64,000 nt of DNA from Symbiodinium sp. CCMP2592 (taxonomy: Eukaryota > Sar > Dinophyceae > Suessiales > Symbiodiniaceae): NCBI GenBank assembly GCA_905221615.1, contig CAJNDT010006007.1, positions 104,501 through 168,500 of the forward strand, in the 5' to 3' direction. Numbering within the stretch: position 1 is the stretch's first letter; every line of letters begins with the position of its first letter. The translations under genes and the position numbers were made by a program. Shown here piece by piece: positions 1-64,000 of the stretch. A model generated the notes under the pieces. It had not been told where the DNA came from. It did no database searches and saw only the letters and a list, made by a program, of their open reading frames with translations.

Positions 1-870
1 CAACCGTATGAAGAAACCTTCACGGTACTCGGAATGCAGCTGGACGTCAGCCGCCTCCACGAGGGTGTTGCGGTACTAGCCAACAAAGAAGGCCGTGTCA
101 AGCGCATTGCCGAAATGCTTGGTAACATCTTTGACCGAGGTACCCTTGGCAGGCATGAGGCACAGGTGCTCCTGGGACTTTTAAACTACGCCTCTGGATT
201 CTTTGCGGGCCGATCCCTAAAGCCGGCATGCCACTTCCTGCTATCCTTGGTTCGTGGGAAACGCCCGACTGCTGCCGAAATACAGCGCTTCTGCAAAACC
301 ACCCAGGCTGTCTTGAGCACCACGCCACCGAGAATCCTTCGCATCTTTGACCCGCGACCGCCCATCCATGTCTGGACGGACGGTGCTTGGGAAGACCCTT
401 GGGCTGGAATAGGTGCGGTTGTTCTAGACACGCTAGACGATAGCGCTAGGGTTTTTGCTGGTTGTGTGCCCACTAAGCTTTTGGAGCGATGGAAGCTGGA
501 TGTGGGATCGCAGCTTATATGCGAAATCGAACTCTACGCCTTAGTCACTTTGCGTCGTATGCTCCAAAACAGCCTGTGCAACCGAAGAGTCATCTTCTGG
601 CTGGACAACGAAGCTGCACGCACATCAGCAATCAAAGGTTTGAGCAAGAGCGAATCCATGTATCGCTTAGCCCACTATCTTGCAGTGATTGAGGCTGAGG
701 CTCCTTGCGTTGCATGGTACGAGAGAGTGCCATCCTTTTCAAACGTGGCAGACCCTCCCTCACGAGGTGATGGGCAAAGCATACTCAGCTTGGTAGGCGC
801 CAAGGTTGTAGAAGCTTTCATCCATGATGAGAGTTCTAACCAGAGATTTCTTCATCAGGGGTTCGCGTGA
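1..870 (+). CDS. SDR-1 ORF3, C-terminal RNase H (partial)
   Basis: The frame is open from base 1, so the start shown by the first ATG (34) is only internal. The protein carries a DIRS-type RNase H. It has WTDGAWE near residue 125 (first catalytic Asp), an IELYA helix carrying the Glu, WLDNEAA with the next Asp, and a terminal SNVADPPSR motif. In DIRS-like elements this RNase H follows the RT and degrades the RNA of the RNA-DNA hybrid. The stop at 868-870 lies six bases before the B1 repeat, as in the other copies where ORF3 ends just before B1. The RT part is outside the window. Confidence 0.85.
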   Translation, partial: QPYEETFTVLGMQLDVSRLHEGVAVLANKEGRVKRIAEMLGNIFDRGTLGRHEAQVLLGLLNYASGFFAGRSLKPACHFLLSLVRGKRPTAAEIQRFCKTTQAVLSTTPPRILRIFDPRPPIHVWTDGAWEDPWAGIGAVVLDTLDDSARVFAGCVPTKLLERWKLDVGSQLICEIELYALVTLRRMLQNSLCNRRVIFWLDNEAARTSAIKGLSKSESMYRLAHYLAVIEAEAPCVAWYERVPSFSNVADPPSRGDGQSILSLVGAKVVEAFIHDESSNQRFLHQGFA

Positions 871-875
871 TGTCA

Positions 876-1194
876 GGGGCATTCGGGACGCTGCCCCTCT
901 TGATCTTGAAAAATCTCAGCTTGCCAAACCCGTGATGCTCGAACATCGGTTTGGCCGGAGCTGTGGGGGCTCCCGAATTAGAATTCACCCCAGATCACCG
1001 TGCGAATAAAAAGAGTGTGGCGCGACAACTCCTGGGATCCTCCTTTTATATATTGTGAGGATCTGATACTTTATACTCTTGGTATTGAAATATATTCCAA
1101 TATTATTTGAAGGATTCTGTCTTATATGATTGAAGTCCGTGATATTTGATATCACTCAACCTTTTTGTAAAACATCAGGTTTCTGAAAGAAGAA
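876..1194 (+). repeat. SDR-1 B1 repeat
   Basis: 319-bp direct repeat of 1406-1724. It begins at GGGGCATTCGGG and ends at GAAAGAAGAA. It includes an AT-rich stretch with a TATATATT tract near 1046. Confidence 0.9.
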
Positions 1195-1405
1195 CATTTT
1201 CTGCTTGCAGACTTTTCTTTCTTTTGGAAACTTGACAGGCAGTGAAGCTGCCGTGTTTTACATCGGAGGTTTTTGGAAAACATTTCTTGCATGAACCTCA
1301 TTTCTTTGACATGGCAGATCGGAGATCTCTATCCTACCCGCGAGTCTGCTCAAAGTGAGAGGCAAGAAATTTTCTTTTCCCACCCTCCCACCCAATGAGG
1401 ACGGG
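1195..1405 (+). repeat. SDR-1 A2 repeat plus spacer
   Basis: Segment between B1 and B2. By analogy with SDR-3, -4 and -6 it should be a copy of the element's A1, which lies off the window, so that match cannot be shown here. It ends with a T-rich run followed by a C-rich tract at 1379-1393, the same order seen at the A2/B2 border of the other copies. Confidence 0.7.
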
Positions 1406-1724
1406 GGGGCATTCGGGACGCTGCCCCTCTTGATCTTGAAAAATCTCAGCTTGCCAAACCCGTGATGCTCGAACATCGGTTTGGCCGGAGCTGTGGGGGC
1501 TCCCGAATTAGAATTCACCCCAGATCACCGTGCGAATAAAAAGAGTGTGGCGCGACAACTCCTGGGATCCTCCTTTTATATATTGTGAGGATCTGATACT
1601 TTATACTCTTGGTATTGAAATATATTCCAATATTATTTGAAGGATTCTGTCTTATATGATTGAAGTCCGTGATATTTGATATCACTCAACCTTTTTGTAA
1701 AACATCAGGTTTCTGAAAGAAGAA
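1406..1724 (+). repeat. SDR-1 B2 repeat (element right end)
   Basis: Second copy of the 319-bp B repeat. It ends at GAAGAA, after which SDR-2 ORF3 sequence resumes. Confidence 0.9.
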
Positions 1725-2312
1725 TCTGTGGACCCGACAGCTCCCAAATCTTTCACATCCGGCGCATATGTCCATCAGGCCAAAGCCGGACTGCGTTCTA
1801 ATTTTCACGCCTTTCCTTTCAGCACTATGCTTCTCGCCGCCGTCTTGTCGGCGTCTTTTGGCTCTCGCTGCTTCTCGTCTGTTGGACTTTTCTTGAATTT
1901 GAAGGCGCCTCTGCGCAACGACGCCAACAACGATCATGCCCATCCCAACCTGATCTTGCCTGCCTCTGTTTTCCACAATGGCCAGATTTGGGTTGAGGGT
2001 AAAGGCGAGTGCCCGTGCCCCGACCCCGACGTGCCACGTCTGGGTTACTTGCTGCCTGTTGCCGACGGCCCACAGTTGCTTCCTTCAGAGCGGTTGCACG
2101 CAACTTGCGACTGGGAGGGTACTCGTTTGTTGATTGTTGGCTTCTGCATTCGTGACACTGGCCTCCTGTCCGAGGCACATCGTGCTCGACTCCTTGATGC
2201 TCGTTTCCTCCTGCCTCAGGTTGAGTCCGGATCGGCCTCAGACGATGTGCTCCCTGTGCCACCGCCCAAGCGGCCCAAGGTTGCCTACCGACCCCCGCTT
2301 GCCCTTCCCTAA
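1725..2312 (+). pseudogene. SDR-2 ORF3, dioxygenase-like domain (His lost)
   Basis: N-terminal part of ORF3, cut on the left by SDR-1. The fold signature of a 2-oxoglutarate/Fe(II) oxygenase is recognisable: the GGxxW-type strand appears as NGQIWVEG, followed about 50 residues later by SERLHATCDWEGTRLLI, which holds the distal His and the Arg. The proximal iron-binding HxD, intact in SDR-3, -4, -5 and -6, reads RND here (CGC at the His codon), so the domain is probably inactive. The frame ends at 2312 and the methyltransferase continues in another frame. Confidence 0.65.
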
Positions 2313-2323
2313 CACCGCTAGGT

Positions 2324-3407
2324 TTGCCTGACGCCGGACCATCGACAAGTGCATCAACCTCCAGGCATACTGGACTGCAGGAGGCCTTTCCTCAACAGGC
2401 CACGCCATTGGTTATCGAGATCTTTGCCGGCACGGCTCGGCTTAGCACTGCCTGTCAGAAGCTGGGTTTCCGAACGCTTGCAATCGATAAATCCACCGCA
2501 CGTGGACGCTTCCCCATACAACGTCTTGACCTCACCGATGCTGACGACCTTTGCATTCTTCTGGATATCATCCGTCTTGAGGCCAATATTGTCTGGATTC
2601 ATTGTGCGCCGCCGTGTGGCACCGCGTCTGCGGCGCGCTCCAGACCCATTCCGGAATTGACGGCTGCTGGTGTTCGGGTGCCGCAGCCTTTGCGCAGTAC
2701 TTCCGAACCCCAAGGACTCTCCACTTTGACCGGCGCGGATCTTGAACGGGTCCAGCAGGCCAATATGCTCTACCGTGCTGTCGGGCAAATTGCTGACCTG
2801 GCTCGACAATTGAACATCTTCGTCACCGTGGAAAACCCGCGCAACTCTTTGGCTTGGTTGTGCGATGGTCTGGACGATCTGTTCCGATCACCACATCACA
2901 CCGTGGTCTACGGTCTACGATGCCTGCATGCATGGTGGCACACGTGACAAAACCACCTTGTTGTGGTGCTCTGCTGATTGGTTTCAGCCTCTCGCTCTTC
3001 GGTGCTCACGTGACCACCAGCACGCTTCATGGAAACCTCGTTTACAACCACATGCTACCTCTTTCCCGACTGCCGATGAAGCTGCATATCCGGTGCTGCT
3101 TTGTGAACGAATGGCCCACATCATTGCCGAACGTGCTGGTGGACTAGCGCTTGCTGTGCCCGACCCACGCCCTTTTTCGCAGGTATACTTGCAGCGACAG
3201 CCTCGTTTTGCACGGCCCTTGGTTGCCTGCTATTCTGGAAGTGATGACTGGGCCATCCCTGTTCGATCCGATGATCTTGCCTCCACACTGCTGGCTTGCT
3301 ACCCAAAGGGAGCGCGCATTATTCAACGCAAACTTGTGTCCTGGGGTATGGTGCGGGTTTGCGTGCCTACCTGTCATCGTTGTATTACAAATACCCCCAA
3401 CAGGTGA
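2324..3407 (+). pseudogene. SDR-2 ORF3, C5-methyltransferase-like domain (frameshifted)
   Basis: Rossmann-type methyltransferase in two frames (2324-2947, then a frame seen from 2865 to 3407). Motif I is IEIFAGTARLS (S-adenosylmethionine binding). Motif IV is HCAPPCGTASAAR, with the PPC cysteine that acts as nucleophile in C5-cytosine methyltransferases. Motif VI is TVENPRNSL. A frameshift near 2935 separates these from the HGGTRDKTTLL segment, which occupies the place of the R-containing motif VIII, and from the EAAYP..LC end. The catalytic cysteine is kept although the oxygenase next to it is damaged. Assignment to the C5 family rests on motif order only. Confidence 0.65.
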
Positions 3408-5464
3408 AGATCGCTGATTGTACTGAGGAGGACCACCTCAAGCATGACGAAACAGTCGCGATAATGGGTTTCATTGGGGCAGACGATCCGTGCTCCGAGC
3501 ATGCGGAGATTGTTTCTGTTGGAATACCTAAAGAACCTTGCGACTTCGTGGCGGATGCCGTGAAGGCTGGACATCCTAGGAATGCTCTGAACGCGAGCCG
3601 GGAAGGACCTTCTTCCAAAGTTGCAGATGCCATTCTCATGGATTTCGAACAGAGGGAGCGGCTTGCCTCACAAACCAAGGATCGTTGGAGTCGGATTGCG
3701 GCTACAACTAAGCCCTTGAATCAGAGCATGTTGAAGAACAAGCCGGACCACATTGTGACCGCGTTAGGGGATAAGAATCTTTTGGCCTGGAAAAGTATTC
3801 TTGGTGACAATGGCTTCCCGGACCAACAACTCTGGTCCGACCTGCGCGATGGACTTAGACTGACTGGATGGATGCGGGACACGGGAATCTTCGACAAGAA
3901 AGTCCGTCCCCCGCAAACATCGCTGGAGCACCTGCTAAGTCAATCCCAGTACCAAACACCGCTGACCTTGAAAAGGCTACAGAAGACTGTTGTTGACATC
4001 ACGGCACGCAAGGCGTGGGCTGAAACGGTGGAGGAAGAGAAAAAGGGATGGATCTTTCGGGATGAAAATGCAAATCTCGATGACATCGTCTTGGCTCATC
4101 GTTTCGGCTTGCAGCAGAAAGACAAAGTTCGTGTAATCGACAACGGCAAGGAGTGTGGCCTCAACTTGGCTTGTGGGCTACCAGAGAAGTTCACCTTGCA
4201 TGGAGTGGACGTGCTTGCTGGAGTTTTCATTGAGTTGCTCAACCGTCCTGAAGCTGCCGGCAAAAGGATCAAAGGGGAAACCATAGATCTGGTGTCTGCG
4301 TACAAGTTTTATCCAATCCACCCTCAAGACAGGCGTCATCTGAGGATCGGGGTCTATGACACCGACTCTGGCATGGTCAGGATTTATGGAACCAACGTTC
4401 TTCCTTTCGGTGCCACCGGAAGTGTGGCAGGTTTCCTGCGAGTTTCGGCGGCGATTTGGCATACGGGTATCCAGGACCTTGGCCTGGGATGGTGTGCCTA
4501 CTTTGACGATTTTCCTTTGATGGCCCTTGAAGGTCATGAAGACCAGGTTGGGGGATTGGCTGGAGAAGTGTTTGACGCACTGGGGATCCAATACGCAGAG
4601 GAGGGGAAGAAGGCAACTGACTTTGATTACACTTTTGCCGCCCTGGGATTGCAGTATGACTTGACGAGATTCAATGAGGTCGTGGTCATCATTCGGCATA
4701 CGGAGGCACGTACTGCTGAGCTGGTGGAGACGCTCGAGGGAATCTTACGTGATGCTGTACTTCGACCTAAGGATGCGGAAGTTTTGAGGGGAAGGATGCA
4801 TTGGTTTACTTCGTATCTTTTCGGTCGTGCGCCGTGTGAGGCGATGAGACAGATCTCCTTGAGGGCTCAATGCATGGACTCATGCACACGGCTCACTGAC
4901 GACCTGACCGAGGCGATTCGAACCTTGCTCCGCTATGTAGTGGACTCCAGGCCATTAGAGCTGAGGCAAACGACAGGGCGCGAGCTGTATGTTTTTACAG
5001 ATGGCTCGTATGAGCCCACGGCTGAGAAGCGCGCCGACATTGGTGGCGTCCTCTATGACAGCGCTGGCACGCCATTGTCCTTCTTCTCTGCACAGGTGAA
5101 CGAGGACGATCTGCGGGCTCTTGAGGAAACTTCTGATCATCCGATATATGAGGTGGAACTGTATGCCGCATTGGTTGCATTTGAGATTTGGGGACCCTTA
5201 TTGGAGGATTCCTTTTCCGTTTTTTACCTTGATAACGAAGCCGCTCAGTCAGCACTCATCGCGGGCCGTTCGGGCACGGATCATGGAAGGAAGCTGGTCC
5301 AACGTTTCTTGGACGCCGAGCACAGGTGGCGGGCAAGGCCATGGTTCGGGCGAGTCCCGACCAACTCGAATCCAGCGGATGAGCCAAGCCGCGACTGCTG
5401 CAAAAGGCTCTTGAATCAAGGCGCTCAGCGGATGCATACTAGTGGTGAGAGGATGCTTGTTTGA
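3296..5464 (+). CDS. SDR-2 ORF3, reverse transcriptase and RNase H
   Basis: Long open part of the broken ORF3, about 720 residues. RT motif A is TIDLVSAYKF, motif B is VLPFGATGSVAGF and motif C is AYFDDFPL with both catalytic Asp. The RNase H follows, with VFTDGSYEP, EVELYA, FYLDNEAAQ and SNPADEPSR. RT and RNase H order and the terminal ADxxSR motif match DIRS-like elements. There is no aspartic protease and no DDE integrase, consistent with use of a tyrosine recombinase. The first residues belong to the linker after the methyltransferase. The copy is non-functional as a whole because of upstream frameshifts. Confidence 0.8.
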   Translation: MLPKGSAHYSTQTCVLGYGAGLRAYLSSLYYKYPQQVKIADCTEEDHLKHDETVAIMGFIGADDPCSEHAEIVSVGIPKEPCDFVADAVKAGHPRNALNASREGPSSKVADAILMDFEQRERLASQTKDRWSRIAATTKPLNQSMLKNKPDHIVTALGDKNLLAWKSILGDNGFPDQQLWSDLRDGLRLTGWMRDTGIFDKKVRPPQTSLEHLLSQSQYQTPLTLKRLQKTVVDITARKAWAETVEEEKKGWIFRDENANLDDIVLAHRFGLQQKDKVRVIDNGKECGLNLACGLPEKFTLHGVDVLAGVFIELLNRPEAAGKRIKGETIDLVSAYKFYPIHPQDRRHLRIGVYDTDSGMVRIYGTNVLPFGATGSVAGFLRVSAAIWHTGIQDLGLGWCAYFDDFPLMALEGHEDQVGGLAGEVFDALGIQYAEEGKKATDFDYTFAALGLQYDLTRFNEVVVIIRHTEARTAELVETLEGILRDAVLRPKDAEVLRGRMHWFTSYLFGRAPCEAMRQISLRAQCMDSCTRLTDDLTEAIRTLLRYVVDSRPLELRQTTGRELYVFTDGSYEPTAEKRADIGGVLYDSAGTPLSFFSAQVNEDDLRALEETSDHPIYEVELYAALVAFEIWGPLLEDSFSVFYLDNEAAQSALIAGRSGTDHGRKLVQRFLDAEHRWRARPWFGRVPTNSNPADEPSRDCCKRLLNQGAQRMHTSGERMLV

Positions 5465-5492
5465 GGGAGCGGCTGCATGTGTGCACGGTGCT

Positions 5493-5757
5493 GGGGGTAT
5501 GATCGGGTGCGCAAGCTCTCGACTTATCTCATCGACACATGTGTCTTGCATTGGATGCTTGTGACCTTGGGGCCGATGGAGATATCAAACTTTTATCGTT
5601 TCGACCCCACGGCATCGCGCAATATCATCATAGCAAAACGAAGGCTGCTGAGCGAGTGACTGCGTTCTTATTTAACATTATTCTCGGAAATATATTGGAG
5701 TGACGTGAAGAGGAATATTCATGATATTGTCCATGTGTTTGTGGAACAGGAAATAAG
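5493..5757 (+). repeat. SDR-2 B1 repeat
   Basis: About 260 bp, matched by 33697-33957. B1 starts at GGGGGTATGATCGGG and ends at AAATAAG. By eye the two copies differ at several positions, including a 2-bp indel near 5560. That is more than in SDR-4 or SDR-6 and suggests an older insertion. Confidence 0.85.
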
Positions 5758-5956
5758 TCTTCATCACTTGTGATTATCACTTTATTTCCTTTTTCACAAC
5801 AACCGTTGTCGGGTTACGACAAGGTTGAACATGGAGATTTTCATGAGATTTCCGTTTTTCACGATTTGCTCTCTTTTACTTTCACGCATGAGCATTGAGA
5901 AACATGGGCATTTGAATGACGATCCGAAGGCAAAGTTTCTTGCTCAAGTGGGCAGG
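5758..5956 (+). repeat. SDR-2 A2 repeat, interrupted by SDR-3
   Basis: Begins right after AAATAAG with TCTTCATCACTTGTGAT. It resembles the A1 of SDR-8 (58468 on: ATCACTTGTGAT, then TCACTTTATTTCC), so SDR-2 and SDR-8 appear to be related families. It is cut at 5956; the rest (T-rich end and C-tract) is at 19707-19737. Confidence 0.7.
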
Positions 5957-6189
5957 AACCACACAGTCTCGCCCCGAGATAGTGGGTTCTCTTGAGCCTG
6001 AGCGAAGGCCCTCGCGTGGGCCGCCTTGGACAAACTTAGGAAAAACTTTCTTGTGCCAGCATGATTTTCTTGATGCACTTCCTTTGTTTTCTTGAAGCTT
6101 TTTGCAAACCTCTTTGCGGTTCCGGTCAGTTCGTGCAATGCCATCTCACATGCAGAGTTGTGTGCTCAAGCCGAGCAAAAATTTTTGTC
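5957..6189 (+). repeat. SDR-3 A1 repeat
   Basis: 233 bp, repeated at 19137-19369 with a few substitutions. It ends with AAAAATTTTTGTC. After this end the two copies diverge: A1 runs into the leader motif, A2 into a C-rich tract. Confidence 0.9.
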
Positions 6190-6235
6190 AGGCTCTCTAA
6201 AGGCCCTTTACTTGCTTCCTAGCAGGCTTCGGGCG
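6190..6235 (+). promoter_or_regulatory. Conserved leader motif after A1 (CTAGCAG at 6219)
   Basis: GGCTCTCTA followed by AGGC and, 29 bases after the end of A1, CTAGCAG. The same motif stands 28-31 bases after A1 in SDR-4, SDR-6 and SDR-7. It resembles a 3' splice acceptor (pyrimidines, then CTAGCAG). Dinoflagellate mRNAs receive a trans-spliced leader, so use as an acceptor is possible but unproven. Confidence 0.4.
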
Positions 6236-6259
6236 CTAATTCCAAGGCTGTAGTTTTCT

Positions 6260-6592
6260 GTGCTTCCCGCAACAGTCGGGAAGCCTATGGACAGGCGCCT
6301 TCGGCATCCGCCTCCGCCTGTCAGACGTTTGCTTCTCTTGTGGCTGTGGGGGCGCCTGCCCGTCCGAGGTTGGCAGTCCGTGATTCTGCAACCTGAGCCT
6401 CCTCCTCAGGTCGGGCTGCCTCAGCTGCTGGGAGCCGCATCTTCTGGTGCTGACGTCTTGCTTGCTCTCGGTGTGCATCAGCTCCGTGCTCTGTCTTGCG
6501 TGTCTCGTGAAGTGGCGCGAGTCTTCTTGGAGATCCGACAGGCGGTGACTCGTGCTGTCCGCTCCCTTGCAAGGGCTTATCACAGTGCTTGA
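6260..6592 (+). CDS. SDR-3 ORF0-position small protein, unknown function
   Basis: Up to 110 residues, ending four bases before the recombinase ATG. The same position, just upstream of the recombinase, is taken by a small coiled-coil ORF in SDR-4, -6 and -7. The second half (LLALGVHQLRALSCVSREVARVFLEIRQAV) is helix-like, while the first half is Pro/Arg-rich. No clear similarity to the other ORF0 proteins can be seen by eye, so this is a positional call only. The start is uncertain. Confidence 0.35.
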   Translation: MLPATVGKPMDRRLRHPPPPVRRLLLLWLWGRLPVRGWQSVILQPEPPPQVGLPQLLGAASSGADVLLALGVHQLRALSCVSREVARVFLEIRQAVTRAVRSLARAYHSA

Positions 6593-6596
6593 CGTT

Positions 6597-8910
6597 ATGT
6601 CCTTTGCATCGAGTTCGGCTGTGCCACCAGCTGCTACGGTTGATGAAGTAGAAGGACCCTCGGTAGTCCCTGACCCCGCCTCCCCGCATGGGGCCCTGCC
6701 CCCCGCAGTGCCCGACGGTCCTTTATAAGGGGTTCAAGTTGGGGGTTGTTTGGATGATTTTGATAGTCTGCTTCAAGAGCTTTCTGAGGAGGTCCAGTAC
6801 CCTTTTCCTCCACAGCCTCCCGAACTTTTCTGCGACTTCCCTGAGGATTGGTGCGAGGATCAGCAAGTTGCAAGTAGTGTCTTCTCGAAACAGGGAGCCT
6901 CCTTGTTGTCGGACACAAGCGATGTCGTCTTGCAAGAGGGAGCCTCCTTGTTGTCATATTCGCCATCACCAGGGCGGGGCGACGGAGTTGACTCCGCGGC
7001 TTTGGGTGCCGCATCAAATACTTCAGTCGGCGGGCTAAGCAGCTCGCGCAGCAAAGAAACTGAACGCCTTTCTTGTGCGCGGGACGACGCCCTGGGCTCC
7101 TTTGTTGGGGGATTAGTCGAGTTTGATGTTGCTAAGTTTGGTAATTTCGACTTGAGCCTTCAACTGCCGTGGGAGACCGATTTTGCAAAGGGCCTGCTTG
7201 ATCCAGATTGTGTATGGGACCCCTTGAATGGCTTCAAGCAGGATTCGAAGATTCCTCCTTTGTCGATCCCAACTCCTGGAAATCCACTATCCAAGCAACC
7301 TGCCAAGGAGTGTAATACTGGTGCGATCTTTGCTTGGGCTGTGTCACTTGGTGCTGCGGCCAGGGACCCTGCAGCTGAGAGAGAGCGAAAGTTCGACCAA
7401 GGTGTGTGCATGTGGAGCCGGTTGGTCCTGAGATATTCGGCATGCTGCACGCTTTATGATTGTGTATTAGATGGCCAAGGTGCAGGCGAGAACATTTATG
7501 TTTTGATCGAAGCTGCAGTCTCAGCGGCCGTGGGAGTCAAGTCGCCACACACCATCCATAAGAGAGCGGCTTCCTTTTGGGCTTTCGTTCGTTGGGTAGA
7601 TGCCCATGAGCCTCAGTCTGCCGAGAAGTTGCACGAGGTACAAGTGTGGAACTTTGTGCAGTTCCTTAAAGCTTCCGAGGCACCCGCATCAAAAGCATCG
7701 TCTGTGATCAGCTCCTTCAGATTTGCGCACTTTGTGCTGGGGTTCAAAGTCTCGGGCATCATCGAGTCAAAACGAATTTGCGGTGCCGCGGAGCAGCAAC
7801 TTGTGAAGGTCAGGAAATTGAGACAAGCCCTAGATCTTAGGGTTTCGCAGATCCTTGAGCTTCATGCGCGGCTGGAGTCCGGAGATCTACACTGCTTCGA
7901 CAGGGCTCTTCTCGCATCCATCTTGATTAGGCTGTATGCCAGGGCACGTCCCAGCGACTTCTTGTTTATCGAATCGGTTGAGGTCGACTGCCCCGCCGAT
8001 TCAGACTACCCTCTGCTAGTCTTTGAAGTCTCTGAGCACAAGGGGGCAAGAAAAGTTCAGCTTAAGAATAAGCTCCTTCCAATCTTGGTGCCAATGATCG
8101 GAGTGCATGGAAAGTGCTGGATCAACGAGGCGTTGAGCGCCTCTAAGGACGCTGGCAGAGCATTGCCTGTTGTGCGGGGGCCATTGACTCTTGCTCCTAG
8201 GGATGCATCTGGAACAATCCCTTCTGCGCGGTCTATCACTTCTGCTGAGGTGGGCCGTGCCTTGCGTATGCATCCGTGCCGAGAGTTACTGCATACTCTC
8301 TTCGGGGCACCTGCTTAGGTTGGGGGAGTAAGTTTGGTTTTGACGAGGACCTCAAAAGTATACTGGGCAGGCATGCCTCGTCTGTCAAGACTACTCAGGC
8401 CATCTACAGCAGAGAGCTTGCGGCCGCCCCAGTGCGAAGGTTGCAAGACTTGATCAGAGAGATCGTGGCTGGGCGGTTCATGCCCGACAGCAGTCGGTCG
8501 AGTTACTTCCCAAAGATGCCGAGCACCAAGGAAGCTGGAAAAGCAATCACGTGTCAGGACGGTTCGCCTCCTGGAAAAGGTGTGGTCAAGATTGAAGTGT
8601 TCAGTAGTGACGAGTCTGGTTCAGAGCCGGGAGATTCGTCTGATAGCGAGTCCTCTGGATCGTCTGCAAGTTCTTCGAGCTCTTCTCCGCTCAGCCCATT
8701 GTGCGACGGTGGAAGAGAGCCAAAGTGGAGTCTACTGACCAGGTGTGGTATGTTCACACCGGTAGTGGAGTTTTGCATCTGCTCGCGAGTCCTGAGGAGG
8801 CTCCGATGTTGCTCGCGTGTGGGCGACCAGTGAATAAGAATTACCGGGAGGCTACGAGAGAGGAAGTATCTCGTGGGACAGAGTGCCGGACATGCAGGCG
8901 AAATGTTTGA
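6597..8910 (+). pseudogene. SDR-3 tyrosine recombinase (stop and frameshifts)
   Basis: The likely start is the ATG at 6597. An in-frame TAA at 6726-6728 (codon 44) interrupts it, and the same frame continues to 8318. The first catalytic Arg block reads LYARARPSDFL. Near 8280-8315 a frameshift leads to YSLRGTCLGW, where the other copies have HSLK or HSCK: the active-site His is replaced by Tyr. It is followed by LGRH and IYSRE with the nucleophilic Tyr. A second shift near 8710 leads to the conserved C-terminal domain (VHTGSGVLHLL, CGR, CRTC) ending at 8910. The family cuts and joins the circular cDNA at insertion; this copy cannot be active. Confidence 0.75.
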
Positions 8911-8960
8911 TGTGAGATCAAGGCTGAAGTCGGCCCCAAAGAAAAAAGGATGCGAAAGGA

Positions 8961-9247
8961 GCGAAGGTGCTCCGAGCGTATGTGCTCCGAAAGTCGATAC
9001 GACTTCTTGGGGGTGTGCGTGCTGTCACCTTGTTGATGTTCCCGCTTGAGCCTTGCTTGAGTCAGTGTGTGCAGGTTTGGCTAGCCTCTCGAGTTGAGGT
9101 ATGAGCGAAGGTGCTCGGAGCGCATGTGCTCCGAAAGTCGATACGACTTCTTTGGGGGTGTGCATGTTTTCACCTTGCTGCTGATGCCACTTGAGCTTTG
9201 TTTGAGTCAGTGTGTGCAGGCCTGGCTACTCTTTCGAGCTGAGGTGG
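8961..9247 (+). repeat. Two tandem copies of a 144-bp unit between recombinase and gag
   Basis: The unit starts GCGAAGGTGCTC, contains AAAGTCGATACGACTTCTT (a short inverted repeat, AAGTCG...CGACTT) and ends near GAGTTGAGGT. The second copy starts at 9105. It fills the 370-bp gap before gag and may hold a promoter or an RNA processing signal; nothing else is recognised there. Confidence 0.6.
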
Positions 9248-9278
9248 ATCGATTTCCGCTAAAGCTTTTGGGCTCAGT

Positions 9279-10091
9279 GTGACCTCTTTGGTAGAGAGCA
9301 CCCATCACTTCACCTCGAGATGCACCGAGGTCGGTCTTAGCCGGGACACGCTCCGTGCTTTTGCAGCTCATGGAATCGACGCTTTGAGTAAGTTGGCTTA
9401 CTCGTGCGGGCAACCGGGGGCGCCGTTGCCTCAATCGGATTTTGATGACTTCATTGCTACCGTGATACCTGCAGCTCTCTTGGGCGAGAAGGGAAGTGTG
9501 AAGAGGCTCATCTTTGAGAGTCAGGCATTACTGCTCACTGATCTGCGTGAACAAGTTACGCAGCCCGACAAGTGGGCTACCAAAAATGTGCCGACCGTCG
9601 AACGGCAGAAGAGAATGGAAGCTGTGAAAGCCAGCATCCCAGGAGTGTTGGTTGAAGGGTCCTTGGAGCCGTCGCATGGGCTCCTCAATGCTGCTTGCCG
9701 CATGGAACGTGAAGGCCAGCTGCGCTACATTGCACCTGAGCAGTGTGGCACAAGAATGTATGAAATCCAGAACGTCAAGGCGCAGAGCAAGGTTCTTTCT
9801 TTGGAAGAGGGCAAGCTTGCGATTTCAGAAGAAAAGGATTTGCCTGAGGTCACTTGTGGGTCCGCCTTGTTGCTGCAGGAGGCTTTGAAAAGGCGTGGGA
9901 TCGCCCTTCAGTTTGCGGGTGTGGCTTCGTTCCTCGCTCACGAGAAGTATGTACTGAAGCTCTTCGGCTACATGGGTCGAGAGCCCCCTCCGGGGCACGC
10001 GAGATCGAGGGCGAGATTAGCCCAAGGCGCAGCCCCGCTGGCACCTACCCCGTGGACGATGCACTGTTACCCGCGTTGCAATCTTATGATG
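9279..10091 (+). pseudogene. SDR-3 Gag, N-terminal part
   Basis: Gag-like nucleocapsid precursor. The region (SLVESTHHFTSRCTEVGLS...) matches the start of SDR-8 Gag (MSLVDSEAAFTQRCQEV), but the codon at the start position is GTG, so the ATG seems lost. The conserved block LKRRGIALQFAGVASF corresponds to QRRGLALDQARLMSW in SDR-8. A frameshift near 9990 moves the end into another frame (PVDDALLPALQSYD), where the 4.6-kb insertion splits the conserved SYD motif. After removal of the insertion the frame runs on into 14699. Confidence 0.7.
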
Positions 10092-10117
10092 CAGAATGAT
10101 CCGCCCTGGGGACGGGA

Positions 10118-10945
10118 CTAGCCCGCGCGAAGACGCGCGAAGCGCGCGCGCGAAGCGCGAAGCCGCGCGAAGCCGCTAGCCCGCGCGAAGACGCGCGAAG
10201 CGCGCGCGCGTGAAGCGCGAAGCCGCGCGAAGCCGCGCGAAGCCGGCGCGAGGCGCGCGAAGCGCGCGAAGCCGCGCGAAGCGCGCGCGAAGCGCGGCGC
10301 GCGAAGCACGCGCGAAGCCGCGCGAAGCGCGCGCGAAGCGCGCGGCGCGCGAAGCGCGCGAAGCCGCGCGAAGCGCACGCGAAGCGCGGGCGCGCGAAGC
10401 CGCGCGAAGCGCGCGAAGCCGTGCGAAGCGCGCGAAGCCGCGCGAAGCGCGCGCGAAGCCGTGCGAAGCGCGAAGCGGCGCGAAGCCGGGCGCGCGCACA
10501 CGCACGAAGCCTCGCGAAGCAGCCTGCGCGAAGCCGCGCGAAGCCACGCGAAGCGCGCGAAGCCGCTATAAAGCCGCGCGAAACCGAGCCCGCGCAGGGG
10601 CACGCGCGAAGCCATGCGAAGCAGCCCGCGCGAAGCCGCGTGCGCAGGTGTGCGCACGCAGAGTGCGCGCAGGTGCACGCACGAAGCCACGCGAAGCAGC
10701 CCGCGCGCGAAGCTGCGTGAAGCCGTGCGAAGCCGTGCGCGAAGGTGCGCGCACGCAGGTGCGCAAAGCCGGCGTCTGGTGCGCGAAGCCGCACGAAACA
10801 TACCCAGATGCGCGCGCGAAGCATGCGCCGAGTCACGCGAAGCAGCTCTCGTGAAGCCGCGCGAAGCCGGCGCGAGCCGTGCAAAGCACGTGCGAAGCCA
10901 CGCCAGCAGCCTGCATGCGCTTCGCTTCGCGCGAAGCCGCATGTG
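10118..10945 (+). repeat. GCGCGAAGC minisatellite, left array
   Basis: Degenerate tandem units of 7-10 bases built on CGCGAAGC. They give Arg/Ala-rich open frames on both strands that are not genes. Confidence 0.85.
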
Positions 10946-11406
10946 TATGTGCATGTGTGTCTGTGTGTCTGTGGTGATTTGTATATGTATGTATGAAATC
11001 CCCTCATCCGTTTAATAAAACGACGATCCATCGCTGGCCGCGAAGGTGCAAAACAAAACAAGCGAGCTCTGGATCTGCCTGCACAGGGAGTGAAGCTGAC
11101 ACGTGGGAGAGAGAGAAAGTGATCGAGTCTGTAGAGGGCAACCACATCATTACCCAACATAGCTCGGTGGGGTGAGCGACAAGGAACATCATCAAGATCA
11201 AATCCCCACGCAAGTAGTAGTAGCAGTAGTTGTAGTAGTAGCAGCAGTAGCAGTAGTGGTAAGTAGCACGACATCAAGGGAGCTGGTGCTCGCCTCTTCG
11301 AGCATATCAGTCATAGGGTCAATCGAGTCAGTTTCACACCAAGTGCGTGCACCGCGGCAATCGCCCGCAATGTGCTGAGCCCGGTCGCACAGCGTTCAAT
11401 TGAAAA

Positions 11407-11499
<93 letters not shown>
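11407..11499 (+). repeat. (AGT)n microsatellite
   Basis: About 31 perfect trinucleotide units. A shorter impure GTA/GCA tract lies at 11213-11262. Confidence 0.95.
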
Positions 11500-12042
11500 G
11501 GCCTGTAATCACTCACCTGGCATGTCTACATACCACAGACATGCGTCGGGCCGGGACGCAGCGCATGTCACCTTGCCGCCGGAGCTGCGCCGTCGAGTCG
11601 ACGCTATCGCCGAACTCGTGCCTGCCGTTCTATCACAGCACGGCAGCTACGTATAGTCAACGGGCTCAGTTCATGTTGACCATACTAGCAGATCAATGTA
11701 TAACACAGATGAGGAAATGCTGTGCCATCTGTGCCACAAGCAGGACCTCGCACGACACGAATCAGCATACACGCAGAGACAAAGCTCCAAGCTACAGCCA
11801 GCCAAAGCACAAGCATTCTCCTAGTTGTAGGTCTGCCAGCCTTCGTCATGGTGAAGCGAGCCGCGAAATGCATGCTGTGCAGCAAAACGCGCGCTCTGCG
11901 CGAAGTCAAGAAGGAAAGCCTGCTGGAGGCTGCGAAGGCAGCTGCGAAGAAGCCACTTCCGAGGCGGTGGGGGTCGACCTCGTTTGCATCGGGTCTGCAC
12001 GTTAATTACCTGTTAGCTTACGTTGGAGTCAGGACAACAGTA

Positions 12043-13190
12043 CTGTGAAAGGCCGCGGCGAGGGAGGTCTCTGCAGAGGCCGCCTATCAGGACTCTTTGC
12101 AGGGTTTAGGGGTCTTGGTTCATGGGTTCCTGTTGGAGGAGGTGTCATGTCCTTGGCATAATTCTGTCGTTTCTCAGCATCATCCCGGAAGACAGTGACG
12201 GGGATGTTTGATCTTGGCTCCTTGTTCAGAGGGTTTTGGGGTTTTGGTTCATGGGTTCCTGCTGGAGGAGGTGTCATGTGGAGTCGGGGTTGGCTTACTG
12301 TGAAGGCAGAAGCGTCAACATGAAACGATGACGGTCTAATCGCACTCGAAAACACATCAGCATCAGCAGCGCTTGTAACCTTACCACATTTACCATTTGC
12401 TTCGTCCATCCCGGGTTGGGCAGCCATACAGCGGTGACTTCTCATGTTGCAATCACGCAGATCTGCCCAACTCACTGCAGTTGATTCTACTGCTAAGAGC
12501 ACCCCATCCAAGCGCAGCACATGGCTTACGTCGTGCGTGAAGCGCTCCGGCTCTTCTTTTCCGCGCTCCAGCTCAGAGGAACTTGCCCAGCGTCGGGTCT
12601 TCGTGGAAGACAGTAACGCCGATGTTTGATCTTGCCCCCCTGTTCTACTGCGAAAGGTCGCGGCGATGGAGGTCTCGACAGAGGCCGCCCATCAGGACTC
12701 TTTGCAGGGTTTAGGGTCTTGGTTCATGGGTTCCTGCTGGAGGAGGTGTCATGTCCTTGGCATAATTACGTCATTTCTCCGGATCATCGTGGAAGACAGT
12801 GACGGGGATGTTTGATCTTGGCTCCTTGTTCAGAGGGTTTTGGGGTCTTGGTTCATGGGTTCTGGTGGAGGAGGTGTCATGTGGAGTCGGGGTTGGCTTA
12901 TTGTGAAGTGAAGGTAGAAGCGTCAACATGAAACGATGACGGTCTAATCGCAGTCGAAAACACATCAGCAGCAGCGATTGTAACCTTACCACATTTACCA
13001 TTTGCTTCGTCCATCTCGGGTTGGGCAGACATGCAGCTGCGAGTTCTCATGTTGCAATCGCGCAGACCTGCCCAACTAACTGCAGCTGATTCTACTGCTA
13101 AGAAAGGGCAGCGCATGGCCTACGTGGTGCATGAAGCGCTCTTGCTCTTCTTTTCCACGCTTCAGCTCAGAGGAACTTGCCCGGCGTCGG
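12043..13190 (+). repeat. Two tandem copies of a unit of about 600 bp inside INS-1
   Basis: 12043-12647 and 12648-13190 share GGTTCATGGGTTCCTG, GGAGGAGGTGTCATGT and a later block with CATTTACCATTTGCTTCGTCC. Each copy also holds an internal repeat of the GGTTCATGGG segment. No coding function is recognised. The second copy ends in a stretch (13190-13560) without features other than an (AT)n tract at 13525-13550. Confidence 0.65.
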
Positions 13191-13562
13191 GAGGAGGTGC
13201 TCGCCAGCTTGGGCAGCTGGTGCCAAGCACTCAAGGCTGGGTTAAGGTAACGATAATTATAATTACTTATAACCCGCAATTAAGGTACTTATAACCTTAT
13301 ACTTTATAAGTCCCATGATCCTCCTAGGGTTCTCAGGTTGTTCAAAATTTTTTTAGAGGTCAACGGCGCCATATGGATTTCGGAACTACTTCGAGTCGAC
13401 TACAGACCAACGTGTGCTTGCAAGCCGGCCAGCCTCGGTAAACGTCCCAAGTTCGGAGTATGCAGCTTCACATGAAGAATACATTCGTTGAAACAACACT
13501 TTTAGGATGCATGCACGTGGGCTCATATATATATATATATATATATATATGCACGCACAAAG

Positions 13563-14675
13563 TCCCGCGCGAAACCCGCGCGAAGAGCGCGTGTGAAGTG
13601 CACGAAGCGCGGGGCGTGCGAAGGGCGCGAAGCGCGCAAAAAGCCGCGCGAAGAGCCGCGCGAAGCCAACCGAAGGGTGCGAAGCGGCGCGAAGCGGCGC
13701 GAAGCCGCGCGAGAGGCGCGCGAGAGGCGCGTGAGATGCGCGAAGCGGCGCGAAGCGCGCGAAGCAGCGCGAAGCGCGCGAAACGCGCGAAGCGCGCGAA
13801 GGTGCGCGGAGGCGCGCGAGAGGCGCGAAGCGGCGCAAAGCGCGCGAAGGAGCGCGGAGGCGCGCGGAGCGGCACGAAGCGCGCGAAGCGCGCGAAGCCC
13901 GCGAAGGTGCGCGGAGGCGCGGGGAGGCGCGCGGAGCGCGCGAAGCGCGCGAAGCCGCGCGAAGCGCGCGAAGGCGCGCGGAGGGGTGCCATCAGAGGCG
14001 CGCGAGAGGCGCAAAGCGGGCGCGGAGGGGTGCCATCAGAGGCGCGCGAGAGGCGCAAAGCCGGCGCGGAGGGGCGCCAAAGGCGCGCGAGATGCGCGAA
14101 GCGGCGCGAAGCGCGCGAAGCGCGTGAAGCCGCGCGAAGCGCGCGAAGGCGCGCGGAGGGGTGCCATCAGAGGCGCGCGAGAGGCGCGAAGCGGGCGCGG
14201 AGGGGCGCCAGAGGCGCGCGAGAGGCGCGAAGCGGCGCGAAGCGCGCGAAGCCGCGCGAAGCCACGCGAAGCGCGCGAAGAGGCGCCAGAGGCGCGCGAG
14301 AGGCGCGAAGCGCGCGAAGCGCGCGAAGGCGCGCGGAGGCGCGCGGAGGCGCGCGGAGGCGCGAAGCGCGCGAGGCCGCGCGAAGCCACGCGAAGCGCGC
14401 GAAGAGGCGCCAGAGGCGCGCGAGAGGCGCGAAGCGCGCGAAGCGCGCGAAGCGCGCGAAGGCGCGCGGAGGCGTGCGGAGGTGCGAAGCGCGCGAGGCC
14501 GCGCGAAGCGCGCGAAGCCACGCGAAGCGCGCGAAGAGGCGCCAGAGGCGCGCGAGAGGCGCGAAGCGCACGAAGCGCGCGAAGGCGCGCGGAGGCACGA
14601 AGCGCGCGAGGCCGCGCGAAGCCACGCGAAGCGCGCGAAGGCGCGCGAAACGTGCGAAGCGCGCGAAGCGCGTAG
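13563..14675 (+). repeat. GCGCGAAGC/GGCGCGCGG minisatellite, right array
   Basis: Longer, more complex version of the left array, mixing CGCGAAGC with GGCGCGAGAGG and GCGCGGAGG units, including higher-order repeats of about 120 bp (GAGGCGCCAGAGGCGCG recurs). Same orientation as the left array. Confidence 0.8.
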
Positions 14676-14698
14676 GGCGCGCCCCAGGGGGACCATAT

Positions 14699-15031
14699 TC
14701 TTATGATGTCACTGTTGCGCTGCTCCCCAGGGAATCCTCTAAGGATGGCAAGAAGCGGTTTGCTCCGACCAAGAAGCATCCGAGTGAGCGTGAACAGAAG
14801 GTTGGCAAAGGTGACGGAGGCAAGGGTTCTGGCAAAGGCAAGGGCAAGCGTCCAGCATGGCAGCCAAGTGTGCCGGAGGCTATACGCAAACTCGACAAGA
14901 AGCGCATTTGTTTCTCCAGGAATCTGCCTTGTGGTTGCACCCTTGACCCGTGCCCGAAAGGTCTTCATGTTTGCGCACTGTGTTTCTCCCCCGACCATGG
15001 CATCCAGGAGTGTCCACAGCGCAAAAAGTGA
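14699..15031 (+). pseudogene. SDR-3 Gag, C-terminal zinc-finger part
   Basis: Continues Gag after INS-1 from the SYD motif. A Lys/Gly-rich stretch (GKGDGGKGSGKGKGK) is followed by the Cys/His module shared by all copies: C and C in FSRNLPCGCTLDPC, then KGLHVCALC and HGIQEC. The module resembles a CCCH finger followed by a knuckle and probably binds RNA. It ends with TGA at 15029-15031, after which ORF3 continues in the same frame. Confidence 0.75.
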
Positions 15032-15034
15032 CAT
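15029..15034 (+). promoter_or_regulatory. Candidate UGA readthrough site, SDR-3 Gag/ORF3
   Basis: TGA CAT. ORF3 lies in the same frame with no other stop between. See the Gag-Pol readthrough finding. Confidence 0.5.
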
Positions 15035-18000
15035 CCGCGCCACACTGCGGATGTGCATATGGTGACCGATGACGGAGAGGGCATCGCAGCAACAATTGCC
15101 GCGACCTCGACTGGAGGTCAAGACTACCCATTGCATGATAGCAGCTTGGTTGCACCGACCGGGTCAGAACTCGTTGTGTCAGAGCATCCAGCTGAAAAAT
15201 TTTCTGCAAAGTGTGAGCCTCCTGTGCTGGCTGACATCTTGAAATTAATTACACTTTTGGAGTCTGAGAAACCTTCACGAGGTCAATCTTCTGAGAACAC
15301 CTTTTCTTGGACTTCAGGCGCATACGCTAAAGGTCCTTTGCGAGGGCTTCGGAAACATGCTTCTGTTTTCCCCGCTTGTACGCGCATGCTTTACAGGCTT
15401 GTGCTCCAAGCTTTTCCGGAGGCCGATTTTGGCGCGGTTGCAGTTTTTAAGTATTTGCGAACACCTCTACATGTCGACATTAACAACTCTCCGGGATCGG
15501 TAAATTACTTGATTCCTGTGTCCTCTTTCACAGGTGGCGAGGTGTGGCAAGAAGGACAGGGATCCGTTGTTGTGCGCGATGAGTTGGGCCATCCACTCAT
15601 GGGCTCGCTCCTTCCGGTTGCAGATGGGCCCTGTGTCGTAGATCCGCGACGCACCCATTGTACCATGCCGTGGGTCGGTGAGCGAGTGCTTCTCGTTGCA
15701 TTTAAGCCTGCGCACACTCGTGATTTGTCCATAGCCTTCAAGCAGCAACTCCAGAGCTTAGGCTTTCCGAGCCGGGCATTAGGTTTGTGTGCGTCGGAGG
15801 CAAATTTGTTGCCTCCATCACCGCCTCTGCCAGAGGCCAGCTTGCTGCCGATGAGACCGGTTCTTCCGAACTCTGATGTCGTTTGGAACGACCCCCTTGT
15901 TATCGAGCTCTTTGCGGGCAACGGCCGTGTCACTGCTTGCCTCAAGCAGTTGGGACTTTCGGCTGCTGGGGTTGACCGTGATCCTAGTAAGTCCGTGTCC
16001 TTCTGTCTACCGGCGGACTTCACCTCGGCTCGAGGCCAGAAGCTGTGCAAGGAGTGGCTCGCCTCTCCTAGATTGGCCGGCATTTTTGCTACGCCCCCAG
16101 CCTTCACTGCTGCCAATGCTGATGCAATCACATTCTTGTTGCATGCGTTGTCCACAGCCTTGACCAATGGAGTCCTTTGTGCCGTCGCGAATCCTCGACA
16201 AAGTCGCTTCTGGCAAAACCCTCAGTGGAGGGCCGTTGCCTCCTCTTTTCGTTTTGTTGCCTGCCAGGAGTGTACCTTCGGCGGCAGACATGACGATCAC
16301 ACCGTTTTCGCAGTGTCAGATAGTGGCTTTGACAAGTTGGCTCGTTCCTGCCCCGGCCCTCCGTGCAAAGTCTTGAATCGCTGCCCCGATCCTGGCACCG
16401 GTTACCCTGCTCACCTCGCAATGCAAGTAGCATGCTGCTTCGCCGAAGTTTTCGTCAAGAAAGGTTGGCAACCGCCTAGCCAATGTTTCGATGCATTCGA
16501 CCCTCGACTTCAGGTGCCGATGTCACGCGCTCTAGCAGGTGCTCAGCCTCCGGCTAGCAAGATTCCTCCGCTCGTCCCGGAACATAAGCGTGTGGTCGTG
16601 CTTCGCCACCCGCCTGGCCTCCAACTGCCGTGCCAGCCCATGCAGCGTCTTACTACAGATTGGCTCGTGCCTCAGGGGTGCCATGCTCCCTGCGCCTGCA
16701 TTCCTGCGAAATCCCAGCTTCTCAGGCACGTGCCGATAGGTCAAAGTGGGGGCGACGAGACTGTGAAAGTAGGTTTGTGGGAAATGGCTTGGGGAATTCC
16801 TTGGGACCCAGAAGAGTTTATGAAGACGGCCAATGAGTCCAGCCATCCTCGGACCATTGGATCTGTGCTCCCTCAGCCACTCAAGGATTCTCTTGATGCA
16901 TTGGACGAGAAGAATGACGCCGAAGTAACCGAGCTTAGAGCTAGGGTTATTAAGGAATGGGTTCACCTTTCGGTTTCCCTTGCTCAGGATGAAGCAAAGC
17001 TGAAAGCAAGCATGCACCCTGACGTCCGTGCTATCACCGAACCGAAACGCATCTTGTTGTGGGAGTCTCTGATGGCGAAGTACGCTTATCCTGACCCTGG
17101 AGTGTCCAGTCTCCTCAAGGAAGGGATTCCCTTAGTGGGTCACGCGCCCATCTCGGGTGTCTTTAAGCCGAAGTTCAAACCTATGCAAGCCACGCCAGAG
17201 CGAGTGCGTGAGGATTTTCATGATTTTCGGAAAAAGGTCCATAAGTCCCTTAAACCCCAGGAGCACTCCCTAATGTCCGAAGTTTTTGAAAAGACTAAGA
17301 AAGAGCTAGAGGCGGGCTGGATCATTGGCCCTCTTTGCGAATCCAACTTGTGCTCAGGAACTTTGGTGAGCAGGCGGTTCGGATTGCGGCAAGGCCCGAA
17401 GGTTAGGTGCATTGACAACTTGACTTCGTCTGGGGTAAACTTAGCAGTGCAGGCTTATGAAGCTCCCCAACCGCAGTCCACTGATGTGGTGGCTTCCACG
17501 TGCCAGCGTCTTCTTAGGTACATCAAAAGGAAATTAGGCAAGGCCGTCTTCAACCTTTTGGGAAAGGCTTTTGATCTTACCGCTGCTTATAGGCAGCTAC
17601 CGGTGCACCCGGGCAGCGAGTGGGCTTCATACATTTGCTTGGTCCATCCGGAGACTCATGAGAGAGTGTACTTCCGCATGAGGGCGATGCCATTCGGCTC
17701 TTCCATGGCGGTGTATAGTTTCTTGAGAATCAGCCACTCGCTCTGGTTCTTAGGAACCAAAGCCCTCCTTCTGCCCTGGTCGTCGTTTTTCGATGACTAT
17801 ATAACATTTGCCACTTCCGGCCAAGCTCTCTGTCGGCGGAATCGTCTGTCACTGCAATGTTCAAGTTACTTGGATGGGCCTTCGCTGAGTCCGGTGACAA
17901 ATCGCATGACTTTGCAAAATGCTTCACTGCATTGGGAATAGTTGCTGACCTGAGTCAGGTTCACGACGGGGTGATTTACTTCAAGAATACGGAAAAGCGT

Positions 18001-18787
18001 ATTGAGGAAATCAAATCCTTTGTGCAAAGTAAAGGTGTTGGAGGACGGCCGTCTTCCACATCATGAAGCGCTTCGCCTCAGAGGGAGGTGTCAGTTTGCA
18101 GATTCGCAAATCTTCGGCCGCGCTGGGAAGAAGTGTCTAGGATTGATCACTGCACACGCCTATGGTCTCGAGGAGGCTATCAGTCACGAGCTTCGCGTGT
18201 CGCTTGAAAGGTTTCTGCAAAGGCTTGAGTGTGATGCACCGCGACTTATCAAGATCCTTGAAGGCGGGTTCTGGAAGGTGTACACGGACGCATCCTACGA
18301 GCCGGGTGCGACCACGAGTTACTGTGGAATAGGCGGTGTGTTGGTTGATCCTAGTGGTGTGCCTAGAAAGTTCTTTTCAGCTGTCTTGGACGATTCCCAA
18401 AAGATTTTCTTAGGCGAATCCAAGTCAGCCCAGATCATTTTTCAAGCAGAATTGCTGGCGCTCACAATCGCTATGGATGCTTGGTCACACGACTTTAAAG
18501 GCTGCCCTGTAATTTTCTTCGTGGACAATAACGGGGTTCGAGACATCACCATTTCGGGGCATGCGAAAGCGTCGATAGCCAGGCGACTATTGGAGATCTT
18601 CTTGCAATTGGAGCATGATGCTTCAGTCGTGCCTTGGTACGCGAGGGTACCCTCACCTTCAAACCCCGCAGATGAACCTTCGCGGATCGAATGCAAAAGC
18701 CTGTGCCTCTTGGGCACTCATCTTGAAAGATCCACCGTGGGCGGCCTCATCACCGCTTGCTTGAAGAAAGTACAGGGACTCCGGTGA
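15032..18787 (+). pseudogene. SDR-3 ORF3: dioxygenase, degenerate methyltransferase, RT, RNase H
   Basis: Open from the Gag stop to 17941, then two frameshifts (near 17820 and 18020) before the RNase H frame that ends at 18787. The oxygenase has LHVDINN (HxD), FTGGEVW and RRTHCTMPWVGERVLLV (His, Arg), all intact. The methyltransferase keeps motif I (IELFAGNGRVT), but motif IV reads ATPPAFTAA, so the Cys is lost, and motif VI is ANPRQ instead of ENP. RT has FDLTAAYRQL, MPFGSSMAV and FFDDYITF. RNase H has VYTDASYEPG, FFVDNNG and SNPADEPSR. The combination suggests this lineage lost methyl transfer but kept the oxygenase until recently. Confidence 0.8.
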
Positions 18788-18836
18788 GTCTGCAGTCACT
18801 GGACGAAGCTAATGGATTCCTTAAATAGGTTAAGTT

Positions 18837-19136
18837 GGGGTGAAAGTCAGCAGGGCCCCTCCTAGAGGGCTGCAACTCCCTGCGTGCAATTAGTGTAGAA
18901 GAATGCCAGCCTGGCATGTAGCTAGTGTACTCGTGCTGAAGCAGCACACACGCATCTGACATCCCATCGTCACCGAAGGAAAAGTCTTCCGAGTGCGATC
19001 CGCAGTTTGCGGGTTTCGGTACAAGCAGTCATGTCAACCTTGTTGCATCAAGCTTTTCAAATCTTATTGCAGCTCGAGGGCTAAAGCACTTAAAGTTTTC
19101 TTGCAGCTGTTTGGTCCAAGTCGTTCGGCTCGAGAG
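18837..19136 (+). repeat. SDR-3 B1 repeat
   Basis: 300 bp, repeated at 19407-19706, exactly 570 bp apart, with a few substitutions. It starts 50 bases after the ORF3 stop. Confidence 0.9.
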
Positions 19137-19369
19137 AACCACGCAGTCTCGCCCCGAGATAGTGGGTTCTCTTGAGCCTGAGCGAAGGCCCTCGCGTGGG
19201 CCGCCTTGGACAAACTTAGGAAAAACCTTCTTGTGCCAGCATGATTTTCTTGATGCACTTCCTTTGTTTTCTTGAAGCTTTTTGCAAACCTCTTTGCGGT
19301 TCCGGTCAGTTCGTGCAATGCCATCTCACATGCAGAGTTGTGTGCTCAAGCCGAGCAAAAATTTTTGTC
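19137..19369 (+). repeat. SDR-3 A2 repeat
   Basis: 233-bp copy of A1 (5957-6189). A 37-bp spacer beginning with a C-rich tract (CCACTTACCCGCCC) follows, up to B2. Confidence 0.9.
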
Positions 19370-19406
19370 CCACTTACCCGCCCTGACACTGGCGTGGTGC
19401 TCTTGA

Positions 19407-19706
19407 GGGGTGAAAGTCAGCAGGGCCCCTCCTAGAGGGCTGCAACTCCCTGCGTGCAATTAGTGTAGAAGAATGCCAGCCTGGCATGTAGCTAGTGTAC
19501 TTGTGCTGAAGCAGCACACACGCATCTGACATCCCATCGTCACCGAAGGAAAAGTCTTCCGAGTGCGATCCGCAGTTTGCGAGTTTCGGTACAAGCAGTC
19601 ATGTCAACCTTGTTGCATCAAGCTTTTCAAATCTTATTGCAGCTCGAGGGCTAAAGCACTTAAAGTTTTCTTGCAGCTGTTTGGTCCAAGTCGTTCGGCT
19701 CGAGAG
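19407..19706 (+). repeat. SDR-3 B2 repeat (element right end)
   Basis: Second copy of B. It ends at CGAGAG/GAA, after which the SDR-2 A2 sequence resumes with its T-rich end. Confidence 0.9.
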
Positions 19707-19745
19707 AAAAATTCTTTTTACCCACCCGCCCGCCCGGGAGTATGA
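19707..19745 (+). repeat. SDR-2 A2 end and C-tract, left LINE target duplication
   Basis: AAAATTCTTTTTA, then a C-rich tract (19721-19737), as at the A2/B2 border of other SDR copies. GCCCGGGAGTATGA (19732-19745) nearly matches GCCCGGGGGTATGA at 33616-33629 (13 of 14) and is the likely target-site duplication of the LINE. Confidence 0.6.
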
Positions 19746-20518
19746 AGCCTCTCTGGCTCGAAATGAGTTTGAAGTCTGTAGGGGGCTCGGGACGGCGCAT
19801 GGTGAGCACAGTTTTTCATTGCGTTTTCAAGGCGCTTTTGATTGGCTGGAACGACTGCGCAGTCCCAGACTCCATATGGTGTAAGACACTCTGCAGCACC
19901 CGACAGATGCATGAGAATCAGCAGATCAAGTGGAACACAGGGCCAACTTGGCCCGAGAGAGCTGACCTCGCTCAGCAGCGAGCTGAGCCTGATACTGCAC
20001 TTGCCGGAGCGCATAGTGACTGGCATAGTGAATACAGTCATTTTTGGGGCTTATTCGATGAACAGCAACACCTTGACTCACATGATGAACTGCATGGATT
20101 TTGGCATGGGCATGGTTGCGATTTTCATGCTTCTTTTCATGATGATTCTTATTCCGGTTTTCGAGCAGCTCTTTTACAGACGACAATACGCCAGCCAGGG
20201 CCGGTCCCAAGTCCGGCGGCGCAACAGGACCATCCTTACGACGACGACATCTTTCCTGAGCGCAGAGGCGAGGGTAGGCGGGAACCACAGCCCGCCCGAA
20301 ACCATCACAGTGATTTTTCCGAGCTTCCGAGGGTGAAGCCAGTGGCCAAAGGACATTCATATACGGTCAAGCGTGCCTACAAACGAGCATGCCAAAGAGC
20401 CGTGTCATCACAGACAGGACACACTTGGTACAAAGGCCGGTGGCTCTCAGCAGCCGCCCTTTGTGGACAGTACGTTCCCTCAACTGAGGTGCCGGAACCT
20501 CCCAAGCATAGTCAATGA
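19742..20518 (+). CDS. LINE first ORF, unknown N-terminal region
   Basis: 258 residues. The N-terminal part is Asp/His-rich without a recognised domain. The last 60 residues (VKRAYKRACQRAV...TWYKGRW) form a basic helix and a Trp-rich segment just before the endonuclease. The TGA at 20516-20518 is followed in the same frame by the endonuclease, so this may be one ORF with an acquired stop or a readthrough arrangement. The first ATG lies inside the candidate target duplication, so the true start may be further in. Confidence 0.5.
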   Translation: MKPLWLEMSLKSVGGSGRRMVSTVFHCVFKALLIGWNDCAVPDSIWCKTLCSTRQMHENQQIKWNTGPTWPERADLAQQRAEPDTALAGAHSDWHSEYSHFWGLFDEQQHLDSHDELHGFWHGHGCDFHASFHDDSYSGFRAALLQTTIRQPGPVPSPAAQQDHPYDDDIFPERRGEGRREPQPARNHHSDFSELPRVKPVAKGHSYTVKRAYKRACQRAVSSQTGHTWYKGRWLSAAALCGQYVPSTEVPEPPKHSQ

Positions 20519-21433
20519 GCACGCAACCCTAGCGGCACTAGGCATTGCAAGCTTCTTTCCTGGAACTCAGGCGGCCTAGCAGCTAACAACTGGGACATCC
20601 TGCAGAACTGGTTAGCTGATCATGCAGTGCAGCTTTGTTGTATACAGGAAACGAGATGGAACATGGAGCAATTCTGGAGCAATGGACATTATCACGTCAT
20701 CCATCACGGCCAAGGCCGCTCAGGTGGACTTATGACGCTGATCCACAATGGGCTGGCTCTCAAGGGACAAATTCGGTCTGGTACCATGGCAAATGGCAGG
20801 ATCCAACACACCCGGATCTACGACCCGGACGGCGGTATTGACATCATAAACATGTATCAGCGGGTCTGGTCACATGGAGCCGTGGCAGACGTAACAGCTC
20901 AGCGAAAGACCGTCTGGAACGCGCTCAACACGTGCTTGGACGGGATCCCAGCGCGAAACCAAGTGTTGGTTTGCGGTGATTTCAACACACAGTTGCCGCA
21001 TTGCAAAGGGGTGACCGGCACAGCAGTCAGCAACACAACTTATCGAGACAAGAGAGATGAACATGAACTCCTTGACATTCTCCGATTACATGGACTGATT
21101 GCAGCCAACACCTTTCACGATGCCAAACAGTACACTTATTGTGGCTCAGGCTCCCGCTCCCAGATCGACTACCTCTTCATGCGCTCAAACCAGGCCCAGG
21201 GCCTCAGCAAGCGCGCGCATGGACTTCACAAATTCCCGTTGTTGGCAGCACGCGGTGAGGGCTATCATGTTCCTTTGCTGGCGCATGTCCCCAGGAGATG
21301 GCGCATTTGGCGCTACGACAGTGCACCTCGCCAACCACGTGGTCCCAGCAGGCCTGAACTACAACGTCATATCAAAGATCACGTGGCTCATGTCGAACAT
21401 TGCCTGCAGCAAGCCCTCGTGGCCCCCGTTTGA
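20519..21433 (+). pseudogene. LINE AP-endonuclease-like domain
   Basis: Exonuclease-endonuclease-phosphatase fold. Seen in order: SWNSGGLAANNWD, CIQETRW (metal-binding Glu), VCGDFNTQL (Asp and Asn of the GDFN motif), SQIDYLFMR, and GYHVPLLA at the usual place of the SDHxP motif. It nicks the target DNA to prime reverse transcription. The frame stops at 21433; the RT continues in another frame from about 21430, so a frameshift separates them. Confidence 0.75.
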
Positions 21434-22271
21434 CAGTGTAGAAGCAGTGGACCAAGCCATCATTGAGGTCCAAAATCAAATTGCTACGCAGGTCCAGCAT
21501 GTGCCAGTACAACACCAACGGCCATGGCAAAACCTCGATCTGCGCACAGTCCTCAAGCAGGCCTGGGCACATCTACGGCAAGCCAGGGCACGACGCAGCT
21601 GCGGACTTCGCGATGTTTTTCAGGCGTGGAGACACATGCAGCAGTTCAGTAAGCTCATCAAATCGACAAGGGCTCCATGTCGGCGACTTAGACGCCAGCG
21701 GCTCCTGAGCATCCTCAACGATGCCCAATATCAAGAACGGAAGCGGAATATCCATGGCATTTATCGGCTAGTTGATCGATTGGCGCCGAAGCGCACTCAG
21801 GCTAGGCCGCAGATGCGAGATGATGCGGGCGTCCTGCTGGATGCTAGACAGGAGGCCACGAAGACAGCTAGCTACCTCCGGTGCTTGTATGTGGGCGAAC
21901 CTTGTGTCGATCCTCTCATGTTGCTACCGGGCGTGAACAAGGCAGGGCCCAAACACTTGGCCTTGAATTCCATGTACAAACACGCGTCAGCATGGCTGGC
22001 ACCCATCTATGCGGAATTCCTGGCCTCGTGGTGGAACGGTCGTGTGCCCTATATCCCACAGCCTTTCAAGGATGCTTGGCTGGTCATGTTGACCAAACCT
22101 GGCAAGGTTTGTCGAGGACCTGCTGATATGAGACCAATCGGTCTCTCCCATCCCGTGGGGAAGGCACTGTTACGAGCTTTGCGTGAGAAAGTCCAGCCCT
22201 GGGCAACCGAGTACATGGCTTATACACCGCAGTGGGGTTATCTGCGCGGCCGCGAGGCTTCAGATGCTATG
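21430..22271 (+). pseudogene. LINE reverse transcriptase, N-terminal part
   Basis: Linker and fingers of a non-LTR RT. FKDAWLVMLTKPGKV, MRPIGLSHPVGKALL and WGYLRGREASDAM correspond to early conserved RT blocks. The frame is broken exactly after the Met codon 22269-22271 by SDR-4. Its continuation at 30984 is in the same frame and supplies the catalytic blocks. Confidence 0.8.
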
Positions 22272-22537
22272 CATCACTTCACGCGTGCGTGTCGATGTTT
22301 TATAGATCCTAGGTCAAACGAAATTTTGTAAGCAACAAAATTTTGGGCCATGACAATCTTTGCGCTACTCTTAGTAGTGCTTCACAATCCAGACTTTTAA
22401 CAACTTTCAATGCTGTTGCATGATTTCGTTTCTCACGTCGAGTAACGATTTTTAAACCATGCGGTTAAACGCACACTTGTTCATGATTGAATCTGCAATC
22501 ATCGAAGCTGTCTCGAGATCGAGCCAGAATTTTTGAT
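22272..22537 (+). repeat. SDR-4 A1 repeat
   Basis: 266 bp from CATCACTTCACGCG to AATTTTTGAT, repeated at 30395-30660. Confidence 0.95.
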
Positions 22538-22590
22538 TCGAGGGCTCTCTAGAGGCTTGTAATTTCGTCTAACAGGCCTGAGCCCTCCTA
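22538..22590 (+). promoter_or_regulatory. Leader hairpin and CTAACAG motif after A1
   Basis: GGGCTC (22542-22547) pairs with GAGCCC (22580-22585), and AGGC (22553-22556) pairs with GCCT (22576-22579). CTAACAG stands at 22569-22575, 31 bases after A1. The same arrangement occurs in SDR-6 and SDR-7. Candidate splice acceptor or RNA structure in the 5' leader. Confidence 0.45.
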
Positions 22591-22640
22591 CCTCGGTGTT
22601 GCTCTTAGAGCACCGTGCAAGAGCCCCGCCGGGGGCTCGG

Positions 22641-22892
22641 ATGGATCCGAGCTCGACCCTTGCGGCCGAGTCGTCTTCCAGCGACACTCAAGAGGCCGTT
22701 TCGGCCCACCTGCACGCAGTTCAGCTTCAAGTTAATTCCCTTGAGCAGCAGCTTGTCTTGCTGCGATCAGAACTGCAGGAAGTTCGCCAACAGCTTGTGG
22801 ATCTTGAGGCCGAAAGATACCAGCACTCCCTTCGCTTGGGGTGGCTGGAGCAACTTGTGCAGCGCGTTTCACGCGCTTTCCGCTTTCAGTGA
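22641..22892 (+). CDS. SDR-4 ORF0, small coiled-coil protein
   Basis: 83 residues. After a Ser-rich start (MDPSSTLAAESSSS) comes a heptad-like helix rich in Leu, Gln and Glu (LQVNSLEQQLVLLRSELQ, then VRQQLVDLEAER) and a terminal Trp/Leu segment (RLGWLEQLVQRV). SDR-6 (44016) and SDR-7 (55020) carry relatives with the same LQLxVNxLxxxV pattern at the same place, directly before the recombinase. The pattern predicts self-association. The function is unknown; a partner of Gag or of the recombinase is a guess. Confidence 0.6.
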   Translation: MDPSSTLAAESSSSDTQEAVSAHLHAVQLQVNSLEQQLVLLRSELQEVRQQLVDLEAERYQHSLRLGWLEQLVQRVSRAFRFQ

Positions 22893-22929
22893 TTGTGCCT
22901 GCACTGGGGTACTTCGGGGCTGTAGTAGA

Positions 22930-24685
22930 ATGGGGGATGATGAGAACAGCTCCCTTGCTTCGAGTTACGGGCTTCACCTGAGGTCGTGCCTGCGAGACTC
23001 GAGGTCTATTTGGAAGACCCCTTGGAACAATGCACTCGTAGCTTTTGACCCTAAGCCCCGCTTGCCGCCTCCTCTTGGACCTCTCCCCCTTGTAGTCCCT
23101 ATGGACCCTTCTGCCGATCAGCCTGCCGTGCCGAACCCTCGCTTCGTCAGGTCGGAAGGGCTTGAGCAAGTGTGTGCTAAAATGGCCAAGTTCAAACATA
23201 CTTCTTGGGAGGTTATGATCAATGAGGAGAGAAATCTTGCCGTGAATAAGTGGCTCAGCCTTGTCATGGTCGAGCCCTTGACCTTCGGTGTAGCTAGGAA
23301 CTTCTACGCCGGCAAAGCGTCAGGGATCTCTTCAGGATCGCTTGCAGACAGCATTTCGGATTGCCTTGCTGCCAAGGCTACTTCGACGATCAATGCCAGG
23401 GCGAATTGCTTGTTGCGGTTTGTTTCTTGGGCAAAGGGGAACATGCCGTTTGTTTTTCCCTTGACCGAGCATGCTGTCTACGCATACTTCGAGGAGAAGA
23501 AATCCACAGCAGCGGCAACTTCGTTCAGGAGCCTTCTCTCTTCGGTTGCTTTCGCTCAGCATGTGGTAGGCCTGGAAGGGTGTGACAAGGTTTACACTTC
23601 GGGTCGTGTCCGCGGCCTTGCGTCGAAGCTTTACATGCAGAAGAGGAAGCTCAAGCAACGGAATCCTCTGAGGGTCTCCGATGTCATTCTTCTTGAAAGG
23701 ATTTGTTGCAAGCTTGAAGACAGGTCTTTGCAGGACCGTGTCGCCGCAGGCTTCTTTCTCTTCTTGATTTATGCAAGAGCACGATACAGTGACGGGCAAA
23801 ACGTGGCATCGCTGACTGTTTCGCCGCTCTACTTGGAGTGCAGTGTGGGCAGGTCCAAGACTAGTTTCACTTTGGAACGCAAGACCAGGTACTTGCCAAT
23901 GGCTGCCAGGAAAGTGGGCATCAAGTGTGCATGGGCCGATGCGTGGCTTGACGCTTTGGCAGAGGCGGGTCTTGCGATCAAGCCGAACGACCCGTTGCTC
24001 CCCTGCCCTTCTTCGAATGGTTCGTGGAAGATGATCCCACTTCCGTGCGATCAGGCTTGCTCGTGGCTCAGGAGCCTGCTAGGGAACGCTCAGAACGATC
24101 CCTACCTTGCAAATGTGGGGACACATAGCCTTAAGAGGACTCTGCTGAGTTGGGCAAGCAAGCGTGGTCTGCCCCGTGAACAGAGGGCCCTCCTGGGGTA
24201 TCACACGTCCGGGGTCAGAGCTGATCTATGAGTCCGACGCCCAGTCGGCTCCGCTCAGGGCTTTGTCAACTATGATCGACGAGGTGTCATCGGGGGCCTT
24301 CAAGCCCGACAAACCAAGGGGGCAGCAGCTTGCTTCCGAGCTGTCGGCGCATGCCGATCCCCCTGGCGACGAGATCGAGTCATCAGACTCGGAGGGCTCC
24401 GAGGACGAGGAGGAGATCGACCACTCGGGCGATGAAGCTTGTGTTGCCGAGGCTTTGGACTGGCATGGGAAGGTCGACCTTGACAAGATTGATCCCTCGT
24501 GTGTTTTCTTTCGGCATCGCCAATCCAGGGTAGTGCACATCACTGCCGACGAAGCCGGTGCCAACCTAGGCTGCGGTAGGACCATTTCGGGTCAGTACAG
24601 GAAGCTGGAGGCGCGACCCGCAGTTTTGCATCCAAGGTGCAAGCAGTGCTTCAGGAGATACCTGGTTGTGCAGCAGGGCACATGA
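22930..24685 (+). pseudogene. SDR-4 tyrosine recombinase (one frameshift)
   Basis: Starts at ATG 22930, 37 bases after ORF0. Integrase-type N-terminal helices are followed by the catalytic domain: FLIYARARYSDGQ (Arg), KTSFTLERKTRYLPM (Lys-containing hairpin shared with SDR-6 and -7) and THSLKRTLLSWAS (His-x-x-Lys/Arg). The frame ends at 24231 after LGYHT. A one-base shift leads to LIYESDAQSAPLR with the nucleophilic Tyr, then an acidic Ser/Asp/Glu linker and the C-terminal domain FFRHRQSRVVH...CGR...CKQC ending at 24685. It would recombine the circular cDNA into the target. The single shift is the only break. Confidence 0.85.
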
Positions 24686-24892
24686 CTCTGCATTCGGCTC
24701 GTGCCTGCAATTTTGTGCAAAAGGGTGATGTCGTGCACGTGCGCTCCGCAAGCCGGTCAAGTGTTGAGATTTGTGCTATCGTGCAAGAGCGGCGATTGCT
24801 GGGTGTCGTGTCCTGCAAGATGAGTGATTTGGTGAAGAGCAAAGCCCTCCTGCAGCTGCTTTTAGCTCGTAGGGGGTTCCAAGCATCACACC

Positions 24893-26131
24893 ATGGCGGC
24901 CTTCTCCGAGTCGGGGCCAGTGTTCAAATCACGATGTGCCCAGGTCGGTTTGGCATCTGCGGATGTCGAAAAACTCGAGAAGGTGGGTGTGGATTCACTC
25001 GCAAAGGTCGCTTTCATGACGAGCTACACGCCTGGCTCTGGCGATGACAAGGACCTCATTGCGGCGTTCGAGTCGGCTCTCGGGACGCCGCCCTCTGTAG
25101 GGCAGAAAAGCTCCTTCCGAAGGTTATTTCATGAAGCATATGCTGTTACCACTTCGGAAATGAAGATGCTTGTGGAGCGGACGGATGAATCCATCCCAAG
25201 AAAATTGAGCGTCCCAGAGAGATCTGAGAGGTTCGAGGTAGTGAGCAAACGCCTTGTGGGCCTTTCGATCAAGAACCGTCTTGAGCCTGCAGATAGCCTC
25301 GTCGACTCCTTCGTGTCCCAGTATGAACAGGACAAGCTGCAGTTTGTCCCGTGGGAGAAGCTTGTTTCCAAAGAACAAGAGGCATCGACAGGGGCAAAGC
25401 GAGAGCCTTTCTTCTCGCTGGACAGTACGGGCAAGCTCAGGTCGGAGACCAAGGTTGAGGTCCGTGCCGATACGAGCACGGAGCTGCTCTTGCAGCTCGC
25501 GCTTCAAAGGCGCGGCATCGCTATGGAGATGGCGAACATCCTTGACTACCATCGTCACCACATGTGGGTTGAGCGCCTTCTTGCGGCGCGCCTCGACGCA
25601 CCTCCGTCGACGCACATGCAGCCCACGCTTGATCAGTGTCAGCAGGCTGACAGGAAGCTTTGGCAGCTTCTCGGAGAAGCGACTCGCTCTGGCATCCAGC
25701 TCAAAGCTGGGGGGCGTCCATTGGACGCCATCTTCGAGGACACATGGCAGTCACCAGAGGTCCTTCATTTGCTTCAGCCCATGCCTCGGGCAGCAGGCGC
25801 TTCAGTCACGCAGCAGGTGGCACCGCCGCCGAGGCCTCACGGGCCGGGCCCGTATGATCGCCCAGGCAAAGGCCGAAAGGGCACAGGGAAAGGTGCCAAG
25901 GGCACCAAAGGATCCGGAAAAGTTCCCGCCGCTCTGGCGGGCTGCAGATCATGCACCAATGCTGGTGAAAACATATGTTTTGGGTATGGACTCAAAACGT
26001 GCAGGGAAACCGTGACTCGCGGTCGATGCGTGCGTGGCCTGCACATTTGCGCATGGCCCAAGTGCGGCAAGTCGCACCCTGCATTGGACTGTCCGCTGCG
26101 TGCCGAGGCTCTAGGCCAAAAGCAGGAGTGA
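24893..26131 (+). CDS. SDR-4 Gag
   Basis: 412 residues from ATG 24893. Conserved N-terminal helical domain (MAAFSESGPVFKSRCAQVGL, then VDSLAKVAFMTSYTPG), a middle block LQRRGIAMEMANI, a Pro/Gly/Lys-rich linker (GKGRKGTGKGAKGTKGSG) and a C-terminal Cys/His module (ENICFGYGLKTC, RGLHICAWPKC, SHPALDC). Likely capsid and nucleic-acid binding protein of the particle. It ends in TGA with ORF3 in the same frame. Confidence 0.85.
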   Translation: MAAFSESGPVFKSRCAQVGLASADVEKLEKVGVDSLAKVAFMTSYTPGSGDDKDLIAAFESALGTPPSVGQKSSFRRLFHEAYAVTTSEMKMLVERTDESIPRKLSVPERSERFEVVSKRLVGLSIKNRLEPADSLVDSFVSQYEQDKLQFVPWEKLVSKEQEASTGAKREPFFSLDSTGKLRSETKVEVRADTSTELLLQLALQRRGIAMEMANILDYHRHHMWVERLLAARLDAPPSTHMQPTLDQCQQADRKLWQLLGEATRSGIQLKAGGRPLDAIFEDTWQSPEVLHLLQPMPRAAGASVTQQVAPPPRPHGPGPYDRPGKGRKGTGKGAKGTKGSGKVPAALAGCRSCTNAGENICFGYGLKTCRETVTRGRCVRGLHICAWPKCGKSHPALDCPLRAEALGQKQE

Positions 26132-26134
26132 CAG
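26129..26134 (+). promoter_or_regulatory. Candidate UGA readthrough site, SDR-4 Gag/ORF3
   Basis: TGA CAG, after GAG. The downstream frame is open for 1,307 codons, and its first ATG (26456) lies some 108 codons in, beyond the conserved start of the domain. Independent initiation is therefore unlikely. Confidence 0.6.
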
Positions 26135-29100
26135 TCGGAAAGCGAGCCCTGCAGCTCGCAGCGCTCGACTCAGAGTCGGGATTGCCCAGGCTTGGCTGGG
26201 CACAGTTTTGCATCGCCGCAGGCCTCCCCTGCGCCGACAGATTCTCCTTTAGTGCATCTTGATCCGCGTCAGCAGAGTGCTAGTGTGGATACAAGCAAAT
26301 TTTCTTCACTTTTGCAATTGCTTCAGAATGCTGCGTGGCCAAAGTCTGTGTTGCAACGTAAGTCTGTTTCGTCCGTGGACTCCGCGCAGTCGGGGTATTA
26401 CAACTTTGGGCCCAGGGCCAGCAATCCGCAACATTTGACACATGCCACCCTTGCCATGCAGGACTTCGTATTGCGCCTGAACTCAGTGTTCAAGGAGCTT
26501 CTGCCTCAAGCTTCCTGGAATGCAATCTGCGTGGGCAGGAATACTTTGTCAGATTTCCACAGGGACTCAGGGAACCAGACAGGTTCGCTGAACCACACTT
26601 TCACGCTTGGCACCTTCACTGGCGGCCAGCTTTGGCTCGAAGATGCGTCGGGCACTTCTCAGGCCACCGTCGCAGGCGACAGTCACATCAGGGGTAAAAT
26701 CGTAGACACGTTTTGTTGCCCCACTAGTTTCCCGTGCCACTTGTGGCATAAGACGATGCCCTTCACAGGTGAGCGGTGGGTCGTCACACTCTACACTCTT
26801 TCAGGTGGGCAACCCGCCACGTTGCTCCCATTGGGTTTTCCGTGTGATCCTGCTGCCGCGGAACAACAGCTCCCTCCGCCTCTTCAGCCTGTTTTGCCGT
26901 TGGCGTGTGCACCTTCCGGGTCTAGCCCTTCTGCCCCCGCCCCTTTGGGTTCTAGTCCCGCCTCGCCCGCCGACCCTCCTTGCAAACGCCTGAAATCGCA
27001 AGCTCAAGCCGAGCCGACTCCCAGACATGCGAAACCGCTGTTTCTGGAAATCTGTAGTGGGTCTGCTATGCTGTCTTATGTTGCCAAAGAGGCCGGATAC
27101 ACAGCCGTGCCCATCGACTGGCATCACAACAAACAGCGGACGTGTGTGCACACCTTACAGCTCGACTTGCGGCTGGCCAGCACTTGGTCTTTCTTGCGAC
27201 GCATTTGCTCCGAGTACGATGTTGCCTGGGTGCACATGGCTCCTCCATGCGGCACCGCTAGCCGGGCTCGGGAGTGCGGTCCCGGCCCTAAGCCATTGCG
27301 TTCGGTCCGTCATGTGCGCGGCCTGCCCGGCCTCCCACCAGTGGAGCAGGCGAGGGTGGACAGTGCAAACACCATTTATGATAGCATGGCCGCCTTCTGT
27401 GACTGGCTGCTGCATGCCATGCCGCATGTTCCCTTCTCTGTTGAGAACCCGCTTCACAGTTACCTGTGGCAGCTCCCGAGGTGGGCCGAGCTGCTCGCCA
27501 AGCACACCTTCGTCACATTCGACTCGTGCCGCCACGGGTCACAACGCAAGAAGGCCACCGCCCTCCTCACGAATTCTGAGCTTCTGCACTGCCTTTCGGG
27601 ACCATGCCCGGGATGCTCCTCGCACTTGCCGTGGGGTAAGCTGGGCAATACTTTTGCGACAGCTGAGGAGACGGGCTATCCCAAACTTCTTTGCGAAAGG
27701 ATTGTCTCATGCGTGGATAAGTCAGCTGCATCACGAGGGATTGCGCCTGAACGCCTAGTGGCCTCCACGGTTTCTGCTGCGCGTGCCGCAGGTCAGGTGC
27801 AACCTCGTGGCCGCAAGTTTCCGCCAATCATTTCTGAATTTGCTTACACTATGTCAGTCGCCAGTGCTGCGGCTCCCACTCTCAACTCCAAGCACTGCCT
27901 TTCGGCTTCTTGGCACGGCGTCCCTGCAGGCGCCAAGCTCCTCCGGGAGTCAGTTGAAAGGGGAGGTTCGCGACTCCCAGAGGGGAACAAGTTCTACACT
28001 TTTGGCGTCTATCGATCCATGCAAGCTTTCTTGAACGAGGCAAAGTTGGTTGTGCACCCCTTCGATTCTGCCAAATCACTTCCAGATGAACTTTTGCGAG
28101 TCTTGTTTGACAATCTTACGAAGAGCCCGGTTGACACCATGAAGCACCGTCTTTTGAAGCTACAACAGTGGCGAGCCCTCGCCACGCAGCTTGATCCCGA
28201 AGAAGAGAAAATCAGATCGGCGATGGACCCTTGTGTGCGGAAGATCCTTAGTTGTAAGCGCATCGCACTCATGAAGAGGATTGCCGCCGACTTGTCGTGG
28301 CCTGACACGGCCCTCTTCGATGATCTGGCTGCCGGCTTTAAGCTAACGGGATACTTGGGGCGTACGGGTGTATTCGCTAGTGATGTCAAACCTGCCACGA
28401 TGGACCTTGACGATTTCTGGGCAAGTGCTCCCCTCCGGAGGGAAACCCTGCTTGAAAAAGTCAGAGCCCAGAAGGACCATGACTATGCCGAGGAGCTTTG
28501 GGACATGACGCTTGAGGAGTCTAACAGATCGGGGAAGTGCTGGCTTGACGGCCCGATCGACGTTGACTCTTTGGGGGACAAGTTCCCTGAAGGCTGGAAC
28601 GCCTGCCGGCGTTTTGCAGTCTGGCAGGGCAAGTGGCGTGCGATCGATGACTTCTCGGAAGCCGCTGTGAACTCTTGTTTCGGATGCTTTGAACGTGTCA
28701 CTCTCAAGGCCCTTGATGAGATTTGCTGGCTGTGCATGCAAGTTTGCCGTGCGGCAAAATCTTCAGGATCCCTCGATCTTGAGCTCAGCACCGGTGAGAG
28801 ACTCAAGGGACCCCTCCATACGGCTTGGAAGGACCCTGACCGTGTCCGTCCTCACTGCAAAACTTACGATCTTCAAGCTGCCTACAAGCAGCTCGCACTG
28901 CACCCTAGCGAGAGGCCGAAATCCGTTATCCTGCTCAGGGAGCCGGGCTCCCGCGCCGTCAAGGCCTTTGTGTGCAACACTCTTCCTTTCGGAGCTTCAG
29001 CCTCGGTCATGCAGTTTAACAGGGTTGCATTATTCCTGCAGAGGGTTCTTTGGGATTTGAGGGTGGCCGTAACTTGCTACTATGACGATTTCCCGACAAT

Positions 29101-30055
29101 GACCCCTTCGTTCTTGTCTGGCGGCACTGACAATGCAGTTCATGCCCTCATGGACCTGTTTGGCTTCACCTTGTCCGAGAAAGAAAAGCCGTTCTCGTGC
29201 ACTGCAGAAACGCTGGGTGTCGTGCTGGATACCTCCGATCCTGACATGGGCCGCATCTTCGTATCGAACAAGCCCGAACGAGCTGCCATGCTTGAACAGT
29301 CCTTGGGCCGCATCCTTGAAAAGGGCCAGGTAGACACGCGGGAGCTGCCATCCCTTCTTGGGAAGCTTCGCTTCGCGGATGCTCAGCTGCTTGGTCGCAC
29401 AGGGCGATTGGCCCTAGCCGACCTTAGGCTCTTCGGTGACAGAGGGGGTGTCTTGAATCTTACGGATACTCAATCGAATGCCTTGGCTGTTCTGAGGGCA
29501 AGACTTCTTGCGAGCAGGCCGCGTGCCATTGTGACGAGCCCTGCCTCGAACCCAGTCCTCATCTTCACAGATGGCGCATGCGACCCTTGCGAGGGCGGCT
29601 TCAGTACTGGGGTCGGGGGGGTTCTCTCTGTCCCCGGCAAGGGTGTTGCTAGGGCATTCGGTTGTAGGGTTCCTAGCAAGCTCGTCAAGCAATGGGCCGA
29701 GGGCAGGAAACACATTATAGGGCAGGTCGAGCTTTACGCGGTCGTGCTCGCCAGGATCCTGTGGTCGAGTTACATTGATGGCGAACGATGCATATTTTTC
29801 GTCGACCATTCCGGCGTCTTGAGTGCTTGCATCAACTCGAACTCGATCGATGCATCTTGGAGGAGTCTCCTTCTTCACTTGGAGGCCGCCGATGAAGCAC
29901 GCCCGTGCTTGCCGTGGTTTCATCGTGTACCGAGCCAGAGCAACATCGCGGATCCGCCATCCCGAGGCAGATGGGAGGAGCTGGCATTCCTTGGTCCCGT
30001 CACTCGTGACGTGCCGACTTGCTTTGTCACAGGCGCCACTCTTGAAGCAACGTAA
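26132..30055 (+). CDS. SDR-4 ORF3: 2OG oxygenase, C5-MTase-like, RT, RNase H polyprotein
   Basis: 1,307 codons open after the Gag TGA. Numbering is from the TTG at 26192. Oxygenase: HRD at 123-125, FTGGQLW, and LWHKTMPFTGERWVV with the second His and the Arg. Methyltransferase: motif I EICSGSAMLS, motif IV MAPPCGTASRAR with Cys353, motif VI SVENPLHSYLW, then HGSQRKKATALL. RT: YDLQAAYKQL, LPFGASASVMQF and YYDDFPTM with Asp965-966. RNase H: IFTDGACDP, VELYAV, FFVDHSG and SNIADPPSR. All catalytic residues named are present. No protease domain is seen. The stop lies 22 bases before B1. Confidence 0.88.
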   Translation, partial: QSESEPCSSQRSTQSRDCPGLAGHSFASPQASPAPTDSPLVHLDPRQQSASVDTSKFSSLLQLLQNAAWPKSVLQRKSVSSVDSAQSGYYNFGPRASNPQHLTHATLAMQDFVLRLNSVFKELLPQASWNAICVGRNTLSDFHRDSGNQTGSLNHTFTLGTFTGGQLWLEDASGTSQATVAGDSHIRGKIVDTFCCPTSFPCHLWHKTMPFTGERWVVTLYTLSGGQPATLLPLGFPCDPAAAEQQLPPPLQPVLPLACAPSGSSPSAPAPLGSSPASPADPPCKRLKSQAQAEPTPRHAKPLFLEICSGSAMLSYVAKEAGYTAVPIDWHHNKQRTCVHTLQLDLRLASTWSFLRRICSEYDVAWVHMAPPCGTASRARECGPGPKPLRSVRHVRGLPGLPPVEQARVDSANTIYDSMAAFCDWLLHAMPHVPFSVENPLHSYLWQLPRWAELLAKHTFVTFDSCRHGSQRKKATALLTNSELLHCLSGPCPGCSSHLPWGKLGNTFATAEETGYPKLLCERIVSCVDKSAASRGIAPERLVASTVSAARAAGQVQPRGRKFPPIISEFAYTMSVASAAAPTLNSKHCLSASWHGVPAGAKLLRESVERGGSRLPEGNKFYTFGVYRSMQAFLNEAKLVVHPFDSAKSLPDELLRVLFDNLTKSPVDTMKHRLLKLQQWRALATQLDPEEEKIRSAMDPCVRKILSCKRIALMKRIAADLSWPDTALFDDLAAGFKLTGYLGRTGVFASDVKPATMDLDDFWASAPLRRETLLEKVRAQKDHDYAEELWDMTLEESNRSGKCWLDGPIDVDSLGDKFPEGWNACRRFAVWQGKWRAIDDFSEAAVNSCFGCFERVTLKALDEICWLCMQVCRAAKSSGSLDLELSTGERLKGPLHTAWKDPDRVRPHCKTYDLQAAYKQLALHPSERPKSVILLREPGSRAVKAFVCNTLPFGASASVMQFNRVALFLQRVLWDLRVAVTCYYDDFPTMTPSFLSGGTDNAVHALMDLFGFTLSEKEKPFSCTAETLGVVLDTSDPDMGRIFVSNKPERAAMLEQSLGRILEKGQVDTRELPSLLGKLRFADAQLLGRTGRLALADLRLFGDRGGVLNLTDTQSNALAVLRARLLASRPRAIVTSPASNPVLIFTDGACDPCEGGFSTGVGGVLSVPGKGVARAFGCRVPSKLVKQWAEGRKHIIGQVELYAVVLARILWSSYIDGERCIFFVDHSGVLSACINSNSIDASWRSLLLHLEAADEARPCLPWFHRVPSQSNIADPPSRGRWEELAFLGPVTRDVPTCFVTGATLEAT

Positions 30056-30077
30056 CGCATAGTCGAGAGGGGGAAGA

Positions 30078-30394
30078 ATATGGTCACGTTGCACTCCATC
30101 GTGCGACTGGACTCTGGGGGGCACTCGTGTGCCCCTGCTTAAGTGGAGGAGCACTCTTAGTGCCCGGTGCACGCCCTGTGCACATTCGTTTTCCTTGAAA
30201 ACTTCCCACGACTCTCGGCTGTGCCGTGAAAAGAAGAGTGAGCGTCTTTGCATCAATTTCATATCCTTTTGTATATATTTGGGTCGACCAATATATTTGG
30301 TCAACAATCTTTATATGTTGGAATCTGCAATATTTGATCAAGACTCTATACTTGATTCAAATATGTGATTGTCATGGATGACCGGATCTATAAG
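30078..30394 (+). repeat. SDR-4 B1 repeat
   Basis: 317 bp, ATATGGTCACG to CTATAAG, repeated 589 bp downstream. It contains AT-rich stretches (GTATATATTTGGG). Confidence 0.95.
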
Positions 30395-30660
30395 CATCAC
30401 TTCACGCGTGCGTGTCGATGTTTTATAGATCCTAGGTCAAACGAAATTTTGTAAGCAACAAAATTTTGGGCCATGACAATCTTTGCGCTACTCTTAGTAG
30501 TGCTTCACAATCCAGACTTTTAACAACTTTCAATGCTGTTGCATGATTTCGTTTCTCACGTCGAGTAACGATTTTTAAACCATGCGGTTAAACGCACACT
30601 TGTTCATGATTGAATCTGCAATCATCGAAGCTGTCTCGAGATCGAGCCAGAATTTTTGAT
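30395..30660 (+). repeat. SDR-4 A2 repeat
   Basis: 266-bp copy of A1. It is followed by the 6-bp C-rich spacer CCCACC (30661-30666). Confidence 0.95.
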
Positions 30661-30666
30661 CCCACC

Positions 30667-30983
30667 ATATGGTCACGTTGCACTCCATCGTGCGACTGGA
30701 CTCTGGGGGGCACTCGTGTGCCCCTGCTTAAGTGGAGGAGCACTCTTAGTGCCCGGTGCACGCCCTGTGCACATTCGTTTTCCTTGAAAACTTCCCACGA
30801 CTCTCGGCTGTGCCGTGAAAAGAAGAGTGAGCGTCTTTGCATCAATTTCATATCCTTTTGTATATATTTGGGTCGACCAATATATTTGGTCAACAATCTT
30901 TATATGTTGGAATCTGCAATATTTGATCAAGACTCTATACTTGATTCAAATATGTGATTGTCATGGATGACCGGATCTATAAG
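30667..30983 (+). repeat. SDR-4 B2 repeat (element right end)
   Basis: 317-bp copy of B1. It ends CTATAAG at 30983, immediately followed by the interrupted LINE RT frame. Confidence 0.95.
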
Positions 30984-33068
30984 GCTCGTGCTTTTGGGCA
31001 TTGCTCTGCAGTTCGAGCCTTATGTCAGTCACAGACCCAGAACATAAATCACAAACGAGCGGGGCATCAACGACAGGAGCTGGTGGGCGGACTGGCAGTA
31101 GCCCTAGACATAGCCAAAGCGTTCGACTCGGTTCCCCATGCTGAAATAAACCTGGCTATGCAGGCAGCGCAGATACCTCCCGAACTTCGACAGCTAGTTC
31201 TTCTATGGATCACAGGCGCGCAGTATCATGTGAAAGGAGAGGGTGGCAACCTAACAGTGGACGTAGGCCGAGGAGTACGACAGGGATGTGTCCTCTCCCC
31301 ATTGCTATATATCATGGTCGTGGCACGGCTACATTCCCAGCTTCGAAGCGCCTTCGGAGACGAGGCGGACCAGATCTTGGATTACTTTGCAGATGACACT
31401 CTGATTCACCAAGAGTTTACGTCGCCCCAAGGTTTTCGGGAGGCCATTGAGCGAGTGGGGAAGTTGCTGGAGGTCCTGGCCCAAGCCGGCTTGAACATCA
31501 ACGATGACAAAACCCAGGTCCTGCTACGGTTAGCGGGCAGTCGAGCAAAACGGATGCTTCAGGAAGTCACCGAAACACGACGGGATGGTCGGCAACTGAG
31601 AGTCTCAGCGTTATGGATGCAGCGATTCTTACCAGTGTGCAAACAGGCCAAGTACCTGGGAGCGCAGCTATCATATGAAGCCTATGAAGATGCTACCTTG
31701 CACCACAGGGTGACGGCAGCAAGGGCTACGTATGGACGACTACGCCGCATTCTTACCAGTCGCAGCAATCTTTCTCTCACTTCGCGAGTTCGTTTGTGGT
31801 CTGCATGCGTCGCGTCAGGGCTGTATTATGCTTTGGACTCCAGCGGTATCTCGAACAATGGCTTGCAAAAGGTTCGGGTCTTGGTACAGAAGCAACTACG
31901 CGCCGTAGCGCATATGCCAACCCACATAACGCACGTCAGCAATCAGGAACTACTTGATCGGCTGGGGGTTTGCGAGCCGGGGGCCCACATCCTCCACAAC
32001 ATGCAGGGACAGCTGCGTCGATGGCAGGCAAATGCAGACCATGACAATCCCATTCCCATCAAGGTGCAACCTGCTATCGGACGATGGCGGCAGCAACGTG
32101 TGGATGAGCTGAGCGCTCAGCTGCAACTGGAGCAGAAGGCGGGCAGAAGTGTGCTTACGTGTCCGCATTGTGGACTGGAGTGTGCAAATCAAACGGTGTT
32201 AGGCTCACATATTTCCCAAAAGCACAAGGCTGCACCAGTCGCCTTCAACCGTCTGGTACATTCCACAGGAGGTATGCCGCGATGCTCTGGTTGTCAGGCG
32301 CTTATGAGCTCCTGGGCTAGATTGCAAAAGCATATCGAGCATGGAGCCTGTCCTACCCCCATCGGGACCGACACACCTGAAGCCTCACAGGCCAAGCAGC
32401 CGGATGAAAGCGAGGCTCAGCGGTTGGAGCCAGAGATCGAGCAGTCAAAACAATCACCTGAACCGCCTCCCAGTGATCAACCTCTCATTCTGCAGCCTGA
32501 AGTCATTGCTGTTGTACGTGAGCATGGTTGGCGAAAGCTCGCCGCGAATACTACCTGGAGGCCCAAGTTTGCTCAGTGGTGCTGTTTGTGTGGGACCTGG
32601 TGTGTTTCAAACAGAGCGGTCAAGATGCATTTGGCCAAATCTCACAAAGATGTCTGGACAAAACATAAGCATCGGATTGAAACCCTTTGTAAATCCCAAC
32701 TTGCTGACATCACCGTCCCATGTGGCTTGTGTGGATCAGTTTCCAAGGACCCTAAATCCCACGTGGTTGCTTGCCCAGTCCTGTTTCAATCGCTGCTTAT
32801 ATCCTTGGTGACGGCGGATGGCGAACGCGGCGGAGGTGAACTTCTTCAAGCACTTGCTACCGGTGGGAAGTCAACAAGAGCAGAGCGGGGCGAACAGGGC
32901 CACAACGGCAACACACGCGCCGCTGCAGACGAGCAAGCGGCCCAGGACGGAGGAGCAGCAAGGACGCCGGCCAGCGCAAAAGCAAGCATCAGGAGCGAAA
33001 TGGACGACCGGAGCAGGGGAGCCAGGAACGCGACATCACCAAGCTCGTGGAGGCAGCGGCCAAACTGA
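30984..33068 (+). pseudogene. LINE reverse transcriptase (catalytic part) and C2H2 fingers
   Basis: In frame with codon 22269-22271 across SDR-4. The RT palm shows ALDIAKAFDSVPH (motif A Asp), RGVRQGCVLSPLLY (motif B) and YFADDTLIH (motif C, FADD). Further on come CPHCGLECANQTVLGSHISQKH, CSGCQALMSSWARLQKHIEH and CCLCGTWCVSNRAVKMHLAKSH, three C2H2-type fingers, and PCGLCG...HVVAC. Such fingers probably bind the element RNA or target DNA. The frame ends at 33068 within a low-complexity Ala/Arg/Gln stretch where neighbouring frames read better, so frameshifts are likely near 32810-33000. Confidence 0.8.
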
Positions 33069-33439
33069 CGCTGAAATTGGCGGACGAACACCAACTGCTG
33101 CTTCAGGACTGCGGGTTTACTTGGTTCGTGAGCACGGAACAGGGGGGAGTACTCCCCATGATGTTCGGCATCAGCTCGGAGTGGAAGAAGCGGTGCACAG
33201 ACCTGATGCTTCCTGAGTTCACCGAAGGTTTGGAAGTTAAGCATGTTCGTTACCGTGTCTGCGCTTTTGCTGTGCACCTAGGAGAGAGTGTGACGTCTGG
33301 GCACTACAGAGCTCTTTTGTACAATGCGATCACAGGGAAGCTGCATTACTGCGACGATCATGCGAGAGCTGTTTTGCTTAAAGACTTCGGTAGGGTTTCG
33401 AGGGACGTTTATGCCGTTTTCTTAGCTCGCTCGCATTAG
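33047..33439 (+). CDS. LINE C-terminal USP-like (ubiquitin peptidase) fragment
   Basis: 130 residues. The frame is open further upstream, through a Lys/Gln-rich stretch. VRYRVCAFAVHLG, then SGHYRALLYN, LHYCDDHARAV and DVYAVFLARS follow the order of the C-terminal half of ubiquitin-specific proteases. There the GHYxA His and the following Asp belong to the catalytic triad, and a Y-x-x-F strand ends the domain. The Cys box that starts a complete USP is not visible upstream, where RT and fingers lie. It is therefore a partial domain, a degenerate one, or a look-alike. It is linked to the LINE by position, before the A-rich end. Confidence 0.5.
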   Translation: MEAAAKLTLKLADEHQLLLQDCGFTWFVSTEQGGVLPMMFGISSEWKKRCTDLMLPEFTEGLEVKHVRYRVCAFAVHLGESVTSGHYRALLYNAITGKLHYCDDHARAVLLKDFGRVSRDVYAVFLARSH

Positions 33440-33615
33440 CAGTGTGCACGGGGCTTTCTTTAGGGGCAACATGTAAACACATGTTCTTCGCTTGTGGACC
33501 GGAGAGTGCTACCAACTGCGCTCTAGTCTTGCCACCATGAGTGGCCGCTCTTCTGTAGAGGAGTGAAGTCCTTCTCACACGACGCACCGTTGTGGAGTCC
33601 GAAAGAAAAAAGAAA

Positions 33616-33957
33616 GCCCGGGGGTATGATCGGGTGCGCAAGCTCTCGACTTATCTCATCGACACATGTGTCTTGCATTGGATGCTTGACCTTGGGGGGG
33701 GTATGATCGGGTGCGCAAGCTCTCGACTTATCTCATCGACACATGTGTCTTGCATTGGATGCTTGACCTTGGGGCCGATTGAGATATCAAACTTTTATCG
33801 TTTCGACCCCACGGCATCGCGCAATATCATCATAGAAACGAAGGCTGCTGAGCGAGTGACTGCGTTCTTATTTAACATTATTCTCTGAAATATATTGGAG
33901 TGACGTGAAGAGGAATATTCATGATATTGTCCATGTGTTTGTGGAACAGGAAATAAG
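33616..33957 (+). repeat. SDR-2 B2 repeat with a 77-bp tandem duplication of its start
   Basis: 33697-33957 matches SDR-2 B1 (5493-5757) and ends at AAATAAG. Before it, 33620-33696 is an extra copy of the first 77 bases (GGGGTATGATCGGG...CCTTGGGG). GCCCGGGGGTATGA (33616-33629) is the right candidate target duplication of the LINE. Base 33958 onward is SDR-5 gag. Confidence 0.75.
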
Positions 33958-34645
33958 GAGTTGATCTTAGATGAGGGCTCGCGCATGAGTATCCGCGACA
34001 AAGCCCACAAGGACAAGTGTGGCATTCAGAACGAATTGCAGCTCTCTAGCCCTGTGTCGCAGGGCGCTGTCCTGTGATCTTTTGCAGCTCTGCACTTTTG
34101 CCAACATGGACATGTGGCACAGGCATTTGCTTTCCAAGCTGTCGGAACAGCCGCCTCCTTATTATGCCAAGGTTTCGATGGAGCAGCTGCTCAGGTGCGA
34201 CAAGGCGGCGTGGGTTCGCATGAGTGAGCTCTTGACCTCTTTAAAGAAGGACGATGCAGGAAACCTTCCGATGGATGCCGCCTTGGACAAGCTTCAATAT
34301 GATCCAAAAATCATGATGCATCTGGCTCCACTCCCTGGGGCTAAGTGGAAAGGCGATGGAAAAGGTGACAAGGGCACCAAGCGTGATGCCGACGGCAAGC
34401 CGAAATTGCCTCACCGTCCCAATAAAGGTGCTGGCAAAGGGAAGTGTCCTGAGGCGTTGGCCGACCCGCGCTTGAAGCACAACTGTAGCAAGACTAAGAA
34501 GCGTCTGTGCTGGAATTTCAACATGCAGACTGGATGCAAGTTTGCGAAGGCCGGTGAGAGCTGCAAACGAGGCTTGCATATTTGTATGTTCTGCGAGCAA
34601 CCCCATTCCCTTCTTCAGTGTTCGACTTACAAAGTCAATGAGTGA
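33958..34645 (+). pseudogene. SDR-5 Gag, C-terminal part
   Basis: Entered at 33958 in the frame ELILDEGSRMSIRDK. It shifts near 34046 into LALCRRALSCDLLQLCTF, which matches the RRGLALDQA block of other Gags, then EQPPPYYAKVSMEQLLRCDKAAW, a Lys/Gly-rich linker (KGDGKGDKGTKRDADGK) and the Cys/His module (KRLCWNFNMQTGC, CKRGLHICMFC, SLLQC). It ends with TGA at 34643-34645, with ORF3 in frame. Confidence 0.75.
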
Positions 34646-34648
34646 CTG
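34643..34648 (+). promoter_or_regulatory. Candidate UGA readthrough site, SDR-5 Gag/ORF3
   Basis: TGA CTG, after AAT GAG. ORF3 follows in the same frame; its first ATG comes about 30 codons later. Confidence 0.55.
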
Positions 34649-37581
34649 GAGGCCGCCGCTGCTGAGGCCGACTCTTTGCTTGATGAAGTGCTAAGCCCTT
34701 CGGCCTCGCCTCATGCGGCAAACCATGTTTGCATGCCGGCACAGATTGACCCGGTTGGCCCGGTGGAACGTCCCAAGCCAGCCTCGTCAGTGCTTGATCA
34801 AATTCCTAGTGTTGTGATCGATGAGCGAGTTTTTCCCTTGCCCGCTGAGCGGCAAGTGCATGCCTCTTTGCATCCGGCAGAGCAATTTGCTCAAAACGTT
34901 CTGTCGTCTGGTGAACCTGTGACAGCAACTTGTATTGAGCGCCTTTTTAGTTTGTTGCCTTCCAAGGTGGACGAACGCTTCGGTTCGATTTCTGGTAAAT
35001 CCCTTGTAGCGGGTGTTTTCCGGCATGGGGGCGTCGTTGGCCTCACGAACACCAGCCGCTCCTTCCTAAGTTTGGCCATCGCCTGGGCCATGACACGAGG
35101 CGAGCCCGAACTTTCTGATTTCACTTTTTGCTCCATTGCTACGTTAAGACTGAAGTTCACCGCGATGTGAACAACGATGATGCTGACAACCTAGTGCTGC
35201 CGGTCACCACTTTTTCAGGTGGGCACATTTGGGTTCAATCCGAGTCGGGCAGCCATGTGCTGCCTGTCAATGGGTCCATGGTTCCCGGCGACTTGCATGA
35301 TGTTGCTGCAGCCCCAGTGCGGTTCTATGCCCGCAAGCGCTTGCATTGCACAATGCCATGGACGGGTGATCGGATGGTCCTCATCTTGTTCTCGGGCGGC
35401 GATGCTACTCAGCTGCCCAGCCTTGACTATGAGCACCTTAAATCCCTTGGGTTTAGGCCTTCGGTTTCTGTGTCTACCGTCAACCCCCCCTTGGCATATT
35501 TCTGCGGTACGGGGGGCCTCTGTGCCTCACTTCGGCAGTTGGGCATGAAGCTAAGTGTCGGTTTTGACCGTCATGCGCAGCGTGGTTGCAAGTGCCCTGT
35601 TGTCTCCCTGGACCTCACGAAGCCAGGATCGCGGGCCATTCTCCTTGACCTTCTTCAACAGCCTCACGTTGTTGCCTGCCACTTGTCCCCACCTGTCACC
35701 ACAAGCTGCGGTGGTTTGCAGGGCCCGCGTTCGGGCGGGCTTCGCAATGCAGCGCACCCTGAAGGTGTGCCTGGTCTGCAAGGTACTGACCTAGAGTTAG
35801 TCCAGGGCGCCAACGCACTTTTTGCCTTGTGCGCCGAAGTTTGGCACATCTGTTGGAGCCATGGGGTCTTTTGCTCCATTGCTCACCCGAGTAGATCCAT
35901 CATGTGGCTCAGTGCGTCACTTCGCTCCTGTCAGTCTACGCCTTTCCTCTCCACTTCTTTGCACCAATGCATGTTTGGCTCCTACCGGAGAAAGGCCACT
36001 CGCCTTTTGCACACGGTTCCCTACTTGCAAAAGCTCGGTGTAACTTGTGATGGAGGACACGATCACGAACCGTGGCGATCCCCTGCACAAAATCGCATGA
36101 AGGATGGCGGTCTCCCTCCGCTACTGTGCAAGACTTTTGCCCAGGCACTTGTGGATCAGCTCGTTGCGTGCGGTGCGCGCGCCCCGGCGTGCTCTTTTGC
36201 AAATGCCACCCTGTCGCTCTCCCTGGGCGCTCGTGTTGCTACTGCGACGCAACCCAATGCCAGCCGGCAACCTTGGTTTCAGGTAGTCCCGACTCCCTGG
36301 TTCCCCAATGCCAGCCGGCAACCTTTCCCCTAAATGTAGCCAGTGCGAAACCATGCGCCAAATCAGAGCTTGAACTGCTTTTTGGCATACCGTGGTCACC
36401 TTCGGAGTTCGTCGAGCAAGCCTGCAAAGCGAAGCACCCGCGATCATTGGATCAAGGCGTGCCAGCCGGCATGTCAGCATGTATTGATCGCTTATGTGAG
36501 CGCAGCTCGGTCAGTGTAGCGAGGGAACGAACGGCTGAACTTCGCAAGTGGATGCTTAGGAAGAAAGATCTTGACGAGAGTTTTGATGGACCCGCGCATT
36601 GCAAGAAGATCCTTGCTGGAAAACCCATGAAGCTCTTTCGGGGAGATGGTCAAGGCTGCCGGGCATGCTGATGTGAACTTGGTACGAGATATACAGAACG
36701 GTTTCGACCTTCTTGGCGAGATCCCTTCTTCGTCTGTCTTGCCGAAGAAAACCACAGTGGCATCTCTTAGCATTGAGGACGTCAGGATCGCCACCCCGGC
36801 GAATCAACGTGCAATCTGGGAGGCTACCCGCACTTGCAGGGATCCTGAAATAACCGCGGAAGTGTATCGCCTTACCTTGGAGGAAAGGGATAAAGGATGG
36901 CTGATCGGTCCCTTTACTCTTGCCGATGTGCCGGAGACTGCCATCGTTACTCGCCGCTTTGGCGTCAGGCAGGGCGTGACGACGACGACCGCCGGTGTGA
37001 CAGCCAAGATACGACCTATCGACGACTTCACAGAGAGCTTGGCCAACTTGTCGTGCACGTGTGCGGAAACCATTGACCCACATTCCGTGAACATCATTGT
37101 GGCCGGGATCCTGAAACGATGCAGGTCGCTACGGAAGTCGGGTAAGGATGCACGCCTGCTCCTCCGTACAGTCGATCTGCGAAAAGCCTATAAGCAACTT
37201 CCTTTGTCTGTGCGTGCTTTGGGGGATGCATATATATGTGTGCTTAACCCGGATACGGGTGAGCCTGAGCTCTACCAGAGCCAGGTCTTACCTTTCGGGG
37301 CAAAGCCCTCAGTACAAGGCTTTTGTCGTTCATCTGGAGCGATCTGGGCTGTGGGACAAGCCCTGCTGCACATCCACTGGTCTGTCTTCTTTGACGATTA
37401 TGTGGTAGTGGCCACGCCTGAGGAAAAGAGTCACCTTGATCTTGTGTTGCGGTCGTACTTTTCCTTAATTGGCTGGGAAACGTCCGACGAAAAGGACGCC
37501 GGGTTCAAAAGTGTGGCAAAGGCCTTAGGCGTAGAGTTTTGCTTAGACGAGATCCACTTGGGTCTGCTTAGGGTGCAAAAC
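34646..37581 (+). pseudogene. SDR-5 ORF3: oxygenase, degenerate methyltransferase, RT (cut by copia)
   Basis: Four frames: to about 35150, 35128-36333, a frame reading to 36671, and 36646-37581. The oxygenase keeps VHRDVNND, FSGGHIW and KRLHCTMPWTGDRMVL. In the methyltransferase motif IV is LSPPVTTS, so the Cys is replaced by Val, and motif VI is IAHPSRS instead of ENP, like SDR-3. A 22-base duplication (CCCAATGCCAGCCGGCAACC at 36253 and 36304) accompanies the frame break near 36330. RT has VDLRKAYKQL, VLPFGAKPSVQGF and FFDDYVVV. The frame reads LLRVQN at 37581 and resumes as TEARKREL at 53642. Confidence 0.75.
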
Positions 37582-37737
37582 TGATGAACTTTGTTTTGCC
37601 CCAACGTACCCTGTTTTACCCTACCTTAGCGTAGTGCTTTTGAACGTTGTCCGCATGGCATGAGTACATGTGTGATTCCGTTTGCACGGTTGATCGCGAG
37701 GCCCAAAGTGTAGTGGAAAAGTGCATCCGTTTCTTCA
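37582..37737 (+). repeat. Copia 5' LTR
   Basis: 156 bp, TGATGAACTTTG...CGTTTCTTCA. Short for an LTR. The matching 3' copy is at 53481-53636. Confidence 0.95.
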
Positions 37738-37752
37738 TGGTAGCGGAGCAGT
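37738..37752 (+). promoter_or_regulatory. Copia primer binding site
   Basis: TGGTAGCGGAGCAGT begins directly at the LTR end. TGG pairs with a tRNA CCA tail, and TGGTAGCG resembles the initiator-Met tRNA sites used by Ty1-type elements. The exact tRNA cannot be named without the host's tRNA set. Confidence 0.75.
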
Positions 37753-37929
37753 GGACAAGGCAGTGCTCCACACACGTGGGGTTCGGAGTTTTCTTTCGGT
37801 TCCGTGTTCAGGGGCCATCGTGCGAGAAAGTCTCCTTTGCTGTTCGGGGCCGGGGTCTAGGGCGAGTCGTAGAGTAGAAGCGAGCCACGGTTTCATGCAA
37901 TCAGTGCTTGCGAATTCTTGAAGTGTGGA

Positions 37930-40900
37930 ATGATGGCGGCACAGCCTGTGCCAGACGATGACAGTATAGATGAGGAGCTCGGCCCGGCACCCAATCCTTT
38001 TGCTGCCTCGCCAACAGGCGGTGGAGAGATAGTTATGAATGCTGCAGACATTCGTGTTTTGATGCAGAGAATGACTGAAGCCACCCAAGCGGCGAGCTCG
38101 GCAGCGCAAGCAGCTTCTTACATGACAACAGCGAATTCCGTGAGACCTTTGAGTTTGGGAGATTTATCCAAAATTATTCCGAAGCCCGAAGCTTTTAAAG
38201 CTGTTTCGAGAGATGATGAGCTGGCCGCCTGGCCGTCGTGGGCCTGGGGCGTTGAGCAGTATCTTTCATGCTTGGATTTTTCATTTGGTGCAGAACTTCG
38301 AGATTTTGCCAAACAAGCTGAACCTGTGAACCTGAGTCTGGCGAGCGATGCTACACGCAACAGATCTAGGCTTTTATATGGACTGCTCAATGGGCTTTTG
38401 AACGAGAAGGGCCGACGCTTACTTCGAAGCGTCACTGAGCAGAATGGTTTTGAGGCTTGGAGGCTCCTTTCGAAAGATCTTATGCCAAAGACGAGAAACA
38501 GACTTTTAGCATTGCTGCGAACTATCAACGGCTGGCCTACTTTCGATATGCGACAGGGCATAGCACAACAACTTCTTCGTCTCGAGGCTGCCTTTGAAGA
38601 GTACGAACAGCTTGAGCCTGGAGGCCTTCCCGAGAACCACAAGATGGCTGCTCTCCTTAGCTGTCTGACCGGGCAGCTTCGGCAACATGCTAACGTCACC
38701 ATATCTGATGAGAGCCGCTATGCAGATCTTCGTGCGCTTGTGTTGCGTTGGGATGGGGCCCAAACCAAGTGGCAGTCAAGTGTTGCATTGAGCTATGGTT
38801 TGCAAGACAGCAACAAGGGTCTGCAGGACACTGGGCCCACACCAATGGAACTTGATAGGGTCGGCCAGAAGGGCGACAAAGGAAAGGACAAAGGAAAGGG
38901 AAAAGGAAAAGGAGACAAAGGCAAGAGCAAGGGCAAAGGATATGGCAATGGCAAGCCTGGCGGGAAGTATGACAACGGCAAGGGCAAGCAAGGAAAGCAG
39001 CAGCAACAACAGAACAACCAGCAGCAACAGCAGAAGGGCAAAGGCAAAGGCGAGTGTTGGAACTGCGGTCGCAAAGGACACGTAGCTCGTGATTGCTGGC
39101 AACCACGTCGGTCTGTGGATCAAGTGCAGGGTCAAGGCGAACAACAGCAGCCACAGCAGCAGCAGAGCAACCAGCAACAGCAGCAGCAAGGGCAAAGGAC
39201 AGTTTCAACAGCACCGCCGTCAGAGTATAGTGCGTATGGTGGTGTCCAGTCACAAGCTTCGACTGCTGTGCGCCGTGTGAGTGCTGAGCCTCTTTTGTTC
39301 GACATGTCAGAGCTGGAGCTCGATTTTACCTCTGGAGTGCGCATGGTTCAGGCGGTTGCGTCAGGAGTGCAGATTTTCAGGATGGACGCCAGAGACGATG
39401 ATGATACATTTCTTTGGTGCACGGCGCCCGAGAGTGCCGAGACCTGGCTGTGTGCAGAAGTGCGAGCCTTGAGATCAGTCCCCGAATTTTCGGTGAGCCC
39501 TACCACTGTTATTGTAGATTCTGGAGCCGACATTTCGTGTTTGCCGACTTCTTTTGCAACTTGCGGGCGCTCTGCCCGGTCAAGTCAGCAGATCGCTCTT
39601 TATGATGCTCAGGGCGGCGACCTCAAAGTGCATCAGCAAAGGATTGTGGACTTTGCTGTGACGGATCGCTCTGGCAGGGAGGTTACGATTCGAGAGAAGT
39701 GCCTTATTACTTCCGTGACCCAGCCTCTTTTGTCTCTAGGACGGCTTGTGAAGAGAGGTTGGTTTCCGCAGCGGCAGGGCGAAGAAATGCTCCTGGCACA
39801 CGGGCGCACGGGCTCAGAGCTCGACCTAGGCTTTCAGGGCAACAGCCTGGCACTTGAAGCATGCATTCGCAAAGTTGATTTTCCTGACCTTGATCCTGAG
39901 CAAGCTGCAGTTCGTGCTTTGTTGCAAGCCACTTTGAGCGAAGAGCTGCAGGCTGTTGATTACGGCTGGCAGGTCCTGAGAACAGGTCACATTATGTGGC
40001 GAGGCCGATCGACCTCCATGGTTGACCCGTCTATGATGGCCGGGATCTCGTGGCATTTCCGTTCTACTCTTACTCAGCGTGATAACAACAGCCCCTGGTT
40101 TGTGATTGAGAATTGCGAGCGCTGGGACGAGATGGAGGACCTCGAGGAGGAAGTGCCAAGCGGCACAGCGGTTGAGATGATCGTTCTTTTGCACACCGAG
40201 CCTGAAGCACTCACTGCTGCAGGCATTGATGTATCTGATTTCGTGATTCCTGCTCTGCCCGGAGCCGCTCACGATGATGCTGGTGGTATAGGCTCGGAGC
40301 CTGAATATGATGAGGCAATGGAGCCTTTAGAGCAGGACGGTTCAGTTGCGTTGCAAGACAGTGCTGAGCCGGATGTTGTTGAGCAGCGTGCATTGCCAGA
40401 TGTGGAAGAAAGAGAGGAGAGAGAGCAACCGAGTGACACGATTACGGTTCAAGATGTGGTGCTCACTGCGCAGAGCAGCATACATGCATTGAAAGCAGCG
40501 TGCGAGCACCTCGAGCTCAAGACCTCAGGTTCGAAAACGAGATTGTTTCAGCGCATCCAAGGCTACCTTGAGAAGCAGAAAATTGCTCTTGAGCAGGACA
40601 TGGCGACTGACGCGAGAAGCGGTGAGGAACGACGACCCAACATGCAAGCAGTGCCTCGTGCTCCGTCGGAGCAAGAACGACTACTGCATGAAGTTACACA
40701 TTTGCCTTTTGCTGCTTGGTGCCCCCATTGTATCAGCATGCGAGCGATGCCAGATAGAAGTGAAGCAGCGCAGCAAGAACCGCGTGATGTTCCATCCATC
40801 TCCTTCGACTTTTGCTTCACTGGGTACGATAAGGAGAGTGGTGAAATGAAGGCACACGGCAAACCAGCAGAGGGTGAGAGTGGTGAAGAGTTGTTGTGTT

Positions 40901-42810
40901 GTCTTGTGGCGCATGATAGCAGCACTGGGTCTGTGGTCGCCATTCCTTGCCAATCCAAGAGTACAACCAGATTTTTGGGAGTGGAGCTTATGCGCTTTAT
41001 ACATTCACTCGGGCATGCTACAGTAGAACTTCGTTGCGACAACGAGCCGAGCACAACATCACTTCAAACCGCTGTGGCTGGGGCAAGGAAAAGATTGGGG
41101 CTGCGAACCATTATTCGAAATCCTGCTATTGAGGCCCACGCCTCTAATGGGGCAGTGGAGAAAGCGGTGGATGTTATCAGGCGACTAGCAAACACAATGA
41201 TGAGCATGGTTCGGGAGCGGGTCGGCGTGAACTTTGGTGTTGATCATCCTCTTTTCGCCTGGTCCTTTGTTCATGCTGGGTGGACCCGTAATCGATTTGC
41301 GGCGGTGGGAGGACTCACTGCGTACGAGCGGGCAACAAATGCTCGTTACAATGGGCGATTGGTTCCTTTTGGCGAGCCAGTGTTTGGACAAATCACGGTG
41401 AAGAAGAAAGGGAATCCTAGATGGGTCCGATGCATTTTCCTCAGCAAAACAACAACCAACGACATGTACATTGTTTCCACGAGAGCTGGAGTGAGATTGT
41501 GTCGGTCAGTGCGTAGAACAACTTCTTCTTGGATGTTGGACAAGCCGCTGTATCAGGGATTGGCTGGCTTTCCATGGGACTACTCGGCAGGAGCGGTTGG
41601 AACGAGGTTGGTCCCGCCTGCGCGCACCCGCAGGCCACAGCTTGCGCCAACATTGGCGCCACAAGTGGCAGACGAGGCGGCTTCAGATCCGCCGACACCC
41701 GTGCCAGGTGATGCGGTTTCCTCTCCTGGGCCTGTGGTCCCAGGGCCGGCAGAGCCTTCAGTCGAAGGCGCAACAGTCAGTGTGCGACCCAGTGTGCCCC
41801 CGGATGGTGCGGTATTGGCTGAGAACCCTGTGGTTCCTTTGCCGGCGGGGCCGAATCCGGCCCTTGGGCAGATCGATGTCGAGATGCTTCGTACTCCTGA
41901 GGCGATGCTGCCACCGCTGGGTGATACGGCCCAGGGTTCGGCGGGGAGTCGTGATGGACCTCCGGAGGCAGGTGGTGATCGGAAGCGCATTCGTATCAGA
42001 GCAGTGCAGTTTGGCAGCCACAACCTTGATTATCATGATGAAGATGTGAACTTTGAGTATCCTGAGCTTGAGTGTGGTGAGCTTTGTGAACAGATCGAAG
42101 CAGATATCGAGAGTGAAGTCGCAACGGCAGGTGAGGACGTTGTGAGTGAGGGCACCACGGCTCCGAACGTACAGGGCCCTCTGAGTGATTATGAGCAGCT
42201 ACAGGAGCTGTTGTGGTACCCGGATGACGGGACCGGACCGCCGAAGCTTAGTGATTTCGAGCTTGGCAAGATTGACAGCATAGCCGATGAGGTTGAGATT
42301 TCAAGGTTGTCGCAAAAGCAAGTGATTCGGCCGGTTCGCGGCGAAGAAGAGACCCAGGGCATGAAACGATTGAGCACCAAAATGGTGCGGAGTTGGCGTA
42401 GCAAACGAAAAGGTGGCAAGGCAATGTGGTTGAGAAGATCACGGTTAGTAGCTCGAGAGTATAGGTGGCTTGAGGCCACGCGTGAAGGTCTCTTTTCGCC
42501 ATCCACTTCCAACTCGGTGGTGCGACTTATCCCTCTTTTGTTTCTCATGTGGCGCATGACGCGCCCTGGCACCGTCTTTGCGCTGGCTGCCATCGACATT
42601 AAGGATGCGTACTTAGAAGTGCCGCAGGTGGAACCGGTGTTAGCAGATTTACCGCGGGATTATTCCGGTAGTGGTCGATACATATTCCTGCGTTGTATCC
42701 CTGGTCAGCGGGACGGTGCACAGCGCTGGTTTGACTTTTATGTCAACTTCCTTCAAGAAAGGTCTTACCCTGGAGACGTGTACGGTGAGTCCAGCGGTGA
42801 TGAAAACTAA
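37930..42810 (+). CDS. Copia Gag-Pol: gag, zinc knuckle, protease, SAP-like, integrase, RT start
   Basis: 1,626 codons from ATG 37930. Gag is followed by a Lys/Gly and Gln-rich region and the knuckle CWNCGRKGHVARDC (CCHC). Protease: VIVDSGADISCLP. Before the integrase lies IHALKAACEHLELKTSGSK, a SAP-like helix pair. Integrase: WCPHC zinc site, core ISFDFCFTG (Asp), ELRCDNEPS (Asp) and SNGAVEKAV (Glu). RT begins with WLRRSRLVAREYRW and IDIKDAYLEVP (motif A) and goes out of frame after GDVYGE, just before the catalytic HVDD. A long acidic linker separates integrase and RT. One intact reading frame of this length suggests recent activity. Confidence 0.88.
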   Translation: MMAAQPVPDDDSIDEELGPAPNPFAASPTGGGEIVMNAADIRVLMQRMTEATQAASSAAQAASYMTTANSVRPLSLGDLSKIIPKPEAFKAVSRDDELAAWPSWAWGVEQYLSCLDFSFGAELRDFAKQAEPVNLSLASDATRNRSRLLYGLLNGLLNEKGRRLLRSVTEQNGFEAWRLLSKDLMPKTRNRLLALLRTINGWPTFDMRQGIAQQLLRLEAAFEEYEQLEPGGLPENHKMAALLSCLTGQLRQHANVTISDESRYADLRALVLRWDGAQTKWQSSVALSYGLQDSNKGLQDTGPTPMELDRVGQKGDKGKDKGKGKGKGDKGKSKGKGYGNGKPGGKYDNGKGKQGKQQQQQNNQQQQQKGKGKGECWNCGRKGHVARDCWQPRRSVDQVQGQGEQQQPQQQQSNQQQQQQGQRTVSTAPPSEYSAYGGVQSQASTAVRRVSAEPLLFDMSELELDFTSGVRMVQAVASGVQIFRMDARDDDDTFLWCTAPESAETWLCAEVRALRSVPEFSVSPTTVIVDSGADISCLPTSFATCGRSARSSQQIALYDAQGGDLKVHQQRIVDFAVTDRSGREVTIREKCLITSVTQPLLSLGRLVKRGWFPQRQGEEMLLAHGRTGSELDLGFQGNSLALEACIRKVDFPDLDPEQAAVRALLQATLSEELQAVDYGWQVLRTGHIMWRGRSTSMVDPSMMAGISWHFRSTLTQRDNNSPWFVIENCERWDEMEDLEEEVPSGTAVEMIVLLHTEPEALTAAGIDVSDFVIPALPGAAHDDAGGIGSEPEYDEAMEPLEQDGSVALQDSAEPDVVEQRALPDVEEREEREQPSDTITVQDVVLTAQSSIHALKAACEHLELKTSGSKTRLFQRIQGYLEKQKIALEQDMATDARSGEERRPNMQAVPRAPSEQERLLHEVTHLPFAAWCPHCISMRAMPDRSEAAQQEPRDVPSISFDFCFTGYDKESGEMKAHGKPAEGESGEELLCCLVAHDSSTGSVVAIPCQSKSTTRFLGVELMRFIHSLGHATVELRCDNEPSTTSLQTAVAGARKRLGLRTIIRNPAIEAHASNGAVEKAVDVIRRLANTMMSMVRERVGVNFGVDHPLFAWSFVHAGWTRNRFAAVGGLTAYERATNARYNGRLVPFGEPVFGQITVKKKGNPRWVRCIFLSKTTTNDMYIVSTRAGVRLCRSVRRTTSSWMLDKPLYQGLAGFPWDYSAGAVGTRLVPPARTRRPQLAPTLAPQVADEAASDPPTPVPGDAVSSPGPVVPGPAEPSVEGATVSVRPSVPPDGAVLAENPVVPLPAGPNPALGQIDVEMLRTPEAMLPPLGDTAQGSAGSRDGPPEAGGDRKRIRIRAVQFGSHNLDYHDEDVNFEYPELECGELCEQIEADIESEVATAGEDVVSEGTTAPNVQGPLSDYEQLQELLWYPDDGTGPPKLSDFELGKIDSIADEVEISRLSQKQVIRPVRGEEETQGMKRLSTKMVRSWRSKRKGGKAMWLRRSRLVAREYRWLEATREGLFSPSTSNSVVRLIPLLFLMWRMTRPGTVFALAAIDIKDAYLEVPQVEPVLADLPRDYSGSGRYIFLRCIPGQRDGAQRWFDFYVNFLQERSYPGDVYGESSGDEN

Positions 42811-43693
42811 GGAAGGGCCTTTGATGCTACACGTGGATGATAATTTGGTTCTGTGTCCTTTGACATGGTTGCATGATACCCTGGTACCGCTGATAAATCA
42901 CGATTCCAGGCCACAGTGGAGATTGCGTACCGCGTCGGTGATCAAATCAGCTTCCTCAAACGAGTGCACACGCTGACTGAGACCGGCATGAAGATTGCAA
43001 TCAGTGATCAGTATGCGAGAAGTATGGCAAAGATCCTTGAAATTCGTGGTGGAACGGCTCAAACCCCAGACCTTGCAGAGTTCAGTGGGCATGACACGTC
43101 ACAGGTGTTGTCCGAGCAGCAAGCATCCAAGTACAGATCAGTGATCGGTATTGCGCTTTACATTTCGGCCGACAGGCCAGACATTGCACACAGCGTCAGA
43201 AAGCTCTCTGCTGTGATGACACGTCCGACTGCTTTGTCATGGCGTGCTGCAATTCGATTGACCCAGTACATGTTGGCCACATCCTCATATGCATTGCATC
43301 TTGAACCCGGGGAGCCGGGGACCTCTATGTTGCATGGATGTGTTAGTGCAGGTGGCGATCTGGTGGAGTGCTTCACGGATGCCGACTGGAGCGGCAGTAA
43401 GGCCGATCGCAAATCAATCGGATCAGCCACCCGTTGCATCAACGGTGCGGTGGTTTACTTTGCCACGAGGACTCAGCGATCAGTGTCCCTCTCCTCGATG
43501 GAGAGCGAATGGTATGCCTGTGTATCCGGATGCTGCGATGCATTATTCATTCGTGAGGTCTGGGAGTTCATCTCAGGCCAACCTTCGGAGATGCACGTGT
43601 TGCTTGATAACCAATCTGCTAGGGCATTGGCTAAGCGCCAAGGTGCAGCCAAGCAAGCAAAGCACATCGCAGGGAGATTGCTATGGGTCCAAG
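42780..43693 (+). pseudogene. Copia RT end and RNase H (frameshifted), up to SDR-6
   Basis: The RT catalytic motif LMLHVDDNLVL lies in one frame (about 42780-42895). The rest, from about 42910 (ATVEIAYRVGD) to 43693, lies in another. Copia-type RNase H landmarks: VIGIALYISADRPDI, ECFTDADWSG, SLSSMESEWYA, LLDNQSARAL and KHIAGRLLWVQ. SDR-6 interrupts the codon after WVQ; 52585 continues the same frame. Confidence 0.85.
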
Positions 43694-43911
43694 GATCTCA
43701 GCAGACAAGCGCGCGCCATCTGCGATCCCTGTTTCATAAAAGGACAGCGAGCTCGATGCGAGCATTTTCAAACATTGGTTTCAAAATTTGGCATGCTTGA
43801 TTTTACACTTGTGCTGATTTTGCAGTGACTTTTGCATCTCCGTGATTGGTCTTGGAATGCAACATGTGTATGCAGCTCAGTGCTCGAGCTGAGCTTTGGA
43901 AGAATTTTCTG
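43694..43911 (+). repeat. SDR-6 A1 repeat
   Basis: 218 bp, GATCTCAGCAGACAAGC to AATTTTCTG, repeated at 51898-52115. Confidence 0.95.
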
Positions 43912-43965
43912 GAAGACTCCGCTAGGGGCTTGTAACGGCGTCCTAGCAGGTCTCAGGCCCCTTAA
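43912..43965 (+). promoter_or_regulatory. Leader hairpin and CTAGCAG motif after A1
   Basis: AGGGGC and GCCCCT flank a loop that carries CTAGCAG at 43943-43949, 31 bases after A1. Equivalent to the motif in SDR-3, -4 and -7. Confidence 0.45.
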
Positions 43966-44015
43966 GTGCTTGCTTTAGGGCGTCACGACTCCCCGCTATA
44001 CGTGCGGGGCGTCAG

Positions 44016-44309
44016 ATGGACTTCGGCGACGCGCTCGCCGACGGGTCTTCTCATCGCTCCGAGGACAGTTCCACTAGCACTCGCGAGCTTCACAGTCAGC
44101 ACATTTACGATCTCCAATTGGAGGTCAACGCCCTGAGGCTTCAGGTTCAAGCCCTCAGGTCCGATTTGCAGACTTTGGAGGAGTCCCTTGCGCGCGTCTG
44201 GGTGAACCAGATGGGTCATCACCAACGCCTCTCGTGGCTTGAGGGGATCATCCAGGGCTTGCGCACCGCCTGCAGAGCCTTTCTTGAACCGCGCGAGCAA
44301 TCTGCTTGA
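44016..44309 (+). CDS. SDR-6 ORF0, small coiled-coil protein
   Basis: 97 residues. The Ser-rich start MDFGDALADGSSHRSEDSS is nearly shared with SDR-7 ORF0 (MDFGDALSAGSSPRGASDS). Then comes a heptad-like helix (YDLQLEVNALRLQVQALRS, DLQTLEESLA) and a Trp/Leu segment (HQRLSWLEGIIQGL) that SDR-4 also has. It stops 16 bases before the recombinase ATG, so translation may be coupled or the two may come from one transcript. The function is unknown; the pattern implies a coiled coil. Confidence 0.65.
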   Translation: MDFGDALADGSSHRSEDSSTSTRELHSQHIYDLQLEVNALRLQVQALRSDLQTLEESLARVWVNQMGHHQRLSWLEGIIQGLRTACRAFLEPREQSA

Positions 44310-44325
44310 GGGAGCCGTAGCTTTC

Positions 44326-46116
44326 ATGGCCTCCGGCTCCGTGCCCCCTGCATCTTCTGAAGGTGGGGTTTCTGAGGCAGGTGACAGTCGCCGGAGGGAT
44401 GCCGCCATGGCCTTTGGGTCGTACGAGGCACATTTGGCGTCTTGCATGCGCAAGTTCAATAAGACTGGGTTTGTCCGATCCTGGGATTTTAAACTTAAGC
44501 CTTCTGCCAATTTGTTTGCCGGTATGGCACGTGCCAGCGGGCCCATGCCGCCTGTCATGTCTGTGCCAGTGCCCAAGATGGTGTCTTCTCAGGTTACCGT
44601 TGCTTCTGTTGTCAAGCTTGCCCTGGGCAGGGTCAGGCTGCAGGATTCTTGGAGTGTGCACCTTGACAAGAAGCTGCGTGCTGCCATTCAGAAGTGGGTT
44701 TCTATCGTCCTTGAGGATCCACTCACCTTTGATGTTGGCCGCAGGTGTGCTGCCGCGTCCTGCCAGGATTCCGCAGTCTCGCAAGGTTTGCTGCACACCT
44801 TTTCGGGCAAAGCTGCGGGTACCCTGCACAATCGTGCGGGACCGTTGCTCCGTTTTGTGGCGTGGGCCAAGAAGCGGCGTCTCCAGCCGCTGCCACTGAG
44901 AGAGAAAGATGTGTATGAGTTCCTGCTTGATTTGGAGGATTCCAGCGCGCCGTCTTTCGGCAAGGCACTCATGTCCTCGTTGGCGTTTTGCAAGTTCGTT
45001 TTGGGTGCTGAGTCTTTCTCTGATTCCCTTTGCAGTGGCCGCCTTACAGGGCTTGCGCGTGCCTCTTTTCTTAAAAAGAGGAAGAGGCGGCAGAAGCCGC
45101 CACTCACCGTTGCTATGGTCAAGAGATTGGAGCGCCTTGTTGTGGATGAGTCAGATAATGATGTTGACAGGCTGTGTGCAGGCTTTTTCTTACTCTGCAT
45201 TTATCTTCGTGCTAGATACAGCGATGGCCAGGCCCTGATGAATCTGGTTTTGGATGAGCCGGACTCTTTCATGGGACCACTTGCAGGGTACTTCCAAGGT
45301 GAGACTTCGAGGACGAAGACCAGTTTCTCCTTGGAGAGGAAAACAGCATTGCTTCCTATGGTGGGGCCATTGTGCGGGGTGGCGTCCGTGAGGACGTGGA
45401 TGAGCCTTCGTGAGGACCTCGCCATTCCTGAGGGGGAAGATTTTCCTCTCCTGCCCAGCCGTGGTCAGGAGGGCGGATGGTCGGGTGTTCCGCCCACGGC
45501 CACTGTAGCAGCTGGTTGGTTGCGCGGGATTTTGTCTGCCAGAGGTTTCCCTGAAGCCTCAAAGCTTGGTACTCACAGCTGTAAGGCTACGACTTTGTCT
45601 TGGATGTCAAAGTATGGTGTTGACGCGCTGCACCGGAGGATTTTGGGGTATCACAAGGCTCCGCAGGATGAGATGATGCACATCTATGGGCGTGACAATG
45701 TTGCGCCTGCTCTGAGGTCTCTTGAGTACGTGCTCGCCGATATAAGGATCGGCAAGTTCCTCCCGGACACCACGCGTTCGGGCTATTTCCCAACTGATCC
45801 TGAGCGCGAACCAGGTCCGGAGTTCAATGATGAACCGTCGGCCTCGGAGGCGTCATTGGACGAAGAGGACAACGTTCAGGACCTTCGTGCTGAAGAGGCT
45901 GCGGCTGATGAGATCATACCGCCTTGGGCCGAGTTAGCTGTGGGAGACCCTGATGCCCATGTGTACATCAGGCACATTACTTCCCGCAAGCTTCACCGTC
46001 TTGCTGATGAGGGCGGGAATCGGCTTCGCTGTGGGAAGAGGTGCTCGAAGAAGTTCGAGCGTCTTGCTGAGAGGCCTAGGTTTATGGCAGACATGTGCCA
46101 AAACTGTTTCAAGTGA
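44326..46116 (+). CDS. SDR-6 tyrosine recombinase (intact)
   Basis: 596 residues from ATG 44326. Integrase-like N-terminal helices are followed by the catalytic set: YLRARYSDGQ with Arg about 297, KTSFSLERKTALLPM with the hairpin Lys, THSCKATTLSW with His417 and Lys in place of the usual Arg, LGYHK, and IYGRDN with the nucleophile Tyr454. After DTTRSGYF, an acidic linker leads to a C-terminal domain with YIRHITSRKLHRL, LRCGKR and MCQNCFK, also present in SDR-3, -4, -7 and -8. The enzyme would insert circular cDNA and replaces the DDE integrase of LTR elements. Confidence 0.9.
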   Translation: MASGSVPPASSEGGVSEAGDSRRRDAAMAFGSYEAHLASCMRKFNKTGFVRSWDFKLKPSANLFAGMARASGPMPPVMSVPVPKMVSSQVTVASVVKLALGRVRLQDSWSVHLDKKLRAAIQKWVSIVLEDPLTFDVGRRCAAASCQDSAVSQGLLHTFSGKAAGTLHNRAGPLLRFVAWAKKRRLQPLPLREKDVYEFLLDLEDSSAPSFGKALMSSLAFCKFVLGAESFSDSLCSGRLTGLARASFLKKRKRRQKPPLTVAMVKRLERLVVDESDNDVDRLCAGFFLLCIYLRARYSDGQALMNLVLDEPDSFMGPLAGYFQGETSRTKTSFSLERKTALLPMVGPLCGVASVRTWMSLREDLAIPEGEDFPLLPSRGQEGGWSGVPPTATVAAGWLRGILSARGFPEASKLGTHSCKATTLSWMSKYGVDALHRRILGYHKAPQDEMMHIYGRDNVAPALRSLEYVLADIRIGKFLPDTTRSGYFPTDPEREPGPEFNDEPSASEASLDEEDNVQDLRAEEAAADEIIPPWAELAVGDPDAHVYIRHITSRKLHRLADEGGNRLRCGKRCSKKFERLAERPRFMADMCQNCFK

Positions 46117-46561
46117 TGTGCGCACTTGTGGAAGCCGGTACACGCGGTGCTCACCGGACTCACTCGGTGATGGTTTGATGTGCTTGCGCACTTGTGGACT
46201 GCCGGACTTCGCGGCTTGGAAATTGGATGAGCTGGACCCACTCGGCTCAATTGTCTGACCCTTGCGGGTTTCACGATGTGCGCGAGTGCGTGATGCCACC
46301 GGTCCACGCGGTGGCACATGTACGAATTTCGGGCACTGGCCTGGTTTTGATGTGGCACCGACTTACTTGTCTGGTGTCATGCGAGTTTTTAGAACATGCT
46401 GAACACGAGTGTCGTGTGAAATACTTGCCGGGCGCCGTCAAGTATGTGTGATCGTGCTGAACTTGTGTCCGACAGTCAGCGGTTTGCAAGTGCATTTGTC
46501 GTTTGCGGTGAGTGTGCACTTTGGCTGGAGACTCCATAGTGCCTTGACAGGTTTTTGTGCC
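46117..46561 (+). other. Recombinase-gag intergenic region with hairpin
   Basis: 445 bp without a gene. It contains recurring GCGCACTTGTGGA segments and an 8-bp inverted repeat, TGCCACCG...CGGTGGCA (46294-46316), with a 7-base loop. It could hold an internal promoter or RNA signal for Gag expression; no known motif is recognised. Confidence 0.4.
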
Positions 46562-47758
46562 ATGGCCGTCACAGAGAGCAAGGCAAACTTCTCTTCGAGG
46601 GCGAAGGCTCTTGGATTGGAGGATCCAGTGCTGGTGAAGTTCGTTGACGCTGGCATTGATTGCATGAGCAAGTATGCTTTCTTGAGCTCATACGTGCCCG
46701 GGAGCACGGATGAGAGCCCATTCACTGCTGCCATCGTTAAGGTGCTTGGGCGTGACCCTTCGATTGCGGAGCTCAGTGTGCTTCGCCGCTTGCTGCATGA
46801 GAGCTACAATCTAACTGTGTCTGAATTACAATCACAGGTTGAAAGGACCGATGACTCTGCTCCGAGAAAGCTCGCAGCGCCCGACCGGGCCGACAGGTTG
46901 CAGCGACAGCAGGTTCGGCTGAGTGGTTTGACGATCCACGGCCCGACTCTTCCGGGTCATGCCGTGATCGATAAGTGCGTTCAGATGTATGAGGACAACG
47001 TGCTTCATTACTTGCCGCCTCAGTCGTGCCCTTGCCGTGATGATGAGGTCAAGTTCAAAAAGGATCGCGATGATAAGATGTTGTCCGTTGATGGTGCCGG
47101 TCATGTGTCTCTACGCACCCAGGTTGCAAAGGTTGATGCTGATGTGTCCTCAGACCTTCTCCTCAAGCTGGCATTGACCCGTCGAGGTTTGGCCCTAGAC
47201 CAGGCAGGGATAGTCACCTTTTCGGAGCACGAGCGGTGGGTGGAAGCACTTTTTACCGCGCGTTTCAGGGATCCACCTGATAACTATGCACGTGTGACGC
47301 TGCAGCAGCTTATGCAGGCAGATCGGCAGCTGTTTGTTGAAGCAGCAGATCGCACTCGGCATGGAATCCAACTTGTTTCTGACGGCAAGCCTGTTGATAA
47401 GATTTGGAACGAGGCAATGAATTGCAATAATGTCACACACCTTTTGCAGCCTTTGGTCGCAGCCCCTCCGGCTCCTTTCAGGCCTGGCCCGTACGATGAC
47501 CGCAGGCCCTGGAAAGGCAAGGGGAAAGGCAAGGGTAAAGGAAAGGGTAAGAACAATGTCCGTATGCCCGCTGAGCTTGCAGACGGAGTTCCATCCACGA
47601 CTCGCGGATTGCCAATCTGTTTCGACTTTAACTTAGGCCGTTGCCAGAGAGCTGTATCCAATGGGAAGTGCGAGCGAGGACTCCATGTCTGCTGCATCAA
47701 AGGATGTTTCAAGAGAGATCATGGATACACGGCGTGTCCCAAACGCAAGAAGGAGTGA
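46562..47758 (+). CDS. SDR-6 Gag (intact)
   Basis: 398 residues from ATG 46562, the start that aligns with SDR-4 and SDR-8 Gag. Order: helical N-terminal domain (MAVTESKANFSSRAKALGL, KYAFLSSYVPGST), conserved TRRGLALDQAGIVTF, a basic GKGKGKGKGKGK linker and the Cys/His module (LPICFDFNLGRCQ, CERGLHVCCIKGC, HGYTACP). Expected to form the particle and bind RNA. It ends AAG GAG TGA, with ORF3 in frame. Confidence 0.88.
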   Translation: MAVTESKANFSSRAKALGLEDPVLVKFVDAGIDCMSKYAFLSSYVPGSTDESPFTAAIVKVLGRDPSIAELSVLRRLLHESYNLTVSELQSQVERTDDSAPRKLAAPDRADRLQRQQVRLSGLTIHGPTLPGHAVIDKCVQMYEDNVLHYLPPQSCPCRDDEVKFKKDRDDKMLSVDGAGHVSLRTQVAKVDADVSSDLLLKLALTRRGLALDQAGIVTFSEHERWVEALFTARFRDPPDNYARVTLQQLMQADRQLFVEAADRTRHGIQLVSDGKPVDKIWNEAMNCNNVTHLLQPLVAAPPAPFRPGPYDDRRPWKGKGKGKGKGKGKNNVRMPAELADGVPSTTRGLPICFDFNLGRCQRAVSNGKCERGLHVCCIKGCFKRDHGYTACPKRKKE

Positions 47759-47761
47759 CTA
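47756..47761 (+). promoter_or_regulatory. Candidate UGA readthrough site, SDR-6 Gag/ORF3
   Basis: TGA CTA, preceded by GAG and followed by GG. UGA-CUA is a well-known leaky stop context in eukaryotic viral and cellular genes. The downstream frame is open for 1,395 codons. Confidence 0.65.
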
Positions 47762-50700
47762 GGTGTGCAATCCATGGACCAAACGACTGACGAGAAAGAT
47801 GCTGCGCCGAGCGGTGAGCCTCTCGTGCGCTCTTCTTCTGAATGCAGTGTCCCTGAAGGGGAGGTTATGCATGCAGGTCCAAATGGGTTGCCTTCCGCTG
47901 AAGAATTCGCTTCTAGTCTGATTGGGAGGTGGATTGAACAGGCTGATGTTTTGAAGCTTTTCGATTGCCTCCCGAAGGCTGCGCCGCAACGCGGCTCCGG
48001 TGGCGGCATTTCATTTACCACTGGGGCCTTTGCCAAGGTCAAGGTGGGGCTTAGGAGCAATGTCGCTGTTTTTCCAAAGTCCACGCAGGTGCTGGCTGCT
48101 TTTGTAAGGCAGTCTGCTCCTGCCCACAAGTTCACAACCGTCGTGCTGTTTGATGGTGTTCGCACGGCCCCGCATCGTGATCAGCAGAATTCCTTCTTGC
48201 CTAATTTGGCCATTCCCTTGTCCCGTTTTACTAAAGGTTCAATTTGGGTGCAATCTAGCAAGGGTCCCCACACTCGGACTGTTGATGGTGCAACCCTTCA
48301 AGGGGTGGCATTGCCTGTGTCGGATGGCCCTGTCCTGTTTGATGCACGCAGGCAGACGCACCTCACTGATTCGTGGCAGGGCAGGAGGGTCATTTTGGTT
48401 GCTTTCTCTATTTCAGCCTTTGATAAGCTGTCTCTCGAGGCTTCGCAATGCTTGATTTCACTTGATTTTGCCTTGCCAACCGAGCCAGAGGTCGAGCACT
48501 TTCGTGAGCACCCCCAGCTGCCTGCTCGCCTGCCGTGGCCGCCGCGTTTCCCTCTGCTGTCGAGTGCTTCAGCAACCAAGGCTGTTACCGAGACATTGGT
48601 TCCCAAAGAACCACTTTTTCTTGAGCTATGCGCCGGCACCGCCATGCTTTCTCGCTGCTTTCGTGAAGCGGGTGTGCCTGTCATGCCCATTGATCACCAG
48701 CAAAACCGCCATCATCCGTTGGCGCAGGTCTGCAATCTCAGCTTGACCGAGGAGTCAACTTGGGTCTTCTTGCGCAATTTGGTGCGTGATCATCCTATAC
48801 TCTTCGTGCACGCTGCCCCGCCTTGTGGCACGTGCTCCGCAGCGCGCAACATAAAGCGGACAGGGGTGTCCGTGGCACCGCTTCGCTCTCCTGAGCATCC
48901 CATGGGTTTGCCTTCGCTGACTGGTGTCAGCCTTGACAAGGTCCAGGCTGCAAACAAAATTTACGTTGGCCTTGCCCAGTTTCTTGATTTGCTTTGCAGG
49001 TCCAACATCCCATGGACAGTTGAGAATCCTGAGTCAAGCATGCTTTGGCAGCTGCCCTGTTTTGCTCATTTGGTAAAGAATTTTCCGAGGGTCAATTTCG
49101 ACATGTGTTGCTATGGTGGTGCACGATTGACTCACCGTACGCTGCTTACATCTTGTGATGCCATCGAACATTTTCGCCAGCGCTGTCCGGGTGGGCACGA
49201 CCACCTTCCGTGGAAGCCACAGCGCCGCGCTGATGGCACGATGTCTTTTCCCACTGCTCAGGAGGCAGCCTACCCCAGGCCCTTTTGCCAACAGTTCGTG
49301 GCGCTGGTCTTTAGGCATTTGGGTCGTCCCTTGCCTGTGCATCCTACTGCGGCCACGCCTGCCGCTGCTGCCACTTCTTCTGCTCGGCAACCTCGTGGGC
49401 GTAAACTGCCTCCTGTTATGCCTGAGTTCAAGCGTGTGCTTGTCTACCAAGTTCATGCTCTGCCGCCTGTTGATTCCAAGCGGTGCATTTTGCAGCCCCT
49501 CCGCGATGCTCCTTCTGGATCCAAACTTCTCTCTTCGACCTCTTTACTGCTAAGCGGGGGTGGTTCTGGGTCTTCGTTGAAGTTTTCCCGGGATGAGGTT
49601 GTGCACTCGGATAGTTCTAGCAGTGATGCCAGCAGTTGCGAATCCGTGCACGGTTCTGACAGTGATGCCTCCTGTGCGCGGACCTTGGAGCCTGCTTGCG
49701 ATGCGAGAGCTTTTGAGGTTCGCCTTGGTGTGTACGCCTCTCCCGATGAATTTCTTGATGGGTGCAGAAGGGTTACTCATCCTTTCGATCACCTGCATGC
49801 CGCTCCTGATCGTCTCAAACAATGCATTTTTGACATGTTGGTCAATGGCCCGACCTGGGTTGCGCAACGGAGGGCGGCCCTACTCAGGAAGTGGACGTCC
49901 TGGGCCTCCGACCTCGAAGGCGAGGAACGTGCTTTGAAGGAGGCGCTTGATCCTCAGGTCGCCAAGGTGTTGCAAGGAAAAAGGCTAAAGCTTCTGGAGC
50001 GTATTGCCGGCTCCCTTGGTTGGGTTGACATGAAGGTTTTCGATGAACTGCGCAATGGTTTTGACTTGGTGGGCCATCACGAACACACTGGAGTTTTCGC
50101 TCACGAGCCCAGGCCACCTAAGTTGGCCGAAAGTGATTTCATTAGTGCCGCACAATTTCTGCAGCCCGCTTTACTTGGAAAGATTCGTGCTTCTGCATCC
50201 GATTCGAATGCTCGCGAGCTGTGGGACAAGACTCTTGATGAGGTGGCTGATGGCATTCTTGAGGGACCGCTTTCTGCTGAGGAGTTGTTGTCTCGACACG
50301 GGCCGTGCTGGCTCCCTGCTCGCCGGTTCGGCGTTGAACAGACTTCCTCTGCCGGCCGTAAACTTAGACCTGTTGATGATTTCACTGAGAACAAGGTCAA
50401 TTTGGCTTTCGGCTCGATGGATAAGCTTGATCTTAACGCGCTTGACGAGTTGATTGGGATCAGCAGGTTGTGGATTCGGGTTCTGAACGGGCCGCCCGAT
50501 TTCACAATCCCTCTCTCAACTGGTGAATCCTTGAGTGGTCGTCGGCATGACGGCTGGAAGAAGGTGGGGTGCGAGCCTCTCCTCACTACCTTGGACCTCC
50601 GAGCGGCTTATAAGCAATTTGCGGTTTCTGCGAAGTCGCGGGCCCTGGCAATAATCGCATTGCTTGACCCTTCGACTGCTGAGCCTGGACTCTTTGAGTC

Positions 50701-51943
50701 GAAGGCCCTACCTTTCGGGAGTTCCGCTTCGGTGCTTCGCTTCAATCGCCTTGCGCGCCTATTCTGGCGCATCGGCGTGGAGCTGTGTGTGCCTTGGTGC
50801 AACTTTTACGATGACTTCCCTGTCATGTCTCCGAGTGGCATTGCTGACAACACCATGGAGACCATGATTGCCCTGTGTAACCTGTTGGGGTTTAGGTTCG
50901 CCTCCGATAAGCTTTCCCCCTTTAGGGCCCAGGCCACGATGCTTGGAGTTGAGGTTGATTGCTCTCGCTTTTCTGAAGGCTTAGTTCTTGTCCGGAACAA
51001 GCCGGGCCGGGCTGAAGAGCTCATTGCTTCTCTTGACGAAGTCCTTGAGGAGGGATTGATTTCTAGGAAGCGGTATCTAAGCTTAATGGGTCGCCTGCAC
51101 TACACTGACTCGTACATCCTTGGCAAGGCCGGACGCCTCTTCTTGGCAGAGGTTAGGTCTTGGGCAAAGGCGCACTCGGGACCTGAGTTGAAGCTTGATG
51201 ATTGTGTTCGGCGGTCTCTTGAGAGATTGCTGAACCGACTTCGTTGTGGCACTCCTCGCCATGTCCCTTGTTCCGTGGCCGATCACGTTGTACACATTTA
51301 CACCGATGGGGCGAGCGAAGGAAGCTCCCACACCGTGGGAGGGGTGCTGATGTTTCAGAATCAGGTTCACACTTACTTTGGTTGCTCGGTCCCTGCTGTC
51401 CTGGTCTCGCGCTGGGCCGAATCCATGTGTCACTTCATAGGGCCCATAGAGGCCTACGCCGTTGCCGTCGCGAGGAAGGCTTGGCACCAATTCATCGCGG
51501 GACACAGATGTATCTTCTACATTGATAATGTGCCTGCACAAGATTCTTTCATCAAGGGCACCTCTGCCAATCATCACGTCAGGGACATATTGTTGTCTTT
51601 CGAGGCGGCCGAAGAGCTAAGTGCTTCTTGGTCCTGGTTCGCCCGTGTTGCCAGCCAGAGCAATGTGGCCGACGCTCCGTCACGTGGTGACTTTGCATCC
51701 TTGATTAAGCTTGGTTGTCGTAGGGTTAGTCCCTCGTGCCCCCTGCCGTGTTTCGCCCCGTGCAAAATGAGTGAATGTGCGATTGCATCATATGCCGCAT
51801 TATTTGGAATCATGTTCATGCTTGTGATTGGATTCATTTGCAAATATACCTTGAGTCCTTTACCTTGGCATATGTTTGAAAATCCGATTATGAAAAGGAT
51901 CTCAGCAGACAAGCGCGCGCCATCTGCGATCCCTTTTTCATAA
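47759..51943 (+). CDS. SDR-6 ORF3: 2OG oxygenase, C5-MTase-like, RT, RNase H polyprotein (intact)
   Basis: 1,389 residues if started at ATG 47774 (numbering used here). Oxygenase: PHRDQQN with H134 and D136, KGSIW, and RRQTHLTDSWQGRRVIL with H196 and R204/205. Methyltransferase: FLELCAGTAMLS (282-293), HAAPPCGTCSAAR with C351, WTVENPESS (414-422), then CCYGGARLTHRTLL, matching the place of motif VIII. RT: LDLRAAYKQF (D941), LPFGSSASVLRF and FYDDFPVM (D1013-1014). RNase H: YTDGAS (D1178), FYIDNVP and SNVADAPSR. The frame runs on through B1 into A2 and adds a hydrophobic segment. All catalytic residues named are present. Confidence 0.9.
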   Translation, partial: LGVQSMDQTTDEKDAAPSGEPLVRSSSECSVPEGEVMHAGPNGLPSAEEFASSLIGRWIEQADVLKLFDCLPKAAPQRGSGGGISFTTGAFAKVKVGLRSNVAVFPKSTQVLAAFVRQSAPAHKFTTVVLFDGVRTAPHRDQQNSFLPNLAIPLSRFTKGSIWVQSSKGPHTRTVDGATLQGVALPVSDGPVLFDARRQTHLTDSWQGRRVILVAFSISAFDKLSLEASQCLISLDFALPTEPEVEHFREHPQLPARLPWPPRFPLLSSASATKAVTETLVPKEPLFLELCAGTAMLSRCFREAGVPVMPIDHQQNRHHPLAQVCNLSLTEESTWVFLRNLVRDHPILFVHAAPPCGTCSAARNIKRTGVSVAPLRSPEHPMGLPSLTGVSLDKVQAANKIYVGLAQFLDLLCRSNIPWTVENPESSMLWQLPCFAHLVKNFPRVNFDMCCYGGARLTHRTLLTSCDAIEHFRQRCPGGHDHLPWKPQRRADGTMSFPTAQEAAYPRPFCQQFVALVFRHLGRPLPVHPTAATPAAAATSSARQPRGRKLPPVMPEFKRVLVYQVHALPPVDSKRCILQPLRDAPSGSKLLSSTSLLLSGGGSGSSLKFSRDEVVHSDSSSSDASSCESVHGSDSDASCARTLEPACDARAFEVRLGVYASPDEFLDGCRRVTHPFDHLHAAPDRLKQCIFDMLVNGPTWVAQRRAALLRKWTSWASDLEGEERALKEALDPQVAKVLQGKRLKLLERIAGSLGWVDMKVFDELRNGFDLVGHHEHTGVFAHEPRPPKLAESDFISAAQFLQPALLGKIRASASDSNARELWDKTLDEVADGILEGPLSAEELLSRHGPCWLPARRFGVEQTSSAGRKLRPVDDFTENKVNLAFGSMDKLDLNALDELIGISRLWIRVLNGPPDFTIPLSTGESLSGRRHDGWKKVGCEPLLTTLDLRAAYKQFAVSAKSRALAIIALLDPSTAEPGLFESKALPFGSSASVLRFNRLARLFWRIGVELCVPWCNFYDDFPVMSPSGIADNTMETMIALCNLLGFRFASDKLSPFRAQATMLGVEVDCSRFSEGLVLVRNKPGRAEELIASLDEVLEEGLISRKRYLSLMGRLHYTDSYILGKAGRLFLAEVRSWAKAHSGPELKLDDCVRRSLERLLNRLRCGTPRHVPCSVADHVVHIYTDGASEGSSHTVGGVLMFQNQVHTYFGCSVPAVLVSRWAESMCHFIGPIEAYAVAVARKAWHQFIAGHRCIFYIDNVPAQDSFIKGTSANHHVRDILLSFEAAEELSASWSWFARVASQSNVADAPSRGDFASLIKLGCRRVSPSCPLPCFAPCKMSECAIASYAALFGIMFMLVIGFICKYTLSPLPWHMFENPIMKRISADKRAPSAIPFS
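51746..51897 (+). repeat. SDR-6 B1 repeat
   Basis: 152 bp, CCGTGTTTCGCCCC to TGAAAAG, repeated 687 bp downstream. In the ORF3 frame it encodes a hydrophobic stretch. Confidence 0.95.
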
Positions 51944-52115
51944 AAGGACAGCGAGCTCGATGCGAGCATTTTCAAACATTGGTTTCAAAATTTGGCATGC
52001 TTGATTTTACACTTGTGCTGATTTTGCAGTGACTTTTGCATCTCCGTGATTGGTCTTGGAATGCAACATGTGTATGCAGCTCAGTGCTCGAGCTGAGCTT
52101 TGGAAGAATTTTCTG
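51898..52115 (+). repeat. SDR-6 A2 repeat
   Basis: 218-bp copy of A1 (G/T difference near 51932). The ORF3 stop TAA lies in it at 51941-51943. Confidence 0.95.
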
Positions 52116-52432
52116 CCCACCCACCACTCCCTGTGTGCTGCTCTGGCTCTACGTGCCATCGAGCTTGCCAACCTTTCATGTCGTGTTTCGAGCTCTCCAC
52201 GAGCTCCGCTTCACTTGTGTTCCGCCGCACTCGCTTTGCGTGCCGCCGGTGTTGAGCTCTCTTGTGAGTTCCACCTGTGCCTGCCGTAGGTGTAGCTGCG
52301 TAGTTGTAGCCGTAGGCTGTGCCAAGTACGCTGTGCTCAGCTGCTTGCTGTCTACTCTTGCAGTCCGTTTCACTTGTGGTAGTCCGTAGCTGGCGTACGT
52401 GCTACTGCACTGGTCCCACCCTCCTCGCCAGA
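52116..52432 (+). other. Long A2-B2 spacer with C-tracts at both ends
   Basis: 317 bp of C/T-rich sequence without a gene. It starts CCCACCCACCACTCCC and ends with CCCACCCTCC before B2, whereas other copies have a single C-tract in 6-37 bp. It may be a secondary insertion between duplicated C-tracts or a family-specific spacer. Confidence 0.5.
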
Positions 52433-52584
52433 CCGTGTTTCGCCCCGTGCAAAATGAGTGAATGTGCGATTGCATCATATGCCGCATTATTTGGAATCAT
52501 GTTCATGCTTGTGATTGGATTCATTTGCAAATATACCTTGAGTCCTTTACCTTGGCATATGTTTGAAAATCCGATTATGAAAAG
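52433..52584 (+). repeat. SDR-6 B2 repeat (element right end)
   Basis: 152-bp copy of B1. It ends TGAAAAG, and the copia frame resumes at 52585. Confidence 0.95.
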
Positions 52585-53405
52585 ATTATGTGAAGCGTCA
52601 CGTTTTCAAAGTGATGCCGGTGAGTTCGGCGTATAACCTCGGTGACATCGGGACCAAGGCTTTGGCAAAGGCTAGACTGCGCGCATTGATGTATATGCAC
52701 AATTTCATTGATGCTTCGAGCGATGAGAGGATTGGAAAGTTTGAGTATGAGCAGATGCAGCAGCAAGAGTATGTGAAGGCACAGATTAAGAGAGTGAAGA
52801 AGAGCGTGAACACTTCCACGAAGCTTCATTCGAACATCTTCATGGTCATGTGCAACCTGATGCCGCTGTTGACTGATGCAACAAAGCTTTCTACTTCTAC
52901 TTCTACGGTGAGTATGGGATATGCAAGCTACATGTTTCCACTTTGCATGGTTCTTTTGGTGGCGCTTTTCGCTGCACGGGCCTTGGGCCTGAACGACTTT
53001 TCGACTTTGCGCTTGAGCATTGGTTTTCAGTATGCACCGCAAGCTTTGGATATGAATGGCTATGTTATGCAGTGCTTTGCATTTGCCTTTATGCTTATCG
53101 GCTTCATGCAGGGCGTGAGTGCTGAGCAGTACGCAAGCTTGGCATTGATGATCACATGCGGTGCTCTGTGGAATGAGAACAGAAAATTGAGAGCCCAATG
53201 CGTTGTGGTCCATTCGAGGCCACATGAGGGTCCTTTAGTGGCCCATGGAGGTAGAATTCTGGAAAACCCAGCGGCCTTAGTTGTACAGGTGCCGGAAGAA
53301 GTGTTCGTAACGACACGTGGAGTTTGCTTTCACAAGGGTACCTGTGGCCACGTACGTGGTAAAGCACCTAGGAGTGTGCGTCGTTGTTTGGATTGTTTTG
53401 GCTAG
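52585..53405 (+). CDS. Copia Pol C-terminus with membrane-spanning extension
   Basis: Frame-continuous with 43693. The first part (FKVMPVSSAYNLGDIGTKAL) is the usual end of copia RNase H. About 230 extra residues follow: a charged helix (QMQQQEYVKAQIKRVKKS), hydrophobic segments (YMFPLCMVLLVALFAA, CFAFAFMLIGFMQG, ASLALMITCGALW), and a Cys/His end GVCFHKGTCGHVRG...RRCLDC. Two or three membrane spans are plausible. Envelope-like reading frames are known downstream of pol in some copia elements, but no fusion peptide or signal peptide is visible, so the role is unknown. Confidence 0.65.
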
Positions 53406-53470
53406 CGTACAAGCAGTCCTGTTGGCCACAGAAGTTCAAGCGATTGACCAATGTCGGAGTACATGGTCTA

Positions 53471-53480
53471 TCGGGCGGGG
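53471..53480 (+). promoter_or_regulatory. Copia polypurine tract
   Basis: TCGGGCGGGG directly before the 3' LTR. The purine run primes plus-strand synthesis in LTR elements. It is short and G-rich. Confidence 0.55.
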
Positions 53481-53636
53481 TGATGAACTTTGTTTTGCCC
53501 CAACGTACCCTGTTTTACCCTACCTTAGCGTAGTGCTTTTGAACGTTGTCCGCATGGCATGAGTACATGTGTGATTCCGTTTGCACGGTTGATCGCGAGG
53601 CCCAAAGTGTAGTGGAAAAGTGCATCCGTTTCTTCA
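53481..53636 (+). repeat. Copia 3' LTR
   Basis: 156 bp, identical by eye to 37582-37737. It is followed by the second AAAAC target duplication. Confidence 0.95.
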
Positions 53637-53641
53637 AAAAC

Positions 53642-54398
53642 ACCGAAGCCAGGAAACGCGAGCTCGTTGCCTCCATCGAATCCATTGTGCAGCAAGGTGG
53701 AGCGCATGCCAAGGAACTTGAGTGCTTACGGGGCCGTCTGCAGTTCGCCGAGTCGCAGGTGTTTGGTCGTGGTGCGGCCCAATGCATGCGAGCCATCTCA
53801 AAAGCGATGAAACTCTCGGGTTTTGTGGTTCTTGACGATTCCTTGACTGAGGCCCTACTTTTCTTGAAAGATCGTGTTTTGCACGGGGATGCAAGGTTGA
53901 TCAAAGCCTGCGATCGCCCCACCTACCACTTGTTCACAGACGCTTCCTATGAAGCGGATGTGTCAGCAGGTCTCGGGGGCATCCTTTATAGTGATGGGGG
54001 TTTGCTTCTTAGATGGTACTCTGAGTCTGTCGACACGGACGTCTTGGAAGCCATAAACAAAGAAGGCAAGCAAGGTCTGATCTACGAGTTGGAGGCTTGT
54101 GCCGCAGTGCAGGGTGTGGTGCAACTTTGAAATTCCTTGAGTGACTGCGACCTCATTTGCTATTGCAACAATGAAGCCGCCCTCGCGGCTCTCATCAAGT
54201 GTGCTTCCGAATCCCCGGTGGTAAGCATCGCAGCTCAACAAGCTCAGCATGCTTGAGGATGAGAAAGGGATCAGTGTATGGTTCGAGAGAGTGGAGTCGT
54301 CTGCGAACCCCGCCGACGATCCTTCACGCTTTGTGCTTGACAAGCTTCCCACTAGCTTCAGAGTCCGTTGGATTCCAGGCGAAGAGCTGTTGTTCTAG
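53642..54398 (+). pseudogene. SDR-5 ORF3 end: RT thumb and RNase H
   Basis: Continues ORF3 from 37581 (TEARKRELVASIESIV, RLQFAESQVFGRG). RNase H landmarks: LFTDASYEADV and LIYELEACAA in the first frame (to 54130), CNNEAALAALIK in a second, and SSANPADDPSR in a third, ending at 54398. At least two frameshifts after 54120 show the copy is dead. Confidence 0.8.
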
Positions 54399-54708
54399 CG
54401 GCATCTGATCTTGAATGGGGAGTGGCATCATCTGCCTTTCACTTGCAGGATGTTTTCACTTGCGGGAACATGCCGGAAATCTCGATGCGGGATAATCTCA
54501 GCTTTGCCATTTTCTGAACATCGGCCACGAATGTGGAGCCGGAATCATTACCAGTCTGCACCCCTCGCTCTAAAAAGAAACAGTGCAGTGCGAGTGCTTC
54601 TGTCCGTGAGTGCAGTTGTGATGCAGTCATGTACATGTGCTTCATGCTTTGTTGGTGCGCTTGGATGCCTATTTTGAAACTTGTTTCATTTGGCTTTATA
54701 GCTCAAGC
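54399..54708 (+). other. SDR-5 3' region, probably B1
   Basis: About 310 bp without a gene between the SDR-5 ORF3 stop and the start of SDR-7. By position it should be SDR-5 B1, but its partner copy is not in the window. The exact SDR-7 start is not resolved. Confidence 0.4.
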
Positions 54709-54918
54709 TATGTTTCAAATGCGACGTTGCTTTTGAAACTCGCTTTTCGCACAACCTTCTTTGAACCTGGGGGGGCAAACAACCTGATTTTTAACTTGTG
54801 ACTTTGCCGTGAATCTCTCGTCATGATGCGAACCTTGATGTTGATCTTTTGAATGACTTTGCCTTCGGCAGTCATTTGTGGATCGAGTTCGCCATCTGGC
54901 GAGATTCGAAATTTTTGT

Positions 54919-54965
54919 GGGGCTCTCTACAGGCCTGTAGTGCTTGCTAGCAGCCCCCAGGTGCT
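54919..54965 (+). promoter_or_regulatory. Leader hairpin and CTAGCAG motif after SDR-7 A1
   Basis: A1 ends AAATTTTTGTGG. GGGGCT then pairs with AGCCCC across a loop of about 30 bases. GGCTCTCTACAGGC is shared with SDR-4, and CTAGCAG stands at 54947-54953, 28 bases after A1. Confidence 0.45.
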
Positions 54966-55019
54966 AACCCAGTGCTGGGCCTAGCCCTCCGTGCAAGACT
55001 GCCGCTGTGAGGCGGTCGG

Positions 55020-55277
55020 ATGGACTTTGGCGACGCTTTGTCTGCAGGTTCTAGTCCGCGCGGTGCAAGTGACTCCCCTAGCACTGTCAGCGAAATCAGC
55101 AGGCATCTTTACGAGCTTCAGCTTCAGGTTAATACTCTTGAGGCCCACGTGACCGCTTGTGAAAGGCGCATCAGGCATTTGGAACAACAGCTTCCTTCCT
55201 CGCGAGTCTCCGACTCCGAGAACACGTGGGCCGCTTCTGTTGTCGGTTCGTTTTTCACTTGCCTTGCGCGCCGCTAG
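55020..55277 (+). CDS. SDR-7 ORF0, small coiled-coil protein
   Basis: 85 residues. MDFGDALSAGSSPRG is almost the SDR-6 start. The helix LYELQLQVNTLEAHVTAC, then RRIRHLEQQL, follows the same hydrophobic spacing as SDR-4 and SDR-6. The C-terminal part differs (FFTCLARR). It stops 66 bases before the recombinase ATG. Confidence 0.6.
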   Translation: MDFGDALSAGSSPRGASDSPSTVSEISRHLYELQLQVNTLEAHVTACERRIRHLEQQLPSSRVSDSENTWAASVVGSFFTCLARR

Positions 55278-55343
55278 CTTGCAGCCTGAGTCTCAGCCTA
55301 CCTGCTTCATTCTGCCGAGTGATTTGGGGAGTAAGCTGTCATC

Positions 55344-57105
55344 ATGAAGCGATCGGCCGACCACGCATATGAACAACATCTTGATGAGGTGCTCAGAGGT
55401 CCTAAGAGCCGGTTCGTGCAGCCCTGGGAAAGGTCCCCTGTGCTTCAGCCTTTCAGGTTGTTTCCGCAGCTTCCCAGGCATCAGCAGGTGGCAGTTGCCG
55501 TGCCGCTCGGCTTGTCGAGCGGGCCAGCCCCTCCACCCAAGGATCCTGGCCAAAGTTCCATATCACATGTCGGGCCCAAGGCAAAGTCTCTTGGGAAGTC
55601 CTGGAAAGCCAAGATGTCTGACAACAGGCTTGCCGCGCTTGTAAAGTGGGAAAGGATTGTGGAAGCTCACTCCGAGCACTTTGGCTTTGTGGCCGAAGCC
55701 CGCCGTGAGCCTGAGCTGGCTTCGTACTCCTTGCATGATGTCTTGAGCGACATTTTCTCGGTGAAAGCCAGCAGCACTTTGCATACTCGTTCAGGCCCCC
55801 TGCTTCGATTCCTTAAGTTCTGTCACGATGAGAAGCAAGCACCATTTCCTCTTCGTGAGAGCCTGATTTACTTCTTCCTCAAGCAGTATGGTTCTAAGCA
55901 GGCCCCTACGTTTGCTAGCAGCTTTCTGGGGTCTCTGGCGTTTTGCTACCATTTGTTAGGCCTGATGTGTCAAGATGAGGTTTTCTCCACCAGGGTGACC
56001 GGGGCGGCCCGAGGCCTTTTCCTTGAAAAGAGAAAGCTTGTGCAGAAGCCACCGCTTCTGGTTGCATTCGTTCTTGCCTTGGAAAATATTGTTCTCGGTC
56101 AGGGCGAATTTAGCTGGGCGGACAGGTACGCTGCCGGATGCTGCCTTTTTGCGATCTATGCCCGTGCCAGGTTTAGTGATATGCAGTCTTGTGGAAACAT
56201 CTTTGAGGATATTGCCTACATTGACGGCAAGCCTCACGGATTCTTGCAAGCCGATGTCACCAGGACGAAAACTGCATACACTTTGGAGAGAAAAACAAAG
56301 TTCTTAGCAATGTGCGCCCCGATCTGGGGCTTGGCTGAGAAGCCGTGGGCAATCGCTTGGAGAGCTATCGCTAAGGACCACGGCCCTCCCTGCGAGGAGG
56401 ACTTGCCCCTGTTGCCCTCTCCCGTGGAGGGTGGGGGATGGCAGGAATCTCCTGTCGGCGTTGAGGTTGGGGCCCGCTGGCTCCGCAGCCTCTTAGCCTG
56501 CTGCTGCGGTTAGGCTTTTAGGGACCCACTCGATGAAGGCTACGGTTCTAAGCTGGGCCGCAAAGTGGGGCATGTCCAAGGAATTGCGTATGATCTTGGG
56601 GTACCACAGCTCCTCTAGATCCGACAGTGATGTGGTTTACGGCCGAGACAACGTAGCCCCCGCGCTGCGAGAGCTGGTTTCCATGCTTCAGTCCATTGCC
56701 CAAGGTACTTTCAGACCGGACGCCACTCGAAGCGGCATGTTCGTATCGATTCCAGTTCCTGCGGAGTCCGGTGATGGAGATGACATATCTCTCTCTTCTG
56801 AAGGCAGCGAAGACGAGGAAAACAAGGACCCCACCGTGGAGGACGAGGCCGTCGATTCAGTTGTTGGCCTTTGGGAGCCCTCGGAAGGGGTCCGTGAGAA
56901 TCTCGAGAAGGCGCCTGTCTTCAGGCATGAGGTAACAAGGTTCCTCCACATTGTGGCCTCTGAAGAAAGGTCTCATTTCAAGTGTGGGAGAAAGATCTCA
57001 ACTTCTTATGTGCGCTGTGAGAGTCTGCCGAAAGTTTTGTTTCCAGTATGCAAGCAGTGCTGTCCCGACGTGAAATCGGTCGAGGCGGGCACTGACGCCG
57101 GATAG
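55344..57105 (+). pseudogene. SDR-7 tyrosine recombinase (one frameshift)
   Basis: ATG 55344. FAIYARARFSDMQ (Arg), TRTKTAYTLERKTKFLAM (hairpin Lys) and then a shift near 56505 that truncates the first frame at 56513. The second frame continues with THSMKATVLSWAAK (His-x-x-Lys), LGYHS and VVYGRDNVAPALR (Tyr), an acidic linker (SSEGSEDEEN), and the C-terminal domain FRHEVTRFLH, KCGRKIS and VCKQCC, ending at 57105. Apart from the shift, the order matches SDR-6 throughout. Confidence 0.85.
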
Positions 57106-57394
57106 ACTTTTGTTGTCGCAAGGGCGACACAACGAGGGGCGATTTTGTGCTTAAAGAGTTGCTTGCTCGCTTTCATGACGGTTCGAGTCTCTTTTACAAG
57201 AGGGGCGAGTGTCTCAAGTTGAACAGTCCATGCTGAAGTCTTTGCGCATGCGTAGACCAGGGCATTCGACTCCTTATTGGAGACCTGAGAGAGCGCTTTG
57301 AGGGATCAAATGCGGGGCGAGCCGAGTGCAGGTACTCTTGTGAATGCTCCTTCGGAAATGTATTCTCAAGGCGCCAACTGGCGGAGGCGGCAAC
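57106..57394 (+). other. SDR-7 recombinase-gag intergenic region
   Basis: 289 bp, no gene. The opening (GTCGCAAGGGCGACACAACG) holds a small inverted repeat GTCGC/GCGAC. Nothing else is recognised. Confidence 0.3.
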
Positions 57395-58467
57395 ATGGCT
57401 GCTTCTTACTCAGATAGCCGTAGTGTTTTTGATGCCAGGGTAGACGCATGTGGGTTGCCGCGGGAAGATGCTGCGAAGGTCAAGGCTGCTGTGGGTTCAC
57501 TTCGGCAACTTGCTTTCATATCCAGCTTTACTCCGGGTCAAGCGGATGAGGCCCCACTTATGGCTGCTCTGAAGTCGATGCTGAGCCGAGATGCTGAATT
57601 GGCTGTTCAAGCTAGTTTCAGGGCATTATACCACGAGGCTTATGCTATCGTTACTTCGGAGATGCGTCAAAAGATCGAGAAGAGTGAAGAGCCCACGGCA
57701 AGGAGGCTCACCCAGCCCGAGCGTGCCGAAAGGCATGAGAAGCAAGTCGCGAAGCTCGTGGGCGTGCTTATCAAGGGCCCTTCGGAGCCCAGCGAGGCAC
57801 TCGTCGATAAGGCCGTGTCAGCTTATGAGCAAAATGAGCTGAGGTACATTTCTTGGGAATCTTGCACCTCCCGGGAACAAGAGGTTGCATCGGAACGCAA
57901 GAAGGATACTCGCTTTACGATCGATGAGCACTCAGGGAAGCTCAAAGTTGAGAACAAAGATGCTGAGGACAAGGCCTCCACTGCTTCGGAGGTCCATGTG
58001 CTTCAGGCTTTGCAGAGGCGATCACTTGCCCTGGATCAGGCCAATCTTCTTGAGCACACCCTGATGCAGCAACGGTCGGACCGCCTGTTGCGAGCCAGGA
58101 TGGACGATCCGCCGCCCCAGTACAGCCGTCCGTCCTGGAGCCAGCTTGTGGCTGCAGACAAGAAGCTCTTCAGTGAGTTGAGAGACCTGACGAGAGACGG
58201 AGTTCAGTCATCAAGTGGAGGGGTACGCCCGCTCGACAAGCACCTCCCTGCTGTCATGATGTCGTACGATGTGGTCTGCTTGCTCCAGCCCATGCCTCAG
58301 TCGGCCAGTGGGCGGAGCTCCGATGATTCCGGCAAGGAGCGCCCCGCTCCCTACACTCCCAAGGGTCCTAGAAAGGGCGCTGGGAAAGGCAAAGAGGGCA
58401 AGGGAAAGGGACGCATGCCTGCACAGCTTATCGCTTGGGGCTGCACTTCGGCTACCAAGAAAGGAAG
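57395..58467 (+). CDS. SDR-7 Gag, cut by SDR-8 before the zinc-finger module
   Basis: ATG 57395, MAASYSDSRSVFDARVDAC. Helical N-terminal domain (RQLAFISSFTPGQAD), the conserved LQRRSLALDQANLLEH block, MMSYDVVCLLQPMP and a basic linker (GPRKGAGKGKEGKGKGR). After TSATKKG the Cys/His module expected from SDR-6 is absent, because SDR-8 begins at 58468. The rest should lie right of the window. Confidence 0.8.
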
Positions 58468-58687
58468 TGACCACATCACTTGTGATTTTCACTTTATTTC
58501 CAATTTCACAACGATTGTTGTCTCGTTGAGAAACGATCGTGCATGAACACTTCGGGCGGTTTTTGGGAAACTCTTTTGAACCTGATTTTTAACGATTGAG
58601 TTTTTCATGAACTTCGTTCTTTGATGATCAGTTGCTAACATGTCTCCCGCGCACGCTCCTTCAAGCACATGAGTGCAAATTTTTGTG
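58468..58687 (+). repeat. SDR-8 A1 repeat (inferred)
   Basis: About 220 bp from the insertion border to AAATTTTTGTG, the typical A end. The partner A2 is outside the window. Related to SDR-2 A2 (5758 on). The CTAGCAG leader motif of other copies is not seen after it. Confidence 0.65.
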
Positions 58688-58886
58688 TTGAGCCTTGGGG
58701 CCCCTGCGTGAGTGCGGTCTCGACGTGCGTCGGTGCTCCCGGCAGTGGTGGCAGTTCCGGGTCCGTCCCGGGCTGCGAGTCGGAGTGAGATACACCGGAC
58801 ACCCGAGGCCGCCACTCCGCAACACGTTGCATCTAGAAAGGTTCTGGGTGCTAACCGTGGGGTTCTGGACATAGTTTCCTCGGCTC

Positions 58887-59501
58887 ATGTCGGACCCCGC
58901 TCGGGCAACTGCAGAGGACAATCTGGCGGGCGAACTGGCTGGCCCAGGGACCGTGCGGTCTTTTGCTTCGCCTGTGGCCGGGTTTATCTCTGACGTATTT
59001 CCGACAAGTGCGACTACACGCAGCCACGTTTCGTCGGAGAGCGATTGTGATGCTCACCGGCTGGTTGACCGGTTTCCTGCGGCTGGCTCCGCGCTGGACT
59101 ACGTGGATGACTCTGCGGATGGGCGGGCTGTAGCCGATGCTGCCCTTTGGGCCCGCCTCCAGAGGCTCGAGCAGGAGCGGCGGTCATTTCCTTGGAGCTC
59201 CGCCTCTGAGCAGCAGGGCTGGATCCGCGTGGTGCGGAATGGCGTGGAAGAGTCCGTGGTCTCCTGGTCTGGCCGTGATACTATGACGGCTCTCACCAAT
59301 GCGGCGGCTCAGACTTGTGGGTCCCCTTTTGATGCTTGGCAGGTCGAGGAGATCGAGATGCGGCTCCGTTCCTGTGGCACGCGTGCTTCTTTCGAAAGCA
59401 CCATTGAGGATGCCATGGCCGACAATATGTCTCGTGCTCTTCGACTTCTGCGTTCAGGTCGCTTTGGACGGCGTGTGGCCGCCTCTCGACGGCGGCGCTA
59501 A
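58887..59501 (+). CDS. SDR-8 leader ORF, 204 residues, unknown
   Basis: MSDPARATAEDN to RRVAASRRRR. Acidic first half with DDSADGRAVADAALWARLQRL, a central WIRVVRNGVEESVVSW stretch and a basic Arg tail. It has no counterpart in the other SDR copies and no recognised domain. Open frames of this size can arise by chance in GC-rich DNA. The position inside the element leader is the only support. Confidence 0.35.
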   Translation: MSDPARATAEDNLAGELAGPGTVRSFASPVAGFISDVFPTSATTRSHVSSESDCDAHRLVDRFPAAGSALDYVDDSADGRAVADAALWARLQRLEQERRSFPWSSASEQQGWIRVVRNGVEESVVSWSGRDTMTALTNAAAQTCGSPFDAWQVEEIEMRLRSCGTRASFESTIEDAMADNMSRALRLLRSGRFGRRVAASRRRR

Positions 59502-59952
59502 TGGTGTTACGCCGCCTTTACCCGGCGTGGCTGCAGTGGTCTTTTGGACTACCCGACTGCTGAATGGCTTCGCCTTGGGCTGGCACCTTCGGCTGCTATG
59601 GAGGCTTTATTTTGTGGCCGATCGTCCTCCTGGAACGGTGATGGTCGACTAAACTTCCAGGCCTCCGCTTCTGTAAAATGTGTTCTTCCGTGACATGCAC
59701 TCAGTTGAGCCTGCACTCATTGTCCTGCCTCATGAGTGATTTGCCGAAGCTGTCATGACAATTTTCTTGTTGCTCGCGCGCCTGCCCAGATGCATCCCTA
59801 ACAGATGTTCATGTGGCGGGCATGCTAGGACACTTCGGCGTACTGAGGAGCTTATCAACCAGTGCTCTTTTCCAGGCTAAGTGCCGTGCTGCACTTCACA
59901 TAACCTACGTCACGATTTGGGAGTGCCTTTTGTGCTAGGTTTGTCGCTGCGC

Positions 59953-60207
59953 ATGTCCGATAGCCCTCAGCGTGACACGACTGCTCTGCTGGAAGATATC
60001 GAGCCTTCTCTTCAGGGGCTGCTTTGCATTCCGGCGGCGGTTGCCTCTGTGGGCGACTGCCTCTGTGCAGTCGATCGGCATTCGCTTGAGCTGATCTGCT
60101 GGTGGTGGCACGCTGACCTCAGGTGGCACTTGCGTGAGTGGTCACCCGTGGATTCGGCCGTTGCCTCTCAAGCTTCGGCGACACAGAGTCCTCGGCCCGC
60201 TGGATAG
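59953..60207 (+). CDS. SDR-8 ORF0-position small protein
   Basis: 84 residues from ATG 59953, ending 69 bases before the recombinase ATG, the place of ORF0 in the other copies. MSDSPQRDTTALLEDIEPSLQGLL could form a helix, and the middle is Trp/Leu-rich (LELICWWWHADLRWHL). The coiled-coil pattern of SDR-6 ORF0 is not obvious. 59502-59952 between the two small ORFs holds nothing recognised. Confidence 0.35.
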   Translation: MSDSPQRDTTALLEDIEPSLQGLLCIPAAVASVGDCLCAVDRHSLELICWWWHADLRWHLREWSPVDSAVASQASATQSPRPAG

Positions 60208-60276
60208 TGTGGCTCCGTGACCTGGGGTCGCCCTCTTGTGTCGCGCTCTTGCTGTGGGTGCGATACGGGAGCGCTC

Positions 60277-62316
60277 ATGTCTCATTTCGACTTCAAGACT
60301 CTGCTTGCTTCTGCCGTTGACTCATGCTCGGAAGCCACTCCTAGGGATAAGCTGCTTCCGTGGGAGTCTGGAGTGTTCAAGCAGATCTTCGAAGGGGAGG
60401 ATCCTTTGTCTTGGAAGGACAGGTTCGATCTGCCGGACCCACCGGGGTGGGATCATGGCGACGAGGAAACTCTGCTTCCAGCCGAGAAGAAACGCAAGGT
60501 ATTGGATGCTGATTTCTCGCAAGGCATTTGCTTTACTGTTGTTCGCAAGACTGAAGGATTGAGCTGGGAGGATCAACGGCAACAGGATTCTGACAAGGCT
60601 ATTGCTAGATGGATTTTCATCATTGTGAAGTGGTCTGAGACGTGTCCTGATTTGTTGGTATGCCAAAGTCTGGATGAATGCACCGAGAAAGATCAAAGGA
60701 TCAACGTGGTCCAGGATTGGCTGCATCCCAAGGCGCCGAGCACTTTGTTGAAGAGAGCCAATTCTATTATGGGATATCACAAGGTTGTTGGCTGGGGCGA
60801 CGGGACTTTTCCTTATCGTGAGCAAGATGTGTACCGATACATGTCCGATGCTAAGGCCGGTGGGGCGAAACCATCACAGCTGAAAGCTCTGCGAGAGGCT
60901 ATAATCTTCGTGCGGCATGTTTTCATGGTCCCCCAGCTAGACCGGGTGATTGAAAGTCGTCGCTGTCTGGGGGCGTCGCAGAGGGGAACTGTGAAGCGTG
61001 GCAAGAAGAGGGCTCATCCGTTCTCCATTCTGGAATTGAAGAAGCTCCACCATTTGCTTGCGGACAAGGATGTTCCAGCTTGGGACCGCACCTTCGCAGG
61101 AGCAGTTCTCTGTTGCACTTACATGAGATCGCGTTGGGGGGACTTTCAACATGCAGTCAGCTTTGATATCGAGATGAACGGCCAGGGGGACATCATTTTC
61201 TTGGTGTACACTGTTGAGGTGTATAAGACAGTGAATTCCAAGTACTTTGCTGGCGAGCCTGTTAGGTTCATCGCTCCTGGAGTTGGGATTCTCAGTGACA
61301 ACTGGCTGCACTTGTGGAAACAGGCTCGTGCGGAGGTCGGACTGTTTACATTCCTGCCGCCGCTGCCTACGCCCAATGCTGCTGGCGAGGCCATGGGGTG
61401 TTCGGTCTCTTCTAAAGAGATCACTGCTTGGATCCAGAAGGTCTTGGGGCGCGACAATAACAAAAACACAACAGGACACCTCATGAAGCGCACCTTCTTG
61501 ACCATGGCTGCAAAGCGTGGCGTTGAGCACCTTGATCGGCTAACCATGGGTGGTCACGCCAACTCGGCAAAGATGGCCGACACTTATGGTGATGACGAGC
61601 TGGCGCGGCCACTAAGGTTGCTCCTGGCGCTCTTGGAGGAAATCCGCGAAGGTGTCTTCGACCCGGACGCTGGACGTGCGGGGTACATCTTCGGTGCCGG
61701 CCTGCGTGAACGCCGGCTGACGGCGGATAGGATGGAGGTCCGCGACCCTGCAGCCGCAGGTGCCTTCGCAGCTGACGCGGGGTCCGAGGCCACAGATGGT
61801 AACTGCCCTGCTGATCAGTCTGGCAATAGCAAGGACAGCTTAACCGAGCAAGATGCGGCCTCGTGGGACCTTCCGCCCCCTGAGCGGTTCACTGACGATG
61901 ATTGGAGAGACTTGGGCATCTCTCCTCCAAGCCCAGAGCATGCTGCCGCCAACGAGGAGCCGGAGGCGCCCGACATTGGCGATTTGCCGGTACACCCGTG
62001 GGACAACTTGATCGAGGAACCTAATGGGAATGCTTCCGAGACGGACTCTTCCAGTTCAAGCTGTTCAGATGAGTCGTCTTCTTCATCTTCAAGGATCAGT
62101 CACGAACCTGAGCGCAAGGTGGGTGTACCGAAGCCCGCCCTAGGCACATCTTTCCTGCAACACAAGCGGACTCGGCTTTTGCACTTGATTTCCGATCAAA
62201 ATCGGAAGGTTTTGCTGTGCGGCCGCATGGTTGGTGACACATACAAGCCACCAATTAAAATTCGATTTGACTCTTCAGTTTGCCGGAACTGCAAGAAGTT
62301 CGCGGCAGATCTGTGA
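60277..62316 (+). CDS. SDR-8 tyrosine recombinase (intact)
   Basis: 679 residues from ATG 60277. Divergent from the SDR-4/6/7 group but with the full catalytic set: YMRSRWGDFQ with Arg286, VYKTVN (hairpin Lys), TGHLMKRTFL with His401 and Lys/Arg, GGHAN (second His), and DTYGDDELARP with Tyr437. A long acidic, Ser-rich linker (SETDSSSSSCSDESSSSSS) precedes the family C-terminal domain FLQHKRTRLLHLI, LLCGRM and CRNCKK. It inserts the circular cDNA. No frameshift or stop was seen. Confidence 0.88.
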   Translation: MSHFDFKTLLASAVDSCSEATPRDKLLPWESGVFKQIFEGEDPLSWKDRFDLPDPPGWDHGDEETLLPAEKKRKVLDADFSQGICFTVVRKTEGLSWEDQRQQDSDKAIARWIFIIVKWSETCPDLLVCQSLDECTEKDQRINVVQDWLHPKAPSTLLKRANSIMGYHKVVGWGDGTFPYREQDVYRYMSDAKAGGAKPSQLKALREAIIFVRHVFMVPQLDRVIESRRCLGASQRGTVKRGKKRAHPFSILELKKLHHLLADKDVPAWDRTFAGAVLCCTYMRSRWGDFQHAVSFDIEMNGQGDIIFLVYTVEVYKTVNSKYFAGEPVRFIAPGVGILSDNWLHLWKQARAEVGLFTFLPPLPTPNAAGEAMGCSVSSKEITAWIQKVLGRDNNKNTTGHLMKRTFLTMAAKRGVEHLDRLTMGGHANSAKMADTYGDDELARPLRLLLALLEEIREGVFDPDAGRAGYIFGAGLRERRLTADRMEVRDPAAAGAFAADAGSEATDGNCPADQSGNSKDSLTEQDAASWDLPPPERFTDDDWRDLGISPPSPEHAAANEEPEAPDIGDLPVHPWDNLIEEPNGNASETDSSSSSCSDESSSSSSRISHEPERKVGVPKPALGTSFLQHKRTRLLHLISDQNRKVLLCGRMVGDTYKPPIKIRFDSSVCRNCKKFAADL

Positions 62317-62431
62317 AACGTGCCTCTCCGAAAGACTCAAGTACTCTTCGTGTGTGCATGCTTGCACTGTCGGTGCTACTGTCGTGGAAGCCTCTCCGCT
62401 TGAGTGTTTTGTGACTCAGACACAGGGCATC

Positions 62432-63706
62432 ATGTCGCTAGTGGATTCAGAAGCTGCCTTCACCCAGCGATGCCAGGAGGTGAATGCGGGAACCATTCAC
62501 ACAGCCTTGCGTGACAATGGTGTCACGACCTTCGCTAGTCTGGCTTATGCATGCGGCACACCTCAGGATCGCCCTACGCAGACCGAGCTGGATGCGTTCA
62601 GTACTAGGATTCTCGGAGCTGCACCTCGCTTGGGCGACGTCTCGCTCTTGAAGCGACTCATCTTCGAATCATGCACCTTTGTGATCGCACAGTTACGCCA
62701 GAATGTTCAAGGCGATGCTTATGAGACCCCTAAAAAACTCCCCTTGGCTGAAAAAGCAGCTAGAGCGGCCGATCAGAAACGCCGCTTGGCGGGGGTCCAC
62801 ATAGAGAGGGACTCTGTTCCATCTTATGCCTTGGTGGATTTGTGCTTCCATATGATCGAGGTCGGGGTGACATGGATCAGCCCAGGCCGCTGCACGAGTC
62901 GCGAAAGCGAGATCCAACTCTCGACCCGCGATCAAACCAAGGTGTTTAAGCTGGAGGATAACAGCTTGAAAGTCGGAAACGAGGGCCCTGATGATGTGGC
63001 CTGCTTCGACTCTCCCATACGGCTTCAGTGGTGTCTTCAAAGGAGAGGCCTTGCACTTGATCAAGCTCGCTTAATGTCTTGGCAACAACATGAGAGGTGG
63101 GTGCATTGCCTCCTCCACGCACTCACGCGCGAGTGCCCTTCAGGGTTCCACAAGCCGGATATGAACCGGATTGTGCAAGCCGACCGGGAGGCATGGCTCA
63201 TTCTTGCATCGGAGGTGCCGAGTCTCAAGGTTACAGCCGCCGGTGAGTTTCCGCTTGGTGTTGCACTCGAGGCCCTCCGCACCGACCCACGAATCACCAT
63301 GTATCTTATGCCGACTTGGGGCCGGCAGCCTGACGTCAAGATGCCTCTGGATGTCCCGTCCCCACCAAAGGACGGCGAGGGTTTGTCTCGCTCGGCAAAA
63401 CGTCGGAGGCGCTTGAAGGCGGCGGCGGCACGGAATGCCACGCCGCCTGGAAAGTCGACTTCGACCCCAAAAGGGGCACGTGCCATGCCTGCAGAGTTGA
63501 AGGGCACGCACCAGAAAACCGAAGATGGCAAGCTCATTTGTTGGGATCACAACTGCGGCGGCTGCAAGCTCAAGACTGACGGTGATCCCCCAGCGTGCCA
63601 GCATGGTGTTCATGTGTGTGCCTTCTGTCGTAGGGCGGGTCACTCCTTTCGCAATTGCCGTGCTCGCAATTGGAAGGGCACTGGTAAAGGCAAAACCAAG
63701 GAGTGA
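62432..63706 (+). CDS. SDR-8 Gag (intact)
   Basis: 424 residues from ATG 62432 (MSLVDSEAAFTQRCQEV). N-terminal helical domain, LQRRGLALDQARLMSW, a basic linker (SAKRRRRLKAAAARN) and the Cys/His module (KLICWDHNCGGCK, CQHGVHVCAFC, HSFRNCR) with a final GKGKTKE. It ends AAG GAG TGA, with ORF3 in frame. Confidence 0.87.
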   Translation: MSLVDSEAAFTQRCQEVNAGTIHTALRDNGVTTFASLAYACGTPQDRPTQTELDAFSTRILGAAPRLGDVSLLKRLIFESCTFVIAQLRQNVQGDAYETPKKLPLAEKAARAADQKRRLAGVHIERDSVPSYALVDLCFHMIEVGVTWISPGRCTSRESEIQLSTRDQTKVFKLEDNSLKVGNEGPDDVACFDSPIRLQWCLQRRGLALDQARLMSWQQHERWVHCLLHALTRECPSGFHKPDMNRIVQADREAWLILASEVPSLKVTAAGEFPLGVALEALRTDPRITMYLMPTWGRQPDVKMPLDVPSPPKDGEGLSRSAKRRRRLKAAAARNATPPGKSTSTPKGARAMPAELKGTHQKTEDGKLICWDHNCGGCKLKTDGDPPACQHGVHVCAFCRRAGHSFRNCRARNWKGTGKGKTKE

Positions 63707-63709
63707 CTA
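63704..63709 (+). promoter_or_regulatory. Candidate UGA readthrough site, SDR-8 Gag/ORF3
   Basis: TGA CTA, preceded by GAG, the same hexamer as SDR-6. The 98 codons that follow to the window end contain no stop and no ATG. Confidence 0.65.
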
Positions 63710-64000
63710 GTCGTTGCAACCTCCGGCCAGGTTGAGGCTGGAAGGATCACTGGCCAGAATGACGACGGGCTGGGATACACTTTTTCTCCGGTGCCGGTGA
63801 CAGCACAGGACCTTTCTTCTGCTGAATCGCTGGCCGCCCAGTGCCTGAATCTTGGCTTTGCAAGTTTTGCACAGCTTCGCGAGCTCAGTGCTCGCTTGCC
63901 GGCGGACTCTGTGGGGGCACCTTCAGGCCAACCTGTTGCTCCTGCGGATCCCAAATCTTTTACTTCTGGAGCCTACGTGCACCACGACAAGAACGGGCTC
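63707..64000 (+). CDS. SDR-8 ORF3, N-terminus (runs off window)
   Basis: 98 open codons after the Gag TGA. DPKSFTSGAYVHHDKNGL at the end aligns with TAPKSFTSGAYVHQAKAGL of SDR-2 (1731 on), which lies at the start of the oxygenase-like domain. There is no Met codon before this conserved segment, so the domain can only be translated by readthrough, frameshifting or a non-AUG start. Confidence 0.7.

Follow-up and report, generated by a model that had tools for sequence, protein, structure and literature searches.

The analysed window, a stretch of 64,000 nucleotides from Symbiodinium sp. CCMP2592, contains a DIRS-like (tyrosine-recombinase) retrotransposon of 8.9 kb, which spans positions 43691-52584 and carries split direct repeats in the arrangement A-ORFs-B-A-B (Table 1). 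The proteins closest to those of this genome come from Symbiodinium. Its parts follow in the order A1, recombinase, Gag, an in-frame UGA, Pol, B1, A2 and B2. The first-pass annotation had placed a retroelement polyprotein at 47759-51943, which is right for Pol but covers only part of the element. The spacing between A2 and B2 is 317 nt in this element versus 6 nt in a second one at 22268-30983. When the flanks are joined (43690 to 52582), an open reading frame is restored across the insertion site, and only AAG is common to both ends of the element, which at this one site examined indicates insertion without a long target-site duplication.

Table 1. Positions of the focal element's repeats, ORFs and Pol domains, and of the other copies in the window
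Feature	Positions	Strand	Remarks
Repeat A1, left element end	43691-43911	+	99.5% identity across 221 nt with 51895-52115
Tyrosine-recombinase-like (YR) ORF	44206-46116	+	RxR ... HSxK ... LGYH ... YxRD boxes
Gag-like ORF, C-terminal Cys/His-rich knuckle	46403-47758	+	Homologous Gag in other window elements
Pol ORF: OG - MT - RT - RNase H	47759-51943	+	First ATG at 47774
OG, predicted 2OG-Fe(II) dioxygenase domain	47945-48478	+	Pol residues 63-240; AF2, Foldseek/VIA, motif counts
MT, compact C5-methyltransferase-like domain	48614-49303	+	Pol residues 286-515; AF2, Foldseek/VIA, phrog_757
Reverse transcriptase (RT) + RNase H	49724-51709	+	Pol residues 656-1317; RVT_1, motifs, relatives
Repeat B1, overlapping Pol 3' end	51746-51897	+	100% identity across 152 nt with 52433-52584
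Repeat A2	51895-52115	+	Pairs with A1
Repeat B2, right element end	52433-52584	+	Pairs with B1
Second element, A1-ORFs-B1-A2-B2	22268-30983	+	OG+MT+RT+RNase H Pol at 26132-30055
Third element, holds 15032 copy	5956-19708	+	A1 5956-6189, A2 19136-19369, B1 18837-19138, B2 19407-19708
5'-truncated copy: OG, MT with PPC, RT/RNase H	1749-5464	+	Pieces in different frames
Broken copy (35119): Gag end, OG, MT, RT fragment	34046-37584	+	Fragmented

The recombinase-like ORF was recognised by its R...HxxK...H...Y boxes, which a motif comparison found largely kept in relatives; searches of Pfam, NCBIfam, PHROG and PDB gave no sequence match to a recombinase. The Gag-like ORF, for which a Pfam search found no match, stops at TGA followed by CTAG, and Pol continues in the same frame. 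Another Gag in the window, at 57344, terminates with TGA ACAC; it has neither the knuckle end nor a Pol behind it and was for this reason left out of the Gag-Pol count.

Pol of the focal element comprises 1394 aa without an internal stop, and the order of features reported by the first-pass annotation (oxygenase signature, methyltransferase motifs, RT, RNase H) was found in full within this single ORF. The RT matches Pfam RVT_1 at E 3.7e-5, which lies under the family's gathering score, while the RNase H-like region was recognised by motifs. Together, RT and RNase H contain FYDDF at 50804, YTDGA at 51299 and ADAPSR at 51668. At least 80 relatives of the RT/RNase H region were found among the 7993 candidate proteins scored, these being the candidates with most shared words.

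The AlphaFold (AF2) model of the oxygenase-like domain (OG) has a pLDDT of 94.3, and its best 50 Foldseek matches in the PDB, like the best 50 listed by VIA, are all 2OG-Fe(II) oxygenases, their class being assigned by title or by known identity. By its predicted double-stranded beta-helix fold, OG matches the 2OG-Fe(II) oxygenase superfamily. Its signature consists of H139-x-D141-x-x-N144, G160/W163, H201 and R210; among the 29 OG domains with full coverage, 28 retain the predicted iron triad HxD...H and the distal Arg, and within HxDxxN the relatives keep H in 30/32, D in 31/32 and N in 31/32 cases. By sequence, OG gave no informative match in Pfam, NCBIfam, PDB or PHROGs; tblastn against phages reached E 4 at best, which is the level of chance, and a protein search with the OG region alone returned six matches, with no relative beyond those found before. 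As for the family within the superfamily, NgTET1, TET2, ALKBH5 and PHD2 are nearly equal in score among the best-listed structural matches. HxDxxN had to be rejected as proof of TET membership, because it occurs as HRDLHN in TET2 and as HVDNPN in PHD2, so that the motif does not assign OG to TET/JBP. Sequence profiles likewise gave no TET/JBP assignment: no Pfam family appeared at E ≤ 10 in any of the 10 members searched, nor did a PDB profile search at this threshold give a TET match.

The methyltransferase-like domain (MT) is modelled with a pLDDT of 85.5, and the best 50 PDB matches of the model are all C5-cytosine methyltransferases, so that the prediction points to a class I MTase fold nearest to the C5-MTases. 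Its PPC (C356) and ENP (E422-P424) motifs are both intact. Of 92 relatives covered at motif IV, 74 retain its Cys and 18 have lost it, and the motif VI Glu is kept in 91/96. PF00145 was not detected at E ≤ 1 in any of 28 members, and sequence searches of Pfam, NCBIfam and PDB yielded no informative match; the only informative sequence-profile matches were phage DNA MTase families, the focal MT matching phrog_757 at E 1e-6. When viral contigs were scanned with the MT alignment, 10 pattern matches appeared, and prokaryote genomes scanned with its sequence gave 27; none of these was a relative, and tblastn of MT against plasmids gave no match. A tblastn match, gp7 of Streptomyces phage Karp, shares the small size (215 aa) and the motif order (LDLFCGGGG...ASPPC...IENV...RHRLFE) with MT, but it is a free-standing phage gene with PPCQ, whereas MT lies inside Pol and has PPCGT. 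The succession of OG and MT signatures is more than a chance motif, because the same OG residues recur in domains merely 22-64% identical to the focal one and both models are confident and point to one class each. The structure prediction that the first-pass annotation had recommended as a check gave matches to the expected enzyme class for both domains.

The same annotation ascribed both signatures in one ORF to four copies (SDR-3 to SDR-6), and the same with one lost residue to SDR-2; we matched SDR-2 to SDR-6 to the copies of the window by left-to-right order, which is an assumption. The statement holds for the 26132-30055 copy, where both signatures are intact, and for the focal one. It fails for the other two, apparently counted as intact: in the 15032 copy, whose RNase H lies in a separate ORF, A stands in place of the PPC Cys and ANP in place of ENP, and in the 35119 copy V replaces the MT Cys and AHP replaces ENP, OG being intact in both. 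In the 1749 copy the first His of OG is indeed replaced (LRND) and PPC is kept, but the pieces lie in different frames. Altogether, PPC...ENP is intact in three of the five copies (1749, 26132, 47759) and HxD in four.

Across the 29 OG-bearing proteins, a count which includes close relatives (e.g., P0047/P0048, P0093/P0100, P0016/P0058) and so does not consist of independent cases, the MT Cys is kept in 16 and lost in 13. Judging from these sequences, OG can apparently do without a functional MT on the same protein, and this weakens the earlier suggestion that the element could write marks and then remodel them. The OG residues are kept in all 12 fully covered OG-bearing proteins without the MT Cys, which occupy at least three separate places in the RT tree, and when the Cys-less P0016 is compared with the Cys-bearing P0001, P0006 and P0007, identity is lower for MT (32-38%) than for OG (41-54%) and RT (47-49%). 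Both observations would fit OG as a stand-alone eraser, which removes or oxidises host silencing methylation on element copies, MT being separate and not always catalytic. Such a role would also agree with the enrichment of CH methylation on transposable elements, 10 of the 15 transcribed elements lacking it at their 3' end, as described in PMC5890265, and with the view, given in PMC12730594, that TET-bearing fungal transposons oppose methylation. We nevertheless regard it as rather unlikely: an eraser beside the apparently intact writer of 16 proteins needs explaining, and the association between OG presence and MT Cys loss (Fisher p 9e-5, raw counts) vanishes in seven phylogenetically independent pairs (same direction 2.3, opposite 2.0 on average). 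Moreover, MT is not simply decaying in the Cys-less groups, because it is no less conserved there than OG (P0016-P0047, MT 54% and OG 37%; P0087-P0093, 61% and 56%; P0087-P0085, 35% and 29%). The idea that OG presence causes MT decay was rejected on the same two grounds.

With slightly better than even confidence, we favour the explanation that Symbiodiniaceae harbour a DIRS-like retrotransposon lineage whose Pol bears a predicted 2OG oxygenase and a C5 methyltransferase before RT-RNase H, the activities, substrates and purpose of which we infer. What is established is the layout of the element with its repeats, the folds as seen in predicted models, the conservation of the catalytic residues and the recovery of the target ORF. 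One can suggest that Pol probably arises as a Gag-Pol fusion through leaky termination at the UGA and would travel with the element RNA; RT-RNase H would then make cDNA, which the split repeats would allow to close into a circle. MT may methylate cytosines in this cDNA, and OG may oxidise a base, most likely 5-methylcytosine or thymine, either in the cDNA or in host DNA at the insertion site. DNA marked in this way might resemble the modified host genome or escape silencing, and the recombinase would integrate the circle where a short core sequence matches. With these predicted activities the element may mark its own DNA. The interpretation offered in the first-pass annotation is, as a whole, partly supported.

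It seems improbable that OG acts on RNA, as an element-RNA demethylase comparable to the AlkB found in orchid Gypsy elements, or on protein in the manner of a prolyl hydroxylase, rather than on DNA: the domain is fused to a DNA-type C5-MTase and RT, NgTET1 is among its top structural matches, and proteins named JBP1/TET are among the matching viral models. That OG, MT or both lack catalysis and instead help to bind nucleic acids or to fold Pol is very improbable, since the OG Fe(II) and 2OG residues are near-invariant even at 22% identity to the focal domain and the MT Cys is mostly retained, although a binding role of MT would fit the Cys-less proteins, among which P0016 and P0047 still share more than half of their MT residues.

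A Pol with methyltransferase-like and oxygenase-like domains offers defined, expressible candidates for the enzymes by which dinoflagellate nuclei gain or lose modified bases. Copies that have both domains intact, copies without the MT Cys and copies in which OG was not found form a natural series and can be compared directly. Should OG oxidise bases of DNA, the element would be a retrotransposon endowed with TET-like activity. A bolder extension of the favoured explanation, to which we give little credence so far, is that oxygenases carried by such retrotransposons contribute to the 5-hydroxymethyluracil or 5-hydroxymethylcytosine of dinoflagellate DNA. Insertions would then arrive pre-marked, the polyprotein having introduced host-like modified bases while it reverse-transcribed the element.

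Retrotransposon-borne C5-methyltransferases of dinoflagellates, mentioned by the first-pass annotation, are indeed published as SymbioDIRS-Dnmt3 (de Mendoza et al. 2018, PMC5890265). According to that paper, these elements share with ours the occurrence in Symbiodinium sensu lato, the A-coding-B-A-B repeats, the recombinase in its own ORF and the cytosine-methyltransferase domain in an RT-bearing Pol. However, PF00145 served there to count the DNMT genes, those of DIRS elements belonging to the Dnmt3 clade, whereas the MT described here has no PF00145 match (0/28 members); the words "dioxygenase" and "TET" have no occurrence in the main text of PMC5890265. DIRS elements with a Dam-like methylase (PMC6338049, PMC5890265), which belong broadly to the same class of tyrosine-recombinase retrotransposons, carry a DNA methylase as well, but the methylase is of the adenine rather than the C5 type, and the consulted parts of these sources mention no oxygenase. 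Orchid Ty3/Gypsy elements (PMC9289625) carry, like ours, a retrotransposon-borne 2OG oxygenase, an AlkB-like 2-ODD; it resides in an additional ORF of a Gypsy element and resembles AlkB m6A RNA demethylases, and the abstract mentions no methyltransferase. Transposon-borne oxygenases of the nucleic-acid type proposed here are known from fungi, where TET/JBP proteins ride on Kyakuja, Zisupton, EnSpm, PHISTA and others; according to PMC12730594 the carriers are DNA transposons, which the first-pass annotation had mentioned in general terms, and some Helitrons, while the focal element is a retrotransposon. In the literature searched we found no description of an oxygenase and a methyltransferase on one element.

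The RT tree used above, a quick tree with long branches flagged and rows of fewer than 330 aligned residues omitted, has 102 rows, of which 27 bear OG, 22 were scored as OG-less by the rule that MT starts no earlier than residue 80, and 53 are unscored; a database protein in which OG was not found need not lack it, since many are 5'-truncated. For OG itself, 31 rows were used, those under 100 residues being omitted. An exchange of the OG module between elements, as judged from these alignments, is doubtful: P0016/P0058 and P0047/P0048, a group picked after tree inspection (AU p 0.048), are 63-66% identical in RT versus 36-37% in OG.

The stop-free Pol ORF is part of a repeat-bounded, DIRS-like element. 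The first-pass annotation had proposed that, in several copies within the window, a single ORF joins a predicted 2OG-Fe(II) dioxygenase (OG) domain and a C5-methyltransferase-like (MT) domain to RT and RNase H. This pairing and domain order proved correct for the focal copy and for the one at 26132-30055. The remaining copies do not carry both signatures intact in one ORF: two have lost the cysteine of the MT PPC motif (C356 in the focal Pol) and one other has lost the first His, while the two Cys-less copies have RNase H in another ORF or are fragmented, respectively. In the text excerpts of the open-access literature searched, we found no description of a retroelement with both domains. The closest published systems found are SymbioDIRS-Dnmt3 (PMC5890265), orchid Gypsy elements with AlkB (PMC9289625) and the TET/JBP carried by fungal DNA transposons (PMC12730594). 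In Breviolum, multimapping reads are reported to be enriched about twofold by 5-hmU (PMC11071213).

Coordinates of the focal element, its host and other retroelements in the window
Feature	Position	Remark
Repeats A1 and A2	43691-43911; 51895-52115	99.5% identity
Repeats B1 and B2	51746-51897; 52433-52584	100% identity
Recombinase-like ORF	44206-46116	Upstream of Pol, within focal element
Gag-like ORF	46403-47758	Upstream of Pol, within focal element
Pol ORF	47759-51943 (+)	1394 aa
MT domain of Pol	48581-49438	
Gag-Pol junction TGA	47756, 26129, 15029, 34643, 63704	Next bases CTAG (twice), CAGT, CATC, CTGG
Second element	22268-30983	Layout matches focal element
Third element	5956-19708	Repeat pattern as in focal element; interior larger and interrupted
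Host element	37582-53636	ORFs 37873-42810 (1645 aa) and 42877 onward
Repeats flanking the host ORFs	37582-37737; 53481-53636	Identical, 156 nt

Five window elements retain sequence on either side of the Gag-Pol junction, and in each of them one TGA, with C as the next base, divides Gag from a Pol in the same frame. TGA CTA is a strong readthrough context, and TGACTAG occurs only twice on the forward strand of the window, both times at Gag-Pol junctions, and nowhere on its other strand. The shared frame and the single TGA-C at five junctions suggest that Gag-Pol is made by UGA readthrough; the alternative is that Pol is initiated at the ATG at 47774. Readthrough would place OG, MT, RT and RNase H on the Gag-Pol protein and, thereby, on the packaged RNA and cDNA.

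The nearest relatives of the focal Pol belong to Symbiodinium, and P0002 from Symbiodinium sp. CCMP2592 has 97% identity across the queried OG-MT region; other named relatives come from S. natans, CCMP2456, Cladocopium goreaui and Effrenium voratum. With RT as the only query, at least 80 relatives were found among the 7993 candidates scored; of these 80, MT was detected in 74, OG in 23 and both in 22, OG being undercounted because many of these relatives are 5'-truncated. In the RT tree, rooted at its midpoint, OG is present on each of the two main branches and changes state eight times or more, which argues that OG is either old or transferred within this lineage. Outside the window, the relatives P0016/P0058 and P0047/P0048 share 63-66% identity in RT and only 36-37% in OG; possibly, OG modules were exchanged between these elements.

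Among proteins in which the MT Cys column is covered, 16 of those with OG still have the Cys and 13 have lost it; for those without detected OG, the numbers are 58 and 5. This association is significant on raw counts (Fisher p 9e-5) and disappears in a comparison of independent pairs. OG catalytic residues are kept in all 12 fully covered OG-bearing proteins without the MT Cys and in one partly covered, at no fewer than three separate places on the RT tree, and thus OG apparently does not need its own protein's MT to be active. Domain identities are mixed. For the Cys-less P0016 against the Cys-bearing P0001, P0006 and P0007, MT identity (32-38%) is below that of OG (41-54%) and RT (47-49%), while for P0001-P0007, with Cys in both, the domains are level (45-48%). 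Within Cys-less groups, MT conservation is not below that of OG (P0016-P0047, 54% versus 37%; P0087-P0093, 61% versus 56%; P0087-P0085, 35% versus 29%). The Cys-less MT is retained, perhaps for binding. A near-invariant C-x3-H-x-H (Pol residues 476-482; H in 91/95 and 92/96 relatives) lies between MT motif VIII and the C-terminal helix, and is possibly a metal site within a small target-recognition region.

The focal element is nested inside another retroelement. Joining its flanks at 43690|52582 restores the ORF from 42877, which is then open for 545 codons, with the junction reading LWVQDYVKRHVFKV. A join to 52585, three bases further, also leaves the frame open (544 codons). Moving the join to 52584 or 52581 changes the frame, and a stop then follows about 17 codons beyond the junction. 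As the ends are read, they have only AAG in common, and this short core together with the restored host frame fits recombinase-type integration. The recombinase-like ORF is unrecognised by every profile library searched, and its putative assignment is based on RxR, HSxK, LGxH and YxRD boxes, which are mostly kept among relatives. The host sequence looks like an RNase H of the Copia type, and we take the host element to be Copia-like. Its 1645-aa ORF gave, in Pfam, a zinc knuckle (PF00098), a weak SAP match below the curated cut-off and nothing else; the identical repeats that flank the host ORFs may be the long terminal repeats of this element.

The window is retroelement-rich. In the third element, degenerate tandem repeats of the GCGCGAAG type form long arrays (10084-15163) that overlap long, probably spurious ORFs on both strands. 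A further element starts at the right window end (62189-64000), with Gag, TGA CTAG at 63704 and then an open frame; at the window's last bases, this frame seems to enter the start of an OG domain (SFTSGAYVH).
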